Program-made: the position numbers and the translations under genes
Shown: in pieces, positions 1 through 64,000 of the stretch
How the letters are laid out: each line of letters begins with the position of its first letter
Position numbering within the stretch: the first letter of the stretch is position 1
Origin: a virus
Virus record (IMG/VR): IMGVR_UViG_3300009774_000008
Coordinates: 1-64,000 of that record
DNA length: 64,000 bases
Strand: one strand, 5' to 3'
The notes under the pieces: model-generated
Told to the model about the DNA's origin: nothing
Database searches by the model: none
What the model saw: only the letters and a program-made list of their open reading frames with translations

Positions 1-101
1 AAATACCTATTGTCGATTCTCCCGCCGGAATTTTGCCATTTTTCCGACTGGTGTTTATTTAGTTTCATTTCCAGTCATCTTCTCCAGGCCCGCCCTTACA
101 C

Positions 102-117
102 GGGGGGGGGGGGGGGG
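102..117. repeat. Poly-G run (16 G)
   Basis: Sixteen consecutive G on the plus strand inside very AT-rich DNA. Positions 1-101 beside it hold no convincing gene, only two minus-strand micro-ORFs of 7 and 10 codons. The run could be a library or assembly artefact near a contig end, or a real slippage-prone tract. Confidence 0.85.
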
Positions 118-124
118 TTTATTT

Positions 125-298
125 TTATTCTAAAATTGCAACCAACTTAACTATTATTTTTGTTAAACAGAATGGACAAATATAGTTTTCAACTGTAAAC
201 GCAGAAGGCAAAGCGTTAAACAACTTACCACAACAAGGACATTCTATAATTAGTGAACCATTACTTGCACCATTCACTTCTGTACAATCAATTTTCAT
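125..298 (-). CDS. Small zinc-ribbon protein, 57 aa
   Basis: A short ORF starting MKIDCTEVNG with two Cys pairs (C20/C23 type ECPCCGKLF and C41/C44 type ICPFC), which suggests a single zinc ribbon. The ATG is preceded by AAAGGTGG. The start overlaps the end of the upstream gene (288-428), so translation is probably coupled. It is the last gene before the poly-G tract. Function unknown. Confidence 0.7.
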   Translation of the reverse strand: MKIDCTEVNGASNGSLIIECPCCGKLFNALPSAFTVENYICPFCLTKIIVKLVAILE

Positions 299-428
299 CC
301 TTCACCCACCTTTCAAAATCATCACAAACAATATTATCGTAACATTCTGGTTGCCAAAATTTCACACAGTCTTTACATCTTTTTTCGCATTCATCATTCT
401 GGTATTCTTCTAACAGGTCTTTATTCAT
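288..428 (-). CDS. Small Cys-rich hypothetical protein, 46 aa
   Basis: The ORF starts MNKDLLEEYQ and contains four central Cys (ECEKRCKDC plus PEC), consistent with zinc binding. Its ATG overlaps the stop of the upstream gene by 8 nt and its stop lies inside the downstream gene, the tight packing typical of phage operons. Its first four residues match those of the upstream protein (MNKD), which may be chance. No family recognised. Confidence 0.65.
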   Translation of the reverse strand: MNKDLLEEYQNDECEKRCKDCVKFWQPECYDNIVCDDFERWVKDEN

Positions 429-648
429 TGCTTATCCTTTCAACTACAAACCTATAATTTTCAAAACCCATAGTCGCCGCTTTTTCTGCCCTTGCTTCGC
501 TAGAATACACTTTTGCCTTTAAAATACTACTGTTTACATTGGCATATCTACTACCTTGGTAAATATAGCTTGTTCCTTCGTAATATCCATCGCAAAATTC
601 CCCATACGAGAGGGCACTGTCTCTTAAAACGTATCTATCTTTATTCAT
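421..648 (-). CDS. Hypothetical protein, 75 aa
   Basis: A 75-residue soluble protein rich in Tyr and Ser (YYEGTSYIYQGSRY), with a helical segment near the C-terminus (VYSSEARAEKAA). It has no Cys cluster beyond one Cys and no membrane segment. The ATG overlaps the upstream gene's TGA and is preceded by AAAGGAGAAAC. Function not recognised. Confidence 0.7.
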   Translation of the reverse strand: MNKDRYVLRDSALSYGEFCDGYYEGTSYIYQGSRYANVNSSILKAKVYSSEARAEKAATMGFENYRFVVERISNE

Positions 649-794
649 GTTTCTCCTTTCTTTACTATTTCATTTAAACACCAACGGGTATACCCATCTG
701 CTACACAATCAACAGGGCTTATGTATGGGCTTAATAAACACCGCGGCGCACTTTTGTATTTACAATTATCACAAGTTTTAACTTCGTTCATCAT
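645..794 (-). CDS. Small zinc-binding protein, 49 aa
   Basis: The ORF starts MMNEVKTCDNCKY and has four or more Cys (CDNC, RC, DC, WC), like the many phage proteins that bind one zinc ion. The start is ATGATG after GGAGAATAA. A promoter-like pair lies just upstream at 821-849. Function unknown. Confidence 0.65.
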   Translation of the reverse strand: MMNEVKTCDNCKYKSAPRCLLSPYISPVDCVADGYTRWCLNEIVKKGET

Positions 795-820
795 TTATTC
801 TCCTATTACTACGCACAATA

Positions 821-849
821 ATGATACTATTATCATATTGCGTATTAAA
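821..849 (-). promoter_or_regulatory. Putative promoter TTTAAT-17-TATCAT
   Basis: On the minus strand TTTAAT (849-844) and TATCAT (826-821) are separated by 17 nt, immediately upstream of the gene at 645-794. It is weaker than the other promoters in the window and overlaps the end of the upstream gene. Confidence 0.4.
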
Positions 850-1003
850 TATCTTTTTTAAAACTATCAATTGCTCCACATCTACACCAAGTCCTAAAGC
901 CTATTGACCATGTACAACCATTGCAAGATAACTCTTTAATAGCATCTATCATTTCTTTATGCTCAGTAGTTTTTAGTCCACATTTCTTACATTCTAATTT
1001 CAT
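845..1003 (-). CDS. Small zinc-ribbon protein, 52 aa
   Basis: MKLECKKCGL at the N-terminus and SCNGC plus WCRCG further on give three Cys pairs, so one or two zinc sites are likely. The RBS is AAGGAGGTG. It is preceded by a good promoter (1024-1053). No specific family identified. Confidence 0.7.
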   Translation of the reverse strand: MKLECKKCGLKTTEHKEMIDAIKELSCNGCTWSIGFRTWCRCGAIDSFKKDI

Positions 1004-1023
1004 AAACACCTCCTTACATTCTC

Positions 1024-1053
1024 ATTATAATGATAATACGTTCCAGTGGTAAA
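1024..1053 (-). promoter_or_regulatory. Putative promoter TTTACC-18-TATAAT
   Basis: On the minus strand TTTACC (1053-1048) and a consensus TATAAT (1029-1024) are 18 nt apart, directly downstream of the 1054-1599 gene and upstream of the small zinc-ribbon genes, so it probably drives that cluster. Confidence 0.6.
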
Positions 1054-1599
1054 TTATTTTTGAAGCCTACCTGAGTCTGAATTGTTGAGGTCGTACTCCG
1101 CAATTCTTCGGCTCATTACTTTTTTCACTGAATTTAGCATCTCATAAGCAGCTTCAACTCTTAGCTTAACTTTCTTATAGGCTCTGTTGTAAGCTATTAA
1201 TACGATTGTTTCTGATTGTGTTTGAAGCTCTGCAGCGGTATCTTTATCAGCTACTGTACCTTGGGCTTTTTCTCTAACTCTATTATATATTTCATTTCTA
1301 ATTGCTCTTGACACATCTTCTTTTATTCCTAAGGATTCTTGTGATGATGAGGTAAAATAAAGCAGTGAGGGTAAATTAAGTGTAAATTCATCTAATTGAG
1401 AGTCAGAAACAGGGTCTACTTGAGTAGTTAAAATATCATCGATTTGTCTCATATAATCGTCCAAGTCCGCACAATATTCAATTACTATCGCATCAACTAA
1501 AGAGTCAACCTCTCGACTATTTATATCTACATGAGTTGAAACTTGCTTAAACTTTTTCATATCTAAATCGCTAGATAGACTATTAACTGTTTCCCTCAT
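1054..1599 (-). CDS. Helical hypothetical protein, 181 aa
   Basis: The protein is largely alpha-helical and charged, with no Cys cluster or membrane segment. The ATG at 1599 (MRETVNSL) is preferred over an upstream TTG at 1605 because GGAGGGGGG lies about 10 nt before it. It sits directly after a Holliday-junction resolvase-like gene and near a Cas4-like nuclease and the clamp. A recombination accessory role such as a UvsY-like mediator is conceivable from position and helical character, but no homology is demonstrated. Confidence 0.75.
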   Translation of the reverse strand: MRETVNSLSSDLDMKKFKQVSTHVDINSREVDSLVDAIVIEYCADLDDYMRQIDDILTTQVDPVSDSQLDEFTLNLPSLLYFTSSSQESLGIKEDVSRAIRNEIYNRVREKAQGTVADKDTAAELQTQSETIVLIAYNRAYKKVKLRVEAAYEMLNSVKKVMSRRIAEYDLNNSDSGRLQK

Positions 1600-1939
1600 T
1601 TTCAAGACCCCCCTCTACATCCTTCTGATATGCTTTATATATTAGTATAAAATCAGCTAAGCTCAAAGTAACTTTCCAAGATTGTCTGTTCTTTCGGTGC
1701 ATCACCACTGGTATAAGTCCTTCTAAAGAATCGCTACACGCCTGTTCATATGCTTTGTCTACATTTAGAGATTCTACTCGCTTACACTCTATATGCAATC
1801 CAGGTATTCCTACCACATCCGCATCACCAGCTGCACCGCAGAACTGCTGGCTACGACGAGTATCGTAACCTGCAGTTCTAAGTTTGTGAGATAGTTCTAG
1901 CTCTCCATCCTTACCCTTCTGTTTGCTGTTTATTGGCAT
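1583..1939 (-). CDS. Holliday-junction resolvase-like PD-(D/E)XK nuclease
   Basis: 118 aa. The pattern matches small archaeal/phage Hjc-type resolvases: an early basic KQKGKDGELEL with E13/E15, then GDADVVG (D41) and a strand ending in the catalytic E51-C-K53. Such dimers bind and cleave four-way junctions, which matters for resolving replicating or recombining phage DNA before packaging. Neighbours (Cas4-like exonuclease, clamp) support a recombination role. The start overlaps the upstream gene and the stop overlaps the downstream one. Confidence 0.75.
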   Translation of the reverse strand: MPINSKQKGKDGELELSHKLRTAGYDTRRSQQFCGAAGDADVVGIPGLHIECKRVESLNVDKAYEQACSDSLEGLIPVVMHRKNRQSWKVTLSLADFILIYKAYQKDVEGGLENEGNS

Positions 1940-2258
1940 TTTTCTCTATCCCCTCCCAAGTTAACATTCCTTTACGAGCTAACTGAGCAACTTGTATTAA
2001 TTCACAAGCACCCAATATAGCTCTTCTCTGAATTGTCTCTAAATTAGTATGGCCGTAACCCGTATCTCGAGAAATGTGATTCCAAAATTCATTTAGTTCT
2101 TTTTGTACCCCGTCCATTTCTATAGCTGACTCTTGTACTTCTTCTAGAATGTAAGCAAATGTTTCGTGGTTACTATTCATAGTATAACCCGATACAATGT
2201 CACATCTCCTAGTTTCATCTTCTATCAACTTCTTAACGCTTTCAATTAACTCTTTCAT
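1911..2258 (-). CDS. MazG-like / dNTP pyrophosphohydrolase-like protein
   Basis: 115 aa from the ATG at 2258. The upstream TTG at 2276 lacks a spaced RBS, whereas AGGAAAG sits about 10 nt before this ATG. The all-helical pattern ILEEVQES...ELNEFW...ACELIQVAQLARKG resembles phage MazG-like proteins, where paired Glu in an EExxE helix bind Mg and the enzyme hydrolyses nucleoside triphosphates. In a phage that may alter its deoxynucleotides, pool cleansing would fit. Assignment rests on pattern only. Confidence 0.6.
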   Translation of the reverse strand: MKELIESVKKLIEDETRRCDIVSGYTMNSNHETFAYILEEVQESAIEMDGVQKELNEFWNHISRDTGYGHTNLETIQRRAILGACELIQVAQLARKGMLTWEGIEKNANKQQTEG

Positions 2259-3064
2259 TTTCCCGCTTTCCTGCAAGCTGTTGCGTAATCACACCACCTA
2301 CATGGTTTTGTATCCGGATATTTAGGTGGTGGTATCATCCTCTCAACATAGCTCTCGCATTCGTATATTTTCTCTGCACTTAGTTGTTTCATTTCTTTTG
2401 TAACTTCAAACAGTTCTGGGCACTCGAGACTACACACATCCCTATTCTCATACAATACAAATACCCTATCTAAATTCAATGCCATGCAGTAGCATGACAC
2501 TTGGTGCTTGTGCTCATCATCTACATGCTCTTTATTGTTATACTTAAAAGATACTTGATTCTTAAACTCGAACAAAAAGTACTCGCCAGTTGATATTCTT
2601 TGTAGAATACCATCGCACATAAACGATAGACACATAACTGAGTCGAATAGTTTTGTTTCCGCTCCTCTCTTACCATTTACCTTTAAGCTAAGACATTTAC
2701 CCTTATCTTGTTGTTGGTTAACATACTCCTCAACATCTATAAATCTCCAATCAAAGCCTAGTTTTTCCATGTCTATTAATACTTCTTGAATAGCTTCATG
2801 TCTACGAGAACCAGTATCCGCCATTCCAATTCCATTGTACTCGCTTCTTCTACCATCTGTGTCTTCCCCCACTCGCATAAAGTACATCTGACGAAGACAC
2901 ACAAAGGAAGAGGGCTTGTACCACTTTGATGGTTTACGTCTGCCTATTAAGTCTCTTTGCTCAATAGCCGACATGACGTCGGTAAGGAAAGCCTTGTTTA
3001 AGGGCTGTTCGCTCACCGCCATGTCTATTAATTTAGATAATCTTCTTCTACTCGTTGTCTGCAC
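2255..3064 (-). CDS. Cas4/RecB-like PD-(D/E)XK exonuclease with Fe-S cluster
   Basis: 269 aa. It has an early Cys (C56, FVCLRQMY), H89, D151 in MCDGIL, E166-F-K168, Q188, and a C-terminal cluster C255-x2-C258-x5-C264. That is the Cas4/AddB layout, in which four Cys hold a 4Fe-4S cluster around a RecB-type nuclease. It probably resects DNA ends for recombination. It starts with GTG at 3064 after GGAGG, and the first 17 nt overlap the dnaN-like gene. There is no CRISPR nearby, so this is a phage recombination nuclease and not an adaptation Cas4. Confidence 0.8.
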   Translation of the reverse strand: MQTTSRRRLSKLIDMAVSEQPLNKAFLTDVMSAIEQRDLIGRRKPSKWYKPSSFVCLRQMYFMRVGEDTDGRRSEYNGIGMADTGSRRHEAIQEVLIDMEKLGFDWRFIDVEEYVNQQQDKGKCLSLKVNGKRGAETKLFDSVMCLSFMCDGILQRISTGEYFLFEFKNQVSFKYNNKEHVDDEHKHQVSCYCMALNLDRVFVLYENRDVCSLECPELFEVTKEMKQLSAEKIYECESYVERMIPPPKYPDTKPCRWCDYATACRKAGK

Positions 3065-4148
3065 TGTTAGCCTCCAAGTTTTCGTCCTCGAGCAATGCTA
3101 CTACCTGAGTTACTTTTCCACTTGTGATTTTTATAGCAGATGAATGACCGTACCATAATTCAATTGACTCACCTGGTGTAGCATCTATCTGAGCCTTGAA
3201 CATTGGAATATCTACGCAACACAGAAAAGGAGAAAAGTCTTTACTTTCCTGGTAAGCTATAACTTCAACACTCGATGATTTCTTACTGGTAACTCTAACT
3301 CCTTCTTTTGTAAATGTGAAGTAAGCTCCGTTCTTATCGTAAGGCTCGATAAACAATGATAATCTATCTATAACATTCTGCATGAATAATTTAGGCAGTT
3401 TGCACATTGATTTGAAGTTTTCCTCAAGGTAATCATTTACATCCCCAATTGGGAATAGTTTCTTTCCCTCATGCTCTACACCATACAGTACCATATCGGG
3501 GGTTTCAAACAAGAACTTATTACCATCACGGTAGCAGTTAATCTTCTCGTGCGTATTAAGTGACAACAAATTCATCATTTCTGTTGAAATTAATGCGTCC
3601 TCTGCTAATAATTTCATGTCATTGAAGCAGATAACATTTTCATCTGTAGTAACTACTTTTGCCCCTACATAGTACCCGCATAAGCAAGGAGTATCAATTG
3701 TCTTAGCAACTGCTGCCTTATTTATAGCGAGTATGTTTTTGATGGAAGTAAGGTTAATTACTTCGGGCTCACCTTTTTTCTTAAACTTGTATTCAGGAAA
3801 TTTAATTACACCATCTTCGTCTACTACTATTGCAATGTTGTAAACGCCGTTACCCTTTACCTCAACGCTATTGTCCTTCAGTGCCAACTGAATGGTTTCT
3901 GAGGTGGTTTTAGCTACTAGCTTGCTAACTACATCAACTGGAATAACTGCGTAGAAGTCGTCGCCCTCAACCTTGTCTGCTATTACTTTGAGCGTGTTAG
4001 CAGTATCAGTTGTGGTTAACGTAAGTACATTGGTCTTGAGCTCGATTGCCATCAAACTTGTGATTGGCAGTAACTTGTTCTCGGAAGCCCCTTTTGCTGC
4101 TCTGGACATCATATCTTGGAACTTAATAGTGCTGATTGCGAGTTTCAT
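3048..4148 (-). CDS. dnaN: DNA polymerase III beta subunit-like sliding clamp
   Basis: 366 aa, the usual length of a bacterial beta clamp. The N-terminus (MKLAISTIKFQDMMSRAAKG, then LLPITSLMAIELKTN and LTTTDTANTLKV) is the typical first clamp domain, and the repeat pattern continues to the C-terminus. It would encircle DNA and tether the phage polymerase; the matching loader genes are far away at 55-58 kb. It lies between the queuosine-type genes and the Cas4-like nuclease. The ATG follows AGGGGGATAAAT. Confidence 0.85.
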   Translation of the reverse strand: MKLAISTIKFQDMMSRAAKGASENKLLPITSLMAIELKTNVLTLTTTDTANTLKVIADKVEGDDFYAVIPVDVVSKLVAKTTSETIQLALKDNSVEVKGNGVYNIAIVVDEDGVIKFPEYKFKKKGEPEVINLTSIKNILAINKAAVAKTIDTPCLCGYYVGAKVVTTDENVICFNDMKLLAEDALISTEMMNLLSLNTHEKINCYRDGNKFLFETPDMVLYGVEHEGKKLFPIGDVNDYLEENFKSMCKLPKLFMQNVIDRLSLFIEPYDKNGAYFTFTKEGVRVTSKKSSSVEVIAYQESKDFSPFLCCVDIPMFKAQIDATPGESIELWYGHSSAIKITSGKVTQVVALLEDENLEANSADNE

Positions 4149-4161
4149 ATTATTTATCCCC

Positions 4162-4737
4162 CTATTTAATTAGACTATAGAATTCTTGGCGTAATGCAAC
4201 ATCAGTAGCAAACACACCCCTCAAAGCACTTGTTCTAGTTGATACACCTTGCTTTTTAATTCCTCTTGCGGTCATACAAGAATGCTCACCCTCTATTACT
4301 ACAATTACATTTTCCGTGTCAACTACTTTGCACATTATTTCTGCTATATCAGTGCCTATTCTTTCTTGCAGTTGAAGCCTTTTACCCACCATGTCAGCTA
4401 TTCTGGCTACTTTACTGAGGCCAATAACTTTATTCTTGGGTATGTAGCCCACAGATACCTTCATGTTGTACATTAGAGCCAAGTGGTGTTCGCAGTAACT
4501 AAATATTGGAATATCTTTCACGACGACCAAATCACCTGTTTCTACATCGCCAAAACATTTACTGAACATATGAGCAATCTCATCATTGGTGTACAACATA
4601 CCCTCAAATACTTCGGCATACATTTTAGCTACTCTTCTAGGGGTATCTCGTAAACCCTCTCGGGTAACATCATCACCTAATGCAGCAATGATGTCTTTTA
4701 TAGCATTTTCAATCTTTTCTGTGTTTATATATTTCAT
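4162..4737 (-). CDS. folE: GTP cyclohydrolase I
   Basis: 191 aa. It converts GTP to dihydroneopterin triphosphate, the first step to 7-deazaguanines. The zinc site is visible as YCEHH (C82, H85) and EHSCMTARG (C154), with the family motif GLSKVARI between them. The ATG at 4737 is chosen over one at 4767 because AGAGGTG lies 7-8 nt before it and the longer form would run into queE. It follows queE in one minus-strand operon with queD, queC and queF. Confidence 0.95.
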
Positions 4738-4739
4738 AA

Positions 4740-5393
4740 TTATACACCTCTTTTGTCTACAGGCCATATAATTTTATGAAGTTGAACTTGAATCTTACAT
4801 TCAGTTAATTTGTTTACTTTCATAAACTCTACAATTTCAACCATTGTTATTTTTCCCCATACAGGACTGAAATAAATCTGTGCTTTTGGTTTGAGGCTTG
4901 TAATTACACCATAAGCCGCCATCAAATCCTCTCTACTACCAACTACAAATTTTAACACATCTTTTTCAGTAAAATGGCAGAAGTTTATTAGTAGCATTGA
5001 ACTTCCCATCCCACTTGATGGACACTTATAATCAACAGTGAAAAAAGAATTGGGATATTCAAATCGTTCAATCATGTTATTAATATTAACTGAACCATTA
5101 GTCTCTATATTAACTTCAAATCCAGCTCTATTCAATTCATGAATCAATCTCTCAACATCGTCGTGAATAAGTGGCTCACCTCCAGTTAAAGTGATAGCTT
5201 TGACTCCAAACTCCGTACAAGCCTTCACTACTTCGGATACAGTCATTGTCACACCATCGGAATAGTGCTGACTATATACAGTATCACAATAAGAACATCT
5301 TAAATTACAACCAGCTAATCTAACAAATGTGCATAAAATTCCAGCTCTCTTACCTTCTCCTTCAATACTTGAAAATATCTCAACTACTTGCAT
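4740..5393 (-). CDS. queE: 7-carboxy-7-deazaguanine synthase (radical SAM)
   Basis: 217 aa. It converts 6-carboxytetrahydropterin to 7-carboxy-7-deazaguanine using SAM and a 4Fe-4S cluster. The cluster motif C29-x3-C33-x2-C36 is intact, and IFSSIEGEG and LTGGEPL are QueE signatures. The ATG at 5393 follows AGGAGG; longer in-frame starts lack an RBS and would overlap queD. It lies between queD and folE in the pathway operon. Confidence 0.95.
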
Positions 5394-5395
5394 AA

Positions 5396-5728
5396 TTAGT
5401 CCTCCTCGTATACTGCTATATTTCCTTCGCTTTCTTGTACCTCTACCTTGTAGCAATGCGGAACATTATCGCAAATCCACTTAGCTATATTCTCAGCTGT
5501 TGGATTGAAGTCCACAACATCATTGAGAAAAGCATGGTCCAACTTCTCGGAAACCGCATTCTTAATGTGTTTAAAATCCACTACCATTCCGTTCTTGTCA
5601 AGAATTTCGGACTTGCAGTGAACGGTGATTATCCAGTTATGACCGTGAATATTCTCACATTTACTAGCGTAATCCAAAGTTAGTTTGTGAGCTCCGGCTA
5701 TTTCCATTCTTTTAGATATTCTATACAT
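5396..5728 (-). CDS. queD: 6-carboxytetrahydropterin synthase
   Basis: 110 aa, compact for the family. It converts dihydroneopterin triphosphate to 6-carboxytetrahydropterin. Zinc ligands H14, H28 and H30 (CENIHGHNW), catalytic C24, the LDHAFLND block (D64, H65) and PTAEN with a C-terminal VQESEG are all present. The ATG overlaps the end of queC by 8 nt (ATGTATAG), so translation is coupled. Confidence 0.95.
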   Translation of the reverse strand: MYRISKRMEIAGAHKLTLDYASKCENIHGHNWIITVHCKSEILDKNGMVVDFKHIKNAVSEKLDHAFLNDVVDFNPTAENIAKWICDNVPHCYKVEVQESEGNIAVYEED

Positions 5729-6428
5729 TAGTTTTTACCTCGTACCCAACAGGGTCTTTCATACCATTGGCTGCAAAAGCTGCATTTCTATCAATGCAAG
5801 TTCCGCAAGTTCCGCATTGCTTTTCTTTCCCCTCATAACAGCTCCAAGTAAGATGGTAAGGTGCACCGAGTGTTAATCCTGTCTTAACGACAGATGCTTT
5901 ATTCATGCTAATTAGAGGAGCTACCATTGAGAGAACTCTTCCTGAACCCTCATATATTGCATCATTCATTGCCTTTTGGAACTCAGGTGTGCAGTCCGGA
6001 TAGGCTCTTCCTGCGGCGTCGTCGGCGTGTGCACCGTAGTATACTGCACTAGCACCAAAACTAATTGCTACTGCCGTTGCGTACGATAACATTAAACCAT
6101 TTCTAAATGGAACATAAGTAGCAACCGTACCCTCTCCTCCTATATCATTTAACTGATTAGCATAACTCTTATGCTCTATATCATCTCTTCCTATAAGAAG
6201 TGTACAATCACTAAATTTAAACACTTCAGCCAAACTCTCACTTATGTGCATAACCCCATAATACCTAGCCACATTGGACGCACTTGTAAGCTCTTTTGTG
6301 TGCTTCTGGCCATATGATACTGATAGTGCGAGAACATTGTCACTACCATATTTCTCAATTGCTAAGGCCAGACAAGTTGTGCTGTCTATACCCCCACTCA
6401 ATAAAACAACTGCCTTATAATTTTTCAT
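5721..6428 (-). CDS. queC: 7-cyano-7-deazaguanine (preQ0) synthase
   Basis: 235 aa. An ATP-dependent enzyme that turns 7-carboxy-7-deazaguanine into preQ0 using ammonia. It has the PP-loop SGGIDS (11-16), [16 protein letters not shown], and the zinc site C197, C205, C208, C211. It has no fused amidotransferase domain, so it is ordinary QueC and not the GAT-QueC of phages that make dG+. The start overlaps the queF stop by 4 nt. Confidence 0.95.
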
Positions 6429-6925
6429 ATTCTTACTCTCCTTGTAGGCCCATCAGCCGCAAATTTGAACATTCTTTCTGTAGCATAATAACTATAGCTA
6501 GACCCAGGCTTAGAATAATTAGTGAACGGATATATAGATATTCCGCCCCTAGGAGTAAATATTCCAAATACCTCTATATACTCCGGATTCATAAGCTTAA
6601 TGAGGTCCTTTTTTATGATATTCATACAATCTTCATGAAAGTCTCCATGATTCCTAAAACTAAATAAATACAATTTCAATGACTTACTCTCAACCATCTT
6701 CTCGCTTGGTATGTAGTTAATAAACACATTAGCGAAATCGGGTTGGCCTGTTTTAGGGCATAGACTGGTAAACTCGTAACAATCGAAAGATACCATATAG
6801 TCGTTGTCCAAATGCTTGTTAGCAAATGTCTCCAATACTTCTGGAGTGTAATCGTATTGATATTTTGTGTTCTGGTTACCCAACAGACTTACTCCGTCGA
6901 GTTCTTTCTCATTTCTACCTGGCAT
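6425..6925 (-). CDS. queF: NADPH-dependent preQ0 reductase
   Basis: 166 aa, the short unimodular type. It reduces the nitrile of preQ0 to the aminomethyl of preQ1. The catalytic Cys is C56 ([12 protein letters not shown]) with D63, followed by the QueF NADPH motif E79-SKSLKLY and H97-E98. Intact catalytic residues argue for preQ1 as end product. It could alternatively be a QueF-like enzyme with another nucleophile substrate. A structured leader lies upstream (6935-6989). Confidence 0.92.
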
Positions 6926-6934
6926 AATACATTT

Positions 6935-6989
6935 CCCCTTTTTATTTTTATTTTAAGAGAGGGATTTCAAAGGATTACAAAACTCTCTT
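6935..6989 (-). promoter_or_regulatory. Candidate pseudoknot leader upstream of queF
   Basis: Reading the minus strand, AAGAGAG (6989-6983) pairs with CTCTCTT (6961-6955) around a 21-nt loop. An A-rich linker (6954-6939) then runs into AAAGGGG, the probable queF RBS. The loop holds TCCTTT, able to pair with AAAGGG across the linker. This H-type layout resembles preQ1-I riboswitches, but the loop is longer than usual and the match is not established. The wider gap 6926-7248 also holds a second hairpin (GAGGAG 7005-7010 / CTCCTC 7022-7027) and the doubtful ORF at 7031-7111. Confidence 0.35.
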
Positions 6990-7030
6990 AATTAGCAGTT
7001 TAATGAGGAGACAACCTTTTACTCCTCTTG

Positions 7031-7111
7031 CTAGGGTTTGAGTAGAAACGTAAGATTGTGCGAACAACCATGTTCTTTAAACCAATCGCCCCAACTTTTG
7101 TCTATTTTCAA
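7031..7111 (-). CDS. Possible 26-aa peptide
   Basis: The TTG-initiated ORF encodes MKIDKSWGDWFKEHGC and ten further residues. GAGGAG lies about 11 nt before the TTG. The composition is protein-like, with two Trp. It lies in the otherwise empty 6926-7248 gap; a 16-codon Gly/Cys-rich ORF starts further upstream there. Either could be a leader peptide or chance. Confidence 0.25.
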   Translation of the reverse strand: MKIDKSWGDWFKEHGCSHNLTFLLKP

Positions 7112-7248
7112 TATTTTTCAGCTCCTCATCGCATTAGCCGACAGGTTTCATTTAATAACTTCTATTTATTAATTAACGGAAGCGGACCAGCAACCACACG
7201 ACCCGCCGTTACCCCGCATACAAATACCCCCTCTCTACATTCATTATT

Positions 7249-7419
7249 TTACTTCTTTTTTGGTAGTCCCAGAGCTAACAATTTGGCTTTATCTCGTTTA
7301 TTTAATTTATTGAAATTTGCTTGTGTTATTACTACATAACCCGTGTCATACTGAAATGCTAAATAGGGTTGGTCTAATCTTGTGATTACTTCGGCCATTT
7401 CTTTGTCAAATTTACCCAT
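7249..7419 (-). CDS. Hypothetical protein, 56 aa
   Basis: The ORF starts MGKFDKEMAEVITR and ends in a basic tail (LGLPKKK). It begins at ATG after AAGGAGAGAGT and lies 9 nt downstream of the dpdA-like gene in the same operon. A helical N-terminus, a short beta segment (YDTGYVVIT) and a basic C-terminus are visible. It may be an accessory of the DNA-modification genes by position only. Confidence 0.6.
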   Translation of the reverse strand: MGKFDKEMAEVITRLDQPYLAFQYDTGYVVITQANFNKLNKRDKAKLLALGLPKKK

Positions 7420-7428
7420 ACTCTCTCC

Positions 7429-8424
7429 TTAAAACAATGGTTTTCTTACAACTGATGATGGAGTATACTTGTAATCACGAGCCCAATTTTGCAAGAACTG
7501 AACATTGAAAATAACTCTCTGCTTGTAATCGTCAGCTAACCTTTCCATCGAGTACCCGTGACTTTCAACATACTTTTGAATTTCCTGCTGTGCATCTTTT
7601 GGCATTTTCCTAATATGGTCCGGTGCATGTAACCTACTTGAGCTAACTGTAACCGACCCGTACTTTGTCATTATGCTACCATTAGCACCGTTCATAATCC
7701 AGCTCGTTGAATCCGCACTTGTAAATGGATATCTCTCTAATATATGCAAAGAGGTCATTCCAAAAGCATGCGTTTGAACATTTGGGTTTGAACTCTTTTT
7801 GATAATTTTAAAGCACTTGTCAATGAACTTTTCCTTTTCTTTAACTACTTGGTCATTGGCAGGAGATATTCCAATATAAGGTATATGCTTACCATCAAAT
7901 TTAGTTTCTAAAATATTAATGAGCCATTTATAGTCCTCACCTTGATGGAATATTGGTAATAACTTATCTGGACTTGTTAATCTTTCTCTCATATACAAGT
8001 AGTTGTCCCAACTTAGTTCTGGCGCCTCATTAAGTTGTTGCGGTGTTTTAGGTTCACGGAACACACCAGGAATCTTATCTACTTGAGCACATATATGAAT
8101 CTGAGAATCAATTAAATTTAAAAACTCTATATATGCATCTACGTCTACTTCGGCTCCTCTAGTATGAGCTGAGAAAGCTCCAGAGTCAATAAATAAGTTA
8201 CCCTTACAGTATCCTTCATCTCTTCCCGCTATCCAACCCCTTATAACTATTTTATCGAGTAGCTGACTAGCGAGTCTGTTAGCACCACGAGTCCTTAAGA
8301 ATTCTTCAGCTAACTTGTTCTGGCTTCCTGCAAAGTATAGCTGAAAACCTCCAGCAGACTTTACTTCCTCGAGAGGAGCGGAATTAACTACTTTCTCTAT
8401 GTGCAATAAACTCATTCTTGACAT
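7429..8424 (-). CDS. dpdA: DpdA-type DNA 7-deazaguanine transglycosylase (TGT paralogue)
   Basis: 331 aa. Members of this TGT-related family exchange guanine in DNA for a 7-deazaguanine base. The TIM-barrel motif FIDSGAFSAHTRG places D80 at the position of the TGT DSGGFQ aspartate, and SADSTSW near D240 supplies the second acidic site seen in phage DpdA proteins. The tRNA TGT zinc motif CxCxxC is absent. It sits immediately upstream of a complete preQ1 pathway, so the likely modification is preQ1 in DNA. A queuine tRNA-ribosyltransferase role is less likely. Confidence 0.85.
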   Translation of the reverse strand: MSRMSLLHIEKVVNSAPLEEVKSAGGFQLYFAGSQNKLAEEFLRTRGANRLASQLLDKIVIRGWIAGRDEGYCKGNLFIDSGAFSAHTRGAEVDVDAYIEFLNLIDSQIHICAQVDKIPGVFREPKTPQQLNEAPELSWDNYLYMRERLTSPDKLLPIFHQGEDYKWLINILETKFDGKHIPYIGISPANDQVVKEKEKFIDKCFKIIKKSSNPNVQTHAFGMTSLHILERYPFTSADSTSWIMNGANGSIMTKYGSVTVSSSRLHAPDHIRKMPKDAQQEIQKYVESHGYSMERLADDYKQRVIFNVQFLQNWARDYKYTPSSVVRKPLF

Positions 8425-8535
8425 TTACTTAACCCCCTTACCATAACACTTAGGACAAGGTACTTTTATGCTACCCAACCAAACCATCTTAAATATAAAG
8501 CCCATTCCATTACAGAATTTACAATTCTTCCTCAT
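8425..8535 (-). CDS. DnaJ-like CxxC zinc protein, 36 aa
   Basis: MRKNCKFCNGMGF and VPCPKCYGKG form the two CxxCxGxG knuckles of a DnaJ-type zinc finger with nothing else attached. The ATG follows AAAGGGGAG and the stop abuts the dpdA-like start. Such mini zinc fingers are common between phage replication genes; function unknown. Confidence 0.7.
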   Translation of the reverse strand: MRKNCKFCNGMGFIFKMVWLGSIKVPCPKCYGKGVK

Positions 8536-8548
8536 GTTGACTCCCCTT

Positions 8549-10819
8549 TTAAGCTACTTCTTCACCGTACCAAACTTTAGTTATTTCAGCATCAGATTTC
8601 ATTGGTACTGTTATCTTAGATTTAGCTGCCTGAACCATAAGTAGTGACAATCTATCTGCACATTGTTTTGCAAACTGTTCTGGACACTCCGCTATTAATT
8701 CATCATGAACTTGCAATACAATTTGACATTTCCATTCCCTAAGTTGAGAATCATTGTGAATAAGAATCATTGCTAGTTTCGTCATATCAGCACTCGTACC
8801 TTGAATAATACTGTTAACGCACTGACGTTCTGCTTCCGCAATAATTCCACCATTGTCTCTAATTAATATTCCTCTTAGCTTAGCTTCTGCTCGAATGGCA
8901 CCTCTGTCTTTATTGGACCACGTACCCTTAAGACGTTTAATATATTCGACTTTAGTTTTTTCATCTACTTCCATTGAAAATTGTTCTTGTTCATCAAACG
9001 AAAGTGGGTCGAAGTCTACTGGCGTAGTACCCATTAATATAAACTCAAATTCTGGTAATAGTAAGTCTGGTAATCTTCTCTTTCTACCCCAAGCTGTTTC
9101 GACGTAACCATTAATCTTAGCATCTTCAATAGTCTTGTCAATGAATTTCTTAACCTGTGGATATTCAGTGAAAAACTTATCAATTATCTTTTGAGCTTCT
9201 TTTGTGGATACACCAAGTTGCTCTGCAATCGATTTAGTTCCTCTTCCATACATTATACCTAATATGATGCTCTTAACACTATCTCGACGTTTCTTTCCTG
9301 CTGGGTTTTTAGTTCCATCTAAGCTAGTCTCTTTACATTCGTCATAAGGTACTTTATAAATTGAAGATGCTATCCAAGCGTAAATATCTTTTCCGTCTAA
9401 ATATGCTTGAATAAGTGCAGGGTCTTTGCTCATGTGAGCAAGTGTTCTAGGTTCTTGTTGCGAGAAGTCACAAGATACTAACAAATAACCTTCTGCCGCA
9501 CTAAACATTCGCCTAATCTCTTTATTGTGTGACGGTATGTTCTGCATATTAGGGTCTGATGAAGAAAACCTACCAGTTGCAGCACCATATTGATTAAACG
9601 AACAGTGAATACGCCCTGTATGAGGGTCTACAATCAACGGCATTTTATCAACGTAGGTACTTAATAACTTAGCTGTTTCTCTATAGTCTAATATGGCTTG
9701 TGATAGCGGAACATTTAGTGCTAATAATATTTCCTCCCCTGTACCTCTAGGCTTATCTTTGTCTGGAGACCTTAAACCTAAAATATCGTACAGTATAATT
9801 GCTATTTGTACTGAACTCCCAATACCCACAGGGTCAGATAACTTATGGCCTGGAGTTTTAACTTTGTATGCCTCAATTTCTTTGGAATACATACTTAATA
9901 CTTGATAGAATTTTACTTCTCTCTCAACTAGAAGTGCTGTATATTTAGTTGACAGGGCTGATGCAAATTTCATATCCAGTGTAATTCCTGTATCTTCCAT
10001 TTTAGCAACTGCTGGGATTAATGGCATTTCTATATTCCGGAAAACATAGAAGCAACCAGGTAGCTTAGTTCTAGTTAGGTGATGTCGTTGGAATTCATAT
10101 AACTCGAATGTTTTTACCCCATCACCTGCAGCGTAAAGATAGCCCGTAGTAATTGGAATTTGAGTAAATGGTATACCCTCAAACAATTTTCCATATGACA
10201 GCGCTTCTTTATCCTGTGTCACGCAATATTTTAAATGCAACTCCTTCAATGCTGCGGGTTCATTCTCATTTAAGCACTTTGCTGCTAGCATAGTATCCCA
10301 ATAACAAGTAATCACACAACCCACTTGATGAAGAATTACTCTAATATCAAATTTGCCATTGTGCATAATCCACTTGACACCAGATGAATCGCATTTCAAT
10401 AAACATTCTTTAACTACATCGACATCTACTTGATTTGAAGCCTTAACACCCGTAATATAACTGATATGGTTTAGCGGTATGTATGCGGGTTTGAGGCCGG
10501 GAGAGTAGAGACAAACTCCGGCTATGCTACATGACATAGGATTTAAAGAGTTTGTCTCTGTATCTATTGCTCCGATACCACTATTAATAATGGCATCAAA
10601 GTATTCCCGTACTTCTTGTTCTCCTCTAAGTAGCGTGTACTGTTCTGCATACTTTCCTAGCTTCGTAGCCACTACCGCCACAGCAGTTGAAATTCTACTA
10701 TGAATACCCTGTCCGCCTTTTACAGTAACAGACGTAGCTTGCGTCCTCGAAGCTTTGGAAAGTGCGGCCGAATCAGACTGCCTGGTAGCCCTTGGTGGCA
10801 TACTTTTAAGCAGTCCCAT
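8549..10819 (-). CDS. polA: Family A DNA polymerase with 3'-5' exonuclease
   Basis: 756 aa. After a low-complexity N-terminus comes a DnaQ-like exonuclease domain (D86-T-E88, then MHNGKFDIR and AAGDGVKTFELY), followed by the palm/fingers: motif A VSCDFSQQEPR (D451), motif B KKRRDSVKSIILGIMYG and motif C LQVHDELIAE (D706). There is no 5' nuclease domain. The fingers residue matching E. coli Pol I F762 is Leu (L520), a variant known in some phages. It is followed upstream by SSB, primase and helicase and is the presumed replicative polymerase. Confidence 0.95.
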   Translation of the reverse strand: MGLLKSMPPRATRQSDSAALSKASRTQATSVTVKGGQGIHSRISTAVAVVATKLGKYAEQYTLLRGEQEVREYFDAIINSGIGAIDTETNSLNPMSCSIAGVCLYSPGLKPAYIPLNHISYITGVKASNQVDVDVVKECLLKCDSSGVKWIMHNGKFDIRVILHQVGCVITCYWDTMLAAKCLNENEPAALKELHLKYCVTQDKEALSYGKLFEGIPFTQIPITTGYLYAAGDGVKTFELYEFQRHHLTRTKLPGCFYVFRNIEMPLIPAVAKMEDTGITLDMKFASALSTKYTALLVEREVKFYQVLSMYSKEIEAYKVKTPGHKLSDPVGIGSSVQIAIILYDILGLRSPDKDKPRGTGEEILLALNVPLSQAILDYRETAKLLSTYVDKMPLIVDPHTGRIHCSFNQYGAATGRFSSSDPNMQNIPSHNKEIRRMFSAAEGYLLVSCDFSQQEPRTLAHMSKDPALIQAYLDGKDIYAWIASSIYKVPYDECKETSLDGTKNPAGKKRRDSVKSIILGIMYGRGTKSIAEQLGVSTKEAQKIIDKFFTEYPQVKKFIDKTIEDAKINGYVETAWGRKRRLPDLLLPEFEFILMGTTPVDFDPLSFDEQEQFSMEVDEKTKVEYIKRLKGTWSNKDRGAIRAEAKLRGILIRDNGGIIAEAERQCVNSIIQGTSADMTKLAMILIHNDSQLREWKCQIVLQVHDELIAECPEQFAKQCADRLSLLMVQAAKSKITVPMKSDAEITKVWYGEEVA

Positions 10820-11602
10820 TTAGAACACCTCGCCTTTAGTTCCTCTTGCTGACCTGGAAGTTGCTCTCGAACTAGGTTGTTGAGAAGGCTCAGGAGTTGG
10901 TGTTCCTCGTCTAGTTGCTACACCAGAAGTTCCGGTTGTATTTGTACCTCTTGAAGTTCTCTGGTTGGCTGCAGGCGCAGCGGCGGCAACAGGTGCTCGC
11001 CTACCAGTAGTTTGACGAGTTTGTGGTGCTTGTTCTTCCTCATTTACAACTGGAAAATTACCAGTTTGTAGGAAAACTTCCATCTCCTCGAAAGATTTAT
11101 CTAATATAAGGCCACCTAATAATTCTGGATATTCTACTTCATTTAGGTCTACTGGTGCTATCCTATCCATTGGAAATGTCTCATATTTAGTTTCCTTGTC
11201 TCCAGCTACTCCATGCCTTTCAATTTCAAAAACATAATTAGATAGAGGAGAATATCTATTGAACAAGCCTTGCAACTTGGACATAAAGTTCTTCCCTCTT
11301 TCCCATATCTTAACTTTACCATCATCATGCTGATACATAATGATAAATCTAACTGGCTTAACTGGACTCCCTTGAGCACATAAAGGACAATCATCTATTG
11401 CTTGGTCGTAAGTTCTAAGACAGCTAACATATCTTTCCTTGTCACCTATCTTTTCTTTGTGGCAAGCATATACTTCTATGTCTTCGTACTTGTCGTGCAT
11501 AAACTGGACACGAGCGATGTCACCATCATTCTTAAGCTGAAACCATTCACCATTCAAACTGTTTTGATACTTGTCTGCGTCATTCGGGTCAATTCTTCCC
11601 AT
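10820..11602 (-). CDS. ssb: Phage single-stranded DNA-binding protein
   Basis: 260 aa. The N-terminal beta-rich domain carries a zinc-like set (C47, H48, C61, C72-x2-C75 in DDCPLCAQG) typical of gp32-like SSBs of Gram-positive phages. Residues from about 190 on are disordered (Ala, Thr, Arg, Pro, Ser), ending in EVF. It would coat ssDNA and bind replisome partners through the tail. It abuts polA. The coding DNA of the last residues doubles as the polA RBS (GAGGTGTTC). Confidence 0.8.
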   Translation of the reverse strand: MGRIDPNDADKYQNSLNGEWFQLKNDGDIARVQFMHDKYEDIEVYACHKEKIGDKERYVSCLRTYDQAIDDCPLCAQGSPVKPVRFIIMYQHDDGKVKIWERGKNFMSKLQGLFNRYSPLSNYVFEIERHGVAGDKETKYETFPMDRIAPVDLNEVEYPELLGGLILDKSFEEMEVFLQTGNFPVVNEEEQAPQTRQTTGRRAPVAAAAPAANQRTSRGTNTTGTSGVATRRGTPTPEPSQQPSSRATSRSARGTKGEVF

Positions 11603-11639
11603 CTTTTAAGTCCTCCTAATTAATAGTATTTAATAGTTT

Positions 11640-12341
11640 TTACTTGCAGCCATCTGCCCCACAGTGGCTAACTTGCTCATGCTTGGTACGACAAACTGCA
11701 CTTCTCTTGGATATGTTTTGCCTGTCAATAACTGCCTTCTTCATTAGTCTCTTAACGAACGAGGTTGAACCACATAACTTTTTGAGCAAAGCAGCGGAAA
11801 ATCCATCGTACTCATCAAACTGTTCGTTGTCTGAGCACTTTACAACTGTTTTAGTTTTATCATCCCATATTACTATAGTGGTTCTCCCATTGTAAATTAC
11901 AGTTACAGGGTTAGGCATAATAAAATTATTTGCTTGGTTGGATGACGCCAACTGCTTGTACAATTTTTGAGTAAGTAAATCATCTTCGTTAGTATACGAC
12001 GCTATAAACTGCTTGTGCAAGTTTTGGGCGTATTCAACATCCTCTGTACGACGACTAACAAACTGCTTGTACATTTCCGAGCCACAACCTAATGGCGAAC
12101 AATTCAGCATTAAAGTCTTACCATTAGCTCTACCATTATTTAATGCTATTTGCTGTTCATATGGAGAACTCTGCTTATCCATGTTAGGTCTATATCTTCC
12201 TGCCACAAGCTGGTTATGAACATTATCTGATATTCTATCTCCTAACTTTTCTGCAGGATAACCTAAGTTACGAGCAGAAGTTACTATAGCATCTGTGATG
12301 CCCTCAATAACAGAATTAAGTGGGTATCCTCTAAATGACAT
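11640..12341 (-). CDS. Hypothetical protein with YKQF repeats
   Basis: 233 aa. Residues about 88-135 contain a degenerate repeat of roughly 20 aa (EMYKQFVSRRTEDVEYAQ, NLHKQFIASYTNEDDLLTQ, KLYKQLASSN). A beta/alpha domain follows with the pattern IYNGRTTIVIWDDKTKTVVKCS, which I recall as common in phage hypothetical proteins. The end is Cys/His-bearing (VCRTKHEQ, HCGADGC), a possible zinc site. It is embedded in the replication operon. Function unknown. Confidence 0.75.
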   Translation of the reverse strand: MSFRGYPLNSVIEGITDAIVTSARNLGYPAEKLGDRISDNVHNQLVAGRYRPNMDKQSSPYEQQIALNNGRANGKTLMLNCSPLGCGSEMYKQFVSRRTEDVEYAQNLHKQFIASYTNEDDLLTQKLYKQLASSNQANNFIMPNPVTVIYNGRTTIVIWDDKTKTVVKCSDNEQFDEYDGFSAALLKKLCGSTSFVKRLMKKAVIDRQNISKRSAVCRTKHEQVSHCGADGCK

Positions 12342-12934
12342 TACACTACCTCCCTATAAAATAGTCCATCAGTGATAATTGTTTTCATTAAAGGCCATTG
12401 AGCTAATTCTGTGAATACAAATTTTGCTCGTAAGGCCCATCCCCACTCTTTTGGAAACATTTGAACGGCTCTTTTTAAATTAAGAGAGGTGAGTGAACTC
12501 GGATGGCACAAAACATTAAATCTCTTATTAGCATACGTGCATTCAAACACATTTCTGCCATTGTATTTAATTACGTCGGAACGGTGTGCACCATCTACTG
12601 TGATATCCAAAGTACCTACTGACGTTTCTTTGACGAGTTCTATAAACTTATTTCTAAGAATTAACCCAATTCCAGCTTCTCCTGATAAACCACTGTCACT
12701 CTCAGGATTGACTGTCTTTTCAATAGATGGTTCTTCTTTTTTCTCGTCCTCTTCAATTTTAGGTTGCAATTGTTCTTGTGGCACAGATGTGTACCAACGC
12801 TGAAATGTGGATTGTGTTACTGTCTTAGCAACTCCGCTAGATTCAATAACAACTGTTAATTCATCTTCTGAAATTACGATGCCAAGGGCTCCGTTACGCT
12901 TACAATATACTTCTTGGTTAATTACTGGTTTCAT
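12341..12934 (-). CDS. Hypothetical two-domain protein, 197 aa
   Basis: An N-terminal small beta-barrel-like segment (residues 1-50, INQEVYCKRNGALGIVIS, KOW/Tudor-like in look) is joined by an acidic linker (EEDEKKEEPSIEK) to an alpha/beta domain of about 110 residues ending in REVV. It overlaps the next start by one base, and its last codons supply GGGAGGTAGTG as that gene's RBS. A promoter lies just upstream at 12990-13018. Function unknown. Confidence 0.75.
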   Translation of the reverse strand: MKPVINQEVYCKRNGALGIVISEDELTVVIESSGVAKTVTQSTFQRWYTSVPQEQLQPKIEEDEKKEEPSIEKTVNPESDSGLSGEAGIGLILRNKFIELVKETSVGTLDITVDGAHRSDVIKYNGRNVFECTYANKRFNVLCHPSSLTSLNLKRAVQMFPKEWGWALRAKFVFTELAQWPLMKTIITDGLFYREVV

Positions 12935-12989
12935 ACGTTTTCCCCTTCCATAGTTTTTAATAGTGACGCTACTGAGTACCGTCTATTAT

Positions 12990-13018
12990 ATTGTACTACA
13001 TAATATAATAATTGTAAA
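12990..13018 (-). promoter_or_regulatory. Promoter TTTACA-17-TACAAT
   Basis: On the minus strand TTTACA (13018-13013), 17 nt, TACAAT (12995-12990), with TATGTAG just before the -10. The same TATGTAGTACAAT block occurs at 21061, 51201 and 62781. It lies right after the primase gene and probably starts the SSB/polA/queuosine transcript. Confidence 0.75.
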
Positions 13019-13027
13019 GTAACTTCT

Positions 13028-13972
13028 TTAAAAATATTGTGGTAATTCTAATATTCTTGAATCCAAACTATTTAGGTCCTGACCTTCCGGAATGAGGTAC
13101 TGAGTTACTATCTTGCAACTGCATAATTCTTTTCTTAGTTTCTCAGCTGCTCGTTGTCCGGCGGGGTCAGGGTCAGTTGCTATGATATACTTTCGAATTG
13201 GTAAACTTCTTAGTATCCTATATTGCTCTTCCGTTCCTGTTCCTATTAATGCTATGCCGGGCTTGTTAAACTTCCACCCAGTGAGGCAGTTTAGTATTGA
13301 CTCCGATATTACAGCTTCGGAAAACTCACCGCTTGTAAATCTTTCACCACCGTAAACAGGCTTATGAGCTCCTTCTGGATAATGAAAAAACTTACTTTTA
13401 ACACTCCTGCGAGCAATAAAAACGGGAGCCTTATTAACATCATACACAGGAAAAGTAATACACTCGCTCCCACTATCATATCCAACATCAAACATTTCAA
13501 TAATTTCATTTGTTAACCCCCTCTTATACATATATGGATGATAATACCTGTAACTGGCTAATTCAACTTCCGTGAAACCAGCTACAGGTTTAGCTACCCG
13601 TTTTGCACCACGCACAAGGTTGAGCTGCAGTGCTTTTCGTGTTTCAATACTAACGGTAAGGAATGTTTTTGCAAGCCACTGACGGCCATATGCACCCTCA
13701 TCGTCGTACCCAAAGATATTAGATATCATTTGGTCTAGTGTTCCGGCCCAACCGCATGAAAAACAATGGCACTTCATATCTGTTTTAGAGATACCAAATG
13801 AGGGTTTTCTTTCTAATCCCTCGTGATGAAATGGGCAGGTTGTCATTATGTTGTGACCTGTAGGCCTAAATACTCTCATTATATTTAAGCCCGCTAAGTC
13901 ACTCTGTCTTTTTAGTTCATACAATACAGTTTGTTCGTCCTCTATAATAGGATTGCCGTTTACTGTAAACAC
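13028..13972 (-). CDS. DnaG-type primase (CHC2 zinc finger plus TOPRIM)
   Basis: 314 aa. The zinc-binding domain has C46-x2-H49...C70-x2-C73 (CPFHHEG, CHCFSC). The TOPRIM domain has E224 (VISESILNC) and D267-x-D269 (ATDPDPAG). It makes RNA primers for lagging-strand synthesis. It lacks the C-terminal helicase-binding domain of bacterial DnaG, so it is a short phage form. GTG start at 13972 after GGGAGGTG, just downstream of the helicase. Confidence 0.92.
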   Translation of the reverse strand: MFTVNGNPIIEDEQTVLYELKRQSDLAGLNIMRVFRPTGHNIMTTCPFHHEGLERKPSFGISKTDMKCHCFSCGWAGTLDQMISNIFGYDDEGAYGRQWLAKTFLTVSIETRKALQLNLVRGAKRVAKPVAGFTEVELASYRYYHPYMYKRGLTNEIIEMFDVGYDSGSECITFPVYDVNKAPVFIARRSVKSKFFHYPEGAHKPVYGGERFTSGEFSEAVISESILNCLTGWKFNKPGIALIGTGTEEQYRILRSLPIRKYIIATDPDPAGQRAAEKLRKELCSCKIVTQYLIPEGQDLNSLDSRILELPQYF

Positions 13973-13975
13973 AGT

Positions 13976-15247
13976 TTAAAACACCTCCCTACCATTTGTA
14001 AATTCTTTCTTCACATTCTTAATATCTTGGGTTGTGTCTCTGTTATCCTCTTCATTTGGTATGTATTTAAACACACCGAAGTCAATATCCCATAAATATA
14101 GAATACTATCTCCACTCTTACCATTTCTGTTTTTCCTAACGATAAGTTCAATACCAGGACCCTTTTGCTTAGCAGCAATTACAGTTGAAGCGTTATAAGC
14201 AATACCATCGGAGTCTCTAATATTCTCTAACTCGGGTGCTCCGCCATCTTCTTTTGCTCCTTCTCTGTTTGACTGGCACACCACTATAATAGGTATCTTC
14301 AATTCAATGCTAAGCTCCATCAAATCCTCTGATATATTAGTAAGAGCGGTTGTTCTGTTATCTCCTCTTTCTTTTCGTTCATCCTTAAGATAACTTATTC
14401 CGTCTACCCCTAAAATATCTATCTTGTTACACTCCACAAAAGCTCTCAGTTTAGATACTGTTATCTTTCTCTTGAAGTCTTTAGGACTAGCTACAAAGAA
14501 AGGAACTTCACTCTTTGTTAGAGATTGAATATAGTCTGAGTAGTCCTCAATTTCCTCACCCCTAGTTAAACCAGAGTTCTTAATGTTAGCGTGCAGAGTA
14601 TCAAATCTATACCCTGTTTTATTAGCCGACATTTCAGGTTCAACTAATCCAACTCTCTTATTGCACTTCCAAGCATGTTCCAGTGTCTTAATTAACAACC
14701 AGGATTTTCCTTGACCCGTACGAGCAAAGATTACCCCAAATTCTTCTCCCATTTGCCACCCACCTGTCATTTCATCAATTTCCTTGAAACCAGTAGGTAT
14801 GGAAAACTTTTCGGGGTTCTTCTTTCTAGCATTCCATTCATCTAATCTTTCAGGAGCACCAGAAATGATGTCTTTACCTGTAAGAGAACTCTTTTGGGTT
14901 AACATTGCTAGTTGAGATTGTAAATACTCCACAGCAGCTCCCGCATCTGTTTGTATTATTTCAGCTAACTTATTAATTACCGGAACAGTTAGAGAATACA
15001 AATGCTCCTCGTTAAAAGTATCTATTAAGTATTTATCCGACTCAGCTACCTCAACCATCGTAAAATTCGGAAACTTAGATATAAAGGTTTCTTTATCTGG
15101 GATGTTACCGTACTCCTTTAAGTGGTTCGAAATGAATGTATACTCATCTTGGTATGTAATAAAGTATTCCTCTGTAATTCCATTCAAAGTGAGTAAGCTA
15201 ATATTCCTTTGTTTGAGTACTCGAGATAAAATTTGAAGCTCAACCAT
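13976..15247 (-). CDS. DnaB-type replicative helicase
   Basis: 423 aa. An N-terminal helical domain (about 1-125) is followed by a RecA-fold SF4 helicase core: Walker A ARTGQGKS (175-182), Walker B LGVDGISYL, and IVVCQSNREGA with ENIRDSDGIAYN. It unwinds DNA at the fork as a hexamer, loaded by the protein encoded just upstream. The start overlaps the loader gene by 8 nt. The C-terminus ends REVF, encoded by the primase RBS region. Confidence 0.92.
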   Translation of the reverse strand: MVELQILSRVLKQRNISLLTLNGITEEYFITYQDEYTFISNHLKEYGNIPDKETFISKFPNFTMVEVAESDKYLIDTFNEEHLYSLTVPVINKLAEIIQTDAGAAVEYLQSQLAMLTQKSSLTGKDIISGAPERLDEWNARKKNPEKFSIPTGFKEIDEMTGGWQMGEEFGVIFARTGQGKSWLLIKTLEHAWKCNKRVGLVEPEMSANKTGYRFDTLHANIKNSGLTRGEEIEDYSDYIQSLTKSEVPFFVASPKDFKRKITVSKLRAFVECNKIDILGVDGISYLKDERKERGDNRTTALTNISEDLMELSIELKIPIIVVCQSNREGAKEDGGAPELENIRDSDGIAYNASTVIAAKQKGPGIELIVRKNRNGKSGDSILYLWDIDFGVFKYIPNEEDNRDTTQDIKNVKKEFTNGREVF

Positions 15248-15911
15248 TTCTCAACCCCCTCTTGTCATTGTCAGAAAACTGAATTACTTCACTTGTATTC
15301 CAAATCCTACTAGCTAGCCTACCGCCTAAATATTCTGCCATTAGCTCATATTCAGTGTTTCCTGTGAATATATTTGATTTGTTAGCGAGCATTCTAGCGT
15401 CTATATAATTAAGTAGCATGGAGTAATTGAAGTCCGTCAATTTGGTTGATGTAATATCATCCCATATAACTACATCACAAGTAATTAAATCTTCCCTGAG
15501 TGTTATGAATTCACTGTCGCGGTTGTTGATAACTGCACGATTTCTGTCCAGGAATTCAGGAACTGACAAGAATATACCTCTTCTACGAAAACCATTACCC
15601 GCCCATATTTCGTTGAAGTATGCCAGCATTAGCTTTATAGCCCAGCTTGTCTTCCCGTTTCCAAAATTAGAGGAATACAAGTATAAGTTCTGGCCCTCCT
15701 TTACCCAAGTTTCTATATCCGTCTTAATATCCTTCAACTGCCTAAATTGATTAAGGTCAGCTCCAGGAACAAGAACCTGAGGGTACCATTTAGATTTAGG
15801 AATGTTAGACGATTCCAATAAATATTTCATCTCTACAAATCTAATACAAGAGCTGCTACAAACATTGGTGCATTGCTCATGATACCAACACTCATCAATT
15901 TGTAATTCCAT
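15240..15911 (-). CDS. DnaC-like helicase loader (AAA+ ATPase)
   Basis: 223 aa. A Cys-rich N-terminus (C8, C14, C18, C22) that may bind zinc precedes an AAA+ core with Walker A SNFGNGKT (81-88), Walker B VVIWDDI, sensor region IFTGNTEYE and the arginine-finger-like GGRLASRIW. This is the DnaC/DnaI pattern: it loads the DnaB-type helicase. The order initiator, loader, helicase, primase is a classical replication-start module. Confidence 0.9.
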   Translation of the reverse strand: MELQIDECWYHEQCTNVCSSSCIRFVEMKYLLESSNIPKSKWYPQVLVPGADLNQFRQLKDIKTDIETWVKEGQNLYLYSSNFGNGKTSWAIKLMLAYFNEIWAGNGFRRRGIFLSVPEFLDRNRAVINNRDSEFITLREDLITCDVVIWDDITSTKLTDFNYSMLLNYIDARMLANKSNIFTGNTEYELMAEYLGGRLASRIWNTSEVIQFSDNDKRGLRNG

Positions 15912-16760
15912 CTAAAACACCTCTTGTCTTTCGTAGTTTTTGTATCTTGTATCTTTACTTGGGTCTTTAAATTGGTTTGAACTAGACTTAGCTGTGTCAA
16001 ATGACTGGTTACCCTTTTTACCCGAATCATCAGCTGCGTAATCAAGTGACTTCCAACCTCTGGTAATTGTATTTTTAATTACTTCCTTCTTTTTACTATC
16101 TGACGATATTTTGCTTATCTTTTCTAACTGTGACCTAATTGAAATATCTTGTAGGAATGAATTCATATCTGCCAGCATGTTGAGAAATTGCATGAGTAAT
16201 TCGTAAACATCTTTATCGAAACTAAATTCTTCTAAAACAGTTATCTTTTCAGTTAGCCATTTGTCTCTTTTCTTTTGTCCAGCTATATCTTTTCTCGGAG
16301 TACTAAATAATTTAGAATCTTGTTTAGACTCGGACGAACTTGTTTTACCCTGTTTTTGTGTATTATTAGTTGTATTATTAACTGTATTATTATACTTGAA
16401 GTTTTCTTCTAGAGGGTCTTGAAGTTTTCTTCTAGAGGGTATAGAAGTTTTCTTCAAGGGGGGTGTAGAACCGATTTCCGGGTAAACACCGTATTTTAGT
16501 CTCGAAGAAAGTACCCGAGTAACACCATCAAAGCTGACTTGTTCAACATACCCTAACTTTTTCAGAGTAGCAATTAAGTCACTTATTCGTGTAGTTGACA
16601 CACCCATAAATTGTGCAAAATATCCATTGGAGGCAAAACACTGTCCATTCCTACTTAACGAATCAATTTCTACTAATAAAATCTTTTCATTTAGGCTTAG
16701 ATTTTCAGCTAACCATATTTCTTTTGGTATCCAAATACCCTTAAAATCTCTATTTTCCAT
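15912..16760 (-). CDS. Replication initiator-like protein (winged helix, DnaD-like context)
   Basis: 282 aa. The N-terminus (FKGIWIPKEIWLAENLSLNEKILLVEIDSL, trimmed here) matches the helix-turn-helix proteins that open phage replisome modules, with a wing region up to residue about 85. A Ser/Asn/Lys-rich linker and a C-terminal helical part follow, ending RQEVF. Three iterons lie inside the coding sequence (16398-16464), as in lambda O-type genes where the origin is within the initiator gene. It is followed by the loader with no gap. Confidence 0.8.
   Translation of the reverse strand: MENRDFKGIWIPKEIWLAENLSLNEKILLVEIDSLSRNGQCFASNGYFAQFMGVSTTRISDLIATLKKLGYVEQVSFDGVTRVLSSRLKYGVYPEIGSTPPLKKTSIPSRRKLQDPLEENFKYNNTVNNTTNNTQKQGKTSSSESKQDSKLFSTPRKDIAGQKKRDKWLTEKITVLEEFSFDKDVYELLMQFLNMLADMNSFLQDISIRSQLEKISKISSDSKKKEVIKNTITRGWKSLDYAADDSGKKGNQSFDTAKSSSNQFKDPSKDTRYKNYERQEVF
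16398..16464. repeat. Three 23-bp-spaced iterons (candidate origin)
   Basis: GAAGTTTTCTTCTAGAGGGT occurs at 16398-16417 and 16421-16440, and a variant GAAGTTTTCTTCAAGGGGGG at 16444-16463. Each has the palindromic core GAAGttttCTTC. The period of 23 bp is not a multiple of three, so the copies are read in different frames and the repeat is conserved as DNA, not as protein. Location inside an initiator-like gene suggests initiator binding sites. Confidence 0.75.
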
Positions 16761-16820
16761 ATCTAATATTCCCCCACAAACTAAAAATAACCCATTACCA
16801 TTATCTTGTTTTTAGTAAAA

Positions 16821-16869
16821 ACTTGCCGGAAAATTGAACGGTTAACCCATTAAAAACTTTCCAGCAAGT
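16821..16869 (-). terminator. Rho-independent terminator
   Basis: On the minus strand ACTTGCTGGAAA (16869-16858) pairs with TTTCCGGCAAGT (16832-16821) with one mismatch, followed by TTTTTACT. It ends transcription after the 16906-17493 gene. A small palindrome GGTTAACC sits in the loop (16840-16847). The rest of 16761-16905 is AT-rich with only weak promoter-like sequence. Confidence 0.75.
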
Positions 16870-16905
16870 GTAGCTTACTATATTATTTAGTTATATACAA
16901 TAGGT

Positions 16906-17493
16906 TTACTTCGTCTGTAAATAGTCCATCGTAGCTTCAACTTGGTCATCAACTGTTTCATTTACATCGGCCCACAATTGCTTCTTCTCAAGTTCAATAT
17001 TACAATCAGGTGTAACTGTTCTTTCCTCTGCATAAGCAAACTTGTACCAGTGTGTCAACCCTTTCTTGTCCTTGAGTTCAACACTAACACCGGAGTCCGC
17101 CCTAATTAAGGTTGTAACTGCTTTGGGTATGTAGTTACCCTCATCTTGTGGTTCGGCATCAGCTGCAGTATTCTGCGTGGTTTCCGGCGTAGTCTCAACA
17201 GGTTTACTTGCTGCTGGTTTACTAGCAACTGGTTTACTTGCTGCAGGCTTTGCTTTCTCTACTATTTTTTCAATCACTTCTGGTTTTTCAATTTCTTTCT
17301 CTTCAATTACTTCTTCAGTAGCGGCATACCCGCCACATTCAGTAGCTTCAAACTTCTTACCGTCTACCTCTATTTGAGTGCCGTTGCAAACCACACAAAA
17401 TTCATCTGCTTCGTCTCCTGCAAACTGGCATACTCTTACTTGAGGTTTAACTTTGGCTGCAACTTCTGGTGCTGTTTCTCTCTTGATTCTCAT
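16906..17493 (-). CDS. Hypothetical protein with Cys knuckle and Ala-Ser-Lys-Pro repeats
   Basis: 195 aa. A possible zinc site near the N-terminus (C22...C33, C36, C53) is followed by a Glu/Lys segment, a low-complexity run of three ASKPV/ASKPA units (about residues 83-98), an acidic linker and a C-terminal beta domain (GLTHWYKFAYAEERTV). The architecture of two small folds joined by disordered repeats suggests a scaffold or adaptor. It overlaps the upstream gene by 4 nt. Function unknown. Confidence 0.7.
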   Translation of the reverse strand: MRIKRETAPEVAAKVKPQVRVCQFAGDEADEFCVVCNGTQIEVDGKKFEATECGGYAATEEVIEEKEIEKPEVIEKIVEKAKPAASKPVASKPAASKPVETTPETTQNTAADAEPQDEGNYIPKAVTTLIRADSGVSVELKDKKGLTHWYKFAYAEERTVTPDCNIELEKKQLWADVNETVDDQVEATMDYLQTK

Positions 17494-17822
17494 GGTATTT
17501 TAATCCCCTTTAGTTTTATTATGGCATACGCCATTATCATTGAATAATTTGCTAAGTCAAACAGAGTGTCCTCTAACTTTTCCTCCGGTACTGTGTTCTC
17601 GGTACCATATATTAAGGATTCAACCCTGTTAAACTTATCAGCTAGGCGCCATACGGCGGACTCTAGCCCATATCTTTGAACACCCTTTATAGCACTATTA
17701 CCGTATGGTGGATTCTTTGCTACAAACAAGGCTATAGACTGTTCTAAACGTGTTCGCATAAATTCTGCACATTCTGTAGTGTCAACAATTGATTCATCTA
17801 AATCATCTTTAACCGTAGCCAC
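17490..17822 (-). CDS. Nmad1 / DUF1599-like nucleotide-modification-associated protein
   Basis: 110 aa. The conserved pattern KNPPYGNSAIKG, RLADKFNRVESLIYG, then EEKLEDTLFDLANYSMIMAY matches the DUF1599 (nucleotide modification associated domain 1) family, found in phages and loci with modified bases. That fits the 7-deazaguanine genes in this genome. GTG start after a GGGGGTC sequence. Exact reaction not known. Confidence 0.75.
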   Translation of the reverse strand: MATVKDDLDESIVDTTECAEFMRTRLEQSIALFVAKNPPYGNSAIKGVQRYGLESAVWRLADKFNRVESLIYGTENTVPEEKLEDTLFDLANYSMIMAYAIIKLKGIKIP

Positions 17823-17845
17823 TATTTTGACCCCCTAAAAATCAT

Positions 17846-18265
17846 TTATTTCTTTGTAGCTATTCGTAAAGTAATAGTAGGTTCTTTTTGAACTCTACAA
17901 GGGCTAAGAACAGCCGCGTCCAATTCTTTATTGAATACTGCTTTCTCTAGAGCATCTGAATCTAAATATTCACGAGTCTTTACGATGCTTCCAAATTTAG
18001 CTCGTGGCATTGTTTTCCTTAGTATCTCGATTGCCTGCTCTTCATTAAAGTCCTCACGAGCAGTCTCAGTGCAAGTGGCTTTAATATTACCCACTATAAA
18101 CTCTGTCAACTTGCCCGAAAGCATCTCGGTCTTAATTCTCTTGTTATAGTCATCTACAACCTTTTTAATATCATCTCCAACTTTTTTCTGTTCTACATAA
18201 CTTGTAATCATAGAACCTAATGTTTCTGTAGGTGCTTGGTCAATGCTTCTTCTTGTTCCTTTCAT
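17846..18265 (-). CDS. Helical phage hypothetical protein, 139 aa
   Basis: Mostly helical and charged: an N-terminal amphipathic stretch (TLGSMITSYVEQKKVGDDIKK) with coiled-coil character, a short beta segment (KATCTETA), and a C-terminal part ending in a beta strand (PTITLRIATKK). The ATG follows AAGGGGGGCG. It sits between an HTH protein and the Nmad1-like gene. No function recognised. Confidence 0.7.
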   Translation of the reverse strand: MKGTRRSIDQAPTETLGSMITSYVEQKKVGDDIKKVVDDYNKRIKTEMLSGKLTEFIVGNIKATCTETAREDFNEEQAIEILRKTMPRAKFGSIVKTREYLDSDALEKAVFNKELDAAVLSPCRVQKEPTITLRIATKK

Positions 18266-18279
18266 AATTAACGCCCCCC

Positions 18280-18636
18280 TTATCTTATTTTTCCTTTAAC
18301 TTCGTCTGAAGATATACCTTTCCTGCTTAGTACTGCCTCACCTCTTTTCCCCCACTGATATGCAGCGTTAAATTCTGCCATACTTCCTTTGTGAGTAGTT
18401 TGTAAATTATTTTTAAACTCCTTCAAATAAGGTATATCTTTCTTTTTAAAGAATTTCGTACGCCTTCTGTCCTTAAAATAGTACTCCGGCAGGAAGAGGT
18501 CTTTCGGTTTTTCAAACTCCGGACTATCCCACCATTTATACCATCTAGCTATGGTGTGGTCTGATACATCAATTGACATTGCAACTTTATTGATGCTCAA
18601 ATACTCTGGATTTAATTCTTTACTGTTAGCTTTCAC
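18280..18636 (-). CDS. Helix-turn-helix DNA-binding protein
   Basis: 118 aa. The segment LSINKVAMSIDVSDHTIARW followed by YKWW is a MerR/excisionase-like helix-turn-helix, and the FLPEYYFKDRRRTKFFKKKD continuation resembles the wing of that fold. The rest is basic. It may regulate the neighbouring transcript or act in replication. GTG start with GAGGTGAT upstream, overlapping the preceding gene by 4 nt. Confidence 0.7.
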   Translation of the reverse strand: MKANSKELNPEYLSINKVAMSIDVSDHTIARWYKWWDSPEFEKPKDLFLPEYYFKDRRRTKFFKKKDIPYLKEFKNNLQTTHKGSMAEFNAAYQWGKRGEAVLSRKGISSDEVKGKIR

Positions 18637-19292
18637 TCTATCACCTCATCTATTTTAGTAATTTTTCCCTCTAAATCTGAATATGAAACGTCGCCTGCTT
18701 TGCGACTTAAAGAGCTAATTTTAATTCCATCCACTATGAACTCAACTATATTTCCGTTTTTGTTCATATACCTATGCGTTGAGTCTGTATGCCGGTCTGA
18801 TTTTATATCACCGACAACTGCATTAATAGACTTTCCTGAATCTAATGTAATTAGTAGATTCTTTCCACACTCTTTCGCATAGTATGTACCCACGGCTACC
18901 ATATACTTATCTTCATACACTCGGAATCCTTCAGTATTGGTATGGGCTAACAGTTGCATTCTATATTGTTTTGAGCCCTTATTGGTAATTTTACGGTAGT
19001 CCATCCAAGTTTTAAATTTTCCCGATATACCTTTGGGAATAGTAAGACCGACTAATTTGGGCTCGACCTCAATTAATTTAGCAACCGGCACAACTTTTTC
19101 CTCCTCGATTTTAATTCCTCTACTTACTTCAACTTTTTTAGGTTTTGGTATAACAATTACTATTGGTTTTACTGCTTGTACAACTTTAAAAGTTTCTATT
19201 GGTTCTTTCCTCGGTGTAACTAGCACTATTGAAAGCAGTAATAAGCTACACAATGCTACTTTCAATTGACTGGAATAATCCATGTATTTCAA
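18633..19292 (-). CDS. Membrane-anchored protein, 219 aa
   Basis: An N-terminal hydrophobic segment (about residues 10-26, LKVALCSLLLLSIVLV) acts as signal anchor, followed by a Pro/Lys/Val/Glu-rich stalk. A C-terminal extracellular-type domain (MVAVGTYYAKECGK, TLDSGKSINAVVGDIKSDRH) looks like a double-psi beta-barrel/RlpA-like fold, but that is only a resemblance. TTG start at 19292 is supported by AGGAGG 7 nt before; an internal ATG at 19283 is the alternative. It could modify or bind the cell wall. Confidence 0.7.
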   Translation of the reverse strand: MKYMDYSSQLKVALCSLLLLSIVLVTPRKEPIETFKVVQAVKPIVIVIPKPKKVEVSRGIKIEEEKVVPVAKLIEVEPKLVGLTIPKGISGKFKTWMDYRKITNKGSKQYRMQLLAHTNTEGFRVYEDKYMVAVGTYYAKECGKNLLITLDSGKSINAVVGDIKSDRHTDSTHRYMNKNGNIVEFIVDGIKISSLSRKAGDVSYSDLEGKITKIDEVIE

Positions 19293-19308
19293 ATCTAATC
19301 CTCCTGTA

Positions 19309-21030
19309 TTAACTTAATAGGTAGTCTACAAAAGCAGACCTATTAGTTACTTCAAATTTACCATCTATAATTCTATCGGCCATTTCTCCTTTCTTGTAAA
19401 CAAGGTCTAGTATTCTTTCATCTATAGTGTCCTTGCATACTATCGTAATTACTCGAACAGTACCTTTAGTACCGATACGATGTGCTCTATCCTCTGCTTG
19501 GTCTTTAAGAGCTCTATTCCAAGGGTCGTCTAAAAATATTACATTCGATGCTGCTGTTAATGTTAATCCAGTACCCATAGCACCGATAGTTCCGATTATT
19601 ACTTTACAAGTAGAGTCGTTCTGAAATTTAGACACCTCGCCCATTCTGCTTGCGGACTCAACATCGCCAGTAATATATGCAGGATTGTATTTCTTTAATC
19701 TCTCTTTTACAACCGATGTTATTTGTTCCCATTGGCTATATACTAAACATTTTTGATTCTGTTCAACCATTTCTTCAACCAATTCTTCCATCCTATCAAG
19801 TTTGGCTGACTCTGATACTTTAGAGCTTAGAATACTCGGGCAACCCGTTGCTTGTCTAAGTCTAATCATCTGAGCTAATGGGTTGCTACTAATTTTTAAT
19901 TTGTCGATGCTGGACTTAATCACTGCTTTTACTTCATCATATACAGTTGCTTGACCTTTTGCCATGTCCACATATTCCACAGTGTGAACCTTAGGAGGTA
20001 AATCCAAAACTTCTGATTTAACTCGTCTAAGCATTACCTTGGTAAGTATATCTCTAATTTCATCTAAGTTTTTGTAGCCTATAATTTCTTGGTTATTAAA
20101 TCCACCCATTTTGCAATAATGTTGTTTGTATTCGTAAAAACTATGTGTTTCATAACCGGACCACTTTAGCGGAACATATAAATCTAACGGATTATTCATC
20201 ATAAATGTGCCAGACATTGGAATCATGTATTCGCATTGAATCGAAAGTAAAGCCTTTCCTTGCTGTGATGTAGGATTCTTTGCTTTGTGGGCTTCGTCGA
20301 AAGCTATCATTCCTATCTGCTTACGGTCGCATAATTCTTTTATCTTATCAGCTATTGGGTATATTGTTTTATTGCCCTTCTTAGTGGGCATTGCTCTTAG
20401 CGTCTCTATATTAGTTATTATGAAAAACGAGTCCGGCAAGTTGTTAAGGTCGTCTAATTTATCTTTCGAGTTTCCTTCTACTACTTTTATAGGATGTCTT
20501 TTTGTGAATCGAGTTCCAAGTACCCAAGAACTTTCGTTGCTATGAATCTTTATTTCTTCTTGCCAGTTGTACTTTACACTATTAACTCCACAAATGATAA
20601 GACAATGCTTCATACCAAGTGTGCCTTTTCTAGTTACAGCTAAGTCAATTATCTGTTTTGTTTTCCCGAGACCTTGGTCGTCTCCAAGTAGAAATGTTGG
20701 ATTATTTAGTCCGTATAGTACACCCTCAATTTGGTGGTTATATGGGGTTGTCTTAAACTTAAAATTTGAAGGTAACTGTGTGTTAACTTCTACCTTAGGA
20801 ACCATTTCGCCTGTAAGCTCAATGTCGTACCCCGTGAGTTTGTTACACAATGTAGCAATAGATGTAATGGGTATTTCCCACATCTTCTTTTCCGGAATAT
20901 AAGTCCTAGTAGCTAACGACTGAATGTAACTCACTATCAATGAGTCATAATCAAAAGACACAAAACCCGACTGGGGTGCTAACACACTTGGTTTCAGTTT
21001 TACGGGCTTTCCAATTAAAATCTTAATCAT
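19309..21030 (-). CDS. SNF2-family helicase/ATPase
   Basis: 573 aa. An N-terminal part (1-90) precedes the SNF2 core: Q-region YNHQIEGVLYGL, Walker A GDDQGLGKT (116-124), DEAH box (245-248), and a C-terminal helicase domain with FLDDPWNRALKDQAEDRAHR and IGTKGTVRVITIV. It is a dsDNA translocase. In phages such proteins are placed with replication or recombination genes, as here. It is first gene after the promoter at 21061-21089. Confidence 0.92.
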   Translation of the reverse strand: MIKILIGKPVKLKPSVLAPQSGFVSFDYDSLIVSYIQSLATRTYIPEKKMWEIPITSIATLCNKLTGYDIELTGEMVPKVEVNTQLPSNFKFKTTPYNHQIEGVLYGLNNPTFLLGDDQGLGKTKQIIDLAVTRKGTLGMKHCLIICGVNSVKYNWQEEIKIHSNESSWVLGTRFTKRHPIKVVEGNSKDKLDDLNNLPDSFFIITNIETLRAMPTKKGNKTIYPIADKIKELCDRKQIGMIAFDEAHKAKNPTSQQGKALLSIQCEYMIPMSGTFMMNNPLDLYVPLKWSGYETHSFYEYKQHYCKMGGFNNQEIIGYKNLDEIRDILTKVMLRRVKSEVLDLPPKVHTVEYVDMAKGQATVYDEVKAVIKSSIDKLKISSNPLAQMIRLRQATGCPSILSSKVSESAKLDRMEELVEEMVEQNQKCLVYSQWEQITSVVKERLKKYNPAYITGDVESASRMGEVSKFQNDSTCKVIIGTIGAMGTGLTLTAASNVIFLDDPWNRALKDQAEDRAHRIGTKGTVRVITIVCKDTIDERILDLVYKKGEMADRIIDGKFEVTNRSAFVDYLLS

Positions 21031-21060
21031 TTGCTTTGTCCCCTTCCTTGCATTATTTAT

Positions 21061-21089
21061 ATTGTACTACATAAGAATTTATTTTACAA
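21061..21089 (-). promoter_or_regulatory. Promoter TTGTAA-17-TACAAT
   Basis: On the minus strand TTGTAA (21089-21084), 17 nt including TATGTAG, then TACAAT (21066-21061). It lies 30 nt upstream of the SNF2-type helicase gene and shares the TATGTAGTACAAT block with three other promoters in the window. Confidence 0.75.
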
Positions 21090-21112
21090 GTACTAGATTA
21101 AATTTTTTAAAG

Positions 21113-21154
21113 AAAAAAAATACTGCTCTGCGTGACCAAACGCAAAACAGTATT
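21113..21154 (-). terminator. Rho-independent terminator after the lysis genes
   Basis: On the minus strand AATACTG (21154-21148) pairs with CAGTATT (21125-21119), with an inner TGCG/CGCA stem after a 3x3 internal loop, followed by eight T. It ends the long structural/lysis transcript just before the replication promoter at 21061-21089. Confidence 0.85.
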
Positions 21155-21177
21155 TTATATAATAAGGAAGGAACAAG

Positions 21178-21825
21178 CTATTTATTATAATTGTATGCGT
21201 GCTCCAAGAGCAAAGGTAGATATTTTAATATGCCAGCTACCTTTCCATTATCTGAATCCTCTACTAATTTAAGTAATTCTTTTTTCCAGTCCGCGGCATT
21301 CTCAGCAGAAGCACATATATCATTTAGTATTTTAGTAAGCATAATGTTTTCTTCTTCCTCAAGGTTAAGTTTTAATCTACCATATACATTAAATCTTCTT
21401 GAATCACCCTCAACTACTCCTCGTTTAGTATTAATAGCTTCTATTGTTTTGTAGTTACCTGCGTAAATACCTACATGATTTATTACATTATTACCATCTC
21501 TAATAAATAGTAGGTCACCGGGTTCAATCTCTTTCACCTTAACTGGAGTACACATCTTAGAATATAAAGTAGCCGCAGTATAATCTGCGTTTGTCGGTAT
21601 TAAACCGAGTTGCTGCAAGCACCACACGATTAATCCGCTACAATCAAAACATCTTTGACCTATCCATTTTTTGGCATTAGTACCATCGGATAAAGAATAA
21701 TGCGATATACCGAAAGTCTTAATGAGAAAAGTTAATAATATCTGAGTCATCTTCTGGCCTTGGCTTCCATAAACATAACCGCAACCCTTTTGTTTGGAAG
21801 CTAAGGTTAACAAAATATTAGACAA
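21178..21825 (-). CDS. NlpC/P60-type endolysin
   Basis: 215 aa. The catalytic Cys is C62 in RCFDCSGLIVW and the His is H117 in NHVGIYAG, with EPGDLLF between, a clear NlpC/P60 peptidase that cuts peptidoglycan stem peptides. The last 60 residues are helical and may be a wall-binding or regulatory tail. TTG start at 21825 after GGAGGTGGTC, immediately following the holin-like gene. Confidence 0.88.
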   Translation of the reverse strand: MSNILLTLASKQKGCGYVYGSQGQKMTQILLTFLIKTFGISHYSLSDGTNAKKWIGQRCFDCSGLIVWCLQQLGLIPTNADYTAATLYSKMCTPVKVKEIEPGDLLFIRDGNNVINHVGIYAGNYKTIEAINTKRGVVEGDSRRFNVYGRLKLNLEEEENIMLTKILNDICASAENAADWKKELLKLVEDSDNGKVAGILKYLPLLLEHAYNYNK

Positions 21826-22230
21826 CTAGACCACCTCCTTGGAAGTGAATAGAGTACTAATTGGCACGTTTTCTAAAGATTCAACAACCGGTACTAGAGA
21901 TTCGATGACAATTGATTTAGCTTTAGTTTCTCGGTTTATTTCTTCTACTATAGCATCGATAACCAAGCTTACTTCAGTTGGGCTGGCCCACTTTAATTTA
22001 TTAGCTATAAGTAATGTAACTTCCCTCTTTTTATTAGCACCACCCCCAGCTCCCATTCGAGCTTCTATGGCATTAATAGCCACTTTAATATTCTGCATCA
22101 AGCTAGTATAGCGCTCATTCCCTAGCTTAGCCTTAAGCCACCTAAATCCTGCTGCAATCAGAAAAGGTGCAGCAAAAGCAATCAACGCTAAAATTAAAGT
22201 TACCAAGCATTGCATTAAAAAATTTACCAT
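21826..22230 (-). CDS. LL-H family holin-like protein
   Basis: 134 aa. A single N-terminal hydrophobic helix (about 5-28, CLVTLILALIAFAAPFLIAA) is followed by a soluble amphipathic part with INAIEARMGAGGGANKKREV, the pattern of the LL-H holin family. It would permeabilise the membrane for lysis. It directly precedes the endolysin and ends KEVV, encoded by the endolysin RBS. Confidence 0.8.
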   Translation of the reverse strand: MVNFLMQCLVTLILALIAFAAPFLIAAGFRWLKAKLGNERYTSLMQNIKVAINAIEARMGAGGGANKKREVTLLIANKLKWASPTEVSLVIDAIVEEINRETKAKSIVIESLVPVVESLENVPISTLFTSKEVV

Positions 22231-22248
22231 TTTGTGTATTCCTCCTTA

Positions 22249-22809
22249 TTAAATTTTTCCAGCAAACATATCTATGAGGGTAGACGCAATAACTGCGCCG
22301 AGAACAGCAAAAAACAATGCAATTATTGGAGTAAATGCTCCACTCTTTCCCTCCGCTTTATACTTTGTATTTACCAAATCTGTAACTAACTTTTGTAGGT
22401 CAGGACTTGCAATACTTTTCCCTTGACTCTCCCACTGCGCTTGCTCTAATTTCTGAAACCTAGTATCTTGCTGACCTGTAATATCTTTTAAAGAGTTAGA
22501 TACAGCAAGTGCCGTGGCTTCTACAGCTTTTCTTAAAACCTCTGCATTTTCTAGCATGGTAGCATTCAATAGTTCCGCTGATTTTACTGCTTGAATATTA
22601 GCAATCTTAACAGCTTCAAGATCTCCTGCTCTCAACTCATTAATTCGAGTAGACTCAAAAGCTCTTTCCCTTCGTGAACTCTCAATAAATGCATTTAATA
22701 TCTTCTCAAAATTTTGTTCGGCTGTTTTTTGTAGACACTCTAAGTATTTTACGGCATTACCCACAAACATTTGGACGTTAGCAGATGGGTCACAGTTATT
22801 ATCTATCAT
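22249..22809 (-). CDS. Coiled-coil protein with C-terminal membrane anchor
   Basis: 186 aa. A long Ala/Glu-rich helical region (about 30-140) leads to a C-terminal hydrophobic segment (FTPIIALFFAVLGAVIASTL). The ATG at 22809 follows AAAGGAGGTAC; the longer in-frame ORF would include the promoter. It could be a lysis accessory such as an antiholin or spanin-like protein, given its place before holin and endolysin. Unproven. Confidence 0.75.
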   Translation of the reverse strand: MIDNNCDPSANVQMFVGNAVKYLECLQKTAEQNFEKILNAFIESSRRERAFESTRINELRAGDLEAVKIANIQAVKSAELLNATMLENAEVLRKAVEATALAVSNSLKDITGQQDTRFQKLEQAQWESQGKSIASPDLQKLVTDLVNTKYKAEGKSGAFTPIIALFFAVLGAVIASTLIDMFAGKI

Positions 22810-22843
22810 TTTGTACCTCCTTTTGTTATAGTTATTTACAATT

Positions 22844-22872
22844 AGTATAACATAAAGGGTCGGGTTTTCCAA
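22844..22872 (-). promoter_or_regulatory. Promoter TTGGAA-17-TATACT
   Basis: On the minus strand TTGGAA (22872-22867), 17 nt, TATACT (22849-22844) preceded by TGT. It lies just upstream of the coiled-coil/holin/endolysin group and gives the lysis cassette its own promoter. Confidence 0.65.
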
Positions 22873-22881
22873 TAGAAGATT

Positions 22882-22910
22882 TATAAGAGAGCCCGTAAGA
22901 CTCTCTTATA
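22882..22910. terminator. Perfect 10-bp hairpin between tail and lysis genes
   Basis: TATAAGAGAG (22882-22891) and CTCTCTTATA (22901-22910) flank a 9-nt loop. The U-tract on the minus strand is weak, so it may be a partial terminator or mRNA end stabiliser after the 22918-23115 gene. Confidence 0.55.
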
Positions 22911-22917
22911 TTTAATA

Positions 22918-23115
22918 CTAGATAGCTACAATACATGCTCCATATCCTGTTGGGTATTGCGTCGATTCTGTTGTCTGCAAAATAGAATCTACACTTGCTT
23001 TGTAACTGGCATACATTATAGTATTTACAAAATATACTCTGTACTTTGTCTGGCCTGCTGTTAGCGAAATCTCTGCTGCTGCTATAATCTTACTTGCTAT
23101 AAATGTTGGCATCAT
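22918..23115 (-). CDS. Hypothetical protein, 65 aa
   Basis: A small protein with Ala/Ile-rich N-terminus (FIASKIIAAAEISLTAG) and a beta-rich middle (KYRVYFVNTIMYASY). It has no Cys pair. It starts after GGAGGTGTCAC, downstream of the tail fibre genes, so it may be a tail accessory. Function unknown. Confidence 0.65.
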   Translation of the reverse strand: MMPTFIASKIIAAAEISLTAGQTKYRVYFVNTIMYASYKASVDSILQTTESTQYPTGYGACIVAI

Positions 23116-23129
23116 GTGACACCTCCTTT

Positions 23130-23474
23130 CTATGGTAACCTTCCGAATATTGATGGAAGGATATTCTCCATTAACTCAGTCATTACTAAGTCTTGCATTA
23201 CTACCTTTTCCTGCAATACTTCCATTTCTGTAGGCATAGGCGCTACTGGTATTACTATTGGCACTGGCTTAATACCTCCAGTGTCTTTGTAGAACTCATG
23301 GTAAGCACTAAATACTTCTCTTTCACCCTGTGTGCTATCTTCCTCTGGAATGAACATTACTTCCCCATTTGTGAGGGTAATGCTGATTCCCTCTCCTACA
23401 AATTTTACATCTTGTATTAGTCCTAAGTTCTCTGAGTTGTTGTATATTACTTCATTGCCTTGTAGTCTAATCAT
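23130..23474 (-). CDS. Tail-fibre-associated hypothetical protein, 114 aa
   Basis: Starts MIRLQGNEVIYNN at 23474; the longer TTG form has no proper RBS. Beta-rich N-terminal half (ITLTNGEVMFIPEED), Pro/Val linker (GGIKPVPIVIPVAPMP) and a C-terminal helix (LQEKVVMQDLVMTELMENI). The same layout is seen in small proteins after phage fibre genes (XkdW-like); role could be fibre assembly. Overlaps the fibre stop by 1 nt (TAATG). Confidence 0.65.
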   Translation of the reverse strand: MIRLQGNEVIYNNSENLGLIQDVKFVGEGISITLTNGEVMFIPEEDSTQGEREVFSAYHEFYKDTGGIKPVPIVIPVAPMPTEMEVLQEKVVMQDLVMTELMENILPSIFGRLP

Positions 23475-26182
23475 TATATTCGCCCCCCACAATCCGCTTT
23501 TATACTCATATTACCAAACGCCCCATTTGCTTTTATGGCTGCTATAGTTGCTGCATCATAAGTATAGTATATTGCTTGCATCTTATCTTGGGTTACCGTT
23601 ATGCCATAGGGTATCATTAACTGGGTACAATTAACCCCTGCAACATTTGCTCCCGAAGCGTATATTTCTAATTTGGTTATAGTTACTCTTGGTATACATT
23701 TTTTATACGCACTAAATTTAATATTAAAAGTTACGTATATTCTCCCGTCTGTATGATGGTTGGGTAAACATGGGAAACCACTTATTGCTTGGGTTTCATA
23801 CATACTCAAATCAACTAATGTATCCAGTGCACTATCCTGCATCTGCTTTTGCTCAAGACTCTTGCTATGGTCTTCCAGTGTTGCTAATATACTTTGAGCA
23901 TATGACATTGCTAGACTTCCAAAACTTTGAGCGTGTAGTGTCTTTAGTATTTGATAGTCTACTGTGTAGGTGGCAGTAGGGTCAAATAAAGCATTAGACA
24001 CAAAGGCATCTGCTTTTGTTAATGGTGAACCTGCATCATAATTGCTTCTTAATATCCACGCATTATCATATATACTGTTTTTATAGACTGCATAGAAACT
24101 GTCAGGCTTATTTTTAGTAGCAGAAGAAGCGTAAACATTAGCATAATTTATTGCGTAAACATTGGTATTAACATAATAAGTCGCTGAACCAACTTCCCCC
24201 AACACAATGCCACTATCTACATACACATAATTATCACCTTTTACTAAATCCCATATTTCACCATGCACATGAGTATTAATATCTGTAATAGGTTCGGGAT
24301 TAGCTAATCTATAATGTAGTCGGTAGCCTTCATAGTTTGGTGCTACATTGTTTTTGCACCATGTAAGTAGCGGTACACTAGCGTAACCATTGTCTCCCCT
24401 TACTAAAATGTCACCACTAATTATATTTATTGCGGCTGCTACTGGTATGTTGGTCGCCGTAGGCACGCCTGTAACACTACCAGAGGAACGTGCGAGACCC
24501 GTTATCGGATTTACTGTATAAACACTATCCCCGCTTACAAAATTAGTTCCTCCACTTGACACAGTTATTGTAGTTGTATTTGTTGTTGCAGCTGTGGTGG
24601 CTTGTATTGCACCATTGGGTACTGTGCCATCCGTTATGCTTAACCACCCTGTTTGCCTAATTCCATTATTATACACAGCTTTCCATCCATTCATAAATGC
24701 TTTTATTTCATCATTACTAGGGTTTATTGTTTCTGCCCATCCTGTGTCACTGTCTGCTACAGAGATATAAATATTACCATTTGAATGATATTTTATTACA
24801 TCTGCTGCTGAGGAATTTAAACCATCCCCAAGTGTCTTTAATACTTTACCCTCATATTTAATTCCTATTTCGGACACTTCAATTTGTGGAATAGGAGATA
24901 TAGTGCAAGCTATCTCTTTATACCCTATATAATCACTATCAGACCCCCATTCATAATCCTTACCAAACAGTGTCTTATGTTTCCAGTTAAGTAATCCACT
25001 TACTCTCCCATTTTCTACTACTAGCTTATCATCACTTGTGAATTGTCCTTCTACTACAAATCTTTGTATGTCTTGTGATAGATAAGCTGTAGGTGCTACT
25101 GTTCCTTCTACTAGCATTATAGAATCAACGTATATATAGCCAACAGTATTGAAATAGCAAGCAATATCTATCTCAGTTCTGTTACCAGTATTAAATGTTC
25201 CTATACCATTTCTAAGTGTCACTGCAATACTATCTTTCTCAAATACGAATATATTTCCTGTTGCTGTTCCAGCTGCTATATTTGCACTTATATAATAATT
25301 AGTATTTGGTTTTACCTTTACAGTTTGCCATACGGCTTTTGTGTCCCCACTTGTACTTGTTTTAAATTTACCATTTTCAATAGTTATAGTGCCTACTGTT
25401 GCACATTTCCAATACCCAATCCCTTCCTCACCATTACCATTCCTTACTAAATTATATCTGCGGTTTTCAAAGTAAGGATTGGTCAGTGCTGCGTATGAGT
25501 CCACATAAGGGTATTTAGCTAATAGTTGTGCATCAGTTAGTGCATAATCTGTTGCTGATATTTCATTAAGCATGATGCCATCCACATAACCGTACTGTCC
25601 TACTGTCCCATTACATGTTATAGCAAATAAATTATTAATATTAAGGGTTGAAGGTGACGCCTTACACATAGCTCTTACAAATTTTGTGTTATCCGTTATA
25701 CCAACACTACCTACAAAAGTTCCACCGCCAGTAGTATCTTTATAAACTGCAATACTAGTACAATTTCCTACTTTAAAAAATGCAGAAAGCATATAATACT
25801 TTGAAACATCTATCTTAGGTAAATACCACATGTATGACGATGTGTTAGTTAATGTATGCTTTATTCCATTTACACCAAAAACCTTATTAGCACTATCAAG
25901 AGCTAATGTTACATTTGAAAAGAACCACTTACTAACATCCTCACAGTTACCATCCTTACCCAGTAAATTAGTATATGCCATTCCTGTTAATGCTATCTTA
26001 GGTGATACTGGTACTTCAGTTATCTGTATTCTGTTTAAGCCGAGACCTATTGCAGGGTTCTGTATCGCTCCGGTCCCAGCTGCTGCATTTAATGCATCAT
26101 ATACTCCTTGCTCTATCTTATTAAAGTCGTCTGCTAATACTATATCACTATCTATCCAGTCGGTCTTTTTTATATATGCCAC
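23474..26182 (-). CDS. Tail fibre / receptor-binding protein
   Basis: 902 aa. The N-terminus AYIKKTDWIDSDIVLADDF (then NKIEQG) is the conserved virion-attachment start of Gram-positive phage fibres. The centre has carbohydrate-binding-like beta domains with Ser/Thr/Gly-rich stretches (ATTAATTNTTTITVSSGGTN), and near the end are helical and beta segments suited to trimerisation. It likely recognises the host surface. It is the largest gene here and follows the baseplate genes. Confidence 0.88.
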   Translation of the reverse strand: MAYIKKTDWIDSDIVLADDFNKIEQGVYDALNAAAGTGAIQNPAIGLGLNRIQITEVPVSPKIALTGMAYTNLLGKDGNCEDVSKWFFSNVTLALDSANKVFGVNGIKHTLTNTSSYMWYLPKIDVSKYYMLSAFFKVGNCTSIAVYKDTTGGGTFVGSVGITDNTKFVRAMCKASPSTLNINNLFAITCNGTVGQYGYVDGIMLNEISATDYALTDAQLLAKYPYVDSYAALTNPYFENRRYNLVRNGNGEEGIGYWKCATVGTITIENGKFKTSTSGDTKAVWQTVKVKPNTNYYISANIAAGTATGNIFVFEKDSIAVTLRNGIGTFNTGNRTEIDIACYFNTVGYIYVDSIMLVEGTVAPTAYLSQDIQRFVVEGQFTSDDKLVVENGRVSGLLNWKHKTLFGKDYEWGSDSDYIGYKEIACTISPIPQIEVSEIGIKYEGKVLKTLGDGLNSSAADVIKYHSNGNIYISVADSDTGWAETINPSNDEIKAFMNGWKAVYNNGIRQTGWLSITDGTVPNGAIQATTAATTNTTTITVSSGGTNFVSGDSVYTVNPITGLARSSGSVTGVPTATNIPVAAAINIISGDILVRGDNGYASVPLLTWCKNNVAPNYEGYRLHYRLANPEPITDINTHVHGEIWDLVKGDNYVYVDSGIVLGEVGSATYYVNTNVYAINYANVYASSATKNKPDSFYAVYKNSIYDNAWILRSNYDAGSPLTKADAFVSNALFDPTATYTVDYQILKTLHAQSFGSLAMSYAQSILATLEDHSKSLEQKQMQDSALDTLVDLSMYETQAISGFPCLPNHHTDGRIYVTFNIKFSAYKKCIPRVTITKLEIYASGANVAGVNCTQLMIPYGITVTQDKMQAIYYTYDAATIAAIKANGAFGNMSIKADCGGRI

Positions 26183-26185
26183 CTT

Positions 26186-27070
26186 CTATACCCCCTCTAT
26201 AACCTTAATTGTGTGTTTTAAACTTACATCCGCTAGTACTGGTATATAAACTATAGAACTAGATAAAATATTGCTAGCGGCATCAAGTAATTTTATGTTG
26301 GTAATATTTACAACTGAAGCCGCAATGACCACATACTCTATAGTTACCATATTGCCTATCGCCGATTTGGTTAGAAAAACACTAATTGCAACCGAATCAT
26401 TTATTAGCACTGACGTTATGTCAGACGCTGAAAAAGAAGCAACAGCATTTAGATAACTAGATTGCAACGAAGTTACATCTGCCAATTTAATCAACCCCTT
26501 ATCTGTGTAGTCTACGAATGGTTTTGAACCTAATATCCAAGAAATCCCTAATTTATAATTGTAGTTGACACTTGAATATCCAATCTCCTCGTTTACCTTA
26601 ACTGTGTGAGATAGTAATGGTTTATTTGTAAATATCATGTTTGCAGGCTTAATTTTAGTTATAGTAACTAAAATTTCGTGAAACCAGTACTGGTCAACTG
26701 CTGAGCTCTCAACATATAAAATATAATTATTGAAATCCAAATACGCTTTGTATTTGTCTTTACCTATTATTACATCTAGCCTTTGCTTTAACAGCGGAAG
26801 AGTAAAGGGCGGCATGGCTGAAAATCTATTGATTACACGTTCTCTTCTAAATTCAAGTGACTCTAAACTTGCATTAGCTGTAATATTTAGCAGTACTTCG
26901 TAATATTCAATACCAATTAAATCTGCGGTAATTATAAATTGATTGTTTCTGAGTCCCATAAATTTATCATCAGCAGAGTTAAAAAGTATATCTTCTACTT
27001 TTATCAATTCTTCTATTTCTATTACCTCAGTATAAACTGAAGGAAAATAAGGACCAATTGAATTACTCAA
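26186..27070 (-). CDS. XkdU/DUF2313-like baseplate protein
   Basis: 294 aa. It directly follows the baseplate J-like gene, as XkdU follows XkdT in PBSX. The N-terminal part (YFPSVYTEVIEIEELIKVED) and the segment RERVINRFSAMPPFTLPLLK match this family of baseplate wedge components. The C-terminal half (about 150-294) is an added beta-sandwich-like domain. It overlaps the upstream gene by 4 nt. Confidence 0.8.
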   Translation of the reverse strand: MSNSIGPYFPSVYTEVIEIEELIKVEDILFNSADDKFMGLRNNQFIITADLIGIEYYEVLLNITANASLESLEFRRERVINRFSAMPPFTLPLLKQRLDVIIGKDKYKAYLDFNNYILYVESSAVDQYWFHEILVTITKIKPANMIFTNKPLLSHTVKVNEEIGYSSVNYNYKLGISWILGSKPFVDYTDKGLIKLADVTSLQSSYLNAVASFSASDITSVLINDSVAISVFLTKSAIGNMVTIEYVVIAASVVNITNIKLLDAASNILSSSIVYIPVLADVSLKHTIKVIEGV

Positions 27071-28212
27071 CTAAGAATCACCGTCCCTAATATTGGAATT
27101 TGCTGCGTAATACTACTTTGCGTGAGCACCAAATCATTGGCAACTGAGTTTAATTTTGTAAGAGTAACATTAGCTATACCAGCTACATTTAAAATAGAGG
27201 AATTAACTCTAGATAAATATATAGCAGTGCTATAATTGTTAAGGTCATCTGATTTATCCCATATTTTTCTTTGAGATAAAAAGTATTCTTGAATAGCGTT
27301 TCTCACCGAAGTCTGCACTTGAGCAATAGTATAACCAGAAACTAAAGTTAGAGTTGCAGTTACATTGATTATTAGCTGAGAAGGTGTAACTATTGTAACT
27401 TGGTGACCAATAGGTGCAGTTCCTAATCCAATACCACTTCGAATAGAAGGGTCAATTAAATCTTGTACAATACCTAAAAAGTCTACAGTTACTGCATTGT
27501 ATGACGCGTCTAGTATACTGCATTTTACTGTCCCTCCCCCATTCCATATCGGATATATTTGAACTCCTCCTATACCGCTCATACCTTTTAGTGTAGTTCT
27601 ATAATCCGCTATATTTCCCCCAAAAGGTTTTTGGTTTACTCTCTCAAAATATCTTAACCGCAGTTCATCATTAGTCTCCCTATCTCGAGCCGGGTTGAGT
27701 AGTTCTGACATAATAGCACTAGAAAGACCTTGTATAAAGGTTATATTCAGAAGTTCACCCGTATACTCATTACCTGCAGTTCCTGCTGTCTCACATTGCA
27801 ATACGTACGAACCAGCGACTACTATAGAATTTAAAGTGTATGGTTCTTTTACAAAATAAATGATAGGGTGCGTCTCAGACATAGTAGCAAATCTAGAACC
27901 AACAGCTATGGCTACAGGAGAACCTAAAGAATTTTGAAACACTCCCTTCTTAGTAGCATATGTGGCAGAATACCTAGAAATTCCCTGCTCGGTTACTCTA
28001 GAATCCAACTCAGCATCAGTCGCTGTGGTTGCGAAAGTATCGGTATAAATATTTCGCATCTCCATATATAAATCAGCTAGTCTGTAGCATGCCGGAGCTA
28101 ATGCATCATAAATTACGCTACCCTGACGTTTATCCAAATTAGGAGAAACATTATTCAAAGCTTGTAGCATAAGGTAATCGAAAGTATAAATTTGTAAACT
28201 ATCCCCTATCAT
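27067..28212 (-). CDS. Baseplate J-like protein (XkdT)
   Basis: 381 aa. Signature N-terminus ALNNVSPNLDKRQGSVIYDA followed by LADLYMEM and TATDAELDSRVTEQGISR, then FYERV-like RDRETNDELRLRYFERV and KGMSGIGGVQIYPIWNGGG. This family forms the baseplate wedge of contractile tails. It lies between an XkdS-like and an XkdU-like gene in the standard order. Confidence 0.92.
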   Translation of the reverse strand: MIGDSLQIYTFDYLMLQALNNVSPNLDKRQGSVIYDALAPACYRLADLYMEMRNIYTDTFATTATDAELDSRVTEQGISRYSATYATKKGVFQNSLGSPVAIAVGSRFATMSETHPIIYFVKEPYTLNSIVVAGSYVLQCETAGTAGNEYTGELLNITFIQGLSSAIMSELLNPARDRETNDELRLRYFERVNQKPFGGNIADYRTTLKGMSGIGGVQIYPIWNGGGTVKCSILDASYNAVTVDFLGIVQDLIDPSIRSGIGLGTAPIGHQVTIVTPSQLIINVTATLTLVSGYTIAQVQTSVRNAIQEYFLSQRKIWDKSDDLNNYSTAIYLSRVNSSILNVAGIANVTLTKLNSVANDLVLTQSSITQQIPILGTVILS

Positions 28213-28616
28213 ATATTAACCTCCATACCGTACAAAATATTTCCAAATATGGTAATAACGGTAAAAGACACCTCAATAGAGTCAAGTGTTTTAGGAGTTA
28301 TTACTATATCTGCTATACCTAATATTCTATCATCTTGAATTAAGGCTTCTTCTACTATTCTCGGTAATTCAGATGTTACATATGAAAATGACTGACCAAT
28401 AAGAAGATTGATTTCATTTCCGTGATACCAGTCATATATTACATATGCATATTTATCTATTAATAAAATCTTTTTTATTGCTTGTAATAATGCGGCGCTA
28501 TTATCTACCTTTCCCATTATACGCTTATTTGCAAAATCTAATTTATACGTAAGTGAGGGTTCAATAATAGAATCATCCGAAATAATTAAATTAGTGGCTA
28601 CTGATTCTGGAATCAT
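28209..28616 (-). CDS. XkdS/DUF2634-like baseplate protein
   Basis: 135 aa from the ATG at 28616, which overlaps the previous stop (TAATG) and follows AGGAGGGGG. The segment SLTYKLDFANKRIMGKVDN and then AIKKILLIDKYAYVIYDW plus GQSFSYVTSELPRIVEEAL is typical of this T4 gp25-like family that contacts the baseplate and sheath. Confidence 0.85.
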   Translation of the reverse strand: MIPESVATNLIISDDSIIEPSLTYKLDFANKRIMGKVDNSAALLQAIKKILLIDKYAYVIYDWYHGNEINLLIGQSFSYVTSELPRIVEEALIQDDRILGIADIVITPKTLDSIEVSFTVITIFGNILYGMEVNI

Positions 28617-28957
28617 TAAGTAACCCCCTCCTGTCTTTGGAGTATAAAATACTTCTGACCTTTGGCACATTTTAGCATATGAACTACATCCCCAATTCTA
28701 AGTCCTCTCCATAAAACTACTTCAATGTCAATCTTTAGAGGATGGTCAGGGGGTATGGCGGGTATAGTAACTATTGTTTTCTTCTCAATTGCAAGTGCTC
28801 CTAGCATAAGAAATGTTTCCGTTAGGATTAGCTTATCAACCCTAATTTTTAGGGGCGATATTGAAGTTACTTGGCCTGAAATTATGTCCGTTATTTGGCT
28901 ACTAGGAATGCTGGCTATTTTTTGAATTGATTTAACTAATCTAGCTCCTTCACTCAA
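28616..28957 (-). CDS. XkdR/DUF2577-like tail protein
   Basis: 113 aa. Pattern SITGQ-like IISGQVTSISPLKIRVDKLI, then LWRGLRIGDVVHMLKCAKGQ with a C-terminal YFILQR, matches the small OB-fold DUF2577 proteins of the PBSX baseplate. Overlaps neighbours by 1-4 nt. Confidence 0.85.
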   Translation of the reverse strand: MSEGARLVKSIQKIASIPSSQITDIISGQVTSISPLKIRVDKLILTETFLMLGALAIEKKTIVTIPAIPPDHPLKIDIEVVLWRGLRIGDVVHMLKCAKGQKYFILQRQEGVT

Positions 28958-29943
28958 CTTGTAACCACCTCCGTTGTTAGCGTCATTGTGTGCTTATTAT
29001 TCTCCAGACTATGTGTACACTCAGTTACCAGTAAGTAACTATCAAGCGACAAGTCCCCTAAATCTTCAATCTTACATCTTATAATTGAACCTGATGTTAT
29101 TTTAAAACTACCAATTGATTCCAAATTAAGCGTTCTTCGAGTACTATTATAAAATTTTAGAAATCCGCGTGCTTTGCTTTCTATCTGAGCTATGTTGAGT
29201 TCTTCTCCAACCTTTTCGTACAATTGTAAAATTCCCCATTTTTTAAGATTATTACCACCATTGACAGTATCATTGACTATAAATATTTCTCTCTTTTTTG
29301 TGGTCTTATTGTCTCTATACAATTTAATTTGATTATACACATCTTTATCAATTGAAGTTTCGTAATCGAAATCGGTTATGCCGCTACCATCTCCGAGTAC
29401 TAAATTTGAGACTAAAGATAATATATTTATGTGTTCAAGTGTTCCAAAATTATCTCTAATAATATACCATTTTCCAGTGTTTATTAGCGTGTCATACAAA
29501 CTGTCTTTAATTATGTCATACAATGCTACCCCATCATTACTTCTAGGGGAGCATATAAAATTACTCGTATCTACTACTTTATATTGTAACACAAAGTCTT
29601 TACAAATCCTAGAGAAAATTTCAGAACTTGTTAAATTCTCTAAAACATAAGTATCTTTATTCTTGAGATACCGCAACTGGTCATAACAAGTTACTGAGAT
29701 GAGGTTAACATTCTTGTTTCGCTTCTTTGTAAACACATATCCTTTAAAAGCATTAAAAGAATCTACTTGTAAAGTGACAGTAGCACCCTCACTAAATGAC
29801 ACTGTGTCAGCTTTAAGAAGACAGAAAGTTAATTTACCCGGTTGGTCCTCTATATAGGTGCTCAATTTTATATCAGAAACAACTTGAGAGATGTCATACA
29901 ACTTTTTAGTCCCATTATTATATACTGACATACATATGTTCAT
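28954..29943 (-). CDS. XkdQ-like tail hub protein
   Basis: 329 aa. Beta-rich N-terminus (SDIKLSTYIEDQPGKLTFCL, AFKGYVFTKKRN) and a long middle with CYDQLRYLKNKDTYVLEN are XkdQ signatures, a T4 gp27/Mu gp44-like hub that connects tail tube and baseplate. The position between XkdP-like and XkdR-like genes agrees. Confidence 0.88.
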   Translation of the reverse strand: MNICMSVYNNGTKKLYDISQVVSDIKLSTYIEDQPGKLTFCLLKADTVSFSEGATVTLQVDSFNAFKGYVFTKKRNKNVNLISVTCYDQLRYLKNKDTYVLENLTSSEIFSRICKDFVLQYKVVDTSNFICSPRSNDGVALYDIIKDSLYDTLINTGKWYIIRDNFGTLEHINILSLVSNLVLGDGSGITDFDYETSIDKDVYNQIKLYRDNKTTKKREIFIVNDTVNGGNNLKKWGILQLYEKVGEELNIAQIESKARGFLKFYNSTRRTLNLESIGSFKITSGSIIRCKIEDLGDLSLDSYLLVTECTHSLENNKHTMTLTTEVVTS

Positions 29944-30662
29944 ATTAGCTTCACACTCCCTTTATTCACCCAACCCAACCAACCTCCGTCGAGAGTGGTC
30001 ACATGATAGGGGTAAGAACCAGCTTTATTTATTAAATTAATTTTACCTTTGTAATTCTTAAATGTTTTTCCTGGTTTACTGCCTGCACTATTAACATGGA
30101 CAGTACCGTTGAGGATAACACTACACCCTATGGTAATTTTACTAGGTGCTGGTGATGTAGTTGCTGATGTTGATGTTTTCTTGTCACCTGCTTTAGCTTT
30201 ATTGCTAGTTGTTTTATTATTTGAAAAATCCATTACTCCGATAGAATAAGGCTTATATTCTTTTAGCTCTATGTCGTAGTAAGCATCCTCATGCTCACCC
30301 GCTTTGTGCTTGTACTTAAAAGACTCTATACTAACCAGCATATTAATATCGATGCCCGTTACAATGAATCTGCACTCTTTCTTGTCTTTTTGAATACCCT
30401 CAAAAAAGTCTTTATAAAATTGCTGACTTTTAAATTCACCCTTAGTTCTAACTGCTGGAAACCAATCTAGATAAGGGAACCAACAACTGAAGGATATAAC
30501 ACCTAATTTTCTATCTTTTAGTATGTTTATATCCCCCAATTGAATAATTTCCACAGTATCATTATTTCCTTGGTAATCAACAGAAATTTCCTCGGGGTTA
30601 ACAGGAAGCTGAACAACCTGACTTCCATATTTAAAAAAGAATCCAATATCACCCATTTCCAT
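29940..30662 (-). CDS. XkdP-like tail protein with C-terminal SH3-like domain
   Basis: 240 aa. The N-terminal domain (VVQLPVNPEEISVDYQGNND) is the XkdP/LysM-protein start; a Lys/Ser/Thr linker (about 155-175) leads to a C-terminal SH3-like module (YHVTTLDGGWLGWVNKGSV) in place of the usual LysM. It likely joins the tape measure end to the hub and may touch the cell wall. Confidence 0.85.
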   Translation of the reverse strand: MEMGDIGFFFKYGSQVVQLPVNPEEISVDYQGNNDTVEIIQLGDINILKDRKLGVISFSCWFPYLDWFPAVRTKGEFKSQQFYKDFFEGIQKDKKECRFIVTGIDINMLVSIESFKYKHKAGEHEDAYYDIELKEYKPYSIGVMDFSNNKTTSNKAKAGDKKTSTSATTSPAPSKITIGCSVILNGTVHVNSAGSKPGKTFKNYKGKINLINKAGSYPYHVTTLDGGWLGWVNKGSVKLI

Positions 30663-30677
30663 AATTAACCCTCCAAT

Positions 30678-32861
30678 TTAATCTGCTACGAGAGAAGTTG
30701 CAAGTGCATTCTCTACCATAGTTTCTAATACTGCCATTATTTTACCTACATCTGCAGTTTCCCTTACATCACCAAAAGTTATATTAGCTTGAGGAGTAAT
30801 TGATTTAAGATTAAGCAAGAATTCTCTAGCTGCCATATCTTTCAGTAGTTTTAAGTCCTCGTCAGCAATATTTACATCACTCTTGATTTTTCCAATGGAG
30901 TCTAAATTACCGCCATTTATTGTAGTTGACGCTGGGTCCCAGTTTTTGAGTATATTCGCAAATCCTTCTAACTTATTAGCATCCATCGAAAAATCTCTGT
31001 TACCTATTTTGTCAGCTAATCCTTTTCCACCATCATAGCCTGATTTGTATGCATCCATAGGGTTAACTATTAGATTTTGCTCAGCTAAGAATTTACTACT
31101 AGCAGTTGGGTCTACCAACGCCCAATCATAACTAGCCCAAGGTGCATCTTTCCAAGTGTCAGATTGAAAAATCGGCATCTTACGAGGATCTAATGCTGAG
31201 TACATATTAGCGGCAGTTTGATTTACAGTAGACATCCAACCCGCCACGGAGCCCGCTAGATTAGAACCAAAAACTAAATCAATTGCTTTTGCTATTCCCC
31301 ATATAACACCCAAAACAGCATCAGATAATCCTTGAAATAACCCAACTATGATAATTAAACAGCTCTCAATAGCTCCAACCAATACCCCAAGCACACCACC
31401 AATGGACATAACTACACCTACGATAGTATTCCACACTAGAGCAAGTAGAGCTTGAATAACATCCCAAATCGATGCGCACACTATATAAATTCCAGACAGT
31501 AAAAATAAAATACCATCCCATATAACAGCTACTAACCAAGCAACGCCGCCTGCAATATAACCTACAATTTCTCCTGAGGTTACTCCCATGTTTATAAGAC
31601 CAGCCACAACTATTCCAATAACTAGAGCGAGTAATATAAAAGGCCAAGCAACTGAAATCCAACCAGCAAACGCGGTTACAGCCACTGCGACAAGAACTCC
31701 ACCTAGACCCCATATTATACCGTACAGAACAGACGTGTTATCGCTAAGCCATCTGATACCACTAGCTATTAAGTCTATACCCCATAATGCTATGTCCACC
31801 ACTACTGATATTGCATAAGCCAACTGCGTTAACATCTTTGAACCTGCAGGTGATGATAAGAAATCCGATAATTCCCATGCCTTCTTATTTATTTTAGCGA
31901 GAGCTCCATCACCCATCGATAACATGAATAAAAAGTACTTCCAAACTGTTCCCATCTGAGTCATAGCTTGACCAAAAGTTTTCGGCATCTTTTCAAAATT
32001 TTCATCTATTTTACCACTCATGAGATTAAATGCTTTTATAATTCTATCGGAGGTTAACTCTCCGTCAGCACCCAATTGTTTTAATTGACCCACAGTGACT
32101 CCTGCAAACTTACCTGGGTCTACTTTCGCTAAACCTTCAGCCATAACTTTCATTAGATAAGGAGTTTGTTCTCTAATTGACCGTAATTCATCTCCTTGTA
32201 ATTTGCCCGAAGCTAGTGCTTGAGATAACTGAATCAAGGAGCGTTTGTTCTCTTCTGAAGTACCACCACCGGCCACTAAGGCTTTGTTTATGATTCCTGT
32301 AGTGTTTATCGCACCAATAGCTGCACCTGGTCCTGTCATAGCACCGGAAACTAGAATACGAGAAGCTAAGTCACCTGTTTCTTGCAATCCAGTTCTAGTA
32401 TTAAGAGCAGTTTGGTATATCCCGCTATATAATTGCTCGCTAGAATACTCTGACTCGTTAAATAAACCCAATCTAGCCTGCGTTGAGCGAGCCATATCAG
32501 GTGCATCCATAATGCCTGACACTGTTGAAGATATATTCTTTAACAAGTATAAAGCAGCTGATAAGTTTACGAGATTAAATGCACCTTTGTTCCAGCTTGA
32601 CATGGCTTTGGACGACGCTGTTCCGAACTTATTTGCACTCGTTGTAGCATTAGCTAAATTGTTTTTCATTTGAATAAGAGCATTGTTAGCTTTCTTAATA
32701 TCCTTCTCAGCTTGAATATACGCTTTACTCATCTTACCATTATTAGCTTGACTATCCAAATTCCTCATCACTTTCAAAGTGCTATTCATCGAAGTAATAA
32801 TGGACTTAAAAACAGGGGACATACGGTCTTGCAAATTAATAGAATTTCTAATTGATGCCAT
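30678..32861 (-). CDS. Tape measure protein
   Basis: 727 aa. Coiled-coil N-terminus (MNSTLKVMRNLDSQ, AEKDIKKANNALIQMKNNLA), the conserved core QALASGKLQGDELRSIREQ then MSGKIDENFEKMPKTFGQAM, and a long hydrophobic central part (about 355-530) with several membrane-type helices. It sets tail length and is probably ejected to form a channel. It follows the chaperone pair as expected. Confidence 0.92.
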   Translation of the reverse strand: MASIRNSINLQDRMSPVFKSIITSMNSTLKVMRNLDSQANNGKMSKAYIQAEKDIKKANNALIQMKNNLANATTSANKFGTASSKAMSSWNKGAFNLVNLSAALYLLKNISSTVSGIMDAPDMARSTQARLGLFNESEYSSEQLYSGIYQTALNTRTGLQETGDLASRILVSGAMTGPGAAIGAINTTGIINKALVAGGGTSEENKRSLIQLSQALASGKLQGDELRSIREQTPYLMKVMAEGLAKVDPGKFAGVTVGQLKQLGADGELTSDRIIKAFNLMSGKIDENFEKMPKTFGQAMTQMGTVWKYFLFMLSMGDGALAKINKKAWELSDFLSSPAGSKMLTQLAYAISVVVDIALWGIDLIASGIRWLSDNTSVLYGIIWGLGGVLVAVAVTAFAGWISVAWPFILLALVIGIVVAGLINMGVTSGEIVGYIAGGVAWLVAVIWDGILFLLSGIYIVCASIWDVIQALLALVWNTIVGVVMSIGGVLGVLVGAIESCLIIIVGLFQGLSDAVLGVIWGIAKAIDLVFGSNLAGSVAGWMSTVNQTAANMYSALDPRKMPIFQSDTWKDAPWASYDWALVDPTASSKFLAEQNLIVNPMDAYKSGYDGGKGLADKIGNRDFSMDANKLEGFANILKNWDPASTTINGGNLDSIGKIKSDVNIADEDLKLLKDMAAREFLLNLKSITPQANITFGDVRETADVGKIMAVLETMVENALATSLVAD

Positions 32862-33055
32862 TACCGTCTACCCCCTCTATTTGTTTTGGATGCTAATTTT
32901 TTGTTTTCTTTAGATTCTTGCTGCAGACGTTCCTCAATAAACGCATACATAACAGCCCTTTCTGACGGAGGTAAAAAAGCGAATTCACTTGGTTTCCAAT
33001 GCAGCTTCATCACCGCATAATAACAAAACCAAGTGTCTCCATCTCCCTCCGCCAT
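32861..33055 (-). CDS. Tail assembly chaperone, distal ORF (gpT-like)
   Basis: 64 aa. WFCYYAVMKLHWKPSEFAFL then PPSERAVMYAFIEERLQ is the typical second ORF of the XkdN-type chaperone pair before the tape measure. It can be reached by restart at TAATG or by -1 frameshift at 33058-33064, which would fuse it to the proximal protein. Basic C-terminal tail. Confidence 0.8.
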   Translation of the reverse strand: MAEGDGDTWFCYYAVMKLHWKPSEFAFLPPSERAVMYAFIEERLQQESKENKKLASKTNRGGRR

Positions 33056-33453
33056 TAGTTTTTTATTTCTTCTACATCATCCTCGGTTTCTCTATTGAAT
33101 CCTGAAAGAGTAAGAACCTTTTCAGCTAATTCAGATATTTCACCAGCTACTAATGTTTTGTATACTAGAGATATTGAATCAGATACTTTGTTCTCTTTAA
33201 TCCAATCAGCATCTTTAAAGTTTGGCTCTATAACATGATTAACAACAATTAGCTCATTGAACTTCTTGGTGTTAAATCTACGCTTTTTAGGACTATTGGG
33301 ATTCTCAATACAAAGTGACTGATATGAATTGTACTGGTCACCTGTTAATGCTTTTATCTTAAACTGGAATCCTTTTAACCTACCACCTAGACTTAATTCC
33401 TCTGTCAAATCCTCCACTGAGTTTTTGGTCAAAAACTGTTGAAGTGCATTCAT
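33055..33453 (-). CDS. XkdN-like tail assembly chaperone, proximal ORF
   Basis: 132 aa. Begins MNALQQFLTKNSVEDLTEEL with the XkdN-like fold (FKIKALTGDQYNSYQSLC, LVYKTLVAGEISELAEKVL). Binds the tape measure during tail assembly. The last codons contain a phased A-AAA-AAC slippery heptamer right before the stop, suggesting gpG/gpGT-type fusion. Confidence 0.85.
   Translation of the reverse strand: MNALQQFLTKNSVEDLTEELSLGGRLKGFQFKIKALTGDQYNSYQSLCIENPNSPKKRRFNTKKFNELIVVNHVIEPNFKDADWIKENKVSDSISLVYKTLVAGEISELAEKVLTLSGFNRETEDDVEEIKN
33058..33064 (-). promoter_or_regulatory. -1 frameshift site A-AAA-AAC
   Basis: On the minus strand the heptamer AAAAAAC is phased AT[A AAA AAC] TAA in the proximal ORF. 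A -1 slip gives AAA AAA CTA ATG GCG, which runs in frame into the distal ORF. The stop codon (33057-33055) follows immediately. Confidence 0.7.
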
Positions 33454-33486
33454 TTACTTGTTCCTCCTATTATAATATTTAGGGCC

Positions 33487-33969
33487 TTATATCCCCAATG
33501 ATGGTGCAACGAACTCTTCTAATATTTCAGCATCATCGAACGTGAAGTCCATGCTCTCGTCCATTATTTCTGACTCTACATCAAACTTAGCGAGAATAAC
33601 AGAATCAAGAGAGCAGTTCTTCAGCATGGTGCTTTGAGTACCAATTGAACTTGCAGGGTCTGTGTTCATTACCAGCACATCGAAGTATACCGGAATACCA
33701 GTCTTGATGTACTGAGCAGCCATTTTGCGGAAGATTGAAGTGGTATAGAATATTGACAAAGATCCAGTACCTGTCCATCCGTTTGGCTTATGCTGTTCGC
33801 CTCTTCTTCCTAGAGTCTTAACTGCGGTTTTATTGATTTGGCACTTAGCTTCCAAATTCTTACCGTAGAACATATCCTCTACTGTGGAGTTTCCAGCACT
33901 GTCTTTGATTGTAATCTTGGCCGTAGCTTCCTGACCTGAAATTGTATCTCCAGCTTTAAGATAACCCAT
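33487..33969 (-). CDS. XkdM-like tail tube protein
   Basis: 160 aa. DTISGQEATAKITIKDSAGN, then NLEAKCQINKTAVKTLGRRG with QHKPNGWTGTGSLSIFYTTS is the PBSX XkdM (DUF2001) tube signature. It forms the inner tube of the contractile tail. It follows the sheath gene as in PBSX. Confidence 0.92.
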   Translation of the reverse strand: MGYLKAGDTISGQEATAKITIKDSAGNSTVEDMFYGKNLEAKCQINKTAVKTLGRRGEQHKPNGWTGTGSLSIFYTTSIFRKMAAQYIKTGIPVYFDVLVMNTDPASSIGTQSTMLKNCSLDSVILAKFDVESEIMDESMDFTFDDAEILEEFVAPSLGI

Positions 33970-33986
33970 CTATTTTTCCTCCTCTC

Positions 33987-35351
33987 TTATGCGTCCACAT
34001 TTACAGTCATGTATAATTTTTCCATGCTGTCAACAGGCTGAATAACTAAATCAACAACTACACCTTCTACCGTCGCTCCTGGTAATACTATAATATCAGC
34101 AGCTCCGTCAAAGTTCTGAACAGCGCCGATAGTTACTAAAGAATCAATAAAAGTTATTAGCTCTGACTTATAAACACTTCTACCAATATTGTTATTATCG
34201 ACCTTGCCTGCATAATTTCTGTTGAAAACTAATGCAGTTGTGTTACCAATTTCATCCAAGCAACGAATTACTCTATTCTTACAAAAAGCGTAATTCTTGT
34301 CAACTGTGAACGTGTGCAAGCAATTGATATCCTGTTCCACGACCACAGCACCATCTTGACGATAGCTTAATAGGAACCAACCCAATTTAAGTTGGTCTGA
34401 GATTAAGTTTTCTGCTATATAACCAATTATCTCAGTTGCACTCGGAACTTCATATGCTGTGCGACTTTGATTGATATTTGAACCAGCTGTCATACTAGCT
34501 ACCCAAAGTGGGAATAGTTCTAAGGTAACTATATCATTCAAGGTTTTAAATCCCTGCTTAACTGAAATAATACCTTCAAAGTCGGCTGATACATCGTTGT
34601 ATACAACGGCCTGTACTTTCTTACCCAAATCATTTCTAAGAGATTTAATTTTGGCAATTACTAATGGAGGAATCAAAGCATCTACTGTCTGTATCGCCAT
34701 ACACTGCCATTGAGCTGTGGTTACAAGATTGAAATAGTCTGTGTAGGTAGCACTAACAACCAAGCCATTAGTTCCAGCTAGTAGTGGTGCTCCTGACGTT
34801 GCAGTAATTACTGCAGCTTCTTGTCCAACCGCTACTGTAAAATTTATCCACTCTGACTCGATACTTTTAAAATCACCCATTATAATAACATTGAATGTTT
34901 CTTTAAGTATAGAATTAAAGTATACATTTACTTCATACTGACCAACTTGTGGTCTTCCTGCAATTATAGCCACTTCCAGCTTATTACCAGTAGTACCTGC
35001 ATGCTTGGCAATAGCTGTAAGATTAGCGTTAATAACTGCACTAGCTTTAACACCTCCAGTATCAGCTCTGAATAACAGTGCTTTGTAACAACCTGACAAT
35101 GCCAATCGATAAGAAAGACTTTCTACATTATCAGCTGCAGTACAACCTATCTTAGCTAGACTCGACCCATCCAACAAATCAGTTCCATAAAGCTCTATTA
35201 GAACTCCATTAGGACCCCATGTCATTGGAAGTGCTGCGGTCATTATTCCTCTAGTACCAATTGCACCGATTGCTTTAGGAACAGATTTAAAATTAATATA
35301 TGCTCCCGGTCTTTGTTTATTTTGAACGGTCCAAGTACCTCCTGCTGGCAT
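33987..35351 (-). CDS. Tail sheath protein (XkdK-like)
   Basis: 454 aa. The N-terminus AGGTWTVQNKQRPGAYINFK is the XkdK start; conserved blocks VVEQDINCLHTFTVDKNYAF and RVIRCLDEIGN are in the C-terminal half, the part that interlocks subunits. A sheath gene shows the virion is a myovirus. It precedes the tube gene. Confidence 0.95.
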   Translation of the reverse strand: MPAGGTWTVQNKQRPGAYINFKSVPKAIGAIGTRGIMTAALPMTWGPNGVLIELYGTDLLDGSSLAKIGCTAADNVESLSYRLALSGCYKALLFRADTGGVKASAVINANLTAIAKHAGTTGNKLEVAIIAGRPQVGQYEVNVYFNSILKETFNVIIMGDFKSIESEWINFTVAVGQEAAVITATSGAPLLAGTNGLVVSATYTDYFNLVTTAQWQCMAIQTVDALIPPLVIAKIKSLRNDLGKKVQAVVYNDVSADFEGIISVKQGFKTLNDIVTLELFPLWVASMTAGSNINQSRTAYEVPSATEIIGYIAENLISDQLKLGWFLLSYRQDGAVVVEQDINCLHTFTVDKNYAFCKNRVIRCLDEIGNTTALVFNRNYAGKVDNNNIGRSVYKSELITFIDSLVTIGAVQNFDGAADIIVLPGATVEGVVVDLVIQPVDSMEKLYMTVNVDA

Positions 35352-35352
35352 A

Positions 35353-35796
35353 TTACTTCACCCCTTCTCTATGAATTAGTGTTCCCATATCAGGATTGCT
35401 AGTAATAACTTCCTTCACTTTAAATGCATACCCTACTATAATATGTAGGACTCCATCTTGTGTTTTCCACTCAAGTGAACGAGACTTAACTTTCTGATTG
35501 GAAACGGTTATTATATTTAGTGTATCAATCATTTTTTCAGCTACTTTTCTAGCCCATACCTCTATATCTGTAGCTTCATCTTTAGGATGTACTCGTATAT
35601 CTAATAAGTAATCCCTTTGTGCCCTTCCTCTTAACTCGTTGGTGTGAACAGCATTAAGCTGTTGAATGAAGGCATATGGCTTAGCCACATTTTGAAGTGG
35701 TTTATTCTTATATACCCTTAAAATTTCAATGGATGTAAAATAAGATACAATATTAACTGCTACTGCACTCACTATTTCCTCACCAGTTAACGCCAA
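35353..35796 (-). CDS. Tail terminator-like protein (DUF6838-like)
   Basis: 147 aa. The position between the HK97 gp10-like protein and sheath, plus IVSYFTSIEILRVYKNKP, AFIQQLNAVHTNELRGRAQR and a C-terminal YAFKVKEV, matches the small phage tail-completion proteins (XkdJ region of PBSX). It likely caps the tail tube at the head end. Confidence 0.75.
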   Translation of the reverse strand: MALTGEEIVSAVAVNIVSYFTSIEILRVYKNKPLQNVAKPYAFIQQLNAVHTNELRGRAQRDYLLDIRVHPKDEATDIEVWARKVAEKMIDTLNIITVSNQKVKSRSLEWKTQDGVLHIIVGYAFKVKEVITSNPDMGTLIHREGVK

Positions 35797-36210
35797 TTAC
35801 AACACCCCCAACTTAGCTAAAAAAGCTGTAAACTCAACATCAAATCTTTGTGGAATATTTCTATCTACTTCGTCTAGTGCTACTGTCATCATAAAGTATC
35901 CATTAACCCAATCTCCACTACCTTCAGTTGCTCCTGACTTATATGGTTTGGCGTGACCGTATTCTACAAAAGTAGCATAAACCATAGGATTCACAAACCA
36001 TACTTTTAAGTTTTCACCTTGTTTAGTTATTCCATCTAATTTCCAATGATTACGCAAATCACCTGTATCTACAGGAGTTCTAGGTTTTACACTTGCAAGG
36101 AACCGCATCCCTTGATTTAATAAAAATGTGTTCATCCAAGCATCAAACTGACTCGCCATATTCGTAAAGTTATTCACATACCTCTGAAAATCACTGCTAT
36201 CAAATCCCAT
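35797..36210 (-). CDS. HK97 gp10-like tail-completion protein
   Basis: 137 aa. VKPRTPVDTGDLRNHWKLDG is the gp10 family motif, followed by VYATFVEYGHAKPYKSGATE. It joins the neck in many siphoviruses and myoviruses. Overlaps the upstream gene by 1 nt. Confidence 0.88.
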   Translation of the reverse strand: MGFDSSDFQRYVNNFTNMASQFDAWMNTFLLNQGMRFLASVKPRTPVDTGDLRNHWKLDGITKQGENLKVWFVNPMVYATFVEYGHAKPYKSGATEGSGDWVNGYFMMTVALDEVDRNIPQRFDVEFTAFLAKLGVL

Positions 36211-36599
36211 TATGCACTTTCCTTTATATAAAATAAGGCTTCTTTGTGAGTGACATAAATACTAGGTAAACCAATCTGTCCTAAATACGTCGATAATATG
36301 ACGGCGTCCTCGCGCAATTTATTGACAGATATATAATCTCCTGGTTTAATGTCAACTGAAACACTACAAAATATTTTAGGTGATAATACAATGGGTACTT
36401 GGTCATCCGCAGAATCGTTCGGTCTTTCCATTCCTGTAAAGGATAACCTACATGGAATATTGGTGTATAACCATTGAGTAGGAAGAATAGAATCTGTAGT
36501 ACCATCAGCATTTGTTTGTTCAATATATCTTTTAATACTCATCACATCGGTAAAAGTGGAGGCTATGATTTTTCCAAAAGATGCTAATCTCATCACCAT
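36210..36599 (-). CDS. Head-tail joining / stopper-like protein (XkdH-like)
   Basis: 129 aa. Beta-rich (SIKRYIEQTNADGTTDSILP, YTNIPCRLSFTG, SPKIFCSVSVDIKPGDYISV), in the exact neck position between connector and gp10-like genes. This is consistent with a head-closure protein. Overlaps its upstream neighbour by 7 nt. Confidence 0.75.
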   Translation of the reverse strand: MVMRLASFGKIIASTFTDVMSIKRYIEQTNADGTTDSILPTQWLYTNIPCRLSFTGMERPNDSADDQVPIVLSPKIFCSVSVDIKPGDYISVNKLREDAVILSTYLGQIGLPSIYVTHKEALFYIKESA

Positions 36600-36973
36600 A
36601 ACCTCCTAAACATATTCAGTTGCTGATTGTAATTCATCAATAATCCATCTAAATTAGCTTTATGACCCTTTAGAATTGACGAACTACCTCCGAGCTGGAC
36701 TGAAGTGTCACCAATTTTTATGTTGGTTACTTCTCTGATGTCAATAGTATCAATTGAAGCTAGTACATTTTTGTTTATTTCCAAGTTATAGTTTAGAAGG
36801 TCAATTGACAGATTACACCAAGTAAATTTAAGAGCATCCGGAATTATTGAGATGTCACAATAGTTGAGGATTGCTTGTTCCACTTCTTGGAGTGCTAAAG
36901 TCATCTGTGGTTCTGTAAAAGAGTTGCCTGTAACTTTAGCACTAATTATCACCATTAAATCTGAATATACCAT
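36593..36973 (-). CDS. Head-tail connector / adaptor protein (YqbG-like)
   Basis: 126 aa. Helical N-terminus (LALQEVEQAILNYCDISIIP, CNLSIDLLNYNLE), then VTNIKIGDTSVQLGGSS, typical of the gp6/gp15-like adaptor that sits under the portal. It follows the capsid gene group. Confidence 0.8.
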   Translation of the reverse strand: MVYSDLMVIISAKVTGNSFTEPQMTLALQEVEQAILNYCDISIIPDALKFTWCNLSIDLLNYNLEINKNVLASIDTIDIREVTNIKIGDTSVQLGGSSSILKGHKANLDGLLMNYNQQLNMFRRLW

Positions 36974-36990
36974 TGACGTCCTCCACTAAA

Positions 36991-37239
36991 CTATTTTGTA
37001 TTCTGAGCCCTAGATGTTTTCTTCTCTATTTCTTTTTCAGGCTCTTTTTCAGGGTCAATACCTGGTTCAAGATCTGGTTCTTTGTCAGGAACTTTAGGTA
37101 TCTCTACTGAAGTTTCTATAATAGAGGCCCCATCTTTTTCTAATGATTCTAAATCTGCATCTGTTACATCAATTGATGTATTAGCTGCATATAATACTCC
37201 ATTATATTTTACCTCTGTCTTAAACTGAACCTTTGCCAT
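36991..37239 (-). CDS. Small head-associated protein (YqbF-like)
   Basis: 82 aa. VKYNGVLYAANTSIDVTDAD and LEKDGASII resemble the N-terminal fold of YqbF-type proteins downstream of skin/PBSX-type capsid genes. The rest is a Pro/Glu/Lys-rich acidic tail (PDKEPDLEPGIDPEKEPEKE). Possibly a capsid accessory. Confidence 0.65.
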   Translation of the reverse strand: MAKVQFKTEVKYNGVLYAANTSIDVTDADLESLEKDGASIIETSVEIPKVPDKEPDLEPGIDPEKEPEKEIEKKTSRAQNTK

Positions 37240-37257
37240 TAAATTATCCTCTCTCTC

Positions 37258-38331
37258 TTAGTACTTGATATTGAATACATTCCCCATGTTTTCGAATGAA
37301 GGAAGAACAATTTCAGATACCCAATTGATGATGTTTACAGGAAGAGCAATCTTCTCTGTGGAAACAGCAACGCCTAAGTTAACAATAGACACATTCGCCA
37401 AAGTGTTTCCTGACATAAGGTCTGCTTCTTCTGGAGTTGTACCATACCAAGTTTTTCCAAGTGCCCCCTCTGGAAGGAATGTCATCTGTCCAGCTGCGGG
37501 ATAGAAATATTGGTCAGTCTTGTTGACATCTTTGTACATTTTGTCATATATCTGGAAACGAATCTTTGTCTTATTTTCAATATAAGTTTTCATCATTTCA
37601 TCAGTTAAGATGACATTCTGACCTGCTGTTGGATTGAGGTCCAATCTGATCTTTTCATTCAACATAATATCTAACCAAGTGTCGTATCCTAATATAGCTC
37701 TTGTGAGCGTAATTCCCTTTTGAGAAGCTTTACGTTTCATTGCTATAATGTCGAGGACTGGATTACTAACAACATGGTCAGACCATTTAGCGGTGGTTAG
37801 CAACGTAGTTACATTAGAACCCGCCCAAGTACCTGATGGGTCGTAGTTGTAGCTATAATTTACAACAACACCTGAGTCAGCTGGGGAAGCAATTGAAAAT
37901 GCGCCGTTAGCTAACAATTTCATACGCATAATTTCTGGAGTTATCATTGCTCCGTCGATTAAGCCTTTTGTATCATCAAAGATTCTAGTGATTGCTTGCT
38001 GAGCATAAGCACTATTATTCGCTTCCGCAAACATTAGTAATTGCTGCCTATCTTCCTCACCGAGCCTCATCGCTTCTCTGAAAAATGGCATTTTAGTGCT
38101 TTCGGTACTAACTCCACCTCTATCTCTGAGTGTAGGTTTAGTATCGAATGCTGATGGCATTAATGCGATTGGCAGTGAATCATATCCTTTAATCCATTCT
38201 AACTTGAGGCCCATTTTCTTATCTGCTGGAAATAAAGCTTCGCCTAGGAATGGGATACGGTTTGATTCTATTGTCTCGTAGTACGAGGCAACTGATTTTG
38301 ATGTTACTAAGTCAAAAATACTTTTAGGCAT
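37258..38331 (-). CDS. Major capsid protein (HK97 fold, gpE-type)
   Basis: 357 aa, usual for the lambda gpE-like family. IPFLGEALFPADKKMGLKLE, then LGEEDRQQLL, and a conserved end (LPVNIINWVSEIVLPSFENM) identify it. It forms the icosahedral shell. It is preceded by decoration- and scaffold-type genes. Confidence 0.92.
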   Translation of the reverse strand: MPKSIFDLVTSKSVASYYETIESNRIPFLGEALFPADKKMGLKLEWIKGYDSLPIALMPSAFDTKPTLRDRGGVSTESTKMPFFREAMRLGEEDRQQLLMFAEANNSAYAQQAITRIFDDTKGLIDGAMITPEIMRMKLLANGAFSIASPADSGVVVNYSYNYDPSGTWAGSNVTTLLTTAKWSDHVVSNPVLDIIAMKRKASQKGITLTRAILGYDTWLDIMLNEKIRLDLNPTAGQNVILTDEMMKTYIENKTKIRFQIYDKMYKDVNKTDQYFYPAAGQMTFLPEGALGKTWYGTTPEEADLMSGNTLANVSIVNLGVAVSTEKIALPVNIINWVSEIVLPSFENMGNVFNIKY

Positions 38332-38356
38332 TATTTTTTACCCTCCTCTTCTAATA

Positions 38357-38677
38357 TTATAAGAAATAAACTCCAACCATTGCAGTCTTTGCAAGCGCAA
38401 CAGGTGCTACTGGGAGTGCAGTGGTTTTAATGAAACCGTGAATAACTACAGCTCCATTTTGGTCTCCGTCAGTTACATCCATATCACTAAGAACAACCCC
38501 AACTGCGGTGGCGTCGTTTAGAGGATAAATAGTACCGGCTTTGACAATCTTTCTACCGTCGACAACTACGGAAAGAGTACTGTCTTTTGCAAACAATCTA
38601 CCTACTGCTACATAGTGGTCCGGAAATGCCAAAATTCCTTTAGCTGAACCGTACGTGTTTACTTTGTGTTCAATCAT
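38357..38677 (-). CDS. Head decoration protein (gpD-like)
   Basis: 106 aa. KAGTIYPLNDATAVGVVLSD followed by GAVVIHGFIKTTALP is the pattern of small capsid-decorating proteins that stabilise the shell at its threefold axes. It lies between scaffold and capsid genes. Confidence 0.8.
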   Translation of the reverse strand: MIEHKVNTYGSAKGILAFPDHYVAVGRLFAKDSTLSVVVDGRKIVKAGTIYPLNDATAVGVVLSDMDVTDGDQNGAVVIHGFIKTTALPVAPVALAKTAMVGVYFL

Positions 38678-38693
38678 TTCGTATTATACCTCC

Positions 38694-39329
38694 CTATTTA
38701 AAATAAGTTTCCGCTGCTTTTGCAGCAATTGCGTCTGAACCTGTTTTTAATTTTGCTAGGTTTTGTCCGAATAGTAAACCCTCATCCTTACTCGCATCAC
38801 CTTTTTCACCGCTTGCTGCCGGAGCAGTACCAAACAACCAACCTGATGGTTTAGTATCTTTATTATCTTCAGCTTTGAAGTAGTGTGGTTTAGCTTTCTG
38901 TAGAGTGTCTAATTGTTCGGTTAAGCCTGATTCAATCTTGCCGTCTTTAAACACAATTTTATTTGCATCTAATCTAGGCAGTACATCATCGACGTCAACA
39001 ACCCTACTCTGAATCTCGAATTTAATAGCTGCGTCCATTTGAGCTTTAAGCAAATCCCCATCAAACTTATCTTTGGCTTCCTTATTATCTTTCTGTAAAG
39101 AGTCCACTTTAATTTGAAGTTGTTCGGCTGTTCCTTTGAATGCTCCGAGATCTTTAATTTGTTTGTCCCTGTCATCTACTTGACTTTTTAAAGTCTTGCC
39201 AGTTTCTCTCTCAGCATCAAAAGTTGCTTTTGGGATATACTCTCCATCGATTGATTTCTTATGGATGGCCAATACTGCTGTTGCTTGCGCCTCTGTTAAA
39301 CCAGCTGCAATTAAATCTTCCTTCTTCAT
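38694..39329 (-). CDS. Scaffolding protein (GP20-like)
   Basis: 211 aa. Highly charged coiled coil (TLKSQVDDRDKQIKDLGAFK, LQIKVDSLQKDNKEAKDKFD) with N-terminal EEDL-type helix and the C-terminal IESGLTEQLDTLQKAKPHYF block that binds capsid. Typical phage scaffold. A promoter lies upstream at 39412-39440. Confidence 0.9.
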   Translation of the reverse strand: MKKEDLIAAGLTEAQATAVLAIHKKSIDGEYIPKATFDAERETGKTLKSQVDDRDKQIKDLGAFKGTAEQLQIKVDSLQKDNKEAKDKFDGDLLKAQMDAAIKFEIQSRVVDVDDVLPRLDANKIVFKDGKIESGLTEQLDTLQKAKPHYFKAEDNKDTKPSGWLFGTAPAASGEKGDASKDEGLLFGQNLAKLKTGSDAIAAKAAETYFK

Positions 39330-39411
39330 ATAGTTGGTTCCCCCTTAAAATTATAACCCTCGACTTTTTTCGGTGGTCGTCTCCACCTGAGATTATATAT
39401 TGCTTAGTTCT

Positions 39412-39440
39412 ATTATAGTACAAATTACTCTATTTGTAAA
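39412..39440 (-). promoter_or_regulatory. Promoter TTTACA-17-TATAAT
   Basis: On the minus strand TTTACA (39440-39435), 17 nt, TATAAT (39417-39412). It drives the scaffold and capsid genes. The 5' leader (39330-39411) holds a short GGTGG/CCACC hairpin with no U-tract. Confidence 0.75.
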
Positions 39441-39458
39441 TGGGTTATCTTAAATATA

Positions 39459-40532
39459 TTACTTCGGTCGATATTTCTTTGTGAACCCCAATAGTCTATC
39501 CTTTTGGTCGTCTGGGGCGTATTGTTTAATCCATTCTTCCTGTGTCATCTTACGAGGAACTTTAATGTTCTTTCCATTCTCATCTTTAGCAATACGTTCT
39601 GTTGCCGCATCATCCTCGAAATAAGGAATAGTGGTGGACCTACAATTTACATGCATCGGAGGATAATTAACATTAACAGAAGCCTGCGAAACCTTTCCGA
39701 TGAACCCATCCAGTCCTCTACATATTTCAGATGTTCTCATATCCAAGGTAGCTAAAAATTGATACTTCTCAACTCCGCAGGATTTGTAGGCATCCAAGGC
39801 GGACTGATTGCATAAGTTATTAATCTCAGTTCTAGCAAGAGCCCTACCTTTGGACTTGGACACATTCAACTGTTTGGCAATTATATCTCCGAGAGTGTTA
39901 GCATTAAGACCCATCGAGAAAGAACGAGGTAAAACTGTTTGTATAGTTTTAACGAGGAGGTCTTTATCAGCCCATATCCTATCGCTATAATTTTTACCGT
40001 CCCACCTAGTTTTTACTGCTTTCTCTACTCCCCTAGCATCGATAGCATCAAACTTAACAGCAACCTCGATACCCTGTGCTATATTAAAGTAATTAGTATA
40101 GTAGGAAGCCAAATAATTAGTTTCCATTAATGCTTGCGTAGAGCTGTGCTGCTCAGCCTTAACTCTTTCTATTTGATACCTAATACTAGACTCGAGAGAT
40201 TCAAGTCTAGTAATGTAAACCTTCTTGCCCAATGCTTGTAAATACGCAGAAAACTCCTTGGATAGACCCATTTGCTGTGCCATAGCGTACCATTCACGTA
40301 GTAACACCTGATATGATTTTAGCTCTTGGCTATTTAGCCTTCTTCTTGCCTCTTCATAAGGAATTTTATTCTCTTTGGCGTACTTTTGAAAAAATGATTC
40401 TATTTCCTTCCTTATTGAAATCAAAGCTAAGTCATACGCTTGAATGAGTCGGGTCTCATAATCCACCACAGATAGTTCTCCCGCTAATATCATATATTCG
40501 AATCTTTGGTCCCAATAATCTTTTGCTCTCAT
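39459..40532 (-). CDS. Minor head protein (SPP1 gp7 / Mu F-like)
   Basis: 357 aa. The C-terminal block RALARTEINNLCNQSALDAY, LATLDMRTSEICRGLDG and YPPMHVNCRSTTIPYFED is the phage head-morphogenesis (Mu F) signature. Helical N-terminal half. It associates with portal and capsid interior and may protect or deliver DNA. It follows the portal and a small Cys protein. Confidence 0.9.
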   Translation of the reverse strand: MRAKDYWDQRFEYMILAGELSVVDYETRLIQAYDLALISIRKEIESFFQKYAKENKIPYEEARRRLNSQELKSYQVLLREWYAMAQQMGLSKEFSAYLQALGKKVYITRLESLESSIRYQIERVKAEQHSSTQALMETNYLASYYTNYFNIAQGIEVAVKFDAIDARGVEKAVKTRWDGKNYSDRIWADKDLLVKTIQTVLPRSFSMGLNANTLGDIIAKQLNVSKSKGRALARTEINNLCNQSALDAYKSCGVEKYQFLATLDMRTSEICRGLDGFIGKVSQASVNVNYPPMHVNCRSTTIPYFEDDAATERIAKDENGKNIKVPRKMTQEEWIKQYAPDDQKDRLLGFTKKYRPK

Positions 40533-40771
40533 TTAAGTTCACCTCCATGCTTCAATCCTTGTTCGTACCCCGTAACAAAAGAACTGACTTCCTCACAACC
40601 ACATTCTATGCAAGTATACTTACAACCCAGCTTGTGTGGTATTTTAGTGAAAATGTGCATCGGACAGTTCTCTTGCTTCGAACGATTTAATCTAACCTCT
40701 GCTAATATAGCTTTGAATTTATCTTCTCCGCCAGCTAAGTCTATCATTGCCTGCCTCACACTCTTCTCCAT
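40529..40771 (-). CDS. Small Cys-rich protein between portal and minor head genes
   Basis: 80 aa. Four Cys in ENCPMHIFT...CKYTCIECGCEE could hold one zinc. It overlaps neighbours at both ends by 1-4 nt. Phages often carry small zinc proteins at this site; role in the head unknown. Confidence 0.7.
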   Translation of the reverse strand: MEKSVRQAMIDLAGGEDKFKAILAEVRLNRSKQENCPMHIFTKIPHKLGCKYTCIECGCEEVSSFVTGYEQGLKHGGELK

Positions 40772-42303
40772 TATTTAGCCGTCCTTTGACCTGTGGTAGC
40801 TTTTGTCGCAGATGCCGACACAGCATACTCAGCTTCTAGGTCTAATGTTACTCCTGTTTCTGCTAACAAGGATTCCATTTCCTTACTAGCATCCATAACC
40901 CAAGGATGATTAGCAGCTATTGTCTTTCCGGAGATAATACCCGCACTGGTAAAGCAATTTTGGATTGTCTCGGACTCATTAATAATAACATCTGTATTGA
41001 AAATGACATTATATTTAACTCGAGTATAATCTTTATTAAACTTTGCTAATATATCCTGCTGGATAAACCAAATGAGTTGCATAAGAGCCCACTCTACTTC
41101 AGTACTCCAATCAACACAATCTGAATCTAAATCTCCATACATAAATCTAAGAGCTACACCCGATGTGTCGTTAATATCTTTATCAGCTGTATTTATTCCT
41201 TGACCAAATTCATATATGTCTTTTCTAATTCTATCGAGATGTTTATCTACCTGCTCTATATTTAATGGCTGCTCGAGAGCTTTAGCATCACCATCACCCT
41301 GTACAAAAATAGAACGATACTGATTCTTATTGTGTACAAATTCTTCTTTAGAAGCTCCGTCATAGTTTTTAATTACAATCATTGAGTTCGGGAAGTCATC
41401 TATATTATTAGCAACTCCGCTTGTCTTCTTGTCGTACTCATCAACTAGACTTTTAATTCTAATCAAAAGACTCTGTTCGTCTGGGTCATACTTAAATGGG
41501 ATAAAAGGAATGTTCACCCAGTTAACTCCGACATCTTTGAGTTCTTTTTCGTCATTAGGCATTCTAACCGTAAAGTTATGTGACAAGGCCTGCTTAGTTT
41601 CATCAATCTTTAGTACACCGTCCGCATTGTATGCATAATGGTATACACCTTCATGAGTATAGTAGTCTACGAATTTAAGCTCCTTCTTGATTCCTCCGAT
41701 ATACTGTTCTACCATATATTTACGAACAACAGCATCTAAAACAGTATGGTCGCTGTCAGCCCACAATGGAATAACCTCTTCTGGTGCAATACGCTTAAAT
41801 TTCAAGCTTCCTACTTCGTCATAATAAACTAACAACCAACCGAGACCCTTCATGATGGAATCCCTACCAGTATTTTTAATTAGCTTGAAAAAACCTTTGT
41901 CGAAATACTCGCCCACAGCTAGGAACATTTTATCCGCTTCTACATCAGCTGCTTTCTGAGGAGAAAGGATAAATGGTTTCCCCAACATATACCCAATTTT
42001 TTGCCTAGTTAACTTCTTGAAAAAATTGTGAGTTAACTTGTTATTAGCGAGAACTTTAGACTCCATTAGAATAGCTTGAAGTGATTGTGGGTCTCTTCCA
42101 ATTACCATTCTCTTTGCTTCTGTTATGTCGTTCTCATTATTATAATACATCTCCGCAACATCCATATACTTTCTAAATTTACTATTCTCAAATTCCGCAA
42201 TTATAGTAGTTAGAAAAGCAGTCTGTTCCGAACCGATATTTGAAGACTCTGCTATCTGCTGTGATACTACCTGAGTCTGACGACCTTCAATAAATGTGTA
42301 CAA
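40771..42303 (-). CDS. Portal protein (SPP1 gp6-like)
   Basis: 510 aa. Conserved blocks YMDVAEMYYNNENDITEAKR, NNKLTHNFFKKLTRQKIGYM then LGKPF, and NTSGVALRF-like DTSGVALRFMYGDLDSDC are typical of SPP1-type portals, the dodecameric DNA gate. The promoter at 42343-42371 precedes it. Confidence 0.93.
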   Translation of the reverse strand: MYTFIEGRQTQVVSQQIAESSNIGSEQTAFLTTIIAEFENSKFRKYMDVAEMYYNNENDITEAKRMVIGRDPQSLQAILMESKVLANNKLTHNFFKKLTRQKIGYMLGKPFILSPQKAADVEADKMFLAVGEYFDKGFFKLIKNTGRDSIMKGLGWLLVYYDEVGSLKFKRIAPEEVIPLWADSDHTVLDAVVRKYMVEQYIGGIKKELKFVDYYTHEGVYHYAYNADGVLKIDETKQALSHNFTVRMPNDEKELKDVGVNWVNIPFIPFKYDPDEQSLLIRIKSLVDEYDKKTSGVANNIDDFPNSMIVIKNYDGASKEEFVHNKNQYRSIFVQGDGDAKALEQPLNIEQVDKHLDRIRKDIYEFGQGINTADKDINDTSGVALRFMYGDLDSDCVDWSTEVEWALMQLIWFIQQDILAKFNKDYTRVKYNVIFNTDVIINESETIQNCFTSAGIISGKTIAANHPWVMDASKEMESLLAETGVTLDLEAEYAVSASATKATTGQRTAK

Positions 42304-42342
42304 ATTATCACCCCTCCTTAAAATTTTTAATTATCACCCTTA

Positions 42343-42371
42343 ATTATATAGTAGTAACCGAGTAAAGTAAA
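42343..42371 (-). promoter_or_regulatory. Promoter TTTACT-17-TATAAT
   Basis: On the minus strand TTTACT (42371-42366), 17 nt, TATAAT (42348-42343), in the gap between terminase and portal genes. Confidence 0.7.
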
Positions 42372-42373
42372 GA

Positions 42374-43639
42374 TTAAAAAGAGAAATTGTTCTGTCCTAT
42401 TTTTTCGCAAGCATACCTAAACGCATCCATTAGATGGTTGTAATCCTCTATAGGAACATTTAATACTCTGCCATCTTTATCTTTATCCCATATATAGTTG
42501 TTCAGTTCCACTAGCACATTAACACAAGCGGGGTGAACAAATATCTTATAATCCTGTAATTTAAGTATACCAGCCCTAACTGAATCTGGACCTTTTTTAG
42601 CTGGTCTGATTCTTTGTATGCCAAAAGTTCTAACCTCCTCAATTGATTTTGGCTCGGAACTATCAGCCACAATCAAATTCTTGTGATGTTGATGCTCTTT
42701 TATTCTCTCAGCTATCATTATATTAGTTAGTTTATATTCATAAAATTCATCAAAAATAAAGATTTGTTTTTCCTTTTCGTTTACCATACATGCAATAAAT
42801 CCAGTTGGGTCATTTGTGAACCCCCAATCCAGTCCATAAACCTCTTGATATATAGGTTTACTGTGTCTGTCTGTGGAATTCCTTAACTCTTGTATATTGA
42901 AATCAAGCTCTTGCCAATTTGTAAATACTAGACCCTCTGCAACACCCCAACCGCCTAATCCTTCTATTTGATATCGACGAGAATTCTTTTTCTTCATTTC
43001 TTCGAACACAGCTAAATCCGCTGCATCTAAAAACTCGTTGCACATATAGTTGGTGGTCAGGCAAAGCAAATTAGTAGTATTACCTTTATCATATTCATCG
43101 AAGAATCTTTTCTTCAACCATATGTTCTCTGACCAAGGGTTAAAAGTGAAAGTAATTTGTTTGAAATAACCTTCAGGTACTTTACCTCTAATAGATAAAT
43201 CCAGTTTGTTGAATTCTTCTTCATTAGATATTTGGAATGCTTCTTCTATCCATACCCAGCAGAGGAAACCGATTTCAACTGTAATAGATGTTATAGACTG
43301 AGGGTCATCAAATCCTCTAAATAATACTTTCTGTCCAGTAGGTAAGTAAGTAAGCTCAAGAGGATTCATAGTAGCTTTCCACGAGCCGCCAACACCTAAC
43401 TGATTGATAGCCCATTTTAATTGGGCATAAGTACTGTCACGGTGAGTATTAAAGTATCGTCTAATGACGACTGCGTTTGCTAGTGGGTATTTCATTATAT
43501 TAGTAATAAGCCAAAAAGCCATAGTACAACTCTTCTTCGACCCTCTACCACCTTTAAGTACTCGGTATCGACCTTTAAAGTTCCAGAAAGCACCGTACCC
43601 ATTACCTATCTTATCCGGCAAATATATTTTAGATTTCAT
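42374..43639 (-). CDS. terL: Terminase large subunit (PBSX family)
   Basis: 421 aa. Walker A GGRGSKKS (30-37), Walker B VWIEEA, then nuclease acidic residues in [21 protein letters not shown] and NHLMDAFRY. It packages DNA and cuts it. The small terminase is not adjacent but lies 10 kb away (53622-54098) across the early region. Preceded by a 58-aa ORF. Confidence 0.95.
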
Positions 43640-43640
43640 A

Positions 43641-43817
43641 TTATCCCTCTTGCTGTAATTTTTTTATATTCCCTAATATAGTATTCCAATCAGTCTTTGG
43701 CGCTAGCATCATTAGATACCCTCTAAATAAATCCAGGTCGTTATAACCATCACATGACCTACCCATAACAGGACACAATATTCTATTAATACAGGAAACA
43801 CATTTTATTTCTGACAT
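43641..43817 (-). CDS. Small Cys-rich protein upstream of terL, 58 aa
   Basis: Begins [16 protein letters not shown] with a further SCDGY, so one zinc site is likely. The stop is 1 nt from the terL ATG and its end supplies AGAGGGAT as the terL RBS. First gene of the packaging/structural transcript. Unknown function. Confidence 0.7.
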
Positions 43818-43874
43818 ACTCTCTCACCCCTCTCGTCCTTACCCCTAAATATACAATAAGTAACCGCAATTTTT

Positions 43875-43904
43875 TTGTACTCTTGTTGTACTCTTGTTGT
43901 ACTC
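43875..43904. repeat. TTGTACTCTTG direct repeats
   Basis: Two full 11-nt copies (43875-43885, 43886-43896) and a partial third (43897-43904). Lies upstream of the terL promoter on the minus strand sense side, in the leader of the small Cys gene. Confidence 0.8.
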
Positions 43905-43925
43905 ATAATCTTTTATTTCTCGGGG

Positions 43926-43940
43926 ATAGGCGACGCCTAT
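43926..43940. promoter_or_regulatory. Operator-like palindrome at the terL promoter start
   Basis: ATAGGCG-A-CGCCTAT is a perfect 7-bp inverted repeat around a single base. It lies 6-20 nt downstream of the -10 element, where transcription would start, the usual place for a repressor dimer. Confidence 0.6.
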
Positions 43941-43946
43941 AGTTAT

Positions 43947-43975
43947 ATATTATATTGAAACGATTACTTTGTAAA
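43947..43975 (-). promoter_or_regulatory. Promoter TTTACA-17-TAATAT for packaging genes
   Basis: On the minus strand TTTACA (43975-43970), 17 nt, TAATAT (43952-43947); a TATAAT is also present 2 nt earlier with a 15-nt spacer. It faces the terL transcript. Confidence 0.6.
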
Positions 43976-44404
43976 GACAACTTCGAGCATAGTCGTATAA
44001 TTCTTTACTATTTTGTATATACTAATATAGTAATAACACACTATCGAGTCGATTGCTTTTGTGAGGCCTAGTGTGGTTTTGAACCCGGTTTCCTTCAACT
44101 ATTATAAATAACTCTCTACTCTCGGTATTAGTAATTATGAATAATTTCTCTAATAATATACTTTCACTTTATCTTGTAATTCCCGTATAGCCATGGTCTT
44201 TAGGTCTTTTCCTCTCAGTTTACTATCAAATAACCGAGACCATCTTTATATTATGATAAAAAAATAATGACTCGGCCTTTATGGTACAGAATTCGTAATA
44301 AACGGTCATCGACAAGTACACCATCGAGTATGGGGACCACCCCCGGGGTACGAGATCTAGTGGTACTTCGGACACACCATGTAGTGGTGGGTTGAGAGCA
44401 AGGA

Positions 44405-45188
44405 TACTATATATAGTACCGAGTAATAACTATACTATATACAGTATATCCAGCTGTGACACACCACTATATATAGTATATAATAGAGGTACTTCGTATC
44501 TGCTACATACGTTTCCCCTATATTTAGTGTTTTTGAAGCTGTTTCTGGTACTGCTACTCACATCAGTTACCCTTTCTCGCCCGCACAACGGTGAATCACG
44601 TATTTATACCCCTTAGCGTGGTTAGTATTGGTTTTCTACTATAAAAATAAGTAAACGTAGGTATACAGGTGTACAATAGTATAGTAATAGAGACATACAA
44701 CATATAGTGCTCTACTATGCTGTATCTACTACATCTCGTATAGTAGAGTCGTATATGCCACACAGGTACTATATACAGTATGTTTATAGTTTATTCTAGT
44801 ACTATATATAGTATATATTTATATCTGCTCTTCTGCTCCCCGATTTCTTTGATTTCCGGTATTTTATTGTACTGTTTTGGCAGTACTGTAAATCTGTTAT
44901 TAACAGGGTAGTAACGTACACTGCGCTCCTGCCGTGTTTTGTGTGTAGTTTGTACTGTATTAGTAGTTATTTCCTTATTACGCCTTTTTGCGGGTAGTTT
45001 AGTGTATTGTAGTTATTTAATGTTTTTTTTACTATGTAGTAGTAGTTATACAGTACACTTTCTCGCCCGCAAAATGGTTTCTGCGCACTTTTCGCGCCTA
45101 ATCAATATAAACATACCGGGGTAGTAATATAAATTGCTTTTACAACATCTCGTACCTGAGGTGTCAACAATACCACTATATATAGTGG
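44405..45188. repeat. Family of ACTATATATAGT palindromes
   Basis: Exact ACTATATATAGT at 44406-44417, 44466-44477, 44801-44812 and 45175-45186 (the last extended to CCACTATATATAGTGG, 45173-45188). Variants ACTATATACAGT at 44434-44445 and 44768-44779. They occur as a dense cluster only in this non-coding region. Confidence 0.85.
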
Positions 45189-45224
45189 ATGTAAAAATAC
45201 TTTGTAATTCTCGGATTATTTTAA

Positions 45225-45254
45225 GAGATATGGCGAGATATGGCGAGATATGGC
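45225..45254. repeat. Three tandem copies of GAGATATGGC
   Basis: Three exact head-to-tail 10-bp units, one helical turn each, at 45225-45234, 45235-45244 and 45245-45254. Could be a protein-binding array. Confidence 0.85.
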
Positions 45255-45906
45255 GTAAAATTTAGTTGATAAGTAGGTAGTTTATTGTAAACGTGTTATT
45301 TAGTGTTATTTGCATAAATTCTCGGTTATTTGTGGTTGTATTGTAGTACATATTAGTCTATCATTAGTAGTGTACTAAGTAGTTAATTAGTACACAGTAA
45401 TGCTTAGTTAGTACCATCCCTTGTACATTGTCAATTTCATAGTTCGTCCTTATGCTCCGTTTATAGTGTGCTTTTCGTAAATACTATAAATCTTGTAAAC
45501 TAACTTACCAGTTAGTAGGAATTGGGCGGATTATGGTATACTGTGTACTCGTAGTTAGTTGCCCCTTGTTAGTTGCTGAAGTATTTTTTCAGTACAACAA
45601 CTCGGAAGCATTGTACATTGAAAACTTAATATTGTAGTCGCCGTTATATAAGGTGTCATTTTCGCCTGTATAAACTGCCGTTTGTGAAGTTTTTGCTCGT
45701 ACTACCTCAGATTTTTTCTCGTCCTTCCTTTAGTTGCCGAAGTTTGGCACAACATTGGAAGTATTTGTTAAAATACCCGGTAGCAGGGGGCAATTACTAC
45801 TATCCCAGGCCTATACAGTAGAGATTGGCAAATATGTGTAAAACACAACCTTAATACCTCAGAAAAACTGAGAGGAAATGGGCGAAGTGGTGTTAGTAAC
45901 CACTAT

Positions 45907-46573
45907 GAAGTTTTAGGCGTAGCTGAATGTCCATAATTCTTTTCCGAAGCATTTTATCAAAATAAAAATTAAAATTTAAAAGGAGACCGATTATTATGAC
46001 AAACTCAACTATGAACCTTAAGGACATTATTGCAAAGCAGGTAATTACAAGCAGGACTGGAAGTTTTATAGAATATAACAGTAAGAAGAAATTATCCGCT
46101 TCCGGCGTGCTCACCAAAGAACAAGAAGAAGTAATTGCACAGCTTAAAGGTACGTTTACTTTCAATATGCATTCTGAAAATCGTTATTTAATTGTAACCA
46201 TGTACTATAGTGCTACGAAGACTTACGGATTTTTAGTAATAGATTTGACTACTTTGGCAGTAGCTGAATCCGAAAGTATAAAAATTGCCAAGAAATTTGT
46301 ACTAGACCAGATAGAAGAAGACAAAAAAGTAGTTGTACCAGTTATAGAGCAAGCACTTGAAGAAATTGTAGCAGAAATAAATGCTCAAATTGAAGCAGAA
46401 CATAATTCCGAAGTACATGAGCAAGAAATAGTAGAAGAAAAGATTGAAGAAAAAGTAGAAGATGTAGTTGTTGAAAATGTAGTAGCAGAAGTAGTTGTTG
46501 AAACAAAGAAAGACAAGAAATCAAAAAAGTAAGACCTTAAGGATTATGGACAATCACATACGCCTAAAACTTC
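45907..46573 (+). repeat. Cassette inverted repeat 1
   Basis: Left arm 45907-45941, right arm 46539-46573, 35 bp. 31 Watson-Crick pairs, one U-G, a two-base central mismatch at pair 16-17 and one further mismatch. It encloses the gene 45996-46532; the right arm begins 6 nt after its stop. Confidence 0.9.
45996..46532 (+). CDS. Early hypothetical protein with acidic helical tail, 178 aa
   Basis: An N-terminal alpha/beta domain (about 1-95; YLIVTMYYSATKTYGFLVID) is followed by a Glu/Val-rich tail with repeated VEEK/VVEN units and a final Lys cluster. The low-complexity tail suggests an elongated, charged interaction segment. AAAAGGAGACC precedes the ATG. First gene of the plus-strand early cluster and of the inverted-repeat cassettes. 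Function unknown. Confidence 0.8.
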   Translation: MTNSTMNLKDIIAKQVITSRTGSFIEYNSKKKLSASGVLTKEQEEVIAQLKGTFTFNMHSENRYLIVTMYYSATKTYGFLVIDLTTLAVAESESIKIAKKFVLDQIEEDKKVVVPVIEQALEEIVAEINAQIEAEHNSEVHEQEIVEEKIEEKVEDVVVENVVAEVVVETKKDKKSKK

Positions 46574-46574
46574 A

Positions 46575-46920
46575 AATCTGTCGTCAGTTGTAAACACGCA
46601 ATCTCCTAATAAGAGAGAGGGCGTGCTTAATAATGAGAGAAGAAACTAATAAGATGACTATATTACTTGCCGACGAATACATTGATGTGAACGACGTTCA
46701 GCATTTGCTGACTGTATTTTCGGGGAATGACCTGAAGAAGTTGAAGTATGGAATAACCTTTGAAGTTGACGGAGAACCTAAAGAATGTATAGCCTTGGAT
46801 AATGGTACTTTTGTATATCAATCCGAAGGTGATAATGTTCGTACGAAGAATTTTGTAGAAGTATTGAATTATTTATTGTAAGAAGAAGAAGAATTGCGTG
46901 TTTACACATGACGACAGATT
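46575..46920 (+). repeat. Cassette inverted repeat 2
   Basis: Left arm 46575-46602, right arm 46893-46920, 28 bp with 26 pairs and a 2x2 central mismatch at pairs 13-14. The left arm starts 1 nt after the right arm of repeat 1. It encloses 46633-46881. Confidence 0.92.
46633..46881 (+). CDS. Early hypothetical protein, 82 aa
   Basis: A small acidic protein (DEYIDVNDVQHLLTVFSGND, GITFEVDGEPKECIALDNGT). It resembles no family I know. The ATG follows AGAGAGGG with a long spacer; an internal ATG eight codons in is an alternative start. Sits alone in cassette 2. Confidence 0.7.
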   Translation: MREETNKMTILLADEYIDVNDVQHLLTVFSGNDLKKLKYGITFEVDGEPKECIALDNGTFVYQSEGDNVRTKNFVEVLNYLL

Positions 46921-47371
46921 ATTATGCGCAATTGTAATGCTCTCGCTAAAAAGGAGAAAGAAACTTATGAAATTATTTAAAGTTGAAATTGCCATTTTAG
47001 CCCCAGCACAGGACGCCGAAGGGGCCAAAAACCGGTTCATAGACCAATATGATTCAACAGAATCCATTGTAGAATCCCTAACTGTACACGAAATTGTACC
47101 ACATGAGGATTTCATTAAGCTCTTCAGGTTGGGAAGAATTTTAGATAAAATTGACCAGTTCAGTACTTTTGAGACAATTTCATTGGTAACTGAATATGCT
47201 AAATTGTTGGGATATATATTAACGGTGGATGAAGTGTCAGAAGGTATTATAGCTTGGTGTGAAAGATTAGAGGATATTCCGGACGAAGAATTGGAAGACT
47301 GGTTGAATTAGTACAGAAGACAAAACATAGTCAAAATATACATGAGCGAGGGCATTACACATGCGCATAAT
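46921..47371 (+). repeat. Cassette inverted repeat 3
   Basis: Left arm 46921-46947, right arm 47345-47371, 27 bp: 24 Watson-Crick pairs, one U-G, a two-base mismatch at pairs 11-12. The left arm directly abuts the right arm of repeat 2. It encloses 46967-47311. Confidence 0.9.
46967..47311 (+). CDS. Early hypothetical protein, 114 aa
   Basis: MKLFKVEIAILAPAQDAEGA start with an alpha/beta look, then helical, ending in an acidic IPDEELEDWLN. The ATG at 46967 follows AAGGAG; an in-frame ATG at 46898 would place repeat arms inside the gene and lacks an RBS. No family recognised. Confidence 0.75.
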   Translation: MKLFKVEIAILAPAQDAEGAKNRFIDQYDSTESIVESLTVHEIVPHEDFIKLFRLGRILDKIDQFSTFETISLVTEYAKLLGYILTVDEVSEGIIAWCERLEDIPDEELEDWLN

Positions 47372-47527
47372 ACGAAGAAGTGAAGATTCTATGTATAGCA
47401 ATGTACCGAGAAGAATTACCTCTTTTAGTGGCGAAAACATTTCTATCTTTGGTGGGTCATATAAGGGTGAATTGTCTTAAGGAAAAATGCTCTCGGAATG
47501 TACGAGAATTAATTAGGAGGATTCACC

Positions 47528-48241
47528 ATGGAATCGAAAAAATACATTGTAAGAGGCACGTTGAAGGGCCACAAATGGGTAGATAGTGAAACAGAATACA
47601 TGAATTCCGCAGAATTAGTGGATGATGTAGATGAGATAAAAGAACTGTTTACCCAAGACTCGGACGATGAATTGGCACAATATATAGGTGAAAGAGAAAC
47701 CATTTATGGTTTATTCGACTCTATATATGTAAATGTTGAAATTATCGGCGGTAAGTTGTATAGCAGAACAGAAATTCTATCCAAGAGAGAATTAACCGAA
47801 GAAGACAAAGTTTCTCTATTGTCTTACTTAACTGGTCAGTTTTCAGATGGATACGGCGAAGGATTGGAACAGCATGCTTACAGTAAATTCCGAGAAACAA
47901 TAGAGTCAGAAGAATGGGACGAAGAAGAACAGGAGTCCTTTACAGAGGAGAATGAGATAGATGTTGAATCTTTCCTGCACTTATGGCAACGAGGTGATGA
48001 ATTTAAGTTGGAATTTATTTCTCCGGAATTAGAAGGAGTAACACCAACTGAAGTTACTAAACCTAGATGCAAGTTAATTGGTGAGGATGGAAACATATTT
48101 AATCTAATTAGTATTGCTAGACGTAAATTAGTGAAAGCAGGTCAGGCAGATATAGCAAAAGAGATGGAAGCGAAAGTAAAAAGTAGCAAAAGCTATTCAG
48201 AAGCTCTTGGCATTATTTGCGATTATGTAGAAGTATACTAG
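47528..48241 (+). CDS. Early acidic hypothetical protein, 237 aa
   Basis: An N-terminal beta segment, the block SLLSYLTGQFSDGYGEGLEQ, an acidic stretch (ESEEWDEEEQESFTEENEID), and a C-terminal domain PRCKLIGEDGNIFNLISIAR (then RKLVKAGQ) that I recall as a repeated theme in phage and plasmid proteins of Bacillota. Strong negative charge suggests DNA mimicry or host-protein binding, but this is guesswork. AGGAGG precedes the ATG. Confidence 0.75.
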   Translation: MESKKYIVRGTLKGHKWVDSETEYMNSAELVDDVDEIKELFTQDSDDELAQYIGERETIYGLFDSIYVNVEIIGGKLYSRTEILSKRELTEEDKVSLLSYLTGQFSDGYGEGLEQHAYSKFRETIESEEWDEEEQESFTEENEIDVESFLHLWQRGDEFKLEFISPELEGVTPTEVTKPRCKLIGEDGNIFNLISIARRKLVKAGQADIAKEMEAKVKSSKSYSEALGIICDYVEVY

Positions 48242-48254
48242 AGAGGAGAATAAT

Positions 48255-48440
48255 ATGAAGAAACTAACTGGAAAGCAAAAAGAAATATTACTTAGTTTCG
48301 TAATAGAAAAATTAGTGGATGAATTAAATGCTCAAATGGGTGAAACTAATGGACCATTGGTTTTGTACGATTCAGAAGTAGAAGAGATTAATGATGCTAT
48401 AAAACAACTCGGCATCAATACTAAGTTGGAAATAATCTAA
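48255..48440 (+). CDS. Early hypothetical protein, 61 aa
   Basis: Helical (GKQKEILLSFVIEKLVDELN) with ETNGPLVLYDSEVEEINDAI following. RBS AGAGGAGAAT. Shares cassette 4 with the preceding gene, from which it is 13 nt away. No function recognised. Confidence 0.7.
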   Translation: MKKLTGKQKEILLSFVIEKLVDELNAQMGETNGPLVLYDSEVEEINDAIKQLGINTKLEII

Positions 48441-48528
48441 AGTACATGATACAGACAATTCACCTTTATACGACCCACCAAGGATGTTCGACCGCAGACT
48501 ACAGCACAACCAGAATGAGAGGTTACTT

Positions 48529-48855
48529 ATGAAAAATAAAGATGAAAGACAAATCACTCTTGGGGACTGCAGAGACGACATTTTATATGAACTGGGTTAT
48601 GCTCAATACTTGGAAGAGTCTTTTCCAGATAGCCCTGATACGAAACTAAATCTATGGCAAAGATTACTAAATAGACATAAGTTTTGCGTATTTGTAAATG
48701 CCTGTTATGATTTAATTAGGTGGAAGTTCAACCATCTAATATGTAAGGTTTTTGGACATAAATGGATAGATGAAAGTTATGGCGGCCCTGAAGGTGGAGG
48801 AGAGTTTTTCTGCTGTGATAGATGTGGAAAATCTTTTGGAAACACGCTTTATTAA
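48529..48855 (+). CDS. Early zinc-ribbon protein, 108 aa
   Basis: The C-terminus GHKWIDESYGGPEGGGEFFC followed by CDRCGKSF is a zinc-ribbon of a type seen in many phage proteins. The N-terminal 65 residues are helical (CRDDILYELGYAQYLEESFP). The start at 48529 follows GAGAGG; a longer in-frame ATG (48484) overlaps the repeat arm. Confidence 0.72.
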   Translation: MKNKDERQITLGDCRDDILYELGYAQYLEESFPDSPDTKLNLWQRLLNRHKFCVFVNACYDLIRWKFNHLICKVFGHKWIDESYGGPEGGGEFFCCDRCGKSFGNTLY

Positions 48856-48878
48856 ATAATAGGTGGGGGGTCACTATA

Positions 48879-49034
48879 ATGCGTAAACTATTAAAAGGAA
48901 TTGAGCTTATTTGGATAGTCATTTCAATCTTAATTCTATCTTGGTTCTTTGTTTCTTGGATTGGTGTTATCAGTTCTAATACAGTTCCTGGTAATTCTAT
49001 TCCGGCATGGAATGCTTTTAACATATTCCAATAA
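48879..49034 (+). CDS. Early small membrane protein, 51 aa
   Basis: One hydrophobic helix (IELIWIVISILILSWFFVSW) after MRKLLKG, then a short polar end. RBS GGTGGGGGG. A single-span membrane peptide that could act on the host envelope, e.g. superinfection exclusion; unproven. Confidence 0.65.
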   Translation: MRKLLKGIELIWIVISILILSWFFVSWIGVISSNTVPGNSIPAWNAFNIFQ

Positions 49035-49120
49035 ATTTAGATTGGTTGTGCTGTAGTATGCGGTCGAACTTGTTCTGATATAATGACACGACAACATAAG
49101 ATGAAAGGTTGGGTCATTAC

Positions 49121-49369
49121 ATGAAAAAATTAACAAAAGAGAGTTATGAAAAATTCCTTGAGGGCTATGGTAGCGACATTAATTCCGAAGGCTATGAAGG
49201 CGAGCAGATATACGATTTAGCTCGTTGTGTTATAGACGCAAGAGATTCTGAGACAAAAGCTGTCACACAATACCTAAATAGTATTGGAGTTTCAGATGTT
49301 CTTGGGAGACTTGCAGATGATATGTCATGTGCTGCTAATAAGTCAAGGAGGAATAAAAATGGAAGATAA
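49121..49369 (+). CDS. Early hypothetical protein, 82 aa
   Basis: MKKLTKESYEKFLEGYGSDI start, acidic and helical. The ATG at 49121 is chosen over an in-frame TTG at 49109. Overlaps the next gene by 11 nt, so translation is coupled. Function unknown. Confidence 0.7.
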   Translation: MKKLTKESYEKFLEGYGSDINSEGYEGEQIYDLARCVIDARDSETKAVTQYLNSIGVSDVLGRLADDMSCAANKSRRNKNGR

Positions 49370-49997
49370 CAGAATGATGGATAAAATTAGAAAGTTGCTT
49401 AAACTTTCTGAGAATAATGAAAATGAATCCGAAGCATCTTCTGCTTTGCTTAAAGCACAGAAGTTGATGTCTGAAAATAATATTTCAATGGATATGTCTA
49501 ATCCTGAAAAGATTGAGTATGCTTCTCTAGTATGTGAGCATAAATGGGATATGGGTTTTAGAAAGCCTTTAGGTACTGTGATTGCGAGGAATTTCCGTTG
49601 CAAGATGTATTTGCAATCAAATTCAGTTGTATTTATGGGCCATGCTTTTGATGCTCAAGTAGCAAAAGAAGCTTTCGAGTATGCTTATGAGTTTGCATTA
49701 AAAGAAGGAAACAAGCATTATAATAAAGCATATTCAATGGGAATTGAAACTAGGGGTGTATTTAACTCTTATGTACTAGGCTTTATTAAAGGAATAGACC
49801 ATAAGTTCTCAGAACAGTCAGTAGCTTTAATGATTATTATCCCTCCCGATGTAGAATCAACATTTACAACGATGACGGAAAAATGGAAAACGTCAAAGGG
49901 TGGGATGCGACAAGGAAATTTTAATATCAATGCTTATACAGAAGGAATGCAAGACGGCAAGACCATAATGAACGGAAGAAGAATAGCTAGCAAATAA
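49359..49997 (+). CDS. DUF2786-like protein, 212 aa
   Basis: The N-terminal helix pair MMDKIRKLLKLSENNENESE then SALLKAQKLMSENNI is DUF2786. The rest (GTVIARNFRCKMYLQ, FEYAYEFALKEGNKHYNKAY, SYVLGFIKGID) matches the usual C-terminal extension of these phage proteins. AAGGAGG precedes the ATG. The biochemical role of the family is not known to me. Confidence 0.85.
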   Translation: MEDNRMMDKIRKLLKLSENNENESEASSALLKAQKLMSENNISMDMSNPEKIEYASLVCEHKWDMGFRKPLGTVIARNFRCKMYLQSNSVVFMGHAFDAQVAKEAFEYAYEFALKEGNKHYNKAYSMGIETRGVFNSYVLGFIKGIDHKFSEQSVALMIIIPPDVESTFTTMTEKWKTSKGGMRQGNFNINAYTEGMQDGKTIMNGRRIASK

Positions 49998-50109
49998 TAA
50001 AAATAGGTCGTGTCATTATATCAGAACAAGATAAGAGATGAAACTAACACCACTAATTATCTAGGTGCTTATTAGAACATGGTGTGCCTTACATTAGGAG
50101 GAAATTAGT

Positions 50110-50316
50110 ATGGAAAAACAATTTAATCTGACCGATTTCTATAACACATATGCCCAAAGATGGGACTATATATGGGATAATGTAGAATTGGGTTTATGCT
50201 ACTATGCCGATGACAAGATGTTTTATGTTTTCGACAAAACAAAAGATGATAACATATGTGAAACCAATGATTTCAACCACGCAATTAAAATATTAAATGG
50301 AGGATTAACACTATGA
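50110..50316 (+). CDS. Early hypothetical protein, 68 aa
   Basis: Aromatic-rich small protein (FYNTYAQRWDYIWDNVELGL, CYYADDKMFYVFDKTKDD). RBS TAGGAGGAAAT. First of three coupled genes in cassette 7. No family recognised. Confidence 0.72.
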   Translation: MEKQFNLTDFYNTYAQRWDYIWDNVELGLCYYADDKMFYVFDKTKDDNICETNDFNHAIKILNGGLTL

Positions 50317-50579
50317 GCGAAAAGTACACTGAAACAGAGAGAGAACTAATAATGCTAATATTAGATGCATCCGAGAATTGCAGTCCTACGAAACTAAGTA
50401 TTAACCATACCACAGAAACCGGTCAAGTTAGAAAAGGTATTGTTATTACTGAAGCCTGTGGTGCAATTATCGATAAGATAGTAAAAAGTCCTTTGGTTAT
50501 GACTACTTATCTAACTCCTAAGGGGCTTCACGTAACTTGCCACCAGAAAGGTGAAAGAAAGTCTGTGGGTTGCATATGA
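50313..50579 (+). CDS. Early hypothetical protein, 88 aa
   Basis: Starts MSEKYTETERELIMLILDAS and overlaps its neighbours by 4 nt (ATGA). Mixed alpha/beta with a C-terminal GLHVTCHQKGERKSVGCI. Function unknown. Confidence 0.7.
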   Translation: MSEKYTETERELIMLILDASENCSPTKLSINHTTETGQVRKGIVITEACGAIIDKIVKSPLVMTTYLTPKGLHVTCHQKGERKSVGCI

Positions 50580-50797
50580 TTAAGAGTGTGTTTAGTATGA
50601 ATGCAAATGAGTGCTTTGCTATAATGGCAATACAAGAAGCGATGGGAACAGTTCCTACCCAAGTAAATGGGTTAGACATGCTCACACCAGAAGAAATTAA
50701 AGAGATTAAAGAAATAGCTTATAAATTCTGTGTAAAGATGATGAATGAATCATTTAGAGTACAAGAGTCAGCCATTAGTCAGTTCTGGGGAATATAA
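50576..50797 (+). CDS. Early hypothetical protein, 73 aa
   Basis: Starts at the ATGA overlap with the upstream stop (MIKSVFSMNANECFAIMAIQ); helical, with TPEEIKEIKEIAYKFCVKMM in the second half. Last gene of cassette 7. Function unknown. Confidence 0.68.
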   Translation: MIKSVFSMNANECFAIMAIQEAMGTVPTQVNGLDMLTPEEIKEIKEIAYKFCVKMMNESFRVQESAISQFWGI

Positions 50798-50838
50798 CAT
50801 AATCAGCACACCATGTTGCAATAAGCATCTAGATAATA

Positions 50839-51126
50839 TATCACAGGTCCTAATATAGGTGCTTCATTGAGAGGAGTACATTATGAAAAGGTATAAAGAT
50901 AAAGAGATTGTAACTTGTCATGTTTGTAATGGTACTGGATTTGTACCAGAAGACTATGAAGGTGATTTATTCTTAGCTGAATGTCCTGTTTGTGAAGGAG
51001 ATTGTATTATAGAAATTGAGCATATTCAATATCAAGGAGAGAATTTAAGAGTACTGAGAGATTCATATCGAGTAAAATAATAAACATAAGAAATGGTATG
51101 AAGCATCTATATTAGGGCCTGTGATA
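50839..51126 (+). repeat. Cassette inverted repeat 8
   Basis: Left arm 50839-50867, right arm 51098-51126, 29 bp: 27 Watson-Crick plus two wobble pairs, so fully paired as RNA. It starts 1 nt after the right arm of repeat 7. Encloses 50883-51080. Confidence 0.93.
50883..51080 (+). CDS. Early DnaJ-like zinc protein, 65 aa
   Basis: VTCHVCNGTGF and AECPVCEGDC are two CxxCxG-type knuckles like the DnaJ zinc centre, followed by a short beta segment. RBS GAGAGGAG. Alone in cassette 8. Unknown function. Confidence 0.75.
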   Translation: MKRYKDKEIVTCHVCNGTGFVPEDYEGDLFLAECPVCEGDCIIEIEHIQYQGENLRVLRDSYRVK

Positions 51127-51184
51127 CAATCATATGCTCAGTTATATGGTGCTCCTCCTAATACATTTTATCTAAGAAGAAACA

Positions 51185-51213
51185 TTTACATTTTCCTTAG
51201 TATGTAGTACAAT
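51185..51213 (+). promoter_or_regulatory. Promoter TTTACA-17-TACAAT
   Basis: TTTACA (51185-51190), 17 nt ending in TATGTAG, TACAAT (51208-51213). Same sequence block as the minus-strand promoters at 12990, 21061 and 62781. It drives the DUF932 gene and genes downstream. Confidence 0.8.
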
Positions 51214-51257
51214 AGTAATTACCGCAAGACAAAATAAAATTTAGGAGGACACACACG

Positions 51258-52190
51258 ATGGCAGCAAATGTAGAAAATATGTTTTCAGTAAGAGAAACAC
51301 CTTGGCACGGATTAGGTACAGTTATTCAAGAGGCCCTAACAAGTAAAGAGGCAATTGGTATAGCGGGTTTGGATTGGACAGTAGAGCAAATTCCACTAAT
51401 TCACAAAGAGCAAGATTCGGGATACTTTATGAATGTTAGAAGTTCAGATGAAAAGGTTCTTGGTGTAGTTGGTGGCAGGTACAAACCCGTACAGAATGTT
51501 GAAGCATTTGATTTCACAGATGATTTAATAGGACAGGGTGTAAAGTATGAAACTGCTGGAAGTCTAAGCAATGGTAAGAGAATATGGATGCTAGCTAAAA
51601 TGCCTGAAACAGATATATTAGGCGATAAAGTAGAGCCGTTCATGTGCTTAACCAATTGTCATGATGGATTTGGTAGTTTGAAAGTGTGCATGACACCGGT
51701 AAGAGTTGTTTGTCAGAACACTTTAAATCTCGCTCTTGATTCAGCTAAAAGAATGTGGTCAGTTAGACACACTGGAAGTATTGGTGCTAAATTAAGTGAA
51801 GCTCGTAGAACCTTTGATCTTGCTGGAACTTATGTAGACTCATTGAAAGAACAAGCAGAGAAATTGGCCGCAATAAAAGTAGCTCCAAAAGACTTTGATA
51901 TGTTAGCAGAAACTATGTTTCCAGTAACAGGCGAGATGACATCAAGAAAAGAAGACTCACAGCTCTTGTTGCAAGAACAACTTCGTCAGGCTTGGAACAT
52001 GGATGATTTGGGTAACATAAAAGGAACTGCTTGGGGATTTATCAACGCTGTTTCGGATATGGCAACTCATAAGAAACCAGGAAGAAAGACAGACAATTCA
52101 CAGGAGAATTCATTTATGTATACCATAGATGCTCCCGTAATATTAGATGCGGCGTTGAAATTAATACTTCAATCAAGAATGTCAGTATAA
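51258..52190 (+). CDS. DUF932 / phage-plasmid-like protein, 310 aa
   Basis: MFSVRETPWHGLGTVI, GVVGGRYKPVQNVEAF and RVVCQNTLNLALDSAK are the DUF932 (phage/plasmid-like TIGR03299) signature blocks. These proteins occur widely on phages and plasmids; their function is not established. It has its own promoter and strong RBS (AGGAGG), so it is probably abundant. Confidence 0.9.
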   Translation: MAANVENMFSVRETPWHGLGTVIQEALTSKEAIGIAGLDWTVEQIPLIHKEQDSGYFMNVRSSDEKVLGVVGGRYKPVQNVEAFDFTDDLIGQGVKYETAGSLSNGKRIWMLAKMPETDILGDKVEPFMCLTNCHDGFGSLKVCMTPVRVVCQNTLNLALDSAKRMWSVRHTGSIGAKLSEARRTFDLAGTYVDSLKEQAEKLAAIKVAPKDFDMLAETMFPVTGEMTSRKEDSQLLLQEQLRQAWNMDDLGNIKGTAWGFINAVSDMATHKKPGRKTDNSQENSFMYTIDAPVILDAALKLILQSRMSV

Positions 52191-52268
52191 CATACAAAAG
52201 AGGAGCATCATATAAATGAGCATATGAGTAAGTACATCACTTCATTATAAACTAAGGAGGCCACTATA

Positions 52269-52559
52269 ATGGCTAAAAGATTACAGAAAATAGAGATTTC
52301 AGTATTAGTAGCGAGAGCAAATAATACGTTAGCTAATCCTAAGATAAGTCAAGGTGAGAAAAAAGGTGTATGTTGTTTGCTAGAAGAAGTGCTGATGGCT
52401 ACTAAAACATACCGAGGTTTCAATTATGTTCACTGGTTAGCTGGGGGTTGTAAAGAATGGTTAGCGTGTGTGGAGTTAGGGACTGTTAAAGAAGATGATT
52501 TTAACACAAAACAGAAGTATTTAGGCGAAGAATATTCAAGGATGTACTACAGTAGGTAA
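52269..52559 (+). CDS. Hypothetical protein, 96 aa
   Basis: Helical, with CCLLEEVLMATKTYRGFNYV then HWLAGGCKEW. RBS AAGGAGG. First gene beyond the inverted-repeat cassettes; I found no repeat pair around it. No family recognised. Confidence 0.72.
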   Translation: MAKRLQKIEISVLVARANNTLANPKISQGEKKGVCCLLEEVLMATKTYRGFNYVHWLAGGCKEWLACVELGTVKEDDFNTKQKYLGEEYSRMYYSR

Positions 52560-52595
52560 CACAAATAGAGAGGAGTTAAAAGAGGTGACCCGAAA

Positions 52596-53015
52596 ATGAG
52601 AGTCCTTAAGGTAGCAACTGCGAGCAAAGCTTGCATTGTGCCCCTAAAGATAATATTTATATTGCCGCTCAAATTAATTCTTTGGGTGTTGGGGTTAATT
52701 TTATATCCCTTCACCCGAAAGCACAAAAAACAAGAACGGATTGAAATTGTAGAGGAAGATGAACCAATACCACAAATACAAGAAATTCCGGAGTTTCAAG
52801 AAATATTCAATGTTACCAGAGACACTATAATTGGAATAGAATATATCGAAAGAATTCCGGATGAGACTGCATTTATTAGAGTAATTGGAGAGTTCGGTTT
52901 CACTAAGCAATTCAAGAAGAAAGTTTGCAAGGATGCAGGTTACAATGGAAATAGATACATCAAGGTAGACAATATTAAGTACTACCTAGAAAAATCAACA
53001 GCTAGAAATTTATAA
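52596..53015 (+). CDS. Membrane-anchored hypothetical protein, 139 aa
   Basis: A hydrophobic hairpin-like N-terminal region (about 13-37, IVPLKIIFILPLKLILWVLG) leads through a basic Arg/Lys stretch to a soluble C-terminal domain with ETAFIRVIGEFGFTKQFKKK. Could localise to the inner membrane. RBS AGAGGTGACC. Function unknown. Confidence 0.65.
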   Translation: MRVLKVATASKACIVPLKIIFILPLKLILWVLGLILYPFTRKHKKQERIEIVEEDEPIPQIQEIPEFQEIFNVTRDTIIGIEYIERIPDETAFIRVIGEFGFTKQFKKKVCKDAGYNGNRYIKVDNIKYYLEKSTARNL

Positions 53016-53031
53016 CTCGGAGGAAAATTAT

Positions 53032-53310
53032 ATGAAATGTACAGGAATAGTTAGAAGAATAGACGATTTAGGAAGAGTTGTAATACCAAAAGAAATAAGA
53101 AGAACTTTCAACATCTGTGAAGGTGACCCGCTTGAAGTGTATACTTCGGCGGAGGGTATCACGTTTAAAAAGTATGTGTTTGAAAATCAATGTATCATGT
53201 GCGGTGAGGCTACTGATGATTTAGTAGGTGAAAAGCATCTCTGTAATGGTTGTCAATCTAAAATTGTAAGGAACTTCGATTCTAAAAAATTTAGCAATAG
53301 AGAGGAGTAA
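53032..53310 (+). CDS. AbrB/SpoVT-type transcription regulator with zinc ribbon
   Basis: 92 aa. GIVRRIDDLGRVVIPKEIRR is the AbrB/MraZ swapped-hairpin DNA-binding domain; a C-terminal CIMCGEATDD...CNGCQSKI supplies a zinc ribbon, as in AbrB-like proteins of Bacillota phages. It probably controls transcription, perhaps at the palindromes in 44.4-45.2 kb (inference). RBS CGGAGGAAA. Confidence 0.9.
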   Translation: MKCTGIVRRIDDLGRVVIPKEIRRTFNICEGDPLEVYTSAEGITFKKYVFENQCIMCGEATDDLVGEKHLCNGCQSKIVRNFDSKKFSNREE

Positions 53311-53311
53311 A

Positions 53312-53560
53312 ATGCGTGAATTTCAATTCAGGTGTGCCAAATGTGATGCTGTTTGGTACGCCACCAAAAAGGATTTAAAAGAGAGTCGTAAGAACAGAAA
53401 AAATATTCTAATCACTAAATTAGGTTTGTTCGGACTTCATACTAATAAGACATATCGTAGACTTAATGAGCAAGTTGCTCAAATGCAAGTAGCTTCCAAA
53501 GACTACGAGAGATGCTCTGCTTGCGGCTCTCGTGATGTATCTAAAAATGTTAATAATTAA
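53312..53560 (+). CDS. Zinc-ribbon protein, 82 aa
   Basis: REFQFRCAKCDAVWYATKKD and YERCSACGSRDVSKN give one complete C2-C2 ribbon split by a helical insert. Its ATG lies right after the AbrB stop. It is the last gene of the plus-strand cluster. Confidence 0.78.
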   Translation: MREFQFRCAKCDAVWYATKKDLKESRKNRKNILITKLGLFGLHTNKTYRRLNEQVAQMQVASKDYERCSACGSRDVSKNVNN

Positions 53561-53562
53561 AT

Positions 53563-53593
53563 AAAAAAGGAGCCCGTTATGGGTTCCTTTTTT
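53563..53593. terminator. Bidirectional terminator
   Basis: AAAAAAGGA-G-CCC (53563-53575) and GGG-T-TCCTTTTTT (53581-53593) form a 13-bp stem with a GTTAT loop and U-tracts on both strands. It separates the plus-strand early cluster from the converging small-terminase gene. Confidence 0.92.
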
Positions 53594-53621
53594 TTATGGT
53601 TATTTTTAGGGGGTTACATAG

Positions 53622-54098
53622 TTAGTCTGGAATTTTATCTTCTCCGTAAATTTGCACGATACAACCATCTACATTGATATTTGTCTGATTAAAACCATTC
53701 ATAGTATTAAGCTCTTTAACAGGCAATACAATAGCGTTGAGTCTGCTCATGGTTAATTGTTTAGCAACTAAACCTAATTCTTCGTCTCCATATATGTCTT
53801 GCTCTGCTTTCTCAATAAGACGTACTAACTTCTGAGTTGAAACCTCTTTAGTCCATACACCCTTCTTTACTTCTTTTTCTCTAACCTCTTCCATTACCGC
53901 TTGATAGTAATTATTCACATGAGGTTTATAGAAAAGACGATTTGACTTCTCCCTAATATTTTGTCTATTATAAGAAGTAAGTTCCTGACCAAAAGCTACA
54001 GAATATGCTTCTATCTTATCCATGCCTTCATACGCCATATTACCAATAAACTTTCTTTGTGGTTCTGTTAGTGGTTTTAACTCTGGGTCAACAATCAT
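53622..54098 (-). CDS. terS: Terminase small subunit
   Basis: 158 aa. LTEPQRKFIGNMAYEGMDKI then EAYSVAFGQ is the HTH of the terminase_2 small-subunit family; NIREKSNRLFYKPHVNNYYQ follows as usual. It recognises the packaging site. It is separated from terL by about 10 kb and is in another operon, with its own promoter (54139-54167). Confidence 0.85.
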   Translation of the reverse strand: MIVDPELKPLTEPQRKFIGNMAYEGMDKIEAYSVAFGQELTSYNRQNIREKSNRLFYKPHVNNYYQAVMEEVREKEVKKGVWTKEVSTQKLVRLIEKAEQDIYGDEELGLVAKQLTMSRLNAIVLPVKELNTMNGFNQTNINVDGCIVQIYGEDKIPD

Positions 54099-54138
54099 TC
54101 ACCCACCCCCTTAGATTTAATATTTCGGACACAATCTT

Positions 54139-54167
54139 ATTATATATTATCTTCTCTACTTTGTAAA
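54139..54167 (-). promoter_or_regulatory. Promoter TTTACA-17-TATAAT
   Basis: On the minus strand TTTACA (54167-54162), 17 nt, TATAAT (54144-54139), a near-consensus promoter for terS. It overlaps the 3' end of the upstream zinc-ribbon gene. Confidence 0.78.
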
Positions 54168-54325
54168 GAGGGGAACAACTTTTTATGATTGTCCTTTTCA
54201 TACCATTTATGGTAGCAAGTGTTCCCCATACCTCTTTCTTTCGATTTATCGCTCCTCAACTTACGACCACATCTTCTACATAAATATGTAGGTTTGGTTG
54301 AATCAAGGATTACTTCTTTTGCCAC
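54140..54325 (-). CDS. Zinc-ribbon protein, 61 aa
   Basis: MAKEVILDSTKPTYLCRRCG and GMGNTCYHKWYEKD; a small zinc protein of the type with C-x2-C...C-x-H. The GTG at 54325 follows GGGAGGTGG; an ORF start at 54421 has no RBS. Function unknown. Confidence 0.65.
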   Translation of the reverse strand: MAKEVILDSTKPTYLCRRCGRKLRSDKSKERGMGNTCYHKWYEKDNHKKLFPSLQSREDNI

Positions 54326-54452
54326 TATCCCCACCTCCCTTTCGGTAACAAGTATAAGTACATTGCCATTTCCTCCCAATCTTATAGGTGTGAAACGGTG
54401 CGGGGAGGAACATATGACCACACACCGAACACTTAATTAGAACTAAGATAAT
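54303..54452 (-). CDS. Possible zinc-ribbon ORF lacking a standard start
   Basis: In the +1 frame relative to the neighbour, codons encode IKCSVCGHMFLPAPFH...KWQCTYTCYRK, a plausible four-Cys zinc protein. AGAGGAT precedes ATT codons near 54452, but there is no ATG/GTG/TTG ahead of the Cys codons. Either it uses a rare ATT start, or the annotation should not include it. Confidence 0.3.
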   Translation of the reverse strand: MILVLIKCSVCGHMFLPAPFHTYKIGRKWQCTYTCYRKGGGDSGKRSNP

Positions 54453-54685
54453 ATCCTCTGAAACTTATCACAGTTAGCGCTTATAGCTCTAGAACAATCA
54501 CATCTTCTAGCCGTGCATGTTAAAACATTATTACCACCATATCCAGTATAACTTTCTACGCACACTATGCAATTCTTAGCCTCAGGGTTATTTAAGCAGG
54601 ACCTCTCATGTCTTGTAGCTATAGTCTCTGATTTCTTAATAACACCGCAATACCTACATTTCCAAGCTAATACTTGTTTTGCCAT
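54443..54685 (-). CDS. Zinc-finger protein, 80 aa
   Basis: WKCRYCGVIKKSETIATRHE followed by RSC has the C-x2-C-H-C spacing of a C2HC/C2H2-type finger, and further Cys pairs (CIVC, CTARRCDC) follow. RBS GGAGAGTAA. Part of the minus-strand operon that also encodes the clamp loader. Unknown function. Confidence 0.72.
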   Translation of the reverse strand: MAKQVLAWKCRYCGVIKKSETIATRHERSCLNNPEAKNCIVCVESYTGYGGNNVLTCTARRCDCSRAISANCDKFQRILS

Positions 54686-54688
54686 TAT

Positions 54689-54985
54689 TTACTCTCCTCC
54701 ATTCCTAATAATTATATCCGCCTCTTCATTTAAGGCTTTCTCCAAATCTCCTATCGATACATATTTCTTTTGTATCGAGTCAAATAATTCATCTATTTGT
54801 TTTATTGTCATTTGTACTTTTTTCTTTCCGAAGTGAAGCTTACCAAAAAGAGTATAAGCTATAGCTACAGAGTACGAACGAACAGCGTTTATAGTAGCAT
54901 CCATTCTTTCTGCTTCAATGAGCTTGTATATGTCTAAGTGGTCCACTCCTTTTTTAACTGTCCCTCTTCTAGCTTTCCTATTCAT
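54689..54985 (-). CDS. Helical hypothetical protein, 98 aa
   Basis: Starts MNRKARRGTVKKGVDHLDIY; helical, with RSYSVAIAYTLFGKLHFGKK in the middle and an acidic end. Similar layouts exist in phages next to terS or replication genes; I cannot name the family. RBS GAGAGGATT. Confidence 0.7.
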   Translation of the reverse strand: MNRKARRGTVKKGVDHLDIYKLIEAERMDATINAVRSYSVAIAYTLFGKLHFGKKKVQMTIKQIDELFDSIQKKYVSIGDLEKALNEEADIIIRNGGE

Positions 54986-54995
54986 CTTAATCCTC

Positions 54996-55937
54996 TCACA
55001 TTATATTTACTATTACATATTCTAGAGCAACATCTGCATCTAGTTGGCCAATTTTTATGGATTTTTCGGCAAATCTAATAACTTTTATAGCACTAATTAG
55101 CTCCGATAGAGTGTAATGCCCTTTCTTCTCGTTAGCTAGTTTAACCTGCCATGGTGTTAAACCCGTTCTCTTGGCGGCATCAGTAGCATTAGGCCCTAGC
55201 CCCTGTACCAGTAACATTTGCTTGAAGGAGTTGTACAGTACCGACAATACCATTATCTCAGGCTCCTGTTTTTGCTTTGCCTGCATTAAATAACGAGCTG
55301 TAGCTTTATAATCTCTAAGTGCAATGGCGTCAGTAAATTTGAATGTGATGTCACCAATTGGCTGATATATTGCACCCTCGCTCTTTAGAAGTTCGTAAGA
55401 AGCATCGTGAGTATTATCAGTACCAATGGAGAATTGATTTATCTTATCACATTCTAATAATACTCTACTATAATCACACTCACAAATTACAGCTAATTCA
55501 GTTGCATTCTTAGCTGATAGTCGTATTTCTTTTTGTATATATTTAACTAAAATAGCCTCAGTTAATTTAGCAAACTCCGTCAGCTTATCTGTTTGGGATT
55601 TGTAAAACTTGCTTCGCTTATCCATAGTGGAGTATATTAGAATAATGTAGTCAGGACTGCTATTTATACCTAAGAAGAACTTGTCCCATAACTTTTCTTG
55701 TTTGAGAAATTCCTTGTCATCTCTTACAATAAAGCATCTACTTCCCCCCGATATTCTACGCTGACTCATCTTATTGTAGGCTTCTAAAACAGAGTCAGGT
55801 CTAACGGTAGTTCCACCAATAATATCGAGTAGCTTTTTAAGATAAATATCCATTATGCCTACTTCCTGTCCGGTGAAAATATATAGTTTATCCAATTGCT
55901 TAGCAACTATTTGCTTCTGCAGTTCGTGTAATACCAT
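54996..55937 (-). CDS. holA: DNA polymerase III delta subunit-like clamp-loader protein
   Basis: 313 aa. LYIFTGQEVGIMDIYLKKLL and the EVLEAYNKM region, then CFIVRDDKEFL, and a C-terminal helical collar domain (QKQEPEIMVLSVLYNSFKQM, TGLTPWQVKLANEKKG) are HolA-like. Delta opens the clamp. It is in an operon with HolB and DnaX homologues, the three loader parts together. Confidence 0.82.
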   Translation of the reverse strand: MVLHELQKQIVAKQLDKLYIFTGQEVGIMDIYLKKLLDIIGGTTVRPDSVLEAYNKMSQRRISGGSRCFIVRDDKEFLKQEKLWDKFFLGINSSPDYIILIYSTMDKRSKFYKSQTDKLTEFAKLTEAILVKYIQKEIRLSAKNATELAVICECDYSRVLLECDKINQFSIGTDNTHDASYELLKSEGAIYQPIGDITFKFTDAIALRDYKATARYLMQAKQKQEPEIMVLSVLYNSFKQMLLVQGLGPNATDAAKRTGLTPWQVKLANEKKGHYTLSELISAIKVIRFAEKSIKIGQLDADVALEYVIVNIM

Positions 55938-56765
55938 TTAATCCTCCTCCTTCCATATGTCTCTCATTTCCAGTACAAACATATCAAAAGTAGAGTCCTT
56001 CTTAACACCAGTTATTTGAAGCTCATTCTTATATTTTATGCAAGCCATTGAACTCAACGCATAGTTTACAAATAATGATGTCCTAAGACTATCTCTCTCC
56101 CTAATCTGCATATCCGAGCATATTGTCATTAGGCAGTTTAAAAATAGAACTGGGTTATACCCCTCTCCTTCTTCTTTGAATTTAAAAGCATTACCTATCT
56201 TAAGTGCATTGACACCAGTAACTGTACCAATATTATCTAATACACTTCGGCAATACTTGTAGAATGCATCGAAGTCAATTGATTCTAATTCCAATGCTTG
56301 ACCAGGGTTATTAGCTACCTCTAATATCTTTTCATTTTTAGTGAAACTCATTAGTTCTTCTCTGGTATAACTCTCTACCTTAAGTTCTGTTCCCCTGCTC
56401 TTTAATGTTGCAAGAGTGTTATCCATACTCTCTACAGTCATTACGAAGTATGCTTTTTGAGGTGGTTCCTCAGTTACTTTCAATAAAGCATTCTTAGCTT
56501 GAGCAGACATTCTATCTGTATTGCAGAAGATATAAGTAGTTGGTGCTACACACTTATATGCAGTTTCTATAATATCTCGAACAGAATCGACACTATTTTC
56601 AGCTAATACTATGTGGCCTTTTACTCCGTGTAATGCAATATACCTAGCTAGGGTAGCTTTTCCGCTACCCTTTTCACCAGTTATAATTATAAAACTAGGA
56701 GTTGATTTGTCTTGTCTCCAAATATCGATTAATTTCTTGTTATTAATTTGACCTATTATTTCCAT
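55938..56765 (-). CDS. holB: Clamp-loader delta-prime-like subunit
   Basis: 275 aa from the ATG at 56765. AAA+ fold with P-loop GEKGSGKA (30-37), TYIFCNTDRMSAQAKNALLK then VTEEPPQ, and LKSRGTEL. This is the HolB pattern, the stator of the loader. Its start is 2 nt beyond the dnaX-like stop; the apparent longer ORF overlaps dnaX and has no RBS. Confidence 0.85.
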   Translation of the reverse strand: MEIIGQINNKKLIDIWRQDKSTPSFIIITGEKGSGKATLARYIALHGVKGHIVLAENSVDSVRDIIETAYKCVAPTTYIFCNTDRMSAQAKNALLKVTEEPPQKAYFVMTVESMDNTLATLKSRGTELKVESYTREELMSFTKNEKILEVANNPGQALELESIDFDAFYKYCRSVLDNIGTVTGVNALKIGNAFKFKEEGEGYNPVLFLNCLMTICSDMQIRERDSLRTSLFVNYALSSMACIKYKNELQITGVKKDSTFDMFVLEMRDIWKEED

Positions 56766-56766
56766 T

Positions 56767-57864
56767 CTACACCAACCCTTTACAGAATAAGATGGTAGAA
56801 GATTCAATGTATGCCTTTGCATTGGACTCCCACTTTATATCCGCATTCAATTGACGGCACCAGTCTAATATCTTAATACAAGATTCCTCATCCTCATCGG
56901 CCATTTTATCTTCGTACTCTTTAATCTGAGGAATACGAGTATACTCAAATGATTCGAACAATTTGTATTTGCATACATCCAATACAAAATACTGAAACTG
57001 CTTAACAAACTGCTTAATATCCTTACCTGCGTTATACACGCCTTCCACCACTTGTATACAACCACTAGCAGAGCCTGTCGCTAGGTTGTACAACAATTCA
57101 AAGTAAGTAGTATAATCTACCGTACCCAATGCTTTAATTACGTTCTCAATGGTTATTTCAAAGGACAATGAAAGGCACTTGTCCATCATTGTTATAGCAT
57201 CACGCATTCCACCGTCCGCTAATTTAGCGATATAATCAAGAGCAGTTTCATCCTCTTCAATTACATTTATTCCTTCTTTAATTGCCCATTCAATATCCGC
57301 CCTAGCATCTTGGCTTCCGCCTTGTATGTCCACAATCTCTTTATTCTCTTCATCTATAATATACTTTAGCCTATCCACAATACCTGCTAGTGATATTTTA
57401 CTGAAATCGTACCTCTGAACACGAGATAATATAGTAGCTGGAATCTTTTGTGGGTCAGTTGTACACATGATGAATATAGTACAGGTTGGAGGCTCTTCTA
57501 ATAACTTTAGCATTGCATTCCAAGCTCCTGTGCTTAACATATGACACTCATCAATAATATATATTTTGTACTCGCTATCCAGTGGTTTCCTTTTTGCATT
57601 ATCTATTATCTCTCTAATATTATCAACACCATTGTTAGATGCGGCATCTATTTCAATCGGATTACCTTTGCCTTTATTCAACTCATTAGCAAATATTCTA
57701 GCATCAGTAGTCTTACCACAACCAGCAGGCCCGCAGAACAAATAAGCATGCTTAAATGAATTAGTTTTAATTTGCTCTGTTAATATTATTTTTATTGATT
57801 CTTGCTCTACTACATCATCGAATGTTCTGGGTCTATACTTAACTGCTAAAGTAATTTGTGACAT
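56767..57864 (-). CDS. dnaX: Clamp-loader gamma/tau-like ATPase (DnaX) without zinc module
   Basis: 365 aa. Walker A GPAGCGKT (45-52), DECH (105-108), sensor region IFIMCTTDPQKIPATILSR and SRVQ (147-150) are intact. The Cys4 zinc module found between residues about 60-80 in bacterial DnaX is absent: NELNKGKGNPIEIDAASNNG runs directly on. An insertion near 170-210 is acidic. It drives clamp loading with HolA and HolB homologues. Confidence 0.92.
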   Translation of the reverse strand: MSQITLAVKYRPRTFDDVVEQESIKIILTEQIKTNSFKHAYLFCGPAGCGKTTDARIFANELNKGKGNPIEIDAASNNGVDNIREIIDNAKRKPLDSEYKIYIIDECHMLSTGAWNAMLKLLEEPPTCTIFIMCTTDPQKIPATILSRVQRYDFSKISLAGIVDRLKYIIDEENKEIVDIQGGSQDARADIEWAIKEGINVIEEDETALDYIAKLADGGMRDAITMMDKCLSLSFEITIENVIKALGTVDYTTYFELLYNLATGSASGCIQVVEGVYNAGKDIKQFVKQFQYFVLDVCKYKLFESFEYTRIPQIKEYEDKMADEDEESCIKILDWCRQLNADIKWESNAKAYIESSTILFCKGLV

Positions 57865-57993
57865 TTATTTTATGCCCTCCTTTGTAATTTGTACTTCCTT
57901 GCCTTTAAAGTTGCCTTTATTCTCTCCACATTGGCAGGATACTTGACCTTTACGGTGGTCCAGACAAAGTGGACAATTAATGGTTTTGAGCAT
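57865..57993 (-). CDS. Small zinc-binding protein, 42 aa
   Basis: MLKTINCPLCLDHRKGQVSC then QCGENKG gives four Cys (C7, C10, C20, C22). RBS GAGGAGTGATA. Its stop abuts the dnaX start, whose RBS (AAAGGAGGG) lies inside it. Function unknown. Confidence 0.68.
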   Translation of the reverse strand: MLKTINCPLCLDHRKGQVSCQCGENKGNFKGKEVQITKEGIK

Positions 57994-58006
57994 TGTATAT
58001 CACTCC

Positions 58007-58123
58007 TCAATTTGTATTCTTAACACAAGTAATTCTGCCGTTATTACAAATTATCTCGAAACCTTCTAAATAAGCTTTAATGGCATCTTCTATAGTCCAA
58101 TCTATTAACCTTGCTGGGCACAT
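58007..58123 (-). CDS. Hypothetical protein, 38 aa
   Basis: MCPARLIDWTIEDAIKAYLE then GFEIICNNGRITC; compact, three Cys, possibly one small domain. RBS AAAGGAGTG, and its stop TGA overlaps the AATTGAGGAG RBS of the next gene. Confidence 0.6.
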   Translation of the reverse strand: MCPARLIDWTIEDAIKAYLEGFEIICNNGRITCVKNTN

Positions 58124-58129
58124 TTTTAA

Positions 58130-58465
58130 TCACTCCTTTATAATTAATACTTCCCTTCCTTTAACCTTGCTTAGTTCGGCTTGTGCTTCGGCTATGCTCA
58201 TTGTTAAGGGTTCGATGCGTTCGTACAATAACTGACCGACTTCTCTAACATTTATTAGGCTTGCTGGATTAAAAGGTGCGGCAAAAACCTTGACAATATC
58301 AAAAACCCTAGAATCACAGTTGTCTTTCAAATCTTCATCGAATTCTTTGAGCTGAAGCCAATTCTCACCGTTAGATAACTGGTAGCGTTCTACAAAAACC
58401 ACATATCTTGTACCATCCCTTGTTTCCACTCTCATTCCAGTTTTCAAATCGCTTTTACTAAACAT
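58130..58465 (-). CDS. Phage hypothetical protein, 111 aa
   Basis: KSDLKTGMRVETRDGTRYVV start and EVGQLLYERIEPLTMSIAEA: the MF/L-T/S-K-x-DLK-x-GM pattern is a recurring phage theme of unknown function, with an SH3/OB-like barrel in look and a C-terminal helix. Overlaps the upstream gene by 8 nt. Confidence 0.75.
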   Translation of the reverse strand: MFSKSDLKTGMRVETRDGTRYVVFVERYQLSNGENWLQLKEFDEDLKDNCDSRVFDIVKVFAAPFNPASLINVREVGQLLYERIEPLTMSIAEAQAELSKVKGREVLIIKE

Positions 58466-58838
58466 TTATGCCCTCATCTTCGCATATATTGGAAACAACC
58501 ATACCAACATTCACACCTCTGTCACAAAGCTCCTCAAGCATTCCAATATACAAAGGAGTAGTTGCTACATAGGCTCTTGTCTCAGCTAATGTCATTGAAG
58601 TTATTCTAAATCTAGATGTATTGGCCACATTACCTGGTTTAGTACCCCAAGCTATTTTGTTATCATTTCTTGGTGTCTTTTCCTCTACATCCCGTATAAG
58701 CATACTCTGTACAAGAAGAGGTTTCTTTACTAACATCCCCACAGTATTTATAATGTGGCTAGTTTCCATGTCCTTTATAGAAATCTTTTCTCCATGAGCA
58801 ATAGTCCAGGTTTTCTTTTGGTCAAATCTAGTAATCAT
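58458..58838 (-). CDS. Phage hypothetical protein, 126 aa
   Basis: The block HGEKISIKDMETSHIINTVG is recognisable as a motif common in phage hypothetical proteins, with conserved W/H/GE residues. Helical second half. The function of the family is not known to me. Confidence 0.75.
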   Translation of the reverse strand: MITRFDQKKTWTIAHGEKISIKDMETSHIINTVGMLVKKPLLVQSMLIRDVEEKTPRNDNKIAWGTKPGNVANTSRFRITSMTLAETRAYVATTPLYIGMLEELCDRGVNVGMVVSNICEDEGINV

Positions 58839-58857
58839 ATTATCTCCTTCGTGTTTA

Positions 58858-59049
58858 TTATTTTATTTCTATATTAGTATTTTGAAGCTTATCCATCTCA
58901 CTTCTTTGTTTCGATAGGTCGTCATTCAATAGTGTTTCCGAATAGTTTACGTCTCTGTTACATGAAGATAGCTCATCCAAAGCTACTACCAGATCTATAA
59001 TACGAGTTTTTAACTCATTGAATTTTCTTATCTGTTCCGCTAGTTTCAT
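58858..59049 (-). CDS. Short coiled-coil protein, 63 aa
   Basis: Helical throughout (MKLAEQIRKFNELKTRIIDL, EMDKLQNTNIEIK) and likely a coiled coil. Overlaps the next upstream gene in another frame by 35 nt, more than usual. Unknown function. Confidence 0.6.
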   Translation of the reverse strand: MKLAEQIRKFNELKTRIIDLVVALDELSSCNRDVNYSETLLNDDLSKQRSEMDKLQNTNIEIK

Positions 59050-59662
59050 TTGATTTCAGCCTCCTTGTAATGTGTTTTCTTCCTTTGTCTCTAGTTGCTA
59101 CTACTAGCTTACTGTACTTCCTAACTGCCTCCTGTTCTGCTGGTGTTAACATCTTAATGACGCTTGCCGAAGGTGATTCTTTTCTATTTAATAGATTATA
59201 AGAATGTTGAAGCTTATCCATCGACTTATAATCTATATGAACATCGTAGTTTAAGCTTAACAAGTCCACATCACAATCGGGTATATGAAAATTAGGCTTA
59301 TTAAGCATTGAAGACATAATAACCTGAGCCGCATTTCTTGAATACATATCCAGCTTATTATGCTTTAGAGTACAAGAATTAATAAGCCCCTTAGCTATTA
59401 GCAAATAAATAAAAGAGCGATTGTCATCAAGTGTCTCATTTAGTACTTGAACATAATCTGACCTAGTTATACCTAAATTTCTAGCCACGATAGGGTTGGC
59501 CACAATTAGTTCTATGCAGTGATTACAAACCGAGCCTGAATGCCTGCCCCCCTTAGGGTCAACTCTAATACTAGCTCCGTACTGATTAGCATAGTTTTCA
59601 ATCTCACGAGCAAAAGTAAACATTCCTAATTTAGGAAGTCCAATAAATGTTATTGTATGCAT
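59015..59662 (-). CDS. Hypothetical protein, 215 aa
   Basis: The N-terminus MHTITFIGLPKLGMFTFARE looks like a start of an alpha/beta nucleotide-binding fold, but no P-loop is complete. SGSVCNHCIELIVANPIVAR follows; the C-terminal 30 residues are very basic. It lies between an HD protein and small genes. Function unknown. Confidence 0.72.
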   Translation of the reverse strand: MHTITFIGLPKLGMFTFAREIENYANQYGASIRVDPKGGRHSGSVCNHCIELIVANPIVARNLGITRSDYVQVLNETLDDNRSFIYLLIAKGLINSCTLKHNKLDMYSRNAAQVIMSSMLNKPNFHIPDCDVDLLSLNYDVHIDYKSMDKLQHSYNLLNRKESPSASVIKMLTPAEQEAVRKYSKLVVATRDKGRKHITRRLKSNETSGTDKKIQ

Positions 59663-59664
59663 TA

Positions 59665-60231
59665 TTATACCCCCTTAATCTTGCTGGCAATCATATCAGC
59701 TGTGTGAGTGTATAGAACATTAGGATACTTTCTAATAGCTCTATCGTAATACTCCCAATTGGATTTGTCGTCGTAAGCTCCCATATGCCACCTAATACAC
59801 AATAATTCTTCCTCTGTTAACTCCATAACCTGAGACATAATTATAACTGACTTATCTCCATGGCCGGGCATTAATGTGTTTGGGTTGTATGCATATGAAT
59901 GGGCCCATTTCTGTGTAGCTTCATCGAAGTGGTCTACCTTTTCTGATGGTATGTATGATTCTATTTTGCAAGCATCATGAAACATACCAATAACATAAGG
60001 CGAACGGTAATTCAGCCAGTTCAAATTCATGGCCTCAGTTAGTTCAACTAAGGATGAAACTACTGCAAGAGAGTGGTCAAATAATCCGCCCTTATATGCT
60101 CCGTGATACTTAGTTGATGCCGGAGCTGTTAAAAATCCGCTGTTTACCATAAAAGATAAAACTCTTTTGTCCACTTTATCTCCCATAACTTTCATAAACT
60201 TTTCTTCTCTGTCGGTATTAATAGTACTCAT
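59665..60231 (-). CDS. HD-domain phosphohydrolase
   Basis: 188 aa. Metal ligands H53 (GGLFDHSL), H85-D86 (GMFHDACKI), H124 (GHGDKSV), and further H in IRWHMG and HTADMIA fit an HD superfamily hydrolase, probably acting on nucleotides. In phages it may tune dNTP pools or second messengers. Overlaps the upstream gene by 4 nt. Confidence 0.88.
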   Translation of the reverse strand: MSTINTDREEKFMKVMGDKVDKRVLSFMVNSGFLTAPASTKYHGAYKGGLFDHSLAVVSSLVELTEAMNLNWLNYRSPYVIGMFHDACKIESYIPSEKVDHFDEATQKWAHSYAYNPNTLMPGHGDKSVIIMSQVMELTEEELLCIRWHMGAYDDKSNWEYYDRAIRKYPNVLYTHTADMIASKIKGV

Positions 60232-60584
60232 TTGTTTTCCTCCTCGATATATTGTGTTAGCAATAAGAATGTTCTAGCGTCTATAACATATAAATCTTTG
60301 CTGTCGTCTGGGTCGAATCTAAATGCTAAAGCTGAGTACGGTTTGTTCTGCTCAAATGCTTGCTCTCTTAGCTTGTCCATCCACTCTTTCTTTATGGTGA
60401 ACCCTGTTTGGAGTTTGGTAGGTGTTTTAGCTTCAATAAAGAATGACTGTGTGTGAACATCACCTCCCCCAAAAATAGTTCCACCGCTATTACTTTGAAC
60501 TCTGCCGCCTAAAAATTTAGCTATTTGTTCTTCTTGAAGTTTTGAATAATCCCTTGTGCTTTTTGTTTTCTGGTTGTTTGTCAC
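60228..60584 (-). CDS. Phage PD-(D/E)XK nuclease-like protein, 118 aa
   Basis: GGRVQSNSGGTIFGGGDVHT then FFIEAKT has the D42...E51-x-K53 arrangement of PD-(D/E)XK nucleases, with GFTIKKEWMDKLREQAFEQN and YVIDARTFL following. It looks like a Holliday-junction- or restriction-type endonuclease acting in DNA metabolism. GTG start at 60584 after GGGGG; overlaps the upstream gene. Confidence 0.75.
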   Translation of the reverse strand: MTNNQKTKSTRDYSKLQEEQIAKFLGGRVQSNSGGTIFGGGDVHTQSFFIEAKTPTKLQTGFTIKKEWMDKLREQAFEQNKPYSALAFRFDPDDSKDLYVIDARTFLLLTQYIEEENK

Positions 60585-60921
60585 TTTTAATATCCCCCAT
60601 CTTGTGGTTGAGCCATAATAGCCTTTGAGCCCGCCTAACTGTATCTTCGTCCAAATAAGGTAAATCGAATCCAGTTGCTCCATTGAATCCTTTAAACGCA
60701 TCTGCATATAATACAGTGCTAGCTATTTCTGGATATTTGTTTTGCAGGTCTGCTAGTTCATTTGCCCACTCTTGCCACTTCATATCCGATACTATATTAG
60801 TATCCATTGCGTAGTATATACAAGAGTGAACCAGAATTTGAAGCCTTCGTTGCTGTATCTTTTCAAATATCAGAAGATTATCATCCTCCTTTAATTTAGT
60901 CCTAGCCTTGACTAACGCCAT
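60517..60921 (-). CDS. DNA ligase LigA-related protein
   Basis: 134 aa. SCIYYAMDTNIVSDMKWQEW followed by ANELADLQNKYPEI resembles domain Ia of NAD-dependent ligases (YYxxDxPxxSDxExDxLxxEL), which binds NMN, but the adenylation domain is missing. It cannot seal nicks alone; a role in NAD use or a decoy of the host ligase is speculative. ATG at 60921 follows GGAGG. Confidence 0.7.
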   Translation of the reverse strand: MALVKARTKLKEDDNLLIFEKIQQRRLQILVHSCIYYAMDTNIVSDMKWQEWANELADLQNKYPEIASTVLYADAFKGFNGATGFDLPYLDEDTVRRAQRLLWLNHKMGDIKSDKQPENKKHKGLFKTSRRTNS

Positions 60922-61321
60922 GAACCTTAGCCTCCTGTATTGGGGTAACATTATTTTGATACCATTGTCTAGACGGTGTGGGCTTTAAACCAAAGGATAC
61001 CTTAAGTGCCTCATCAACCTGTTCCATTATGTAAGGCTCTAAAAAGTAGATGCAATTTTCAAGCTCTCCTACGGAAACAGGACCAGCTTGTTCCGTCATC
61101 GCAGTATTGATTTCTCCATTTAGAGTAAACAGAACGTGAGTAGGCATATTTCTCTTGACGGCTGTGGTACAGGGTACTACAAGCAAAACAGATGAAGTAT
61201 CGTTGCATACATTATTGCTGACGATAACTACTGGTCTAGAACCCGCCTGAATGTGACCAGCTGCACGTGTTTTAGGATTACGATACCAAATTTGACCTCT
61301 TTTAAATTCAACTCCACTCAT
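60902..61321 (-). CDS. PemK/MazF-family protein
   Basis: 139 aa. FKRGQIWYRNPKTRAAGHIQ, SRPVVIVSN and VVPCTTAVKRNMPTHVLF with TEQAGPVSVGEL are MazF/PemK features (mRNA interferase fold). No antitoxin gene lies next to it. As part of a phage operon it might cut host mRNA or be inactive. ATG at 61321 after GGGGG. Confidence 0.88.
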   Translation of the reverse strand: MSGVEFKRGQIWYRNPKTRAAGHIQAGSRPVVIVSNNVCNDTSSVLLVVPCTTAVKRNMPTHVLFTLNGEINTAMTEQAGPVSVGELENCIYFLEPYIMEQVDEALKVSFGLKPTPSRQWYQNNVTPIQEAKVHGVSQG

Positions 61322-61322
61322 T

Positions 61323-61925
61323 TTATAAAACCCCCTTGTATTCTTCGATTGCACTTTTTACTATCCACCCACTCCATGTAATTTCTGACAATTGAGCCTT
61401 TAAACTATCTAATGCTATATTTAGCTCTTTCTCAGAATCAAATGGATTAATGTGAGCATGGCCTCCGCATTCGGGACCGATGCCGTATAACCTGCTTACG
61501 GGATGAGTTAATCTTCTCCCACATCGCATACACGTGGTGGTTGCCATTGGAACTACGTGACAATCCATGTATACCATTCCTCGTGTTTCTTTGACTACTT
61601 TTCCGAGCATAGTTCTAAAAGGCATTGGTACATTGTTATTCCACTTTTCCTGAAAATCAAAATCTGGTGATGAAGGCTTTGTCATGTATTGTCTTACGTG
61701 AACGATGTATTTATGATTAAGCTGCATACCTGTTTGTGATCCCATATGTTGTTCGACTGAATTATTCTCCTCTCTTATTCTTTCAGCTAATACTGCTTGT
61801 ACTACTTTTAAGTTTACACTAACCCGTTCTCCTGCGTGTAGTTTTTTAATTGCTTCTTCTAAATTAGTAACTTGTTCGCCGTTTAATTCCATTGGCCTTT
61901 TTATCTCCCGTAATACCATTTCCAT
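61323..61925 (-). CDS. DUF6011-like zinc protein, 200 aa
   Basis: The C-terminal ATTTCMRCGRRLTHPVSRLY then GIGPECGGH is the zinc motif C-x2-CGR-x-LT-x-P-x-S-x-GIGP-x-CG common in phage and plasmid proteins. N-terminal helical part (VTNLEEAIKKLHAGERVSVN). Unknown function. Confidence 0.8.
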   Translation of the reverse strand: MEMVLREIKRPMELNGEQVTNLEEAIKKLHAGERVSVNLKVVQAVLAERIREENNSVEQHMGSQTGMQLNHKYIVHVRQYMTKPSSPDFDFQEKWNNNVPMPFRTMLGKVVKETRGMVYMDCHVVPMATTTCMRCGRRLTHPVSRLYGIGPECGGHAHINPFDSEKELNIALDSLKAQLSEITWSGWIVKSAIEEYKGVL

Positions 61926-61939
61926 GACATACCCTCCTC

Positions 61940-62095
61940 TTATTTAGCGTAATCGCTGCAAAAACTATTTTCTTTTCTGAATATGCAAGTTCTATGCTTG
62001 CACGTAGCACAGGACTTTGCTGCTACTACTTCAAATTTCCTTCTTTGAAGTTCCTCCAAAAGCTGTGTTACTGTATATTGTTTTAAACTATCCAC
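61940..62095 (-). CDS. Small Cys-rich protein, 51 aa
   Basis: GTG-start ORF: MDSLKQYTVTQLLEELQRRK then SCATCKHRTCIF with a late Cys (FCSDY), so one zinc site. GGAGGGGAG precedes the start; it overlaps the upstream gene's end. Its stop region provides AGAGGAGGG for the next gene. Confidence 0.7.
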   Translation of the reverse strand: MDSLKQYTVTQLLEELQRRKFEVVAAKSCATCKHRTCIFRKENSFCSDYAK

Positions 62096-62435
62096 AATGT
62101 ATCTCCCCTCCTATAACGGATTTAATTTTTCTTAACTGGTCTAAGGACAAGTTTATTTTACCGTACTCTCGGATTATCTTTCTTATGTCATTAGATAATA
62201 TATCATGTTCTTGTTTATCTTCGATTTCTTGTCGGCTAAAATATAAATAATAATCAGCTGCGTAATCTGTTATTTGGTCAAAATCCACTTTATTAAATTT
62301 ATAAGTTAGGCTACCGTCCAATGTTACTGTTATACATTTTGAGCCTAATGATGTTATTACACCTTCTCTAATTTCTGTATTGTATCTCGAGGTATTAACC
62401 CCAGGAGATAAATATACTGTTTGGCCTTTATTCAT
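62088..62435 (-). CDS. Hypothetical protein with KOW-like barrel, 115 aa
   Basis: MNKGQTVYLSPGVNTSRYNT, then GVITSLGSKCITVTL: a small beta-barrel as in many phage hypothetical proteins, followed by a helical half (DIRKIIREYGKINLSLDQLR). ATG at 62435 follows AGAGGGG. Function unknown. Confidence 0.7.
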   Translation of the reverse strand: MNKGQTVYLSPGVNTSRYNTEIREGVITSLGSKCITVTLDGSLTYKFNKVDFDQITDYAADYYLYFSRQEIEDKQEHDILSNDIRKIIREYGKINLSLDQLRKIKSVIGGEIHCG

Positions 62436-62634
62436 CTTTTTTCCCCTCTCCCGCATACCATTTGGACATTTTATCGAACTTGTCAGCAAATTCGTTAAAT
62501 CCCATTTCTTTTAACATTTCTATTATTAAATCGTCCGCATCTTTATGGGAATATTCTTCGTCATAAAAATTAGTATCTAATTTTAATAATATTTCGTCTA
62601 GTTTTTTAATGTACTTTTGCTTTATATCTTCCAT
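62428..62634 (-). CDS. Helical hypothetical protein, 68 aa
   Basis: MEDIKQKYIKKLDEILLKLD, with GFNEFADKFDKMSKWYAGEG near the end. First gene after the promoter at 62781-62809. The leader (62635-62780) contains the recA terminator and a CTAGTCA/TGACTAG inverted repeat. Confidence 0.68.
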   Translation of the reverse strand: MEDIKQKYIKKLDEILLKLDTNFYDEEYSHKDADDLIIEMLKEMGFNEFADKFDKMSKWYAGEGKKDE

Positions 62635-62745
62635 TTTTTTTGTCTCCTACTCACTATTTATCCAGAGCTCCTAGTCAATCATTTATTTTGGAATGACTAG
62701 GAATTACCCTAGAATTATGAATTCACACGACACACCCTCCATTCT

Positions 62746-62780
62746 AAAAAATAATACTGTAAGAAGTAACTCACAGTATT
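62746..62780 (-). terminator. Terminator overlapping a promoter start site
   Basis: On the minus strand AATACTGT (62780-62773) pairs with ACAGTATT (62760-62753), followed by ATTTTTT. It ends transcripts coming from recA. It begins directly after the -10 element of the next promoter. Confidence 0.75.
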
Positions 62781-62809
62781 ATTGTACTACATACGATTCA
62801 TATTGTAAA
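62781..62809 (-). promoter_or_regulatory. Promoter TTTACA-17-TACAAT
   Basis: On the minus strand TTTACA (62809-62804), 17 nt ending TATGTAG, TACAAT (62786-62781). It drives the clamp-loader/MazF/HD operon. The expected start at about 62774 lies inside the first arm of the terminator hairpin. Confidence 0.8.
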
Positions 62810-62827
62810 GGAATTACTTTACAAAAG

Positions 62828-63862
62828 TCAAGAAATTTTAGTAAGTACTTGCTCGGTTATGTCCGCAAGCCATTCTTCATTTTCTCTTAAAAAATCCCTT
62901 AGTTTGGATTTACCTTGAAACTTAAGGTCCTTACCAGATTCGTCTTGGTATACTTCGCCAGTTTCCATATCCATGAGAGTATACCAAGAACCACCTAACT
63001 TAATTACTTCCTCTTTTACAGCAACGTCTATAGTGTCTGTAATGTAATCCATACCCGACAAGTAAAGCAAGGTGTAGAAACCAATCTTACGGTCCATCTT
63101 ATTAACCTTTGACTTAACTAGAGCAACTTTAACAAAGTGACCAGCTGGATTTTCGCATCCTCTAGTTAAAGGAGTTCCATTAAGGTCTATATAATCGCTT
63201 TTGGTGAAAGCTAACCTTACGGAACAATTATGTCTCCATGCTCTTCCGCCAGTAGTAATAGTTCCACCATATGTGCTATTCATGTCTTCCCTAAGCTGAT
63301 TAATACCAATTAGCAAACACTTAGTCCGAGCACATATTGGAATCATTTCCCTGCTAAATAAAGTGAGTGACATACTTATTCCGCCGTATGTTTTATCCTC
63401 TAATGTCTTGGAATACGCTTGAGCCGATACCATTGCAGCAAGTGAGTCAATAACGCACACGGATACTTCTCCGGTTTGAATTAAGCTCTTTGCCATTTCA
63501 AATATCTGCTCAGCTGTTTGTGCATCGGGTGTTATTAAAACCAATGCTTGTACGTCAACACCTAAATTAGTTGCCCATTCAGCATCGAAAGTACGCTCTA
63601 CATCAATGTATACACATTTCTTATCTGGAAACATTTTCTGAGCACTTCCTACAATATCAAGAGCAGTGGTAGTTTTACCCCCACCCTCTTCTCCTGCAAA
63701 CTCAACGAGACGACCCTGGGGTAATCCACCATAAGTCATATAGTTGAGTCGAGGGGACCGAAAGTTAACTCTCGGAACCTTTTCAAAAACTACACCTGAA
63801 TTAGCTATACTAGATTTGAATTTCTTATTTATATCCTTCATTACTTCATCTAAATTTGCCAT
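62828..63862 (-). CDS. RecA/UvsX-like recombinase
   Basis: 344 aa. Walker A GEEGGGKT (57-64), VIDSLAAM as Walker B, TTGGRAWRHNCSVRLAFTK as DNA-binding loop 2 region. It forms filaments on ssDNA for strand exchange, needed for recombination-dependent replication and repair. It has a shorter C-terminal part than bacterial RecA. Near other recombination genes by function, not by place. Confidence 0.93.
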   Translation of the reverse strand: MANLDEVMKDINKKFKSSIANSGVVFEKVPRVNFRSPRLNYMTYGGLPQGRLVEFAGEEGGGKTTTALDIVGSAQKMFPDKKCVYIDVERTFDAEWATNLGVDVQALVLITPDAQTAEQIFEMAKSLIQTGEVSVCVIDSLAAMVSAQAYSKTLEDKTYGGISMSLTLFSREMIPICARTKCLLIGINQLREDMNSTYGGTITTGGRAWRHNCSVRLAFTKSDYIDLNGTPLTRGCENPAGHFVKVALVKSKVNKMDRKIGFYTLLYLSGMDYITDTIDVAVKEEVIKLGGSWYTLMDMETGEVYQDESGKDLKFQGKSKLRDFLRENEEWLADITEQVLTKIS

Positions 63863-63867
63863 AGACC

Positions 63868-64000
63868 CTACCCCCTATTCTTTGGAAAGAATATTTTGAG
63901 ATTATTGTAGCAAGTATCACATATTGTAACTATAATACCCTCCTCGTTAATCGCATAATGTTCAACATTATCTATCGGATTGGTGCAAACTAAACACTGA
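63868..64000 (-). CDS. Zinc-ribbon protein, partial at window end
   Basis: The 3' part of a gene running off the window: QCLVCTNPIDNVEHYAIN and TICDTCYNNLKIFF give two C-x2-C pairs, a zinc ribbon. It ends two codons before the recA RBS region (AGGGGGTAGGG). Start not in the window. Confidence 0.7.
   Translation of the reverse strand, partial: QCLVCTNPIDNVEHYAINEEGIIVTICDTCYNNLKIFFPKNRG

What the first reader, a model, noticed from the sequence alone, without database searches (positions are those of the whole stretch)
45907..52228. Nine consecutive gene cassettes, each bracketed by its own long inverted repeat
Read directly: pairs of 23-35 bp inverted repeats flank 45996-46532; 46633-46881; 46967-47311; 47528-48440; 48529-49034; 49121-49997; 50110-50797; 50883-51080; 51258-52190. 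The left arm ends 15-100 nt before the first start codon and the right arm begins 6-33 nt after the last stop. The repeat sequence differs from cassette to cassette, so these are not transposon ends. As RNA each cassette would close into a loop holding a whole translation unit, like the 16S and 23S processing stalks of pre-rRNA. My inference is a dedicated system that cuts, protects or insulates early mRNAs (RNase III, phage-modified RNase or translation control). I know of no description of such an array for protein-coding genes.
Basis: partly seen in the sequence, partly recalled or inferred. Interest (0 to 1): 0.95.

Follow-up and report, generated by a model that had tools for sequence, protein, structure and literature searches.

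The report
Phage genes in private RNA stems
A phage makes what looks like one long message in which every gene, or group of up to three genes, is clamped shut by its own 24-36 base-pair RNA stem; three related phages keep the stems while changing their letters, so this looks like a genuine and apparently undescribed way of dividing or protecting phage messages.

Summary
Nine inverted-repeat pairs (24-36 nt, 89-100% complementary) bracket nine consecutive translation units at 45906-52227. They are the only such pairs in the window; 200 simulated sequences gave none as strong as the weakest. Right arm n abuts left arm n+1 in six of eight junctions. Each arm pairs only with its own partner and barely self-folds, so these are not terminators. 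Three related phage contigs carry 7, 6 and 4 such stems around orthologous genes in the same order. Arms changed on both sides but stayed complementary: cognate pairing averages -46 kcal/mol, arms swapped between orthologues -17. Mismatches favour G.U over A.C on the coding strand, 32 to 8, pointing to selection on the sense RNA. No terminator was found between cassettes; one follows the block. Best reading: one transcript folds into closed loops, each holding a translation unit, which host RNase III probably cuts into end-paired mRNAs, as in pre-rRNA stalks. The RNA-level structure is strongly supported; the cutting and its purpose are inferred, as no RNA data exist. No earlier description was found in the papers searched.

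The parts
45906..46574 (+). Cassette 1 (A): 36-nt arms 45906-45941 / 46539-46574 around ORF 45996-46532 (178 aa, Lys-rich tail)
   Evidence: orthologous cassettes in G001 and G002
46575..46920 (+). Cassette 2 (B): 28-nt arms 46575-46602 / 46893-46920 around ORF 46633-46881 (82 aa)
   Evidence: no orthologue seen in the relatives
46920..47372 (+). Cassette 3 (C): 28-nt arms 46920-46947 / 47345-47372 around ORF 46967-47311 (114 aa)
   Evidence: orthologues in G001 and G002
47445..48485 (+). Cassette 4 (D): 33-nt arms 47445-47477 / 48453-48485 around ORFs 47528-48241 (237 aa, phrog_1933) and 48255-48440
   Evidence: orthologues in G001, G002, G003
48486..49069 (+). Cassette 5 (E): 27-nt arms 48486-48512 / 49043-49069 around ORFs 48529-48855 and 48879-49034 (short, hydrophobic)
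   Evidence: orthologues in G001 and G002
49069..50030 (+). Cassette 6 (F): 24-nt perfectly complementary arms 49069-49092 / 50007-50030 around ORFs 49121-49369 and 49359-49997 (DUF2786 + DUF7168)
   Evidence: orthologues in G001, G002, G003
50056..50837 (+). Cassette 7 (G): 32-nt arms 50056-50087 / 50806-50837 around ORFs 50110-50316, 50313-50579 and 50579-50797
50839..51126 (+). Cassette 8 (H): 29-nt arms 50839-50867 / 51098-51126 around ORF 50883-51080 (65 aa, CxxC zinc-finger-like)
51130..52227 (+). Cassette 9 (I): 28-nt arms 51130-51157 / 52200-52227 around ORF 51258-52190 (310 aa, DUF932)
   Evidence: orthologues in G001, G002, G003
43820..45905 (+). About 2 kb without a convincing gene between the leftward terminase large-subunit gene and the first arm; presumed promoter and leader region
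   Evidence: inference from layout
52269..53560 (+). Last four genes of the same rightward block, not bracketed by stems
53563..53593 (+). Intrinsic-terminator-like hairpin (14 pairs, with an A run before and a T run after) that ends the rightward block

Best explanation
The rightward block is transcribed as one RNA (inferred). Nine private long-range stems that do not mispair fold it into nine closed loops set base to base with almost no single-stranded linker; each loop holds one to three genes with free ribosome-binding sites (structure supported by comparative evidence). Host RNase III then cuts the 24-36 bp stems and releases separate mRNAs whose 5' and 3' ends stay paired to each other, shielding them from 5' and 3' exonucleases and uncoupling the fates of neighbouring genes (inferred). 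It would work like the 16S and 23S processing stalks of pre-rRNA, applied gene by gene to messenger RNA.
For: Nine abutting pairs, none elsewhere in the window, far beyond chance. Same layout around orthologous genes in three relatives. Both-sided changes keep pairing: for the two closest relatives, of 160 aligned columns 119 are unchanged, 26 changed on both sides and still paired, 8 changed on one side and still paired, 3 broken in one genome, 4 mismatched in both. Cognate arms -32 to -55 kcal/mol, orthologue-swapped arms mean -17, best wrong partner within a genome -25.8. G.U 32 against A.C 8, p = 0.0002, same direction in all four genomes. All nine stems are in the minimum-energy fold of the 6.4-kb RNA. 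No intrinsic terminator lies between cassettes, one after the block. RNase III in B. subtilis is reported to cut long-range intramolecular duplexes of 10-36 bp with up to 505 nt between sites (PMC11780869); these stems are 24-36 bp. The icaR mRNA is a single case of 5'-3' UTR pairing cut by RNase III (PMC3868564).
Against: No RNA data: cutting, end protection and timing are untested. Several loops (up to 1185 nt) are longer than the 505-nt maximum reported in B. subtilis. The host is unknown; Clostridia are only suggested by weak protein relatives. A strand-biased C-to-T mutation could also produce some excess of G.U over A.C. The last four genes of the block have no stems, so the stems are not needed for expression as such.
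Confidence: 0.58

Rival explanations
1. The stems form in the RNA but are not mainly cutting sites. They hold each translation unit as an insulated domain, blocking exonucleases, ribosome read-through or mispairing between neighbours, and any RNase III cutting is incidental or resisted.
For: All structural and comparative evidence fits equally well. A tandem mismatch with a nearly constant right strand (ACACAU) is kept in the first two or three cassettes of three phages, which could be a protein site or could limit cutting. No phage RNase III was found.
Against: Nearly perfect duplexes of more than about 22 bp are typical substrates of RNase III, which is nearly universal in bacteria (general knowledge); the phage would need to stop it.
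Confidence: 0.25
2. The pairing is a protection against single-strand-specific RNA cutting, for example by the MazF/PemK-like mRNA interferase encoded by these phages or by a host defence nuclease: cut loops stay held together and their ends stay sealed.
For: A PemK/MazF-like gene is present in all four array-bearing phages and was not found in the two related phages without arrays that were searched. UACAU, the motif of Firmicute MazF enzymes, is the third most avoided of 885 five-letter words in the leftward genes.
Against: The open loops themselves hold UACAU sites; avoidance in the block is weak (5 seen, 8.6 expected). Co-occurrence rests on four related genomes.
Confidence: 0.08
3. The repeats work as DNA: recombination or exchange sites that let cassettes be gained, lost or swapped between phages.
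For: Cassette content differs between relatives (9, 7, 6 and 4 stems), and one small gene lies inside a cassette in G001 but outside in G003.
Against: Every pair has its own sequence, orthologous arms differ between phages, and the G.U bias is strand-specific. Arms never cut an ORF or cover a Shine-Dalgarno sequence in the window, which DNA function does not require.
Confidence: 0.05
4. Chance, terminator hairpins or assembly artefact.
For: Inverted repeats can arise from paired terminators; the one bracketing pair found in SPO1 is exactly that.
Against: Arms here have little self-folding (0 to -8.6 kcal/mol), simulations never reach the observed scores, and three relatives repeat the layout.
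Confidence: 0.01

Closest known systems
Pre-rRNA processing stalks (16S and 23S) cut by RNase III or Mini-III
   Same: A long-range stem closes a loop that holds the functional RNA and lies in a polycistronic precursor.
   Different: Here the loops hold protein-coding units, there are nine different stems in a row, and arms of neighbours abut. Cutting is not shown.
icaR mRNA 5'-3' UTR pairing in Staphylococcus aureus (PMC3868564)
   Same: Pairing between the two ends of one message, cut by RNase III.
   Different: icaR pairs a short motif with the Shine-Dalgarno region and blocks translation, in a single gene. Here the ribosome-binding sites are left free and the layout repeats through an operon.
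Long-range RNase III targets in Bacillus subtilis mRNAs (PMC11780869)
   Same: Intramolecular duplexes of 10-36 bp formed across hundreds of nucleotides.
   Different: Those are scattered single sites; here stems systematically bracket each translation unit.
RNase III processing of phage T7 early mRNA (general knowledge)
   Same: One early phage transcript is divided into separate mRNAs between genes.
   Different: T7 uses local hairpins between genes; no long-range bracketing pair was found in its early region.

Membership tests
RNase III processing stalk (pre-rRNA type) | Complementary sequences on both sides of the functional RNA form a long stem | tested here: met
   (predicted fold)
RNase III processing stalk (pre-rRNA type) | Stem conserved through compensatory changes | tested here: met
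RNase III processing stalk (pre-rRNA type) | Duplex length within the range cut by RNase III (10-36 bp reported for B. subtilis) | tested here: met
   stems of 24-36 bp
RNase III processing stalk (pre-rRNA type) | RNase III cuts in the stem in vivo | not testable with these tools
   needs RNA end mapping
RNase III processing stalk (pre-rRNA type) | Enclosed RNA is rRNA | tested here: not met
   enclosed RNA is protein-coding; no Rfam match in the window
Intrinsic terminators | Each arm is itself a hairpin followed by a T run | tested here: not met
   arms barely self-fold; no terminator-like site between cassettes on the + strand
Transposon or integron cassettes | The same end sequence on all cassettes | tested here: not met
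   best wrong-partner pairing in the window -19.3 kcal/mol against -38 to -51 for partners
T7-type early mRNA processing sites | Local hairpin between genes | tested here: not met
   partners lie 230-1042 nt apart across the genes
icaR-type 5'-3' UTR repression | 3' arm pairs with the Shine-Dalgarno sequence and blocks translation | tested here: not met
   left arms end 15-100 nt before the start codon with the Shine-Dalgarno sequence outside the arm
Known Rfam RNA family | Match above gathering score | tested here: not met
   none in 64 kb

The most novel reading that the evidence does not exclude
A dedicated, inherited operon architecture in which every translation unit of a phage message is closed by its own orthogonal double-stranded clamp, giving a chain of base-to-base loops that are matured into end-sealed or even circular messenger RNAs. 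This would be a new kind of mRNA organisation in bacteria and their phages.
Probability: 0.4. Interest if true: 0.93.

Novelty: new variant of a known kind. Interest (0 to 1): 0.82.

Why it matters
It would show that long-range RNA pairing can be used as a systematic gene-by-gene device in messenger RNA, not only in rRNA or isolated mRNAs. It offers a natural test of how paired ends affect mRNA life, translation and defence in Gram-positive hosts, and a natural design for insulated, stable multi-gene transcripts.

Tried and rejected
Chance: rejected by simulation. Terminators: arms do not self-fold. Transposon ends: arms differ. DNA-level role: disfavoured by the G.U bias and by arms sparing ORFs and Shine-Dalgarno sequences. 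Phage-encoded RNase III: none found in four genomes, while the control search rang in known bacteria. Known RNA families and tRNAs: none. Separate promoters per cassette: promoter-like matches are no more frequent than in shuffles. A shared sequence motif across all stems: only weak (information 14.8 against 11.1-12.7 in shuffles, and orthologues are not independent). ProQ-like protein as a conserved stem binder: not found in the three relatives. Wider occurrence: 273 unrelated loci (4.27 Mb) held no two abutting strong pairs; a looser search found one two-cassette candidate in L223. Early regions of T7 and SPO1 showed no array. Literature searches found no description; subscription journals and preprints are mostly outside that library.

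Full report
What is there. The window is nearly all of a 64,552-base virus record: a tailed phage with terminase, tail, DNA polymerase and queuosine-type genes. Almost all genes run leftward. One block, about 45.9-53.6 kb, runs rightward. In it nine inverted-repeat pairs bracket nine consecutive translation units. Loops are 230-1042 nt. Left arms end 15-100 nt before the first start codon and leave the Shine-Dalgarno sequence free; right arms begin 6-33 nt after the last stop. Right arm n meets left arm n+1 with gaps of 0, -1, 72, 0, -1, 25, 1 and 3 nt.

More than chance. No other pair of this strength within 3 kb exists in the window. Across 200 simulated windows, pairs of score 18 or more appeared 0.04 times per window, and none reached 20.5, the weakest of the nine. 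In 273 unrelated viral and bacterial loci (4.27 Mb) there were 25 strong pairs in all and no two abutting.

Relatives. Searches with the terminase, polymerase, DUF932, DUF2786 and first-cassette proteins led to three related phage contigs with the same array: G001 (IMGVR_UViG_3300018494_000138, 7 stems), G002 (3300014039_000038, 6) and G003 (3300025888_000020, 4, plus one weaker pair that encloses no clear gene). A further contig, 3300024269_000774, is identical to G001 over the shared stretch. Gene order is kept: Lys-tailed protein, about 115-aa protein, phrog_1933 protein, hydrophobic protein, DUF2786 protein, then DUF932 protein as the last bracketed unit (G003 lacks some of these). Protein identities to the window run from 27% to 73%. 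More distant phages with terminase identity of about 56-61%, some of them partial contigs, showed no array, so the feature seems to mark one clade.

Selection on the RNA. Arms of orthologous cassettes differ between phages but remain complementary within each phage. Cognate duplexes average -45.9 kcal/mol; arms swapped between orthologues average -17.0; within a genome the best wrong partner is -25.8. In G001 against G002, 160 aligned pair columns hold 119 unchanged, 26 changed on both sides and paired, 8 changed on one side and paired, 3 broken in one genome and 4 mismatched in both. Over 26 stems the coding strand shows 32 G.U and 8 A.C oppositions (p = 0.0002; 8:2, 8:1, 9:2 and 7:3 in the four genomes). 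A DNA-level repeat should show equal numbers, unless mutation is strongly strand-biased, which cannot be excluded on its own; related stems are also not fully independent. Free-energy folding of the whole 6.4-kb RNA recovers all nine stems, and likewise the stems of G001 and G002.

How it may work. No terminator-like site lies between cassettes on the + strand; one with 14 pairs follows the last rightward gene. A single transcript is therefore likely. Its stems are 24-36 bp. In B. subtilis RNase III is reported to cut long-range duplexes of 10-36 bp with up to 505 nt between cuts (PMC11780869), and icaR mRNA of S. aureus is cut in a 5'-3' UTR duplex (PMC3868564). These phages carry no RNase III gene that could be found. 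I infer that host RNase III cuts the stems and yields mRNAs with mutually paired ends. Shown: sequence, conservation, co-variation, orthogonality, strand bias, layout. Inferred: single transcript, early timing, cutting, stabilisation.

A detail to explain. In the first three cassettes of the window and the first two of G001 and G002, the stem has a tandem mismatch about 12-18 bp from its base. The right strand there reads 5'-CACAU in six of seven stems (ACAU in all seven) while the mismatched left bases vary. Such irregularities could steer single-strand cutting or bind a protein. Also, the junction between cassettes C and D has a gap in all three phages that have both (72, 17, 18 nt).

Comparison with the known. 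It works like pre-rRNA stalks and like the icaR duplex but is a member of neither on the tests made. T7 divides early mRNA at local hairpins, a different geometry; T7's early region shows no long-range bracket. The bracket-like pair in SPO1 that surrounds genes is a pair of terminators. Literature searches found no account of such an array, within the limits of an open-access library.

Verdict. A real, conserved RNA architecture of unusual regularity, with a plausible but untested mechanism. I file it as a new variant of a known kind (long-range RNase III-type stems) and hold open that it is a new kind of mRNA organisation.

Noticed in passing
window 60902-61321 (-): PemK/MazF-like mRNA interferase gene, present in all four array-bearing phages and not found in two related phages without arrays; a MazE/AbrB-like gene lies at 53032-53310 in the rightward block.
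   Followed up: partly
window, leftward genes: UACAU, the usual Firmicute MazF motif, is the third most avoided of 885 five-letter words in the leftward coding sequences (47 seen, 68 expected); GATC-containing words are also strongly avoided.
   Followed up: partly
L223 903-1954: A 155-kb phage contig (IMGVR_UViG_3300031760_000006) has two abutting bracketed ORFs with stems of 25 and 14 bp, a possible independent case, though its mismatches are A.C rather than G.U.
   Followed up: partly
L223 1960-3400: About 1.4 kb with repeated segments (for example ggcaccaagtgagtgattctggttacgac) and no evident gene, tRNA or Rfam match.
   Followed up: no
window 43820-45905: Two kilobases without a convincing gene, rich in short AT repeats, between the terminase large subunit and the rightward block; a similar gap exists in G003.
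   Followed up: no
window 4162-6925 (-): Cluster with queuosine-pathway genes (QueF match at 6425-6925; neighbours look like folE, queE, queD and queC types by reading only), suggesting deazaguanine DNA modification.
   Followed up: no
window 62088-62435 (-): ProQ C-terminal-like domain protein, a possible RNA binder, not found in the relatives searched.
   Followed up: partly
G003 local 7335-7692 (L184): A weaker 21-nt pair directly before the first strong cassette encloses about 320 nt without a clear ORF.
   Followed up: partly
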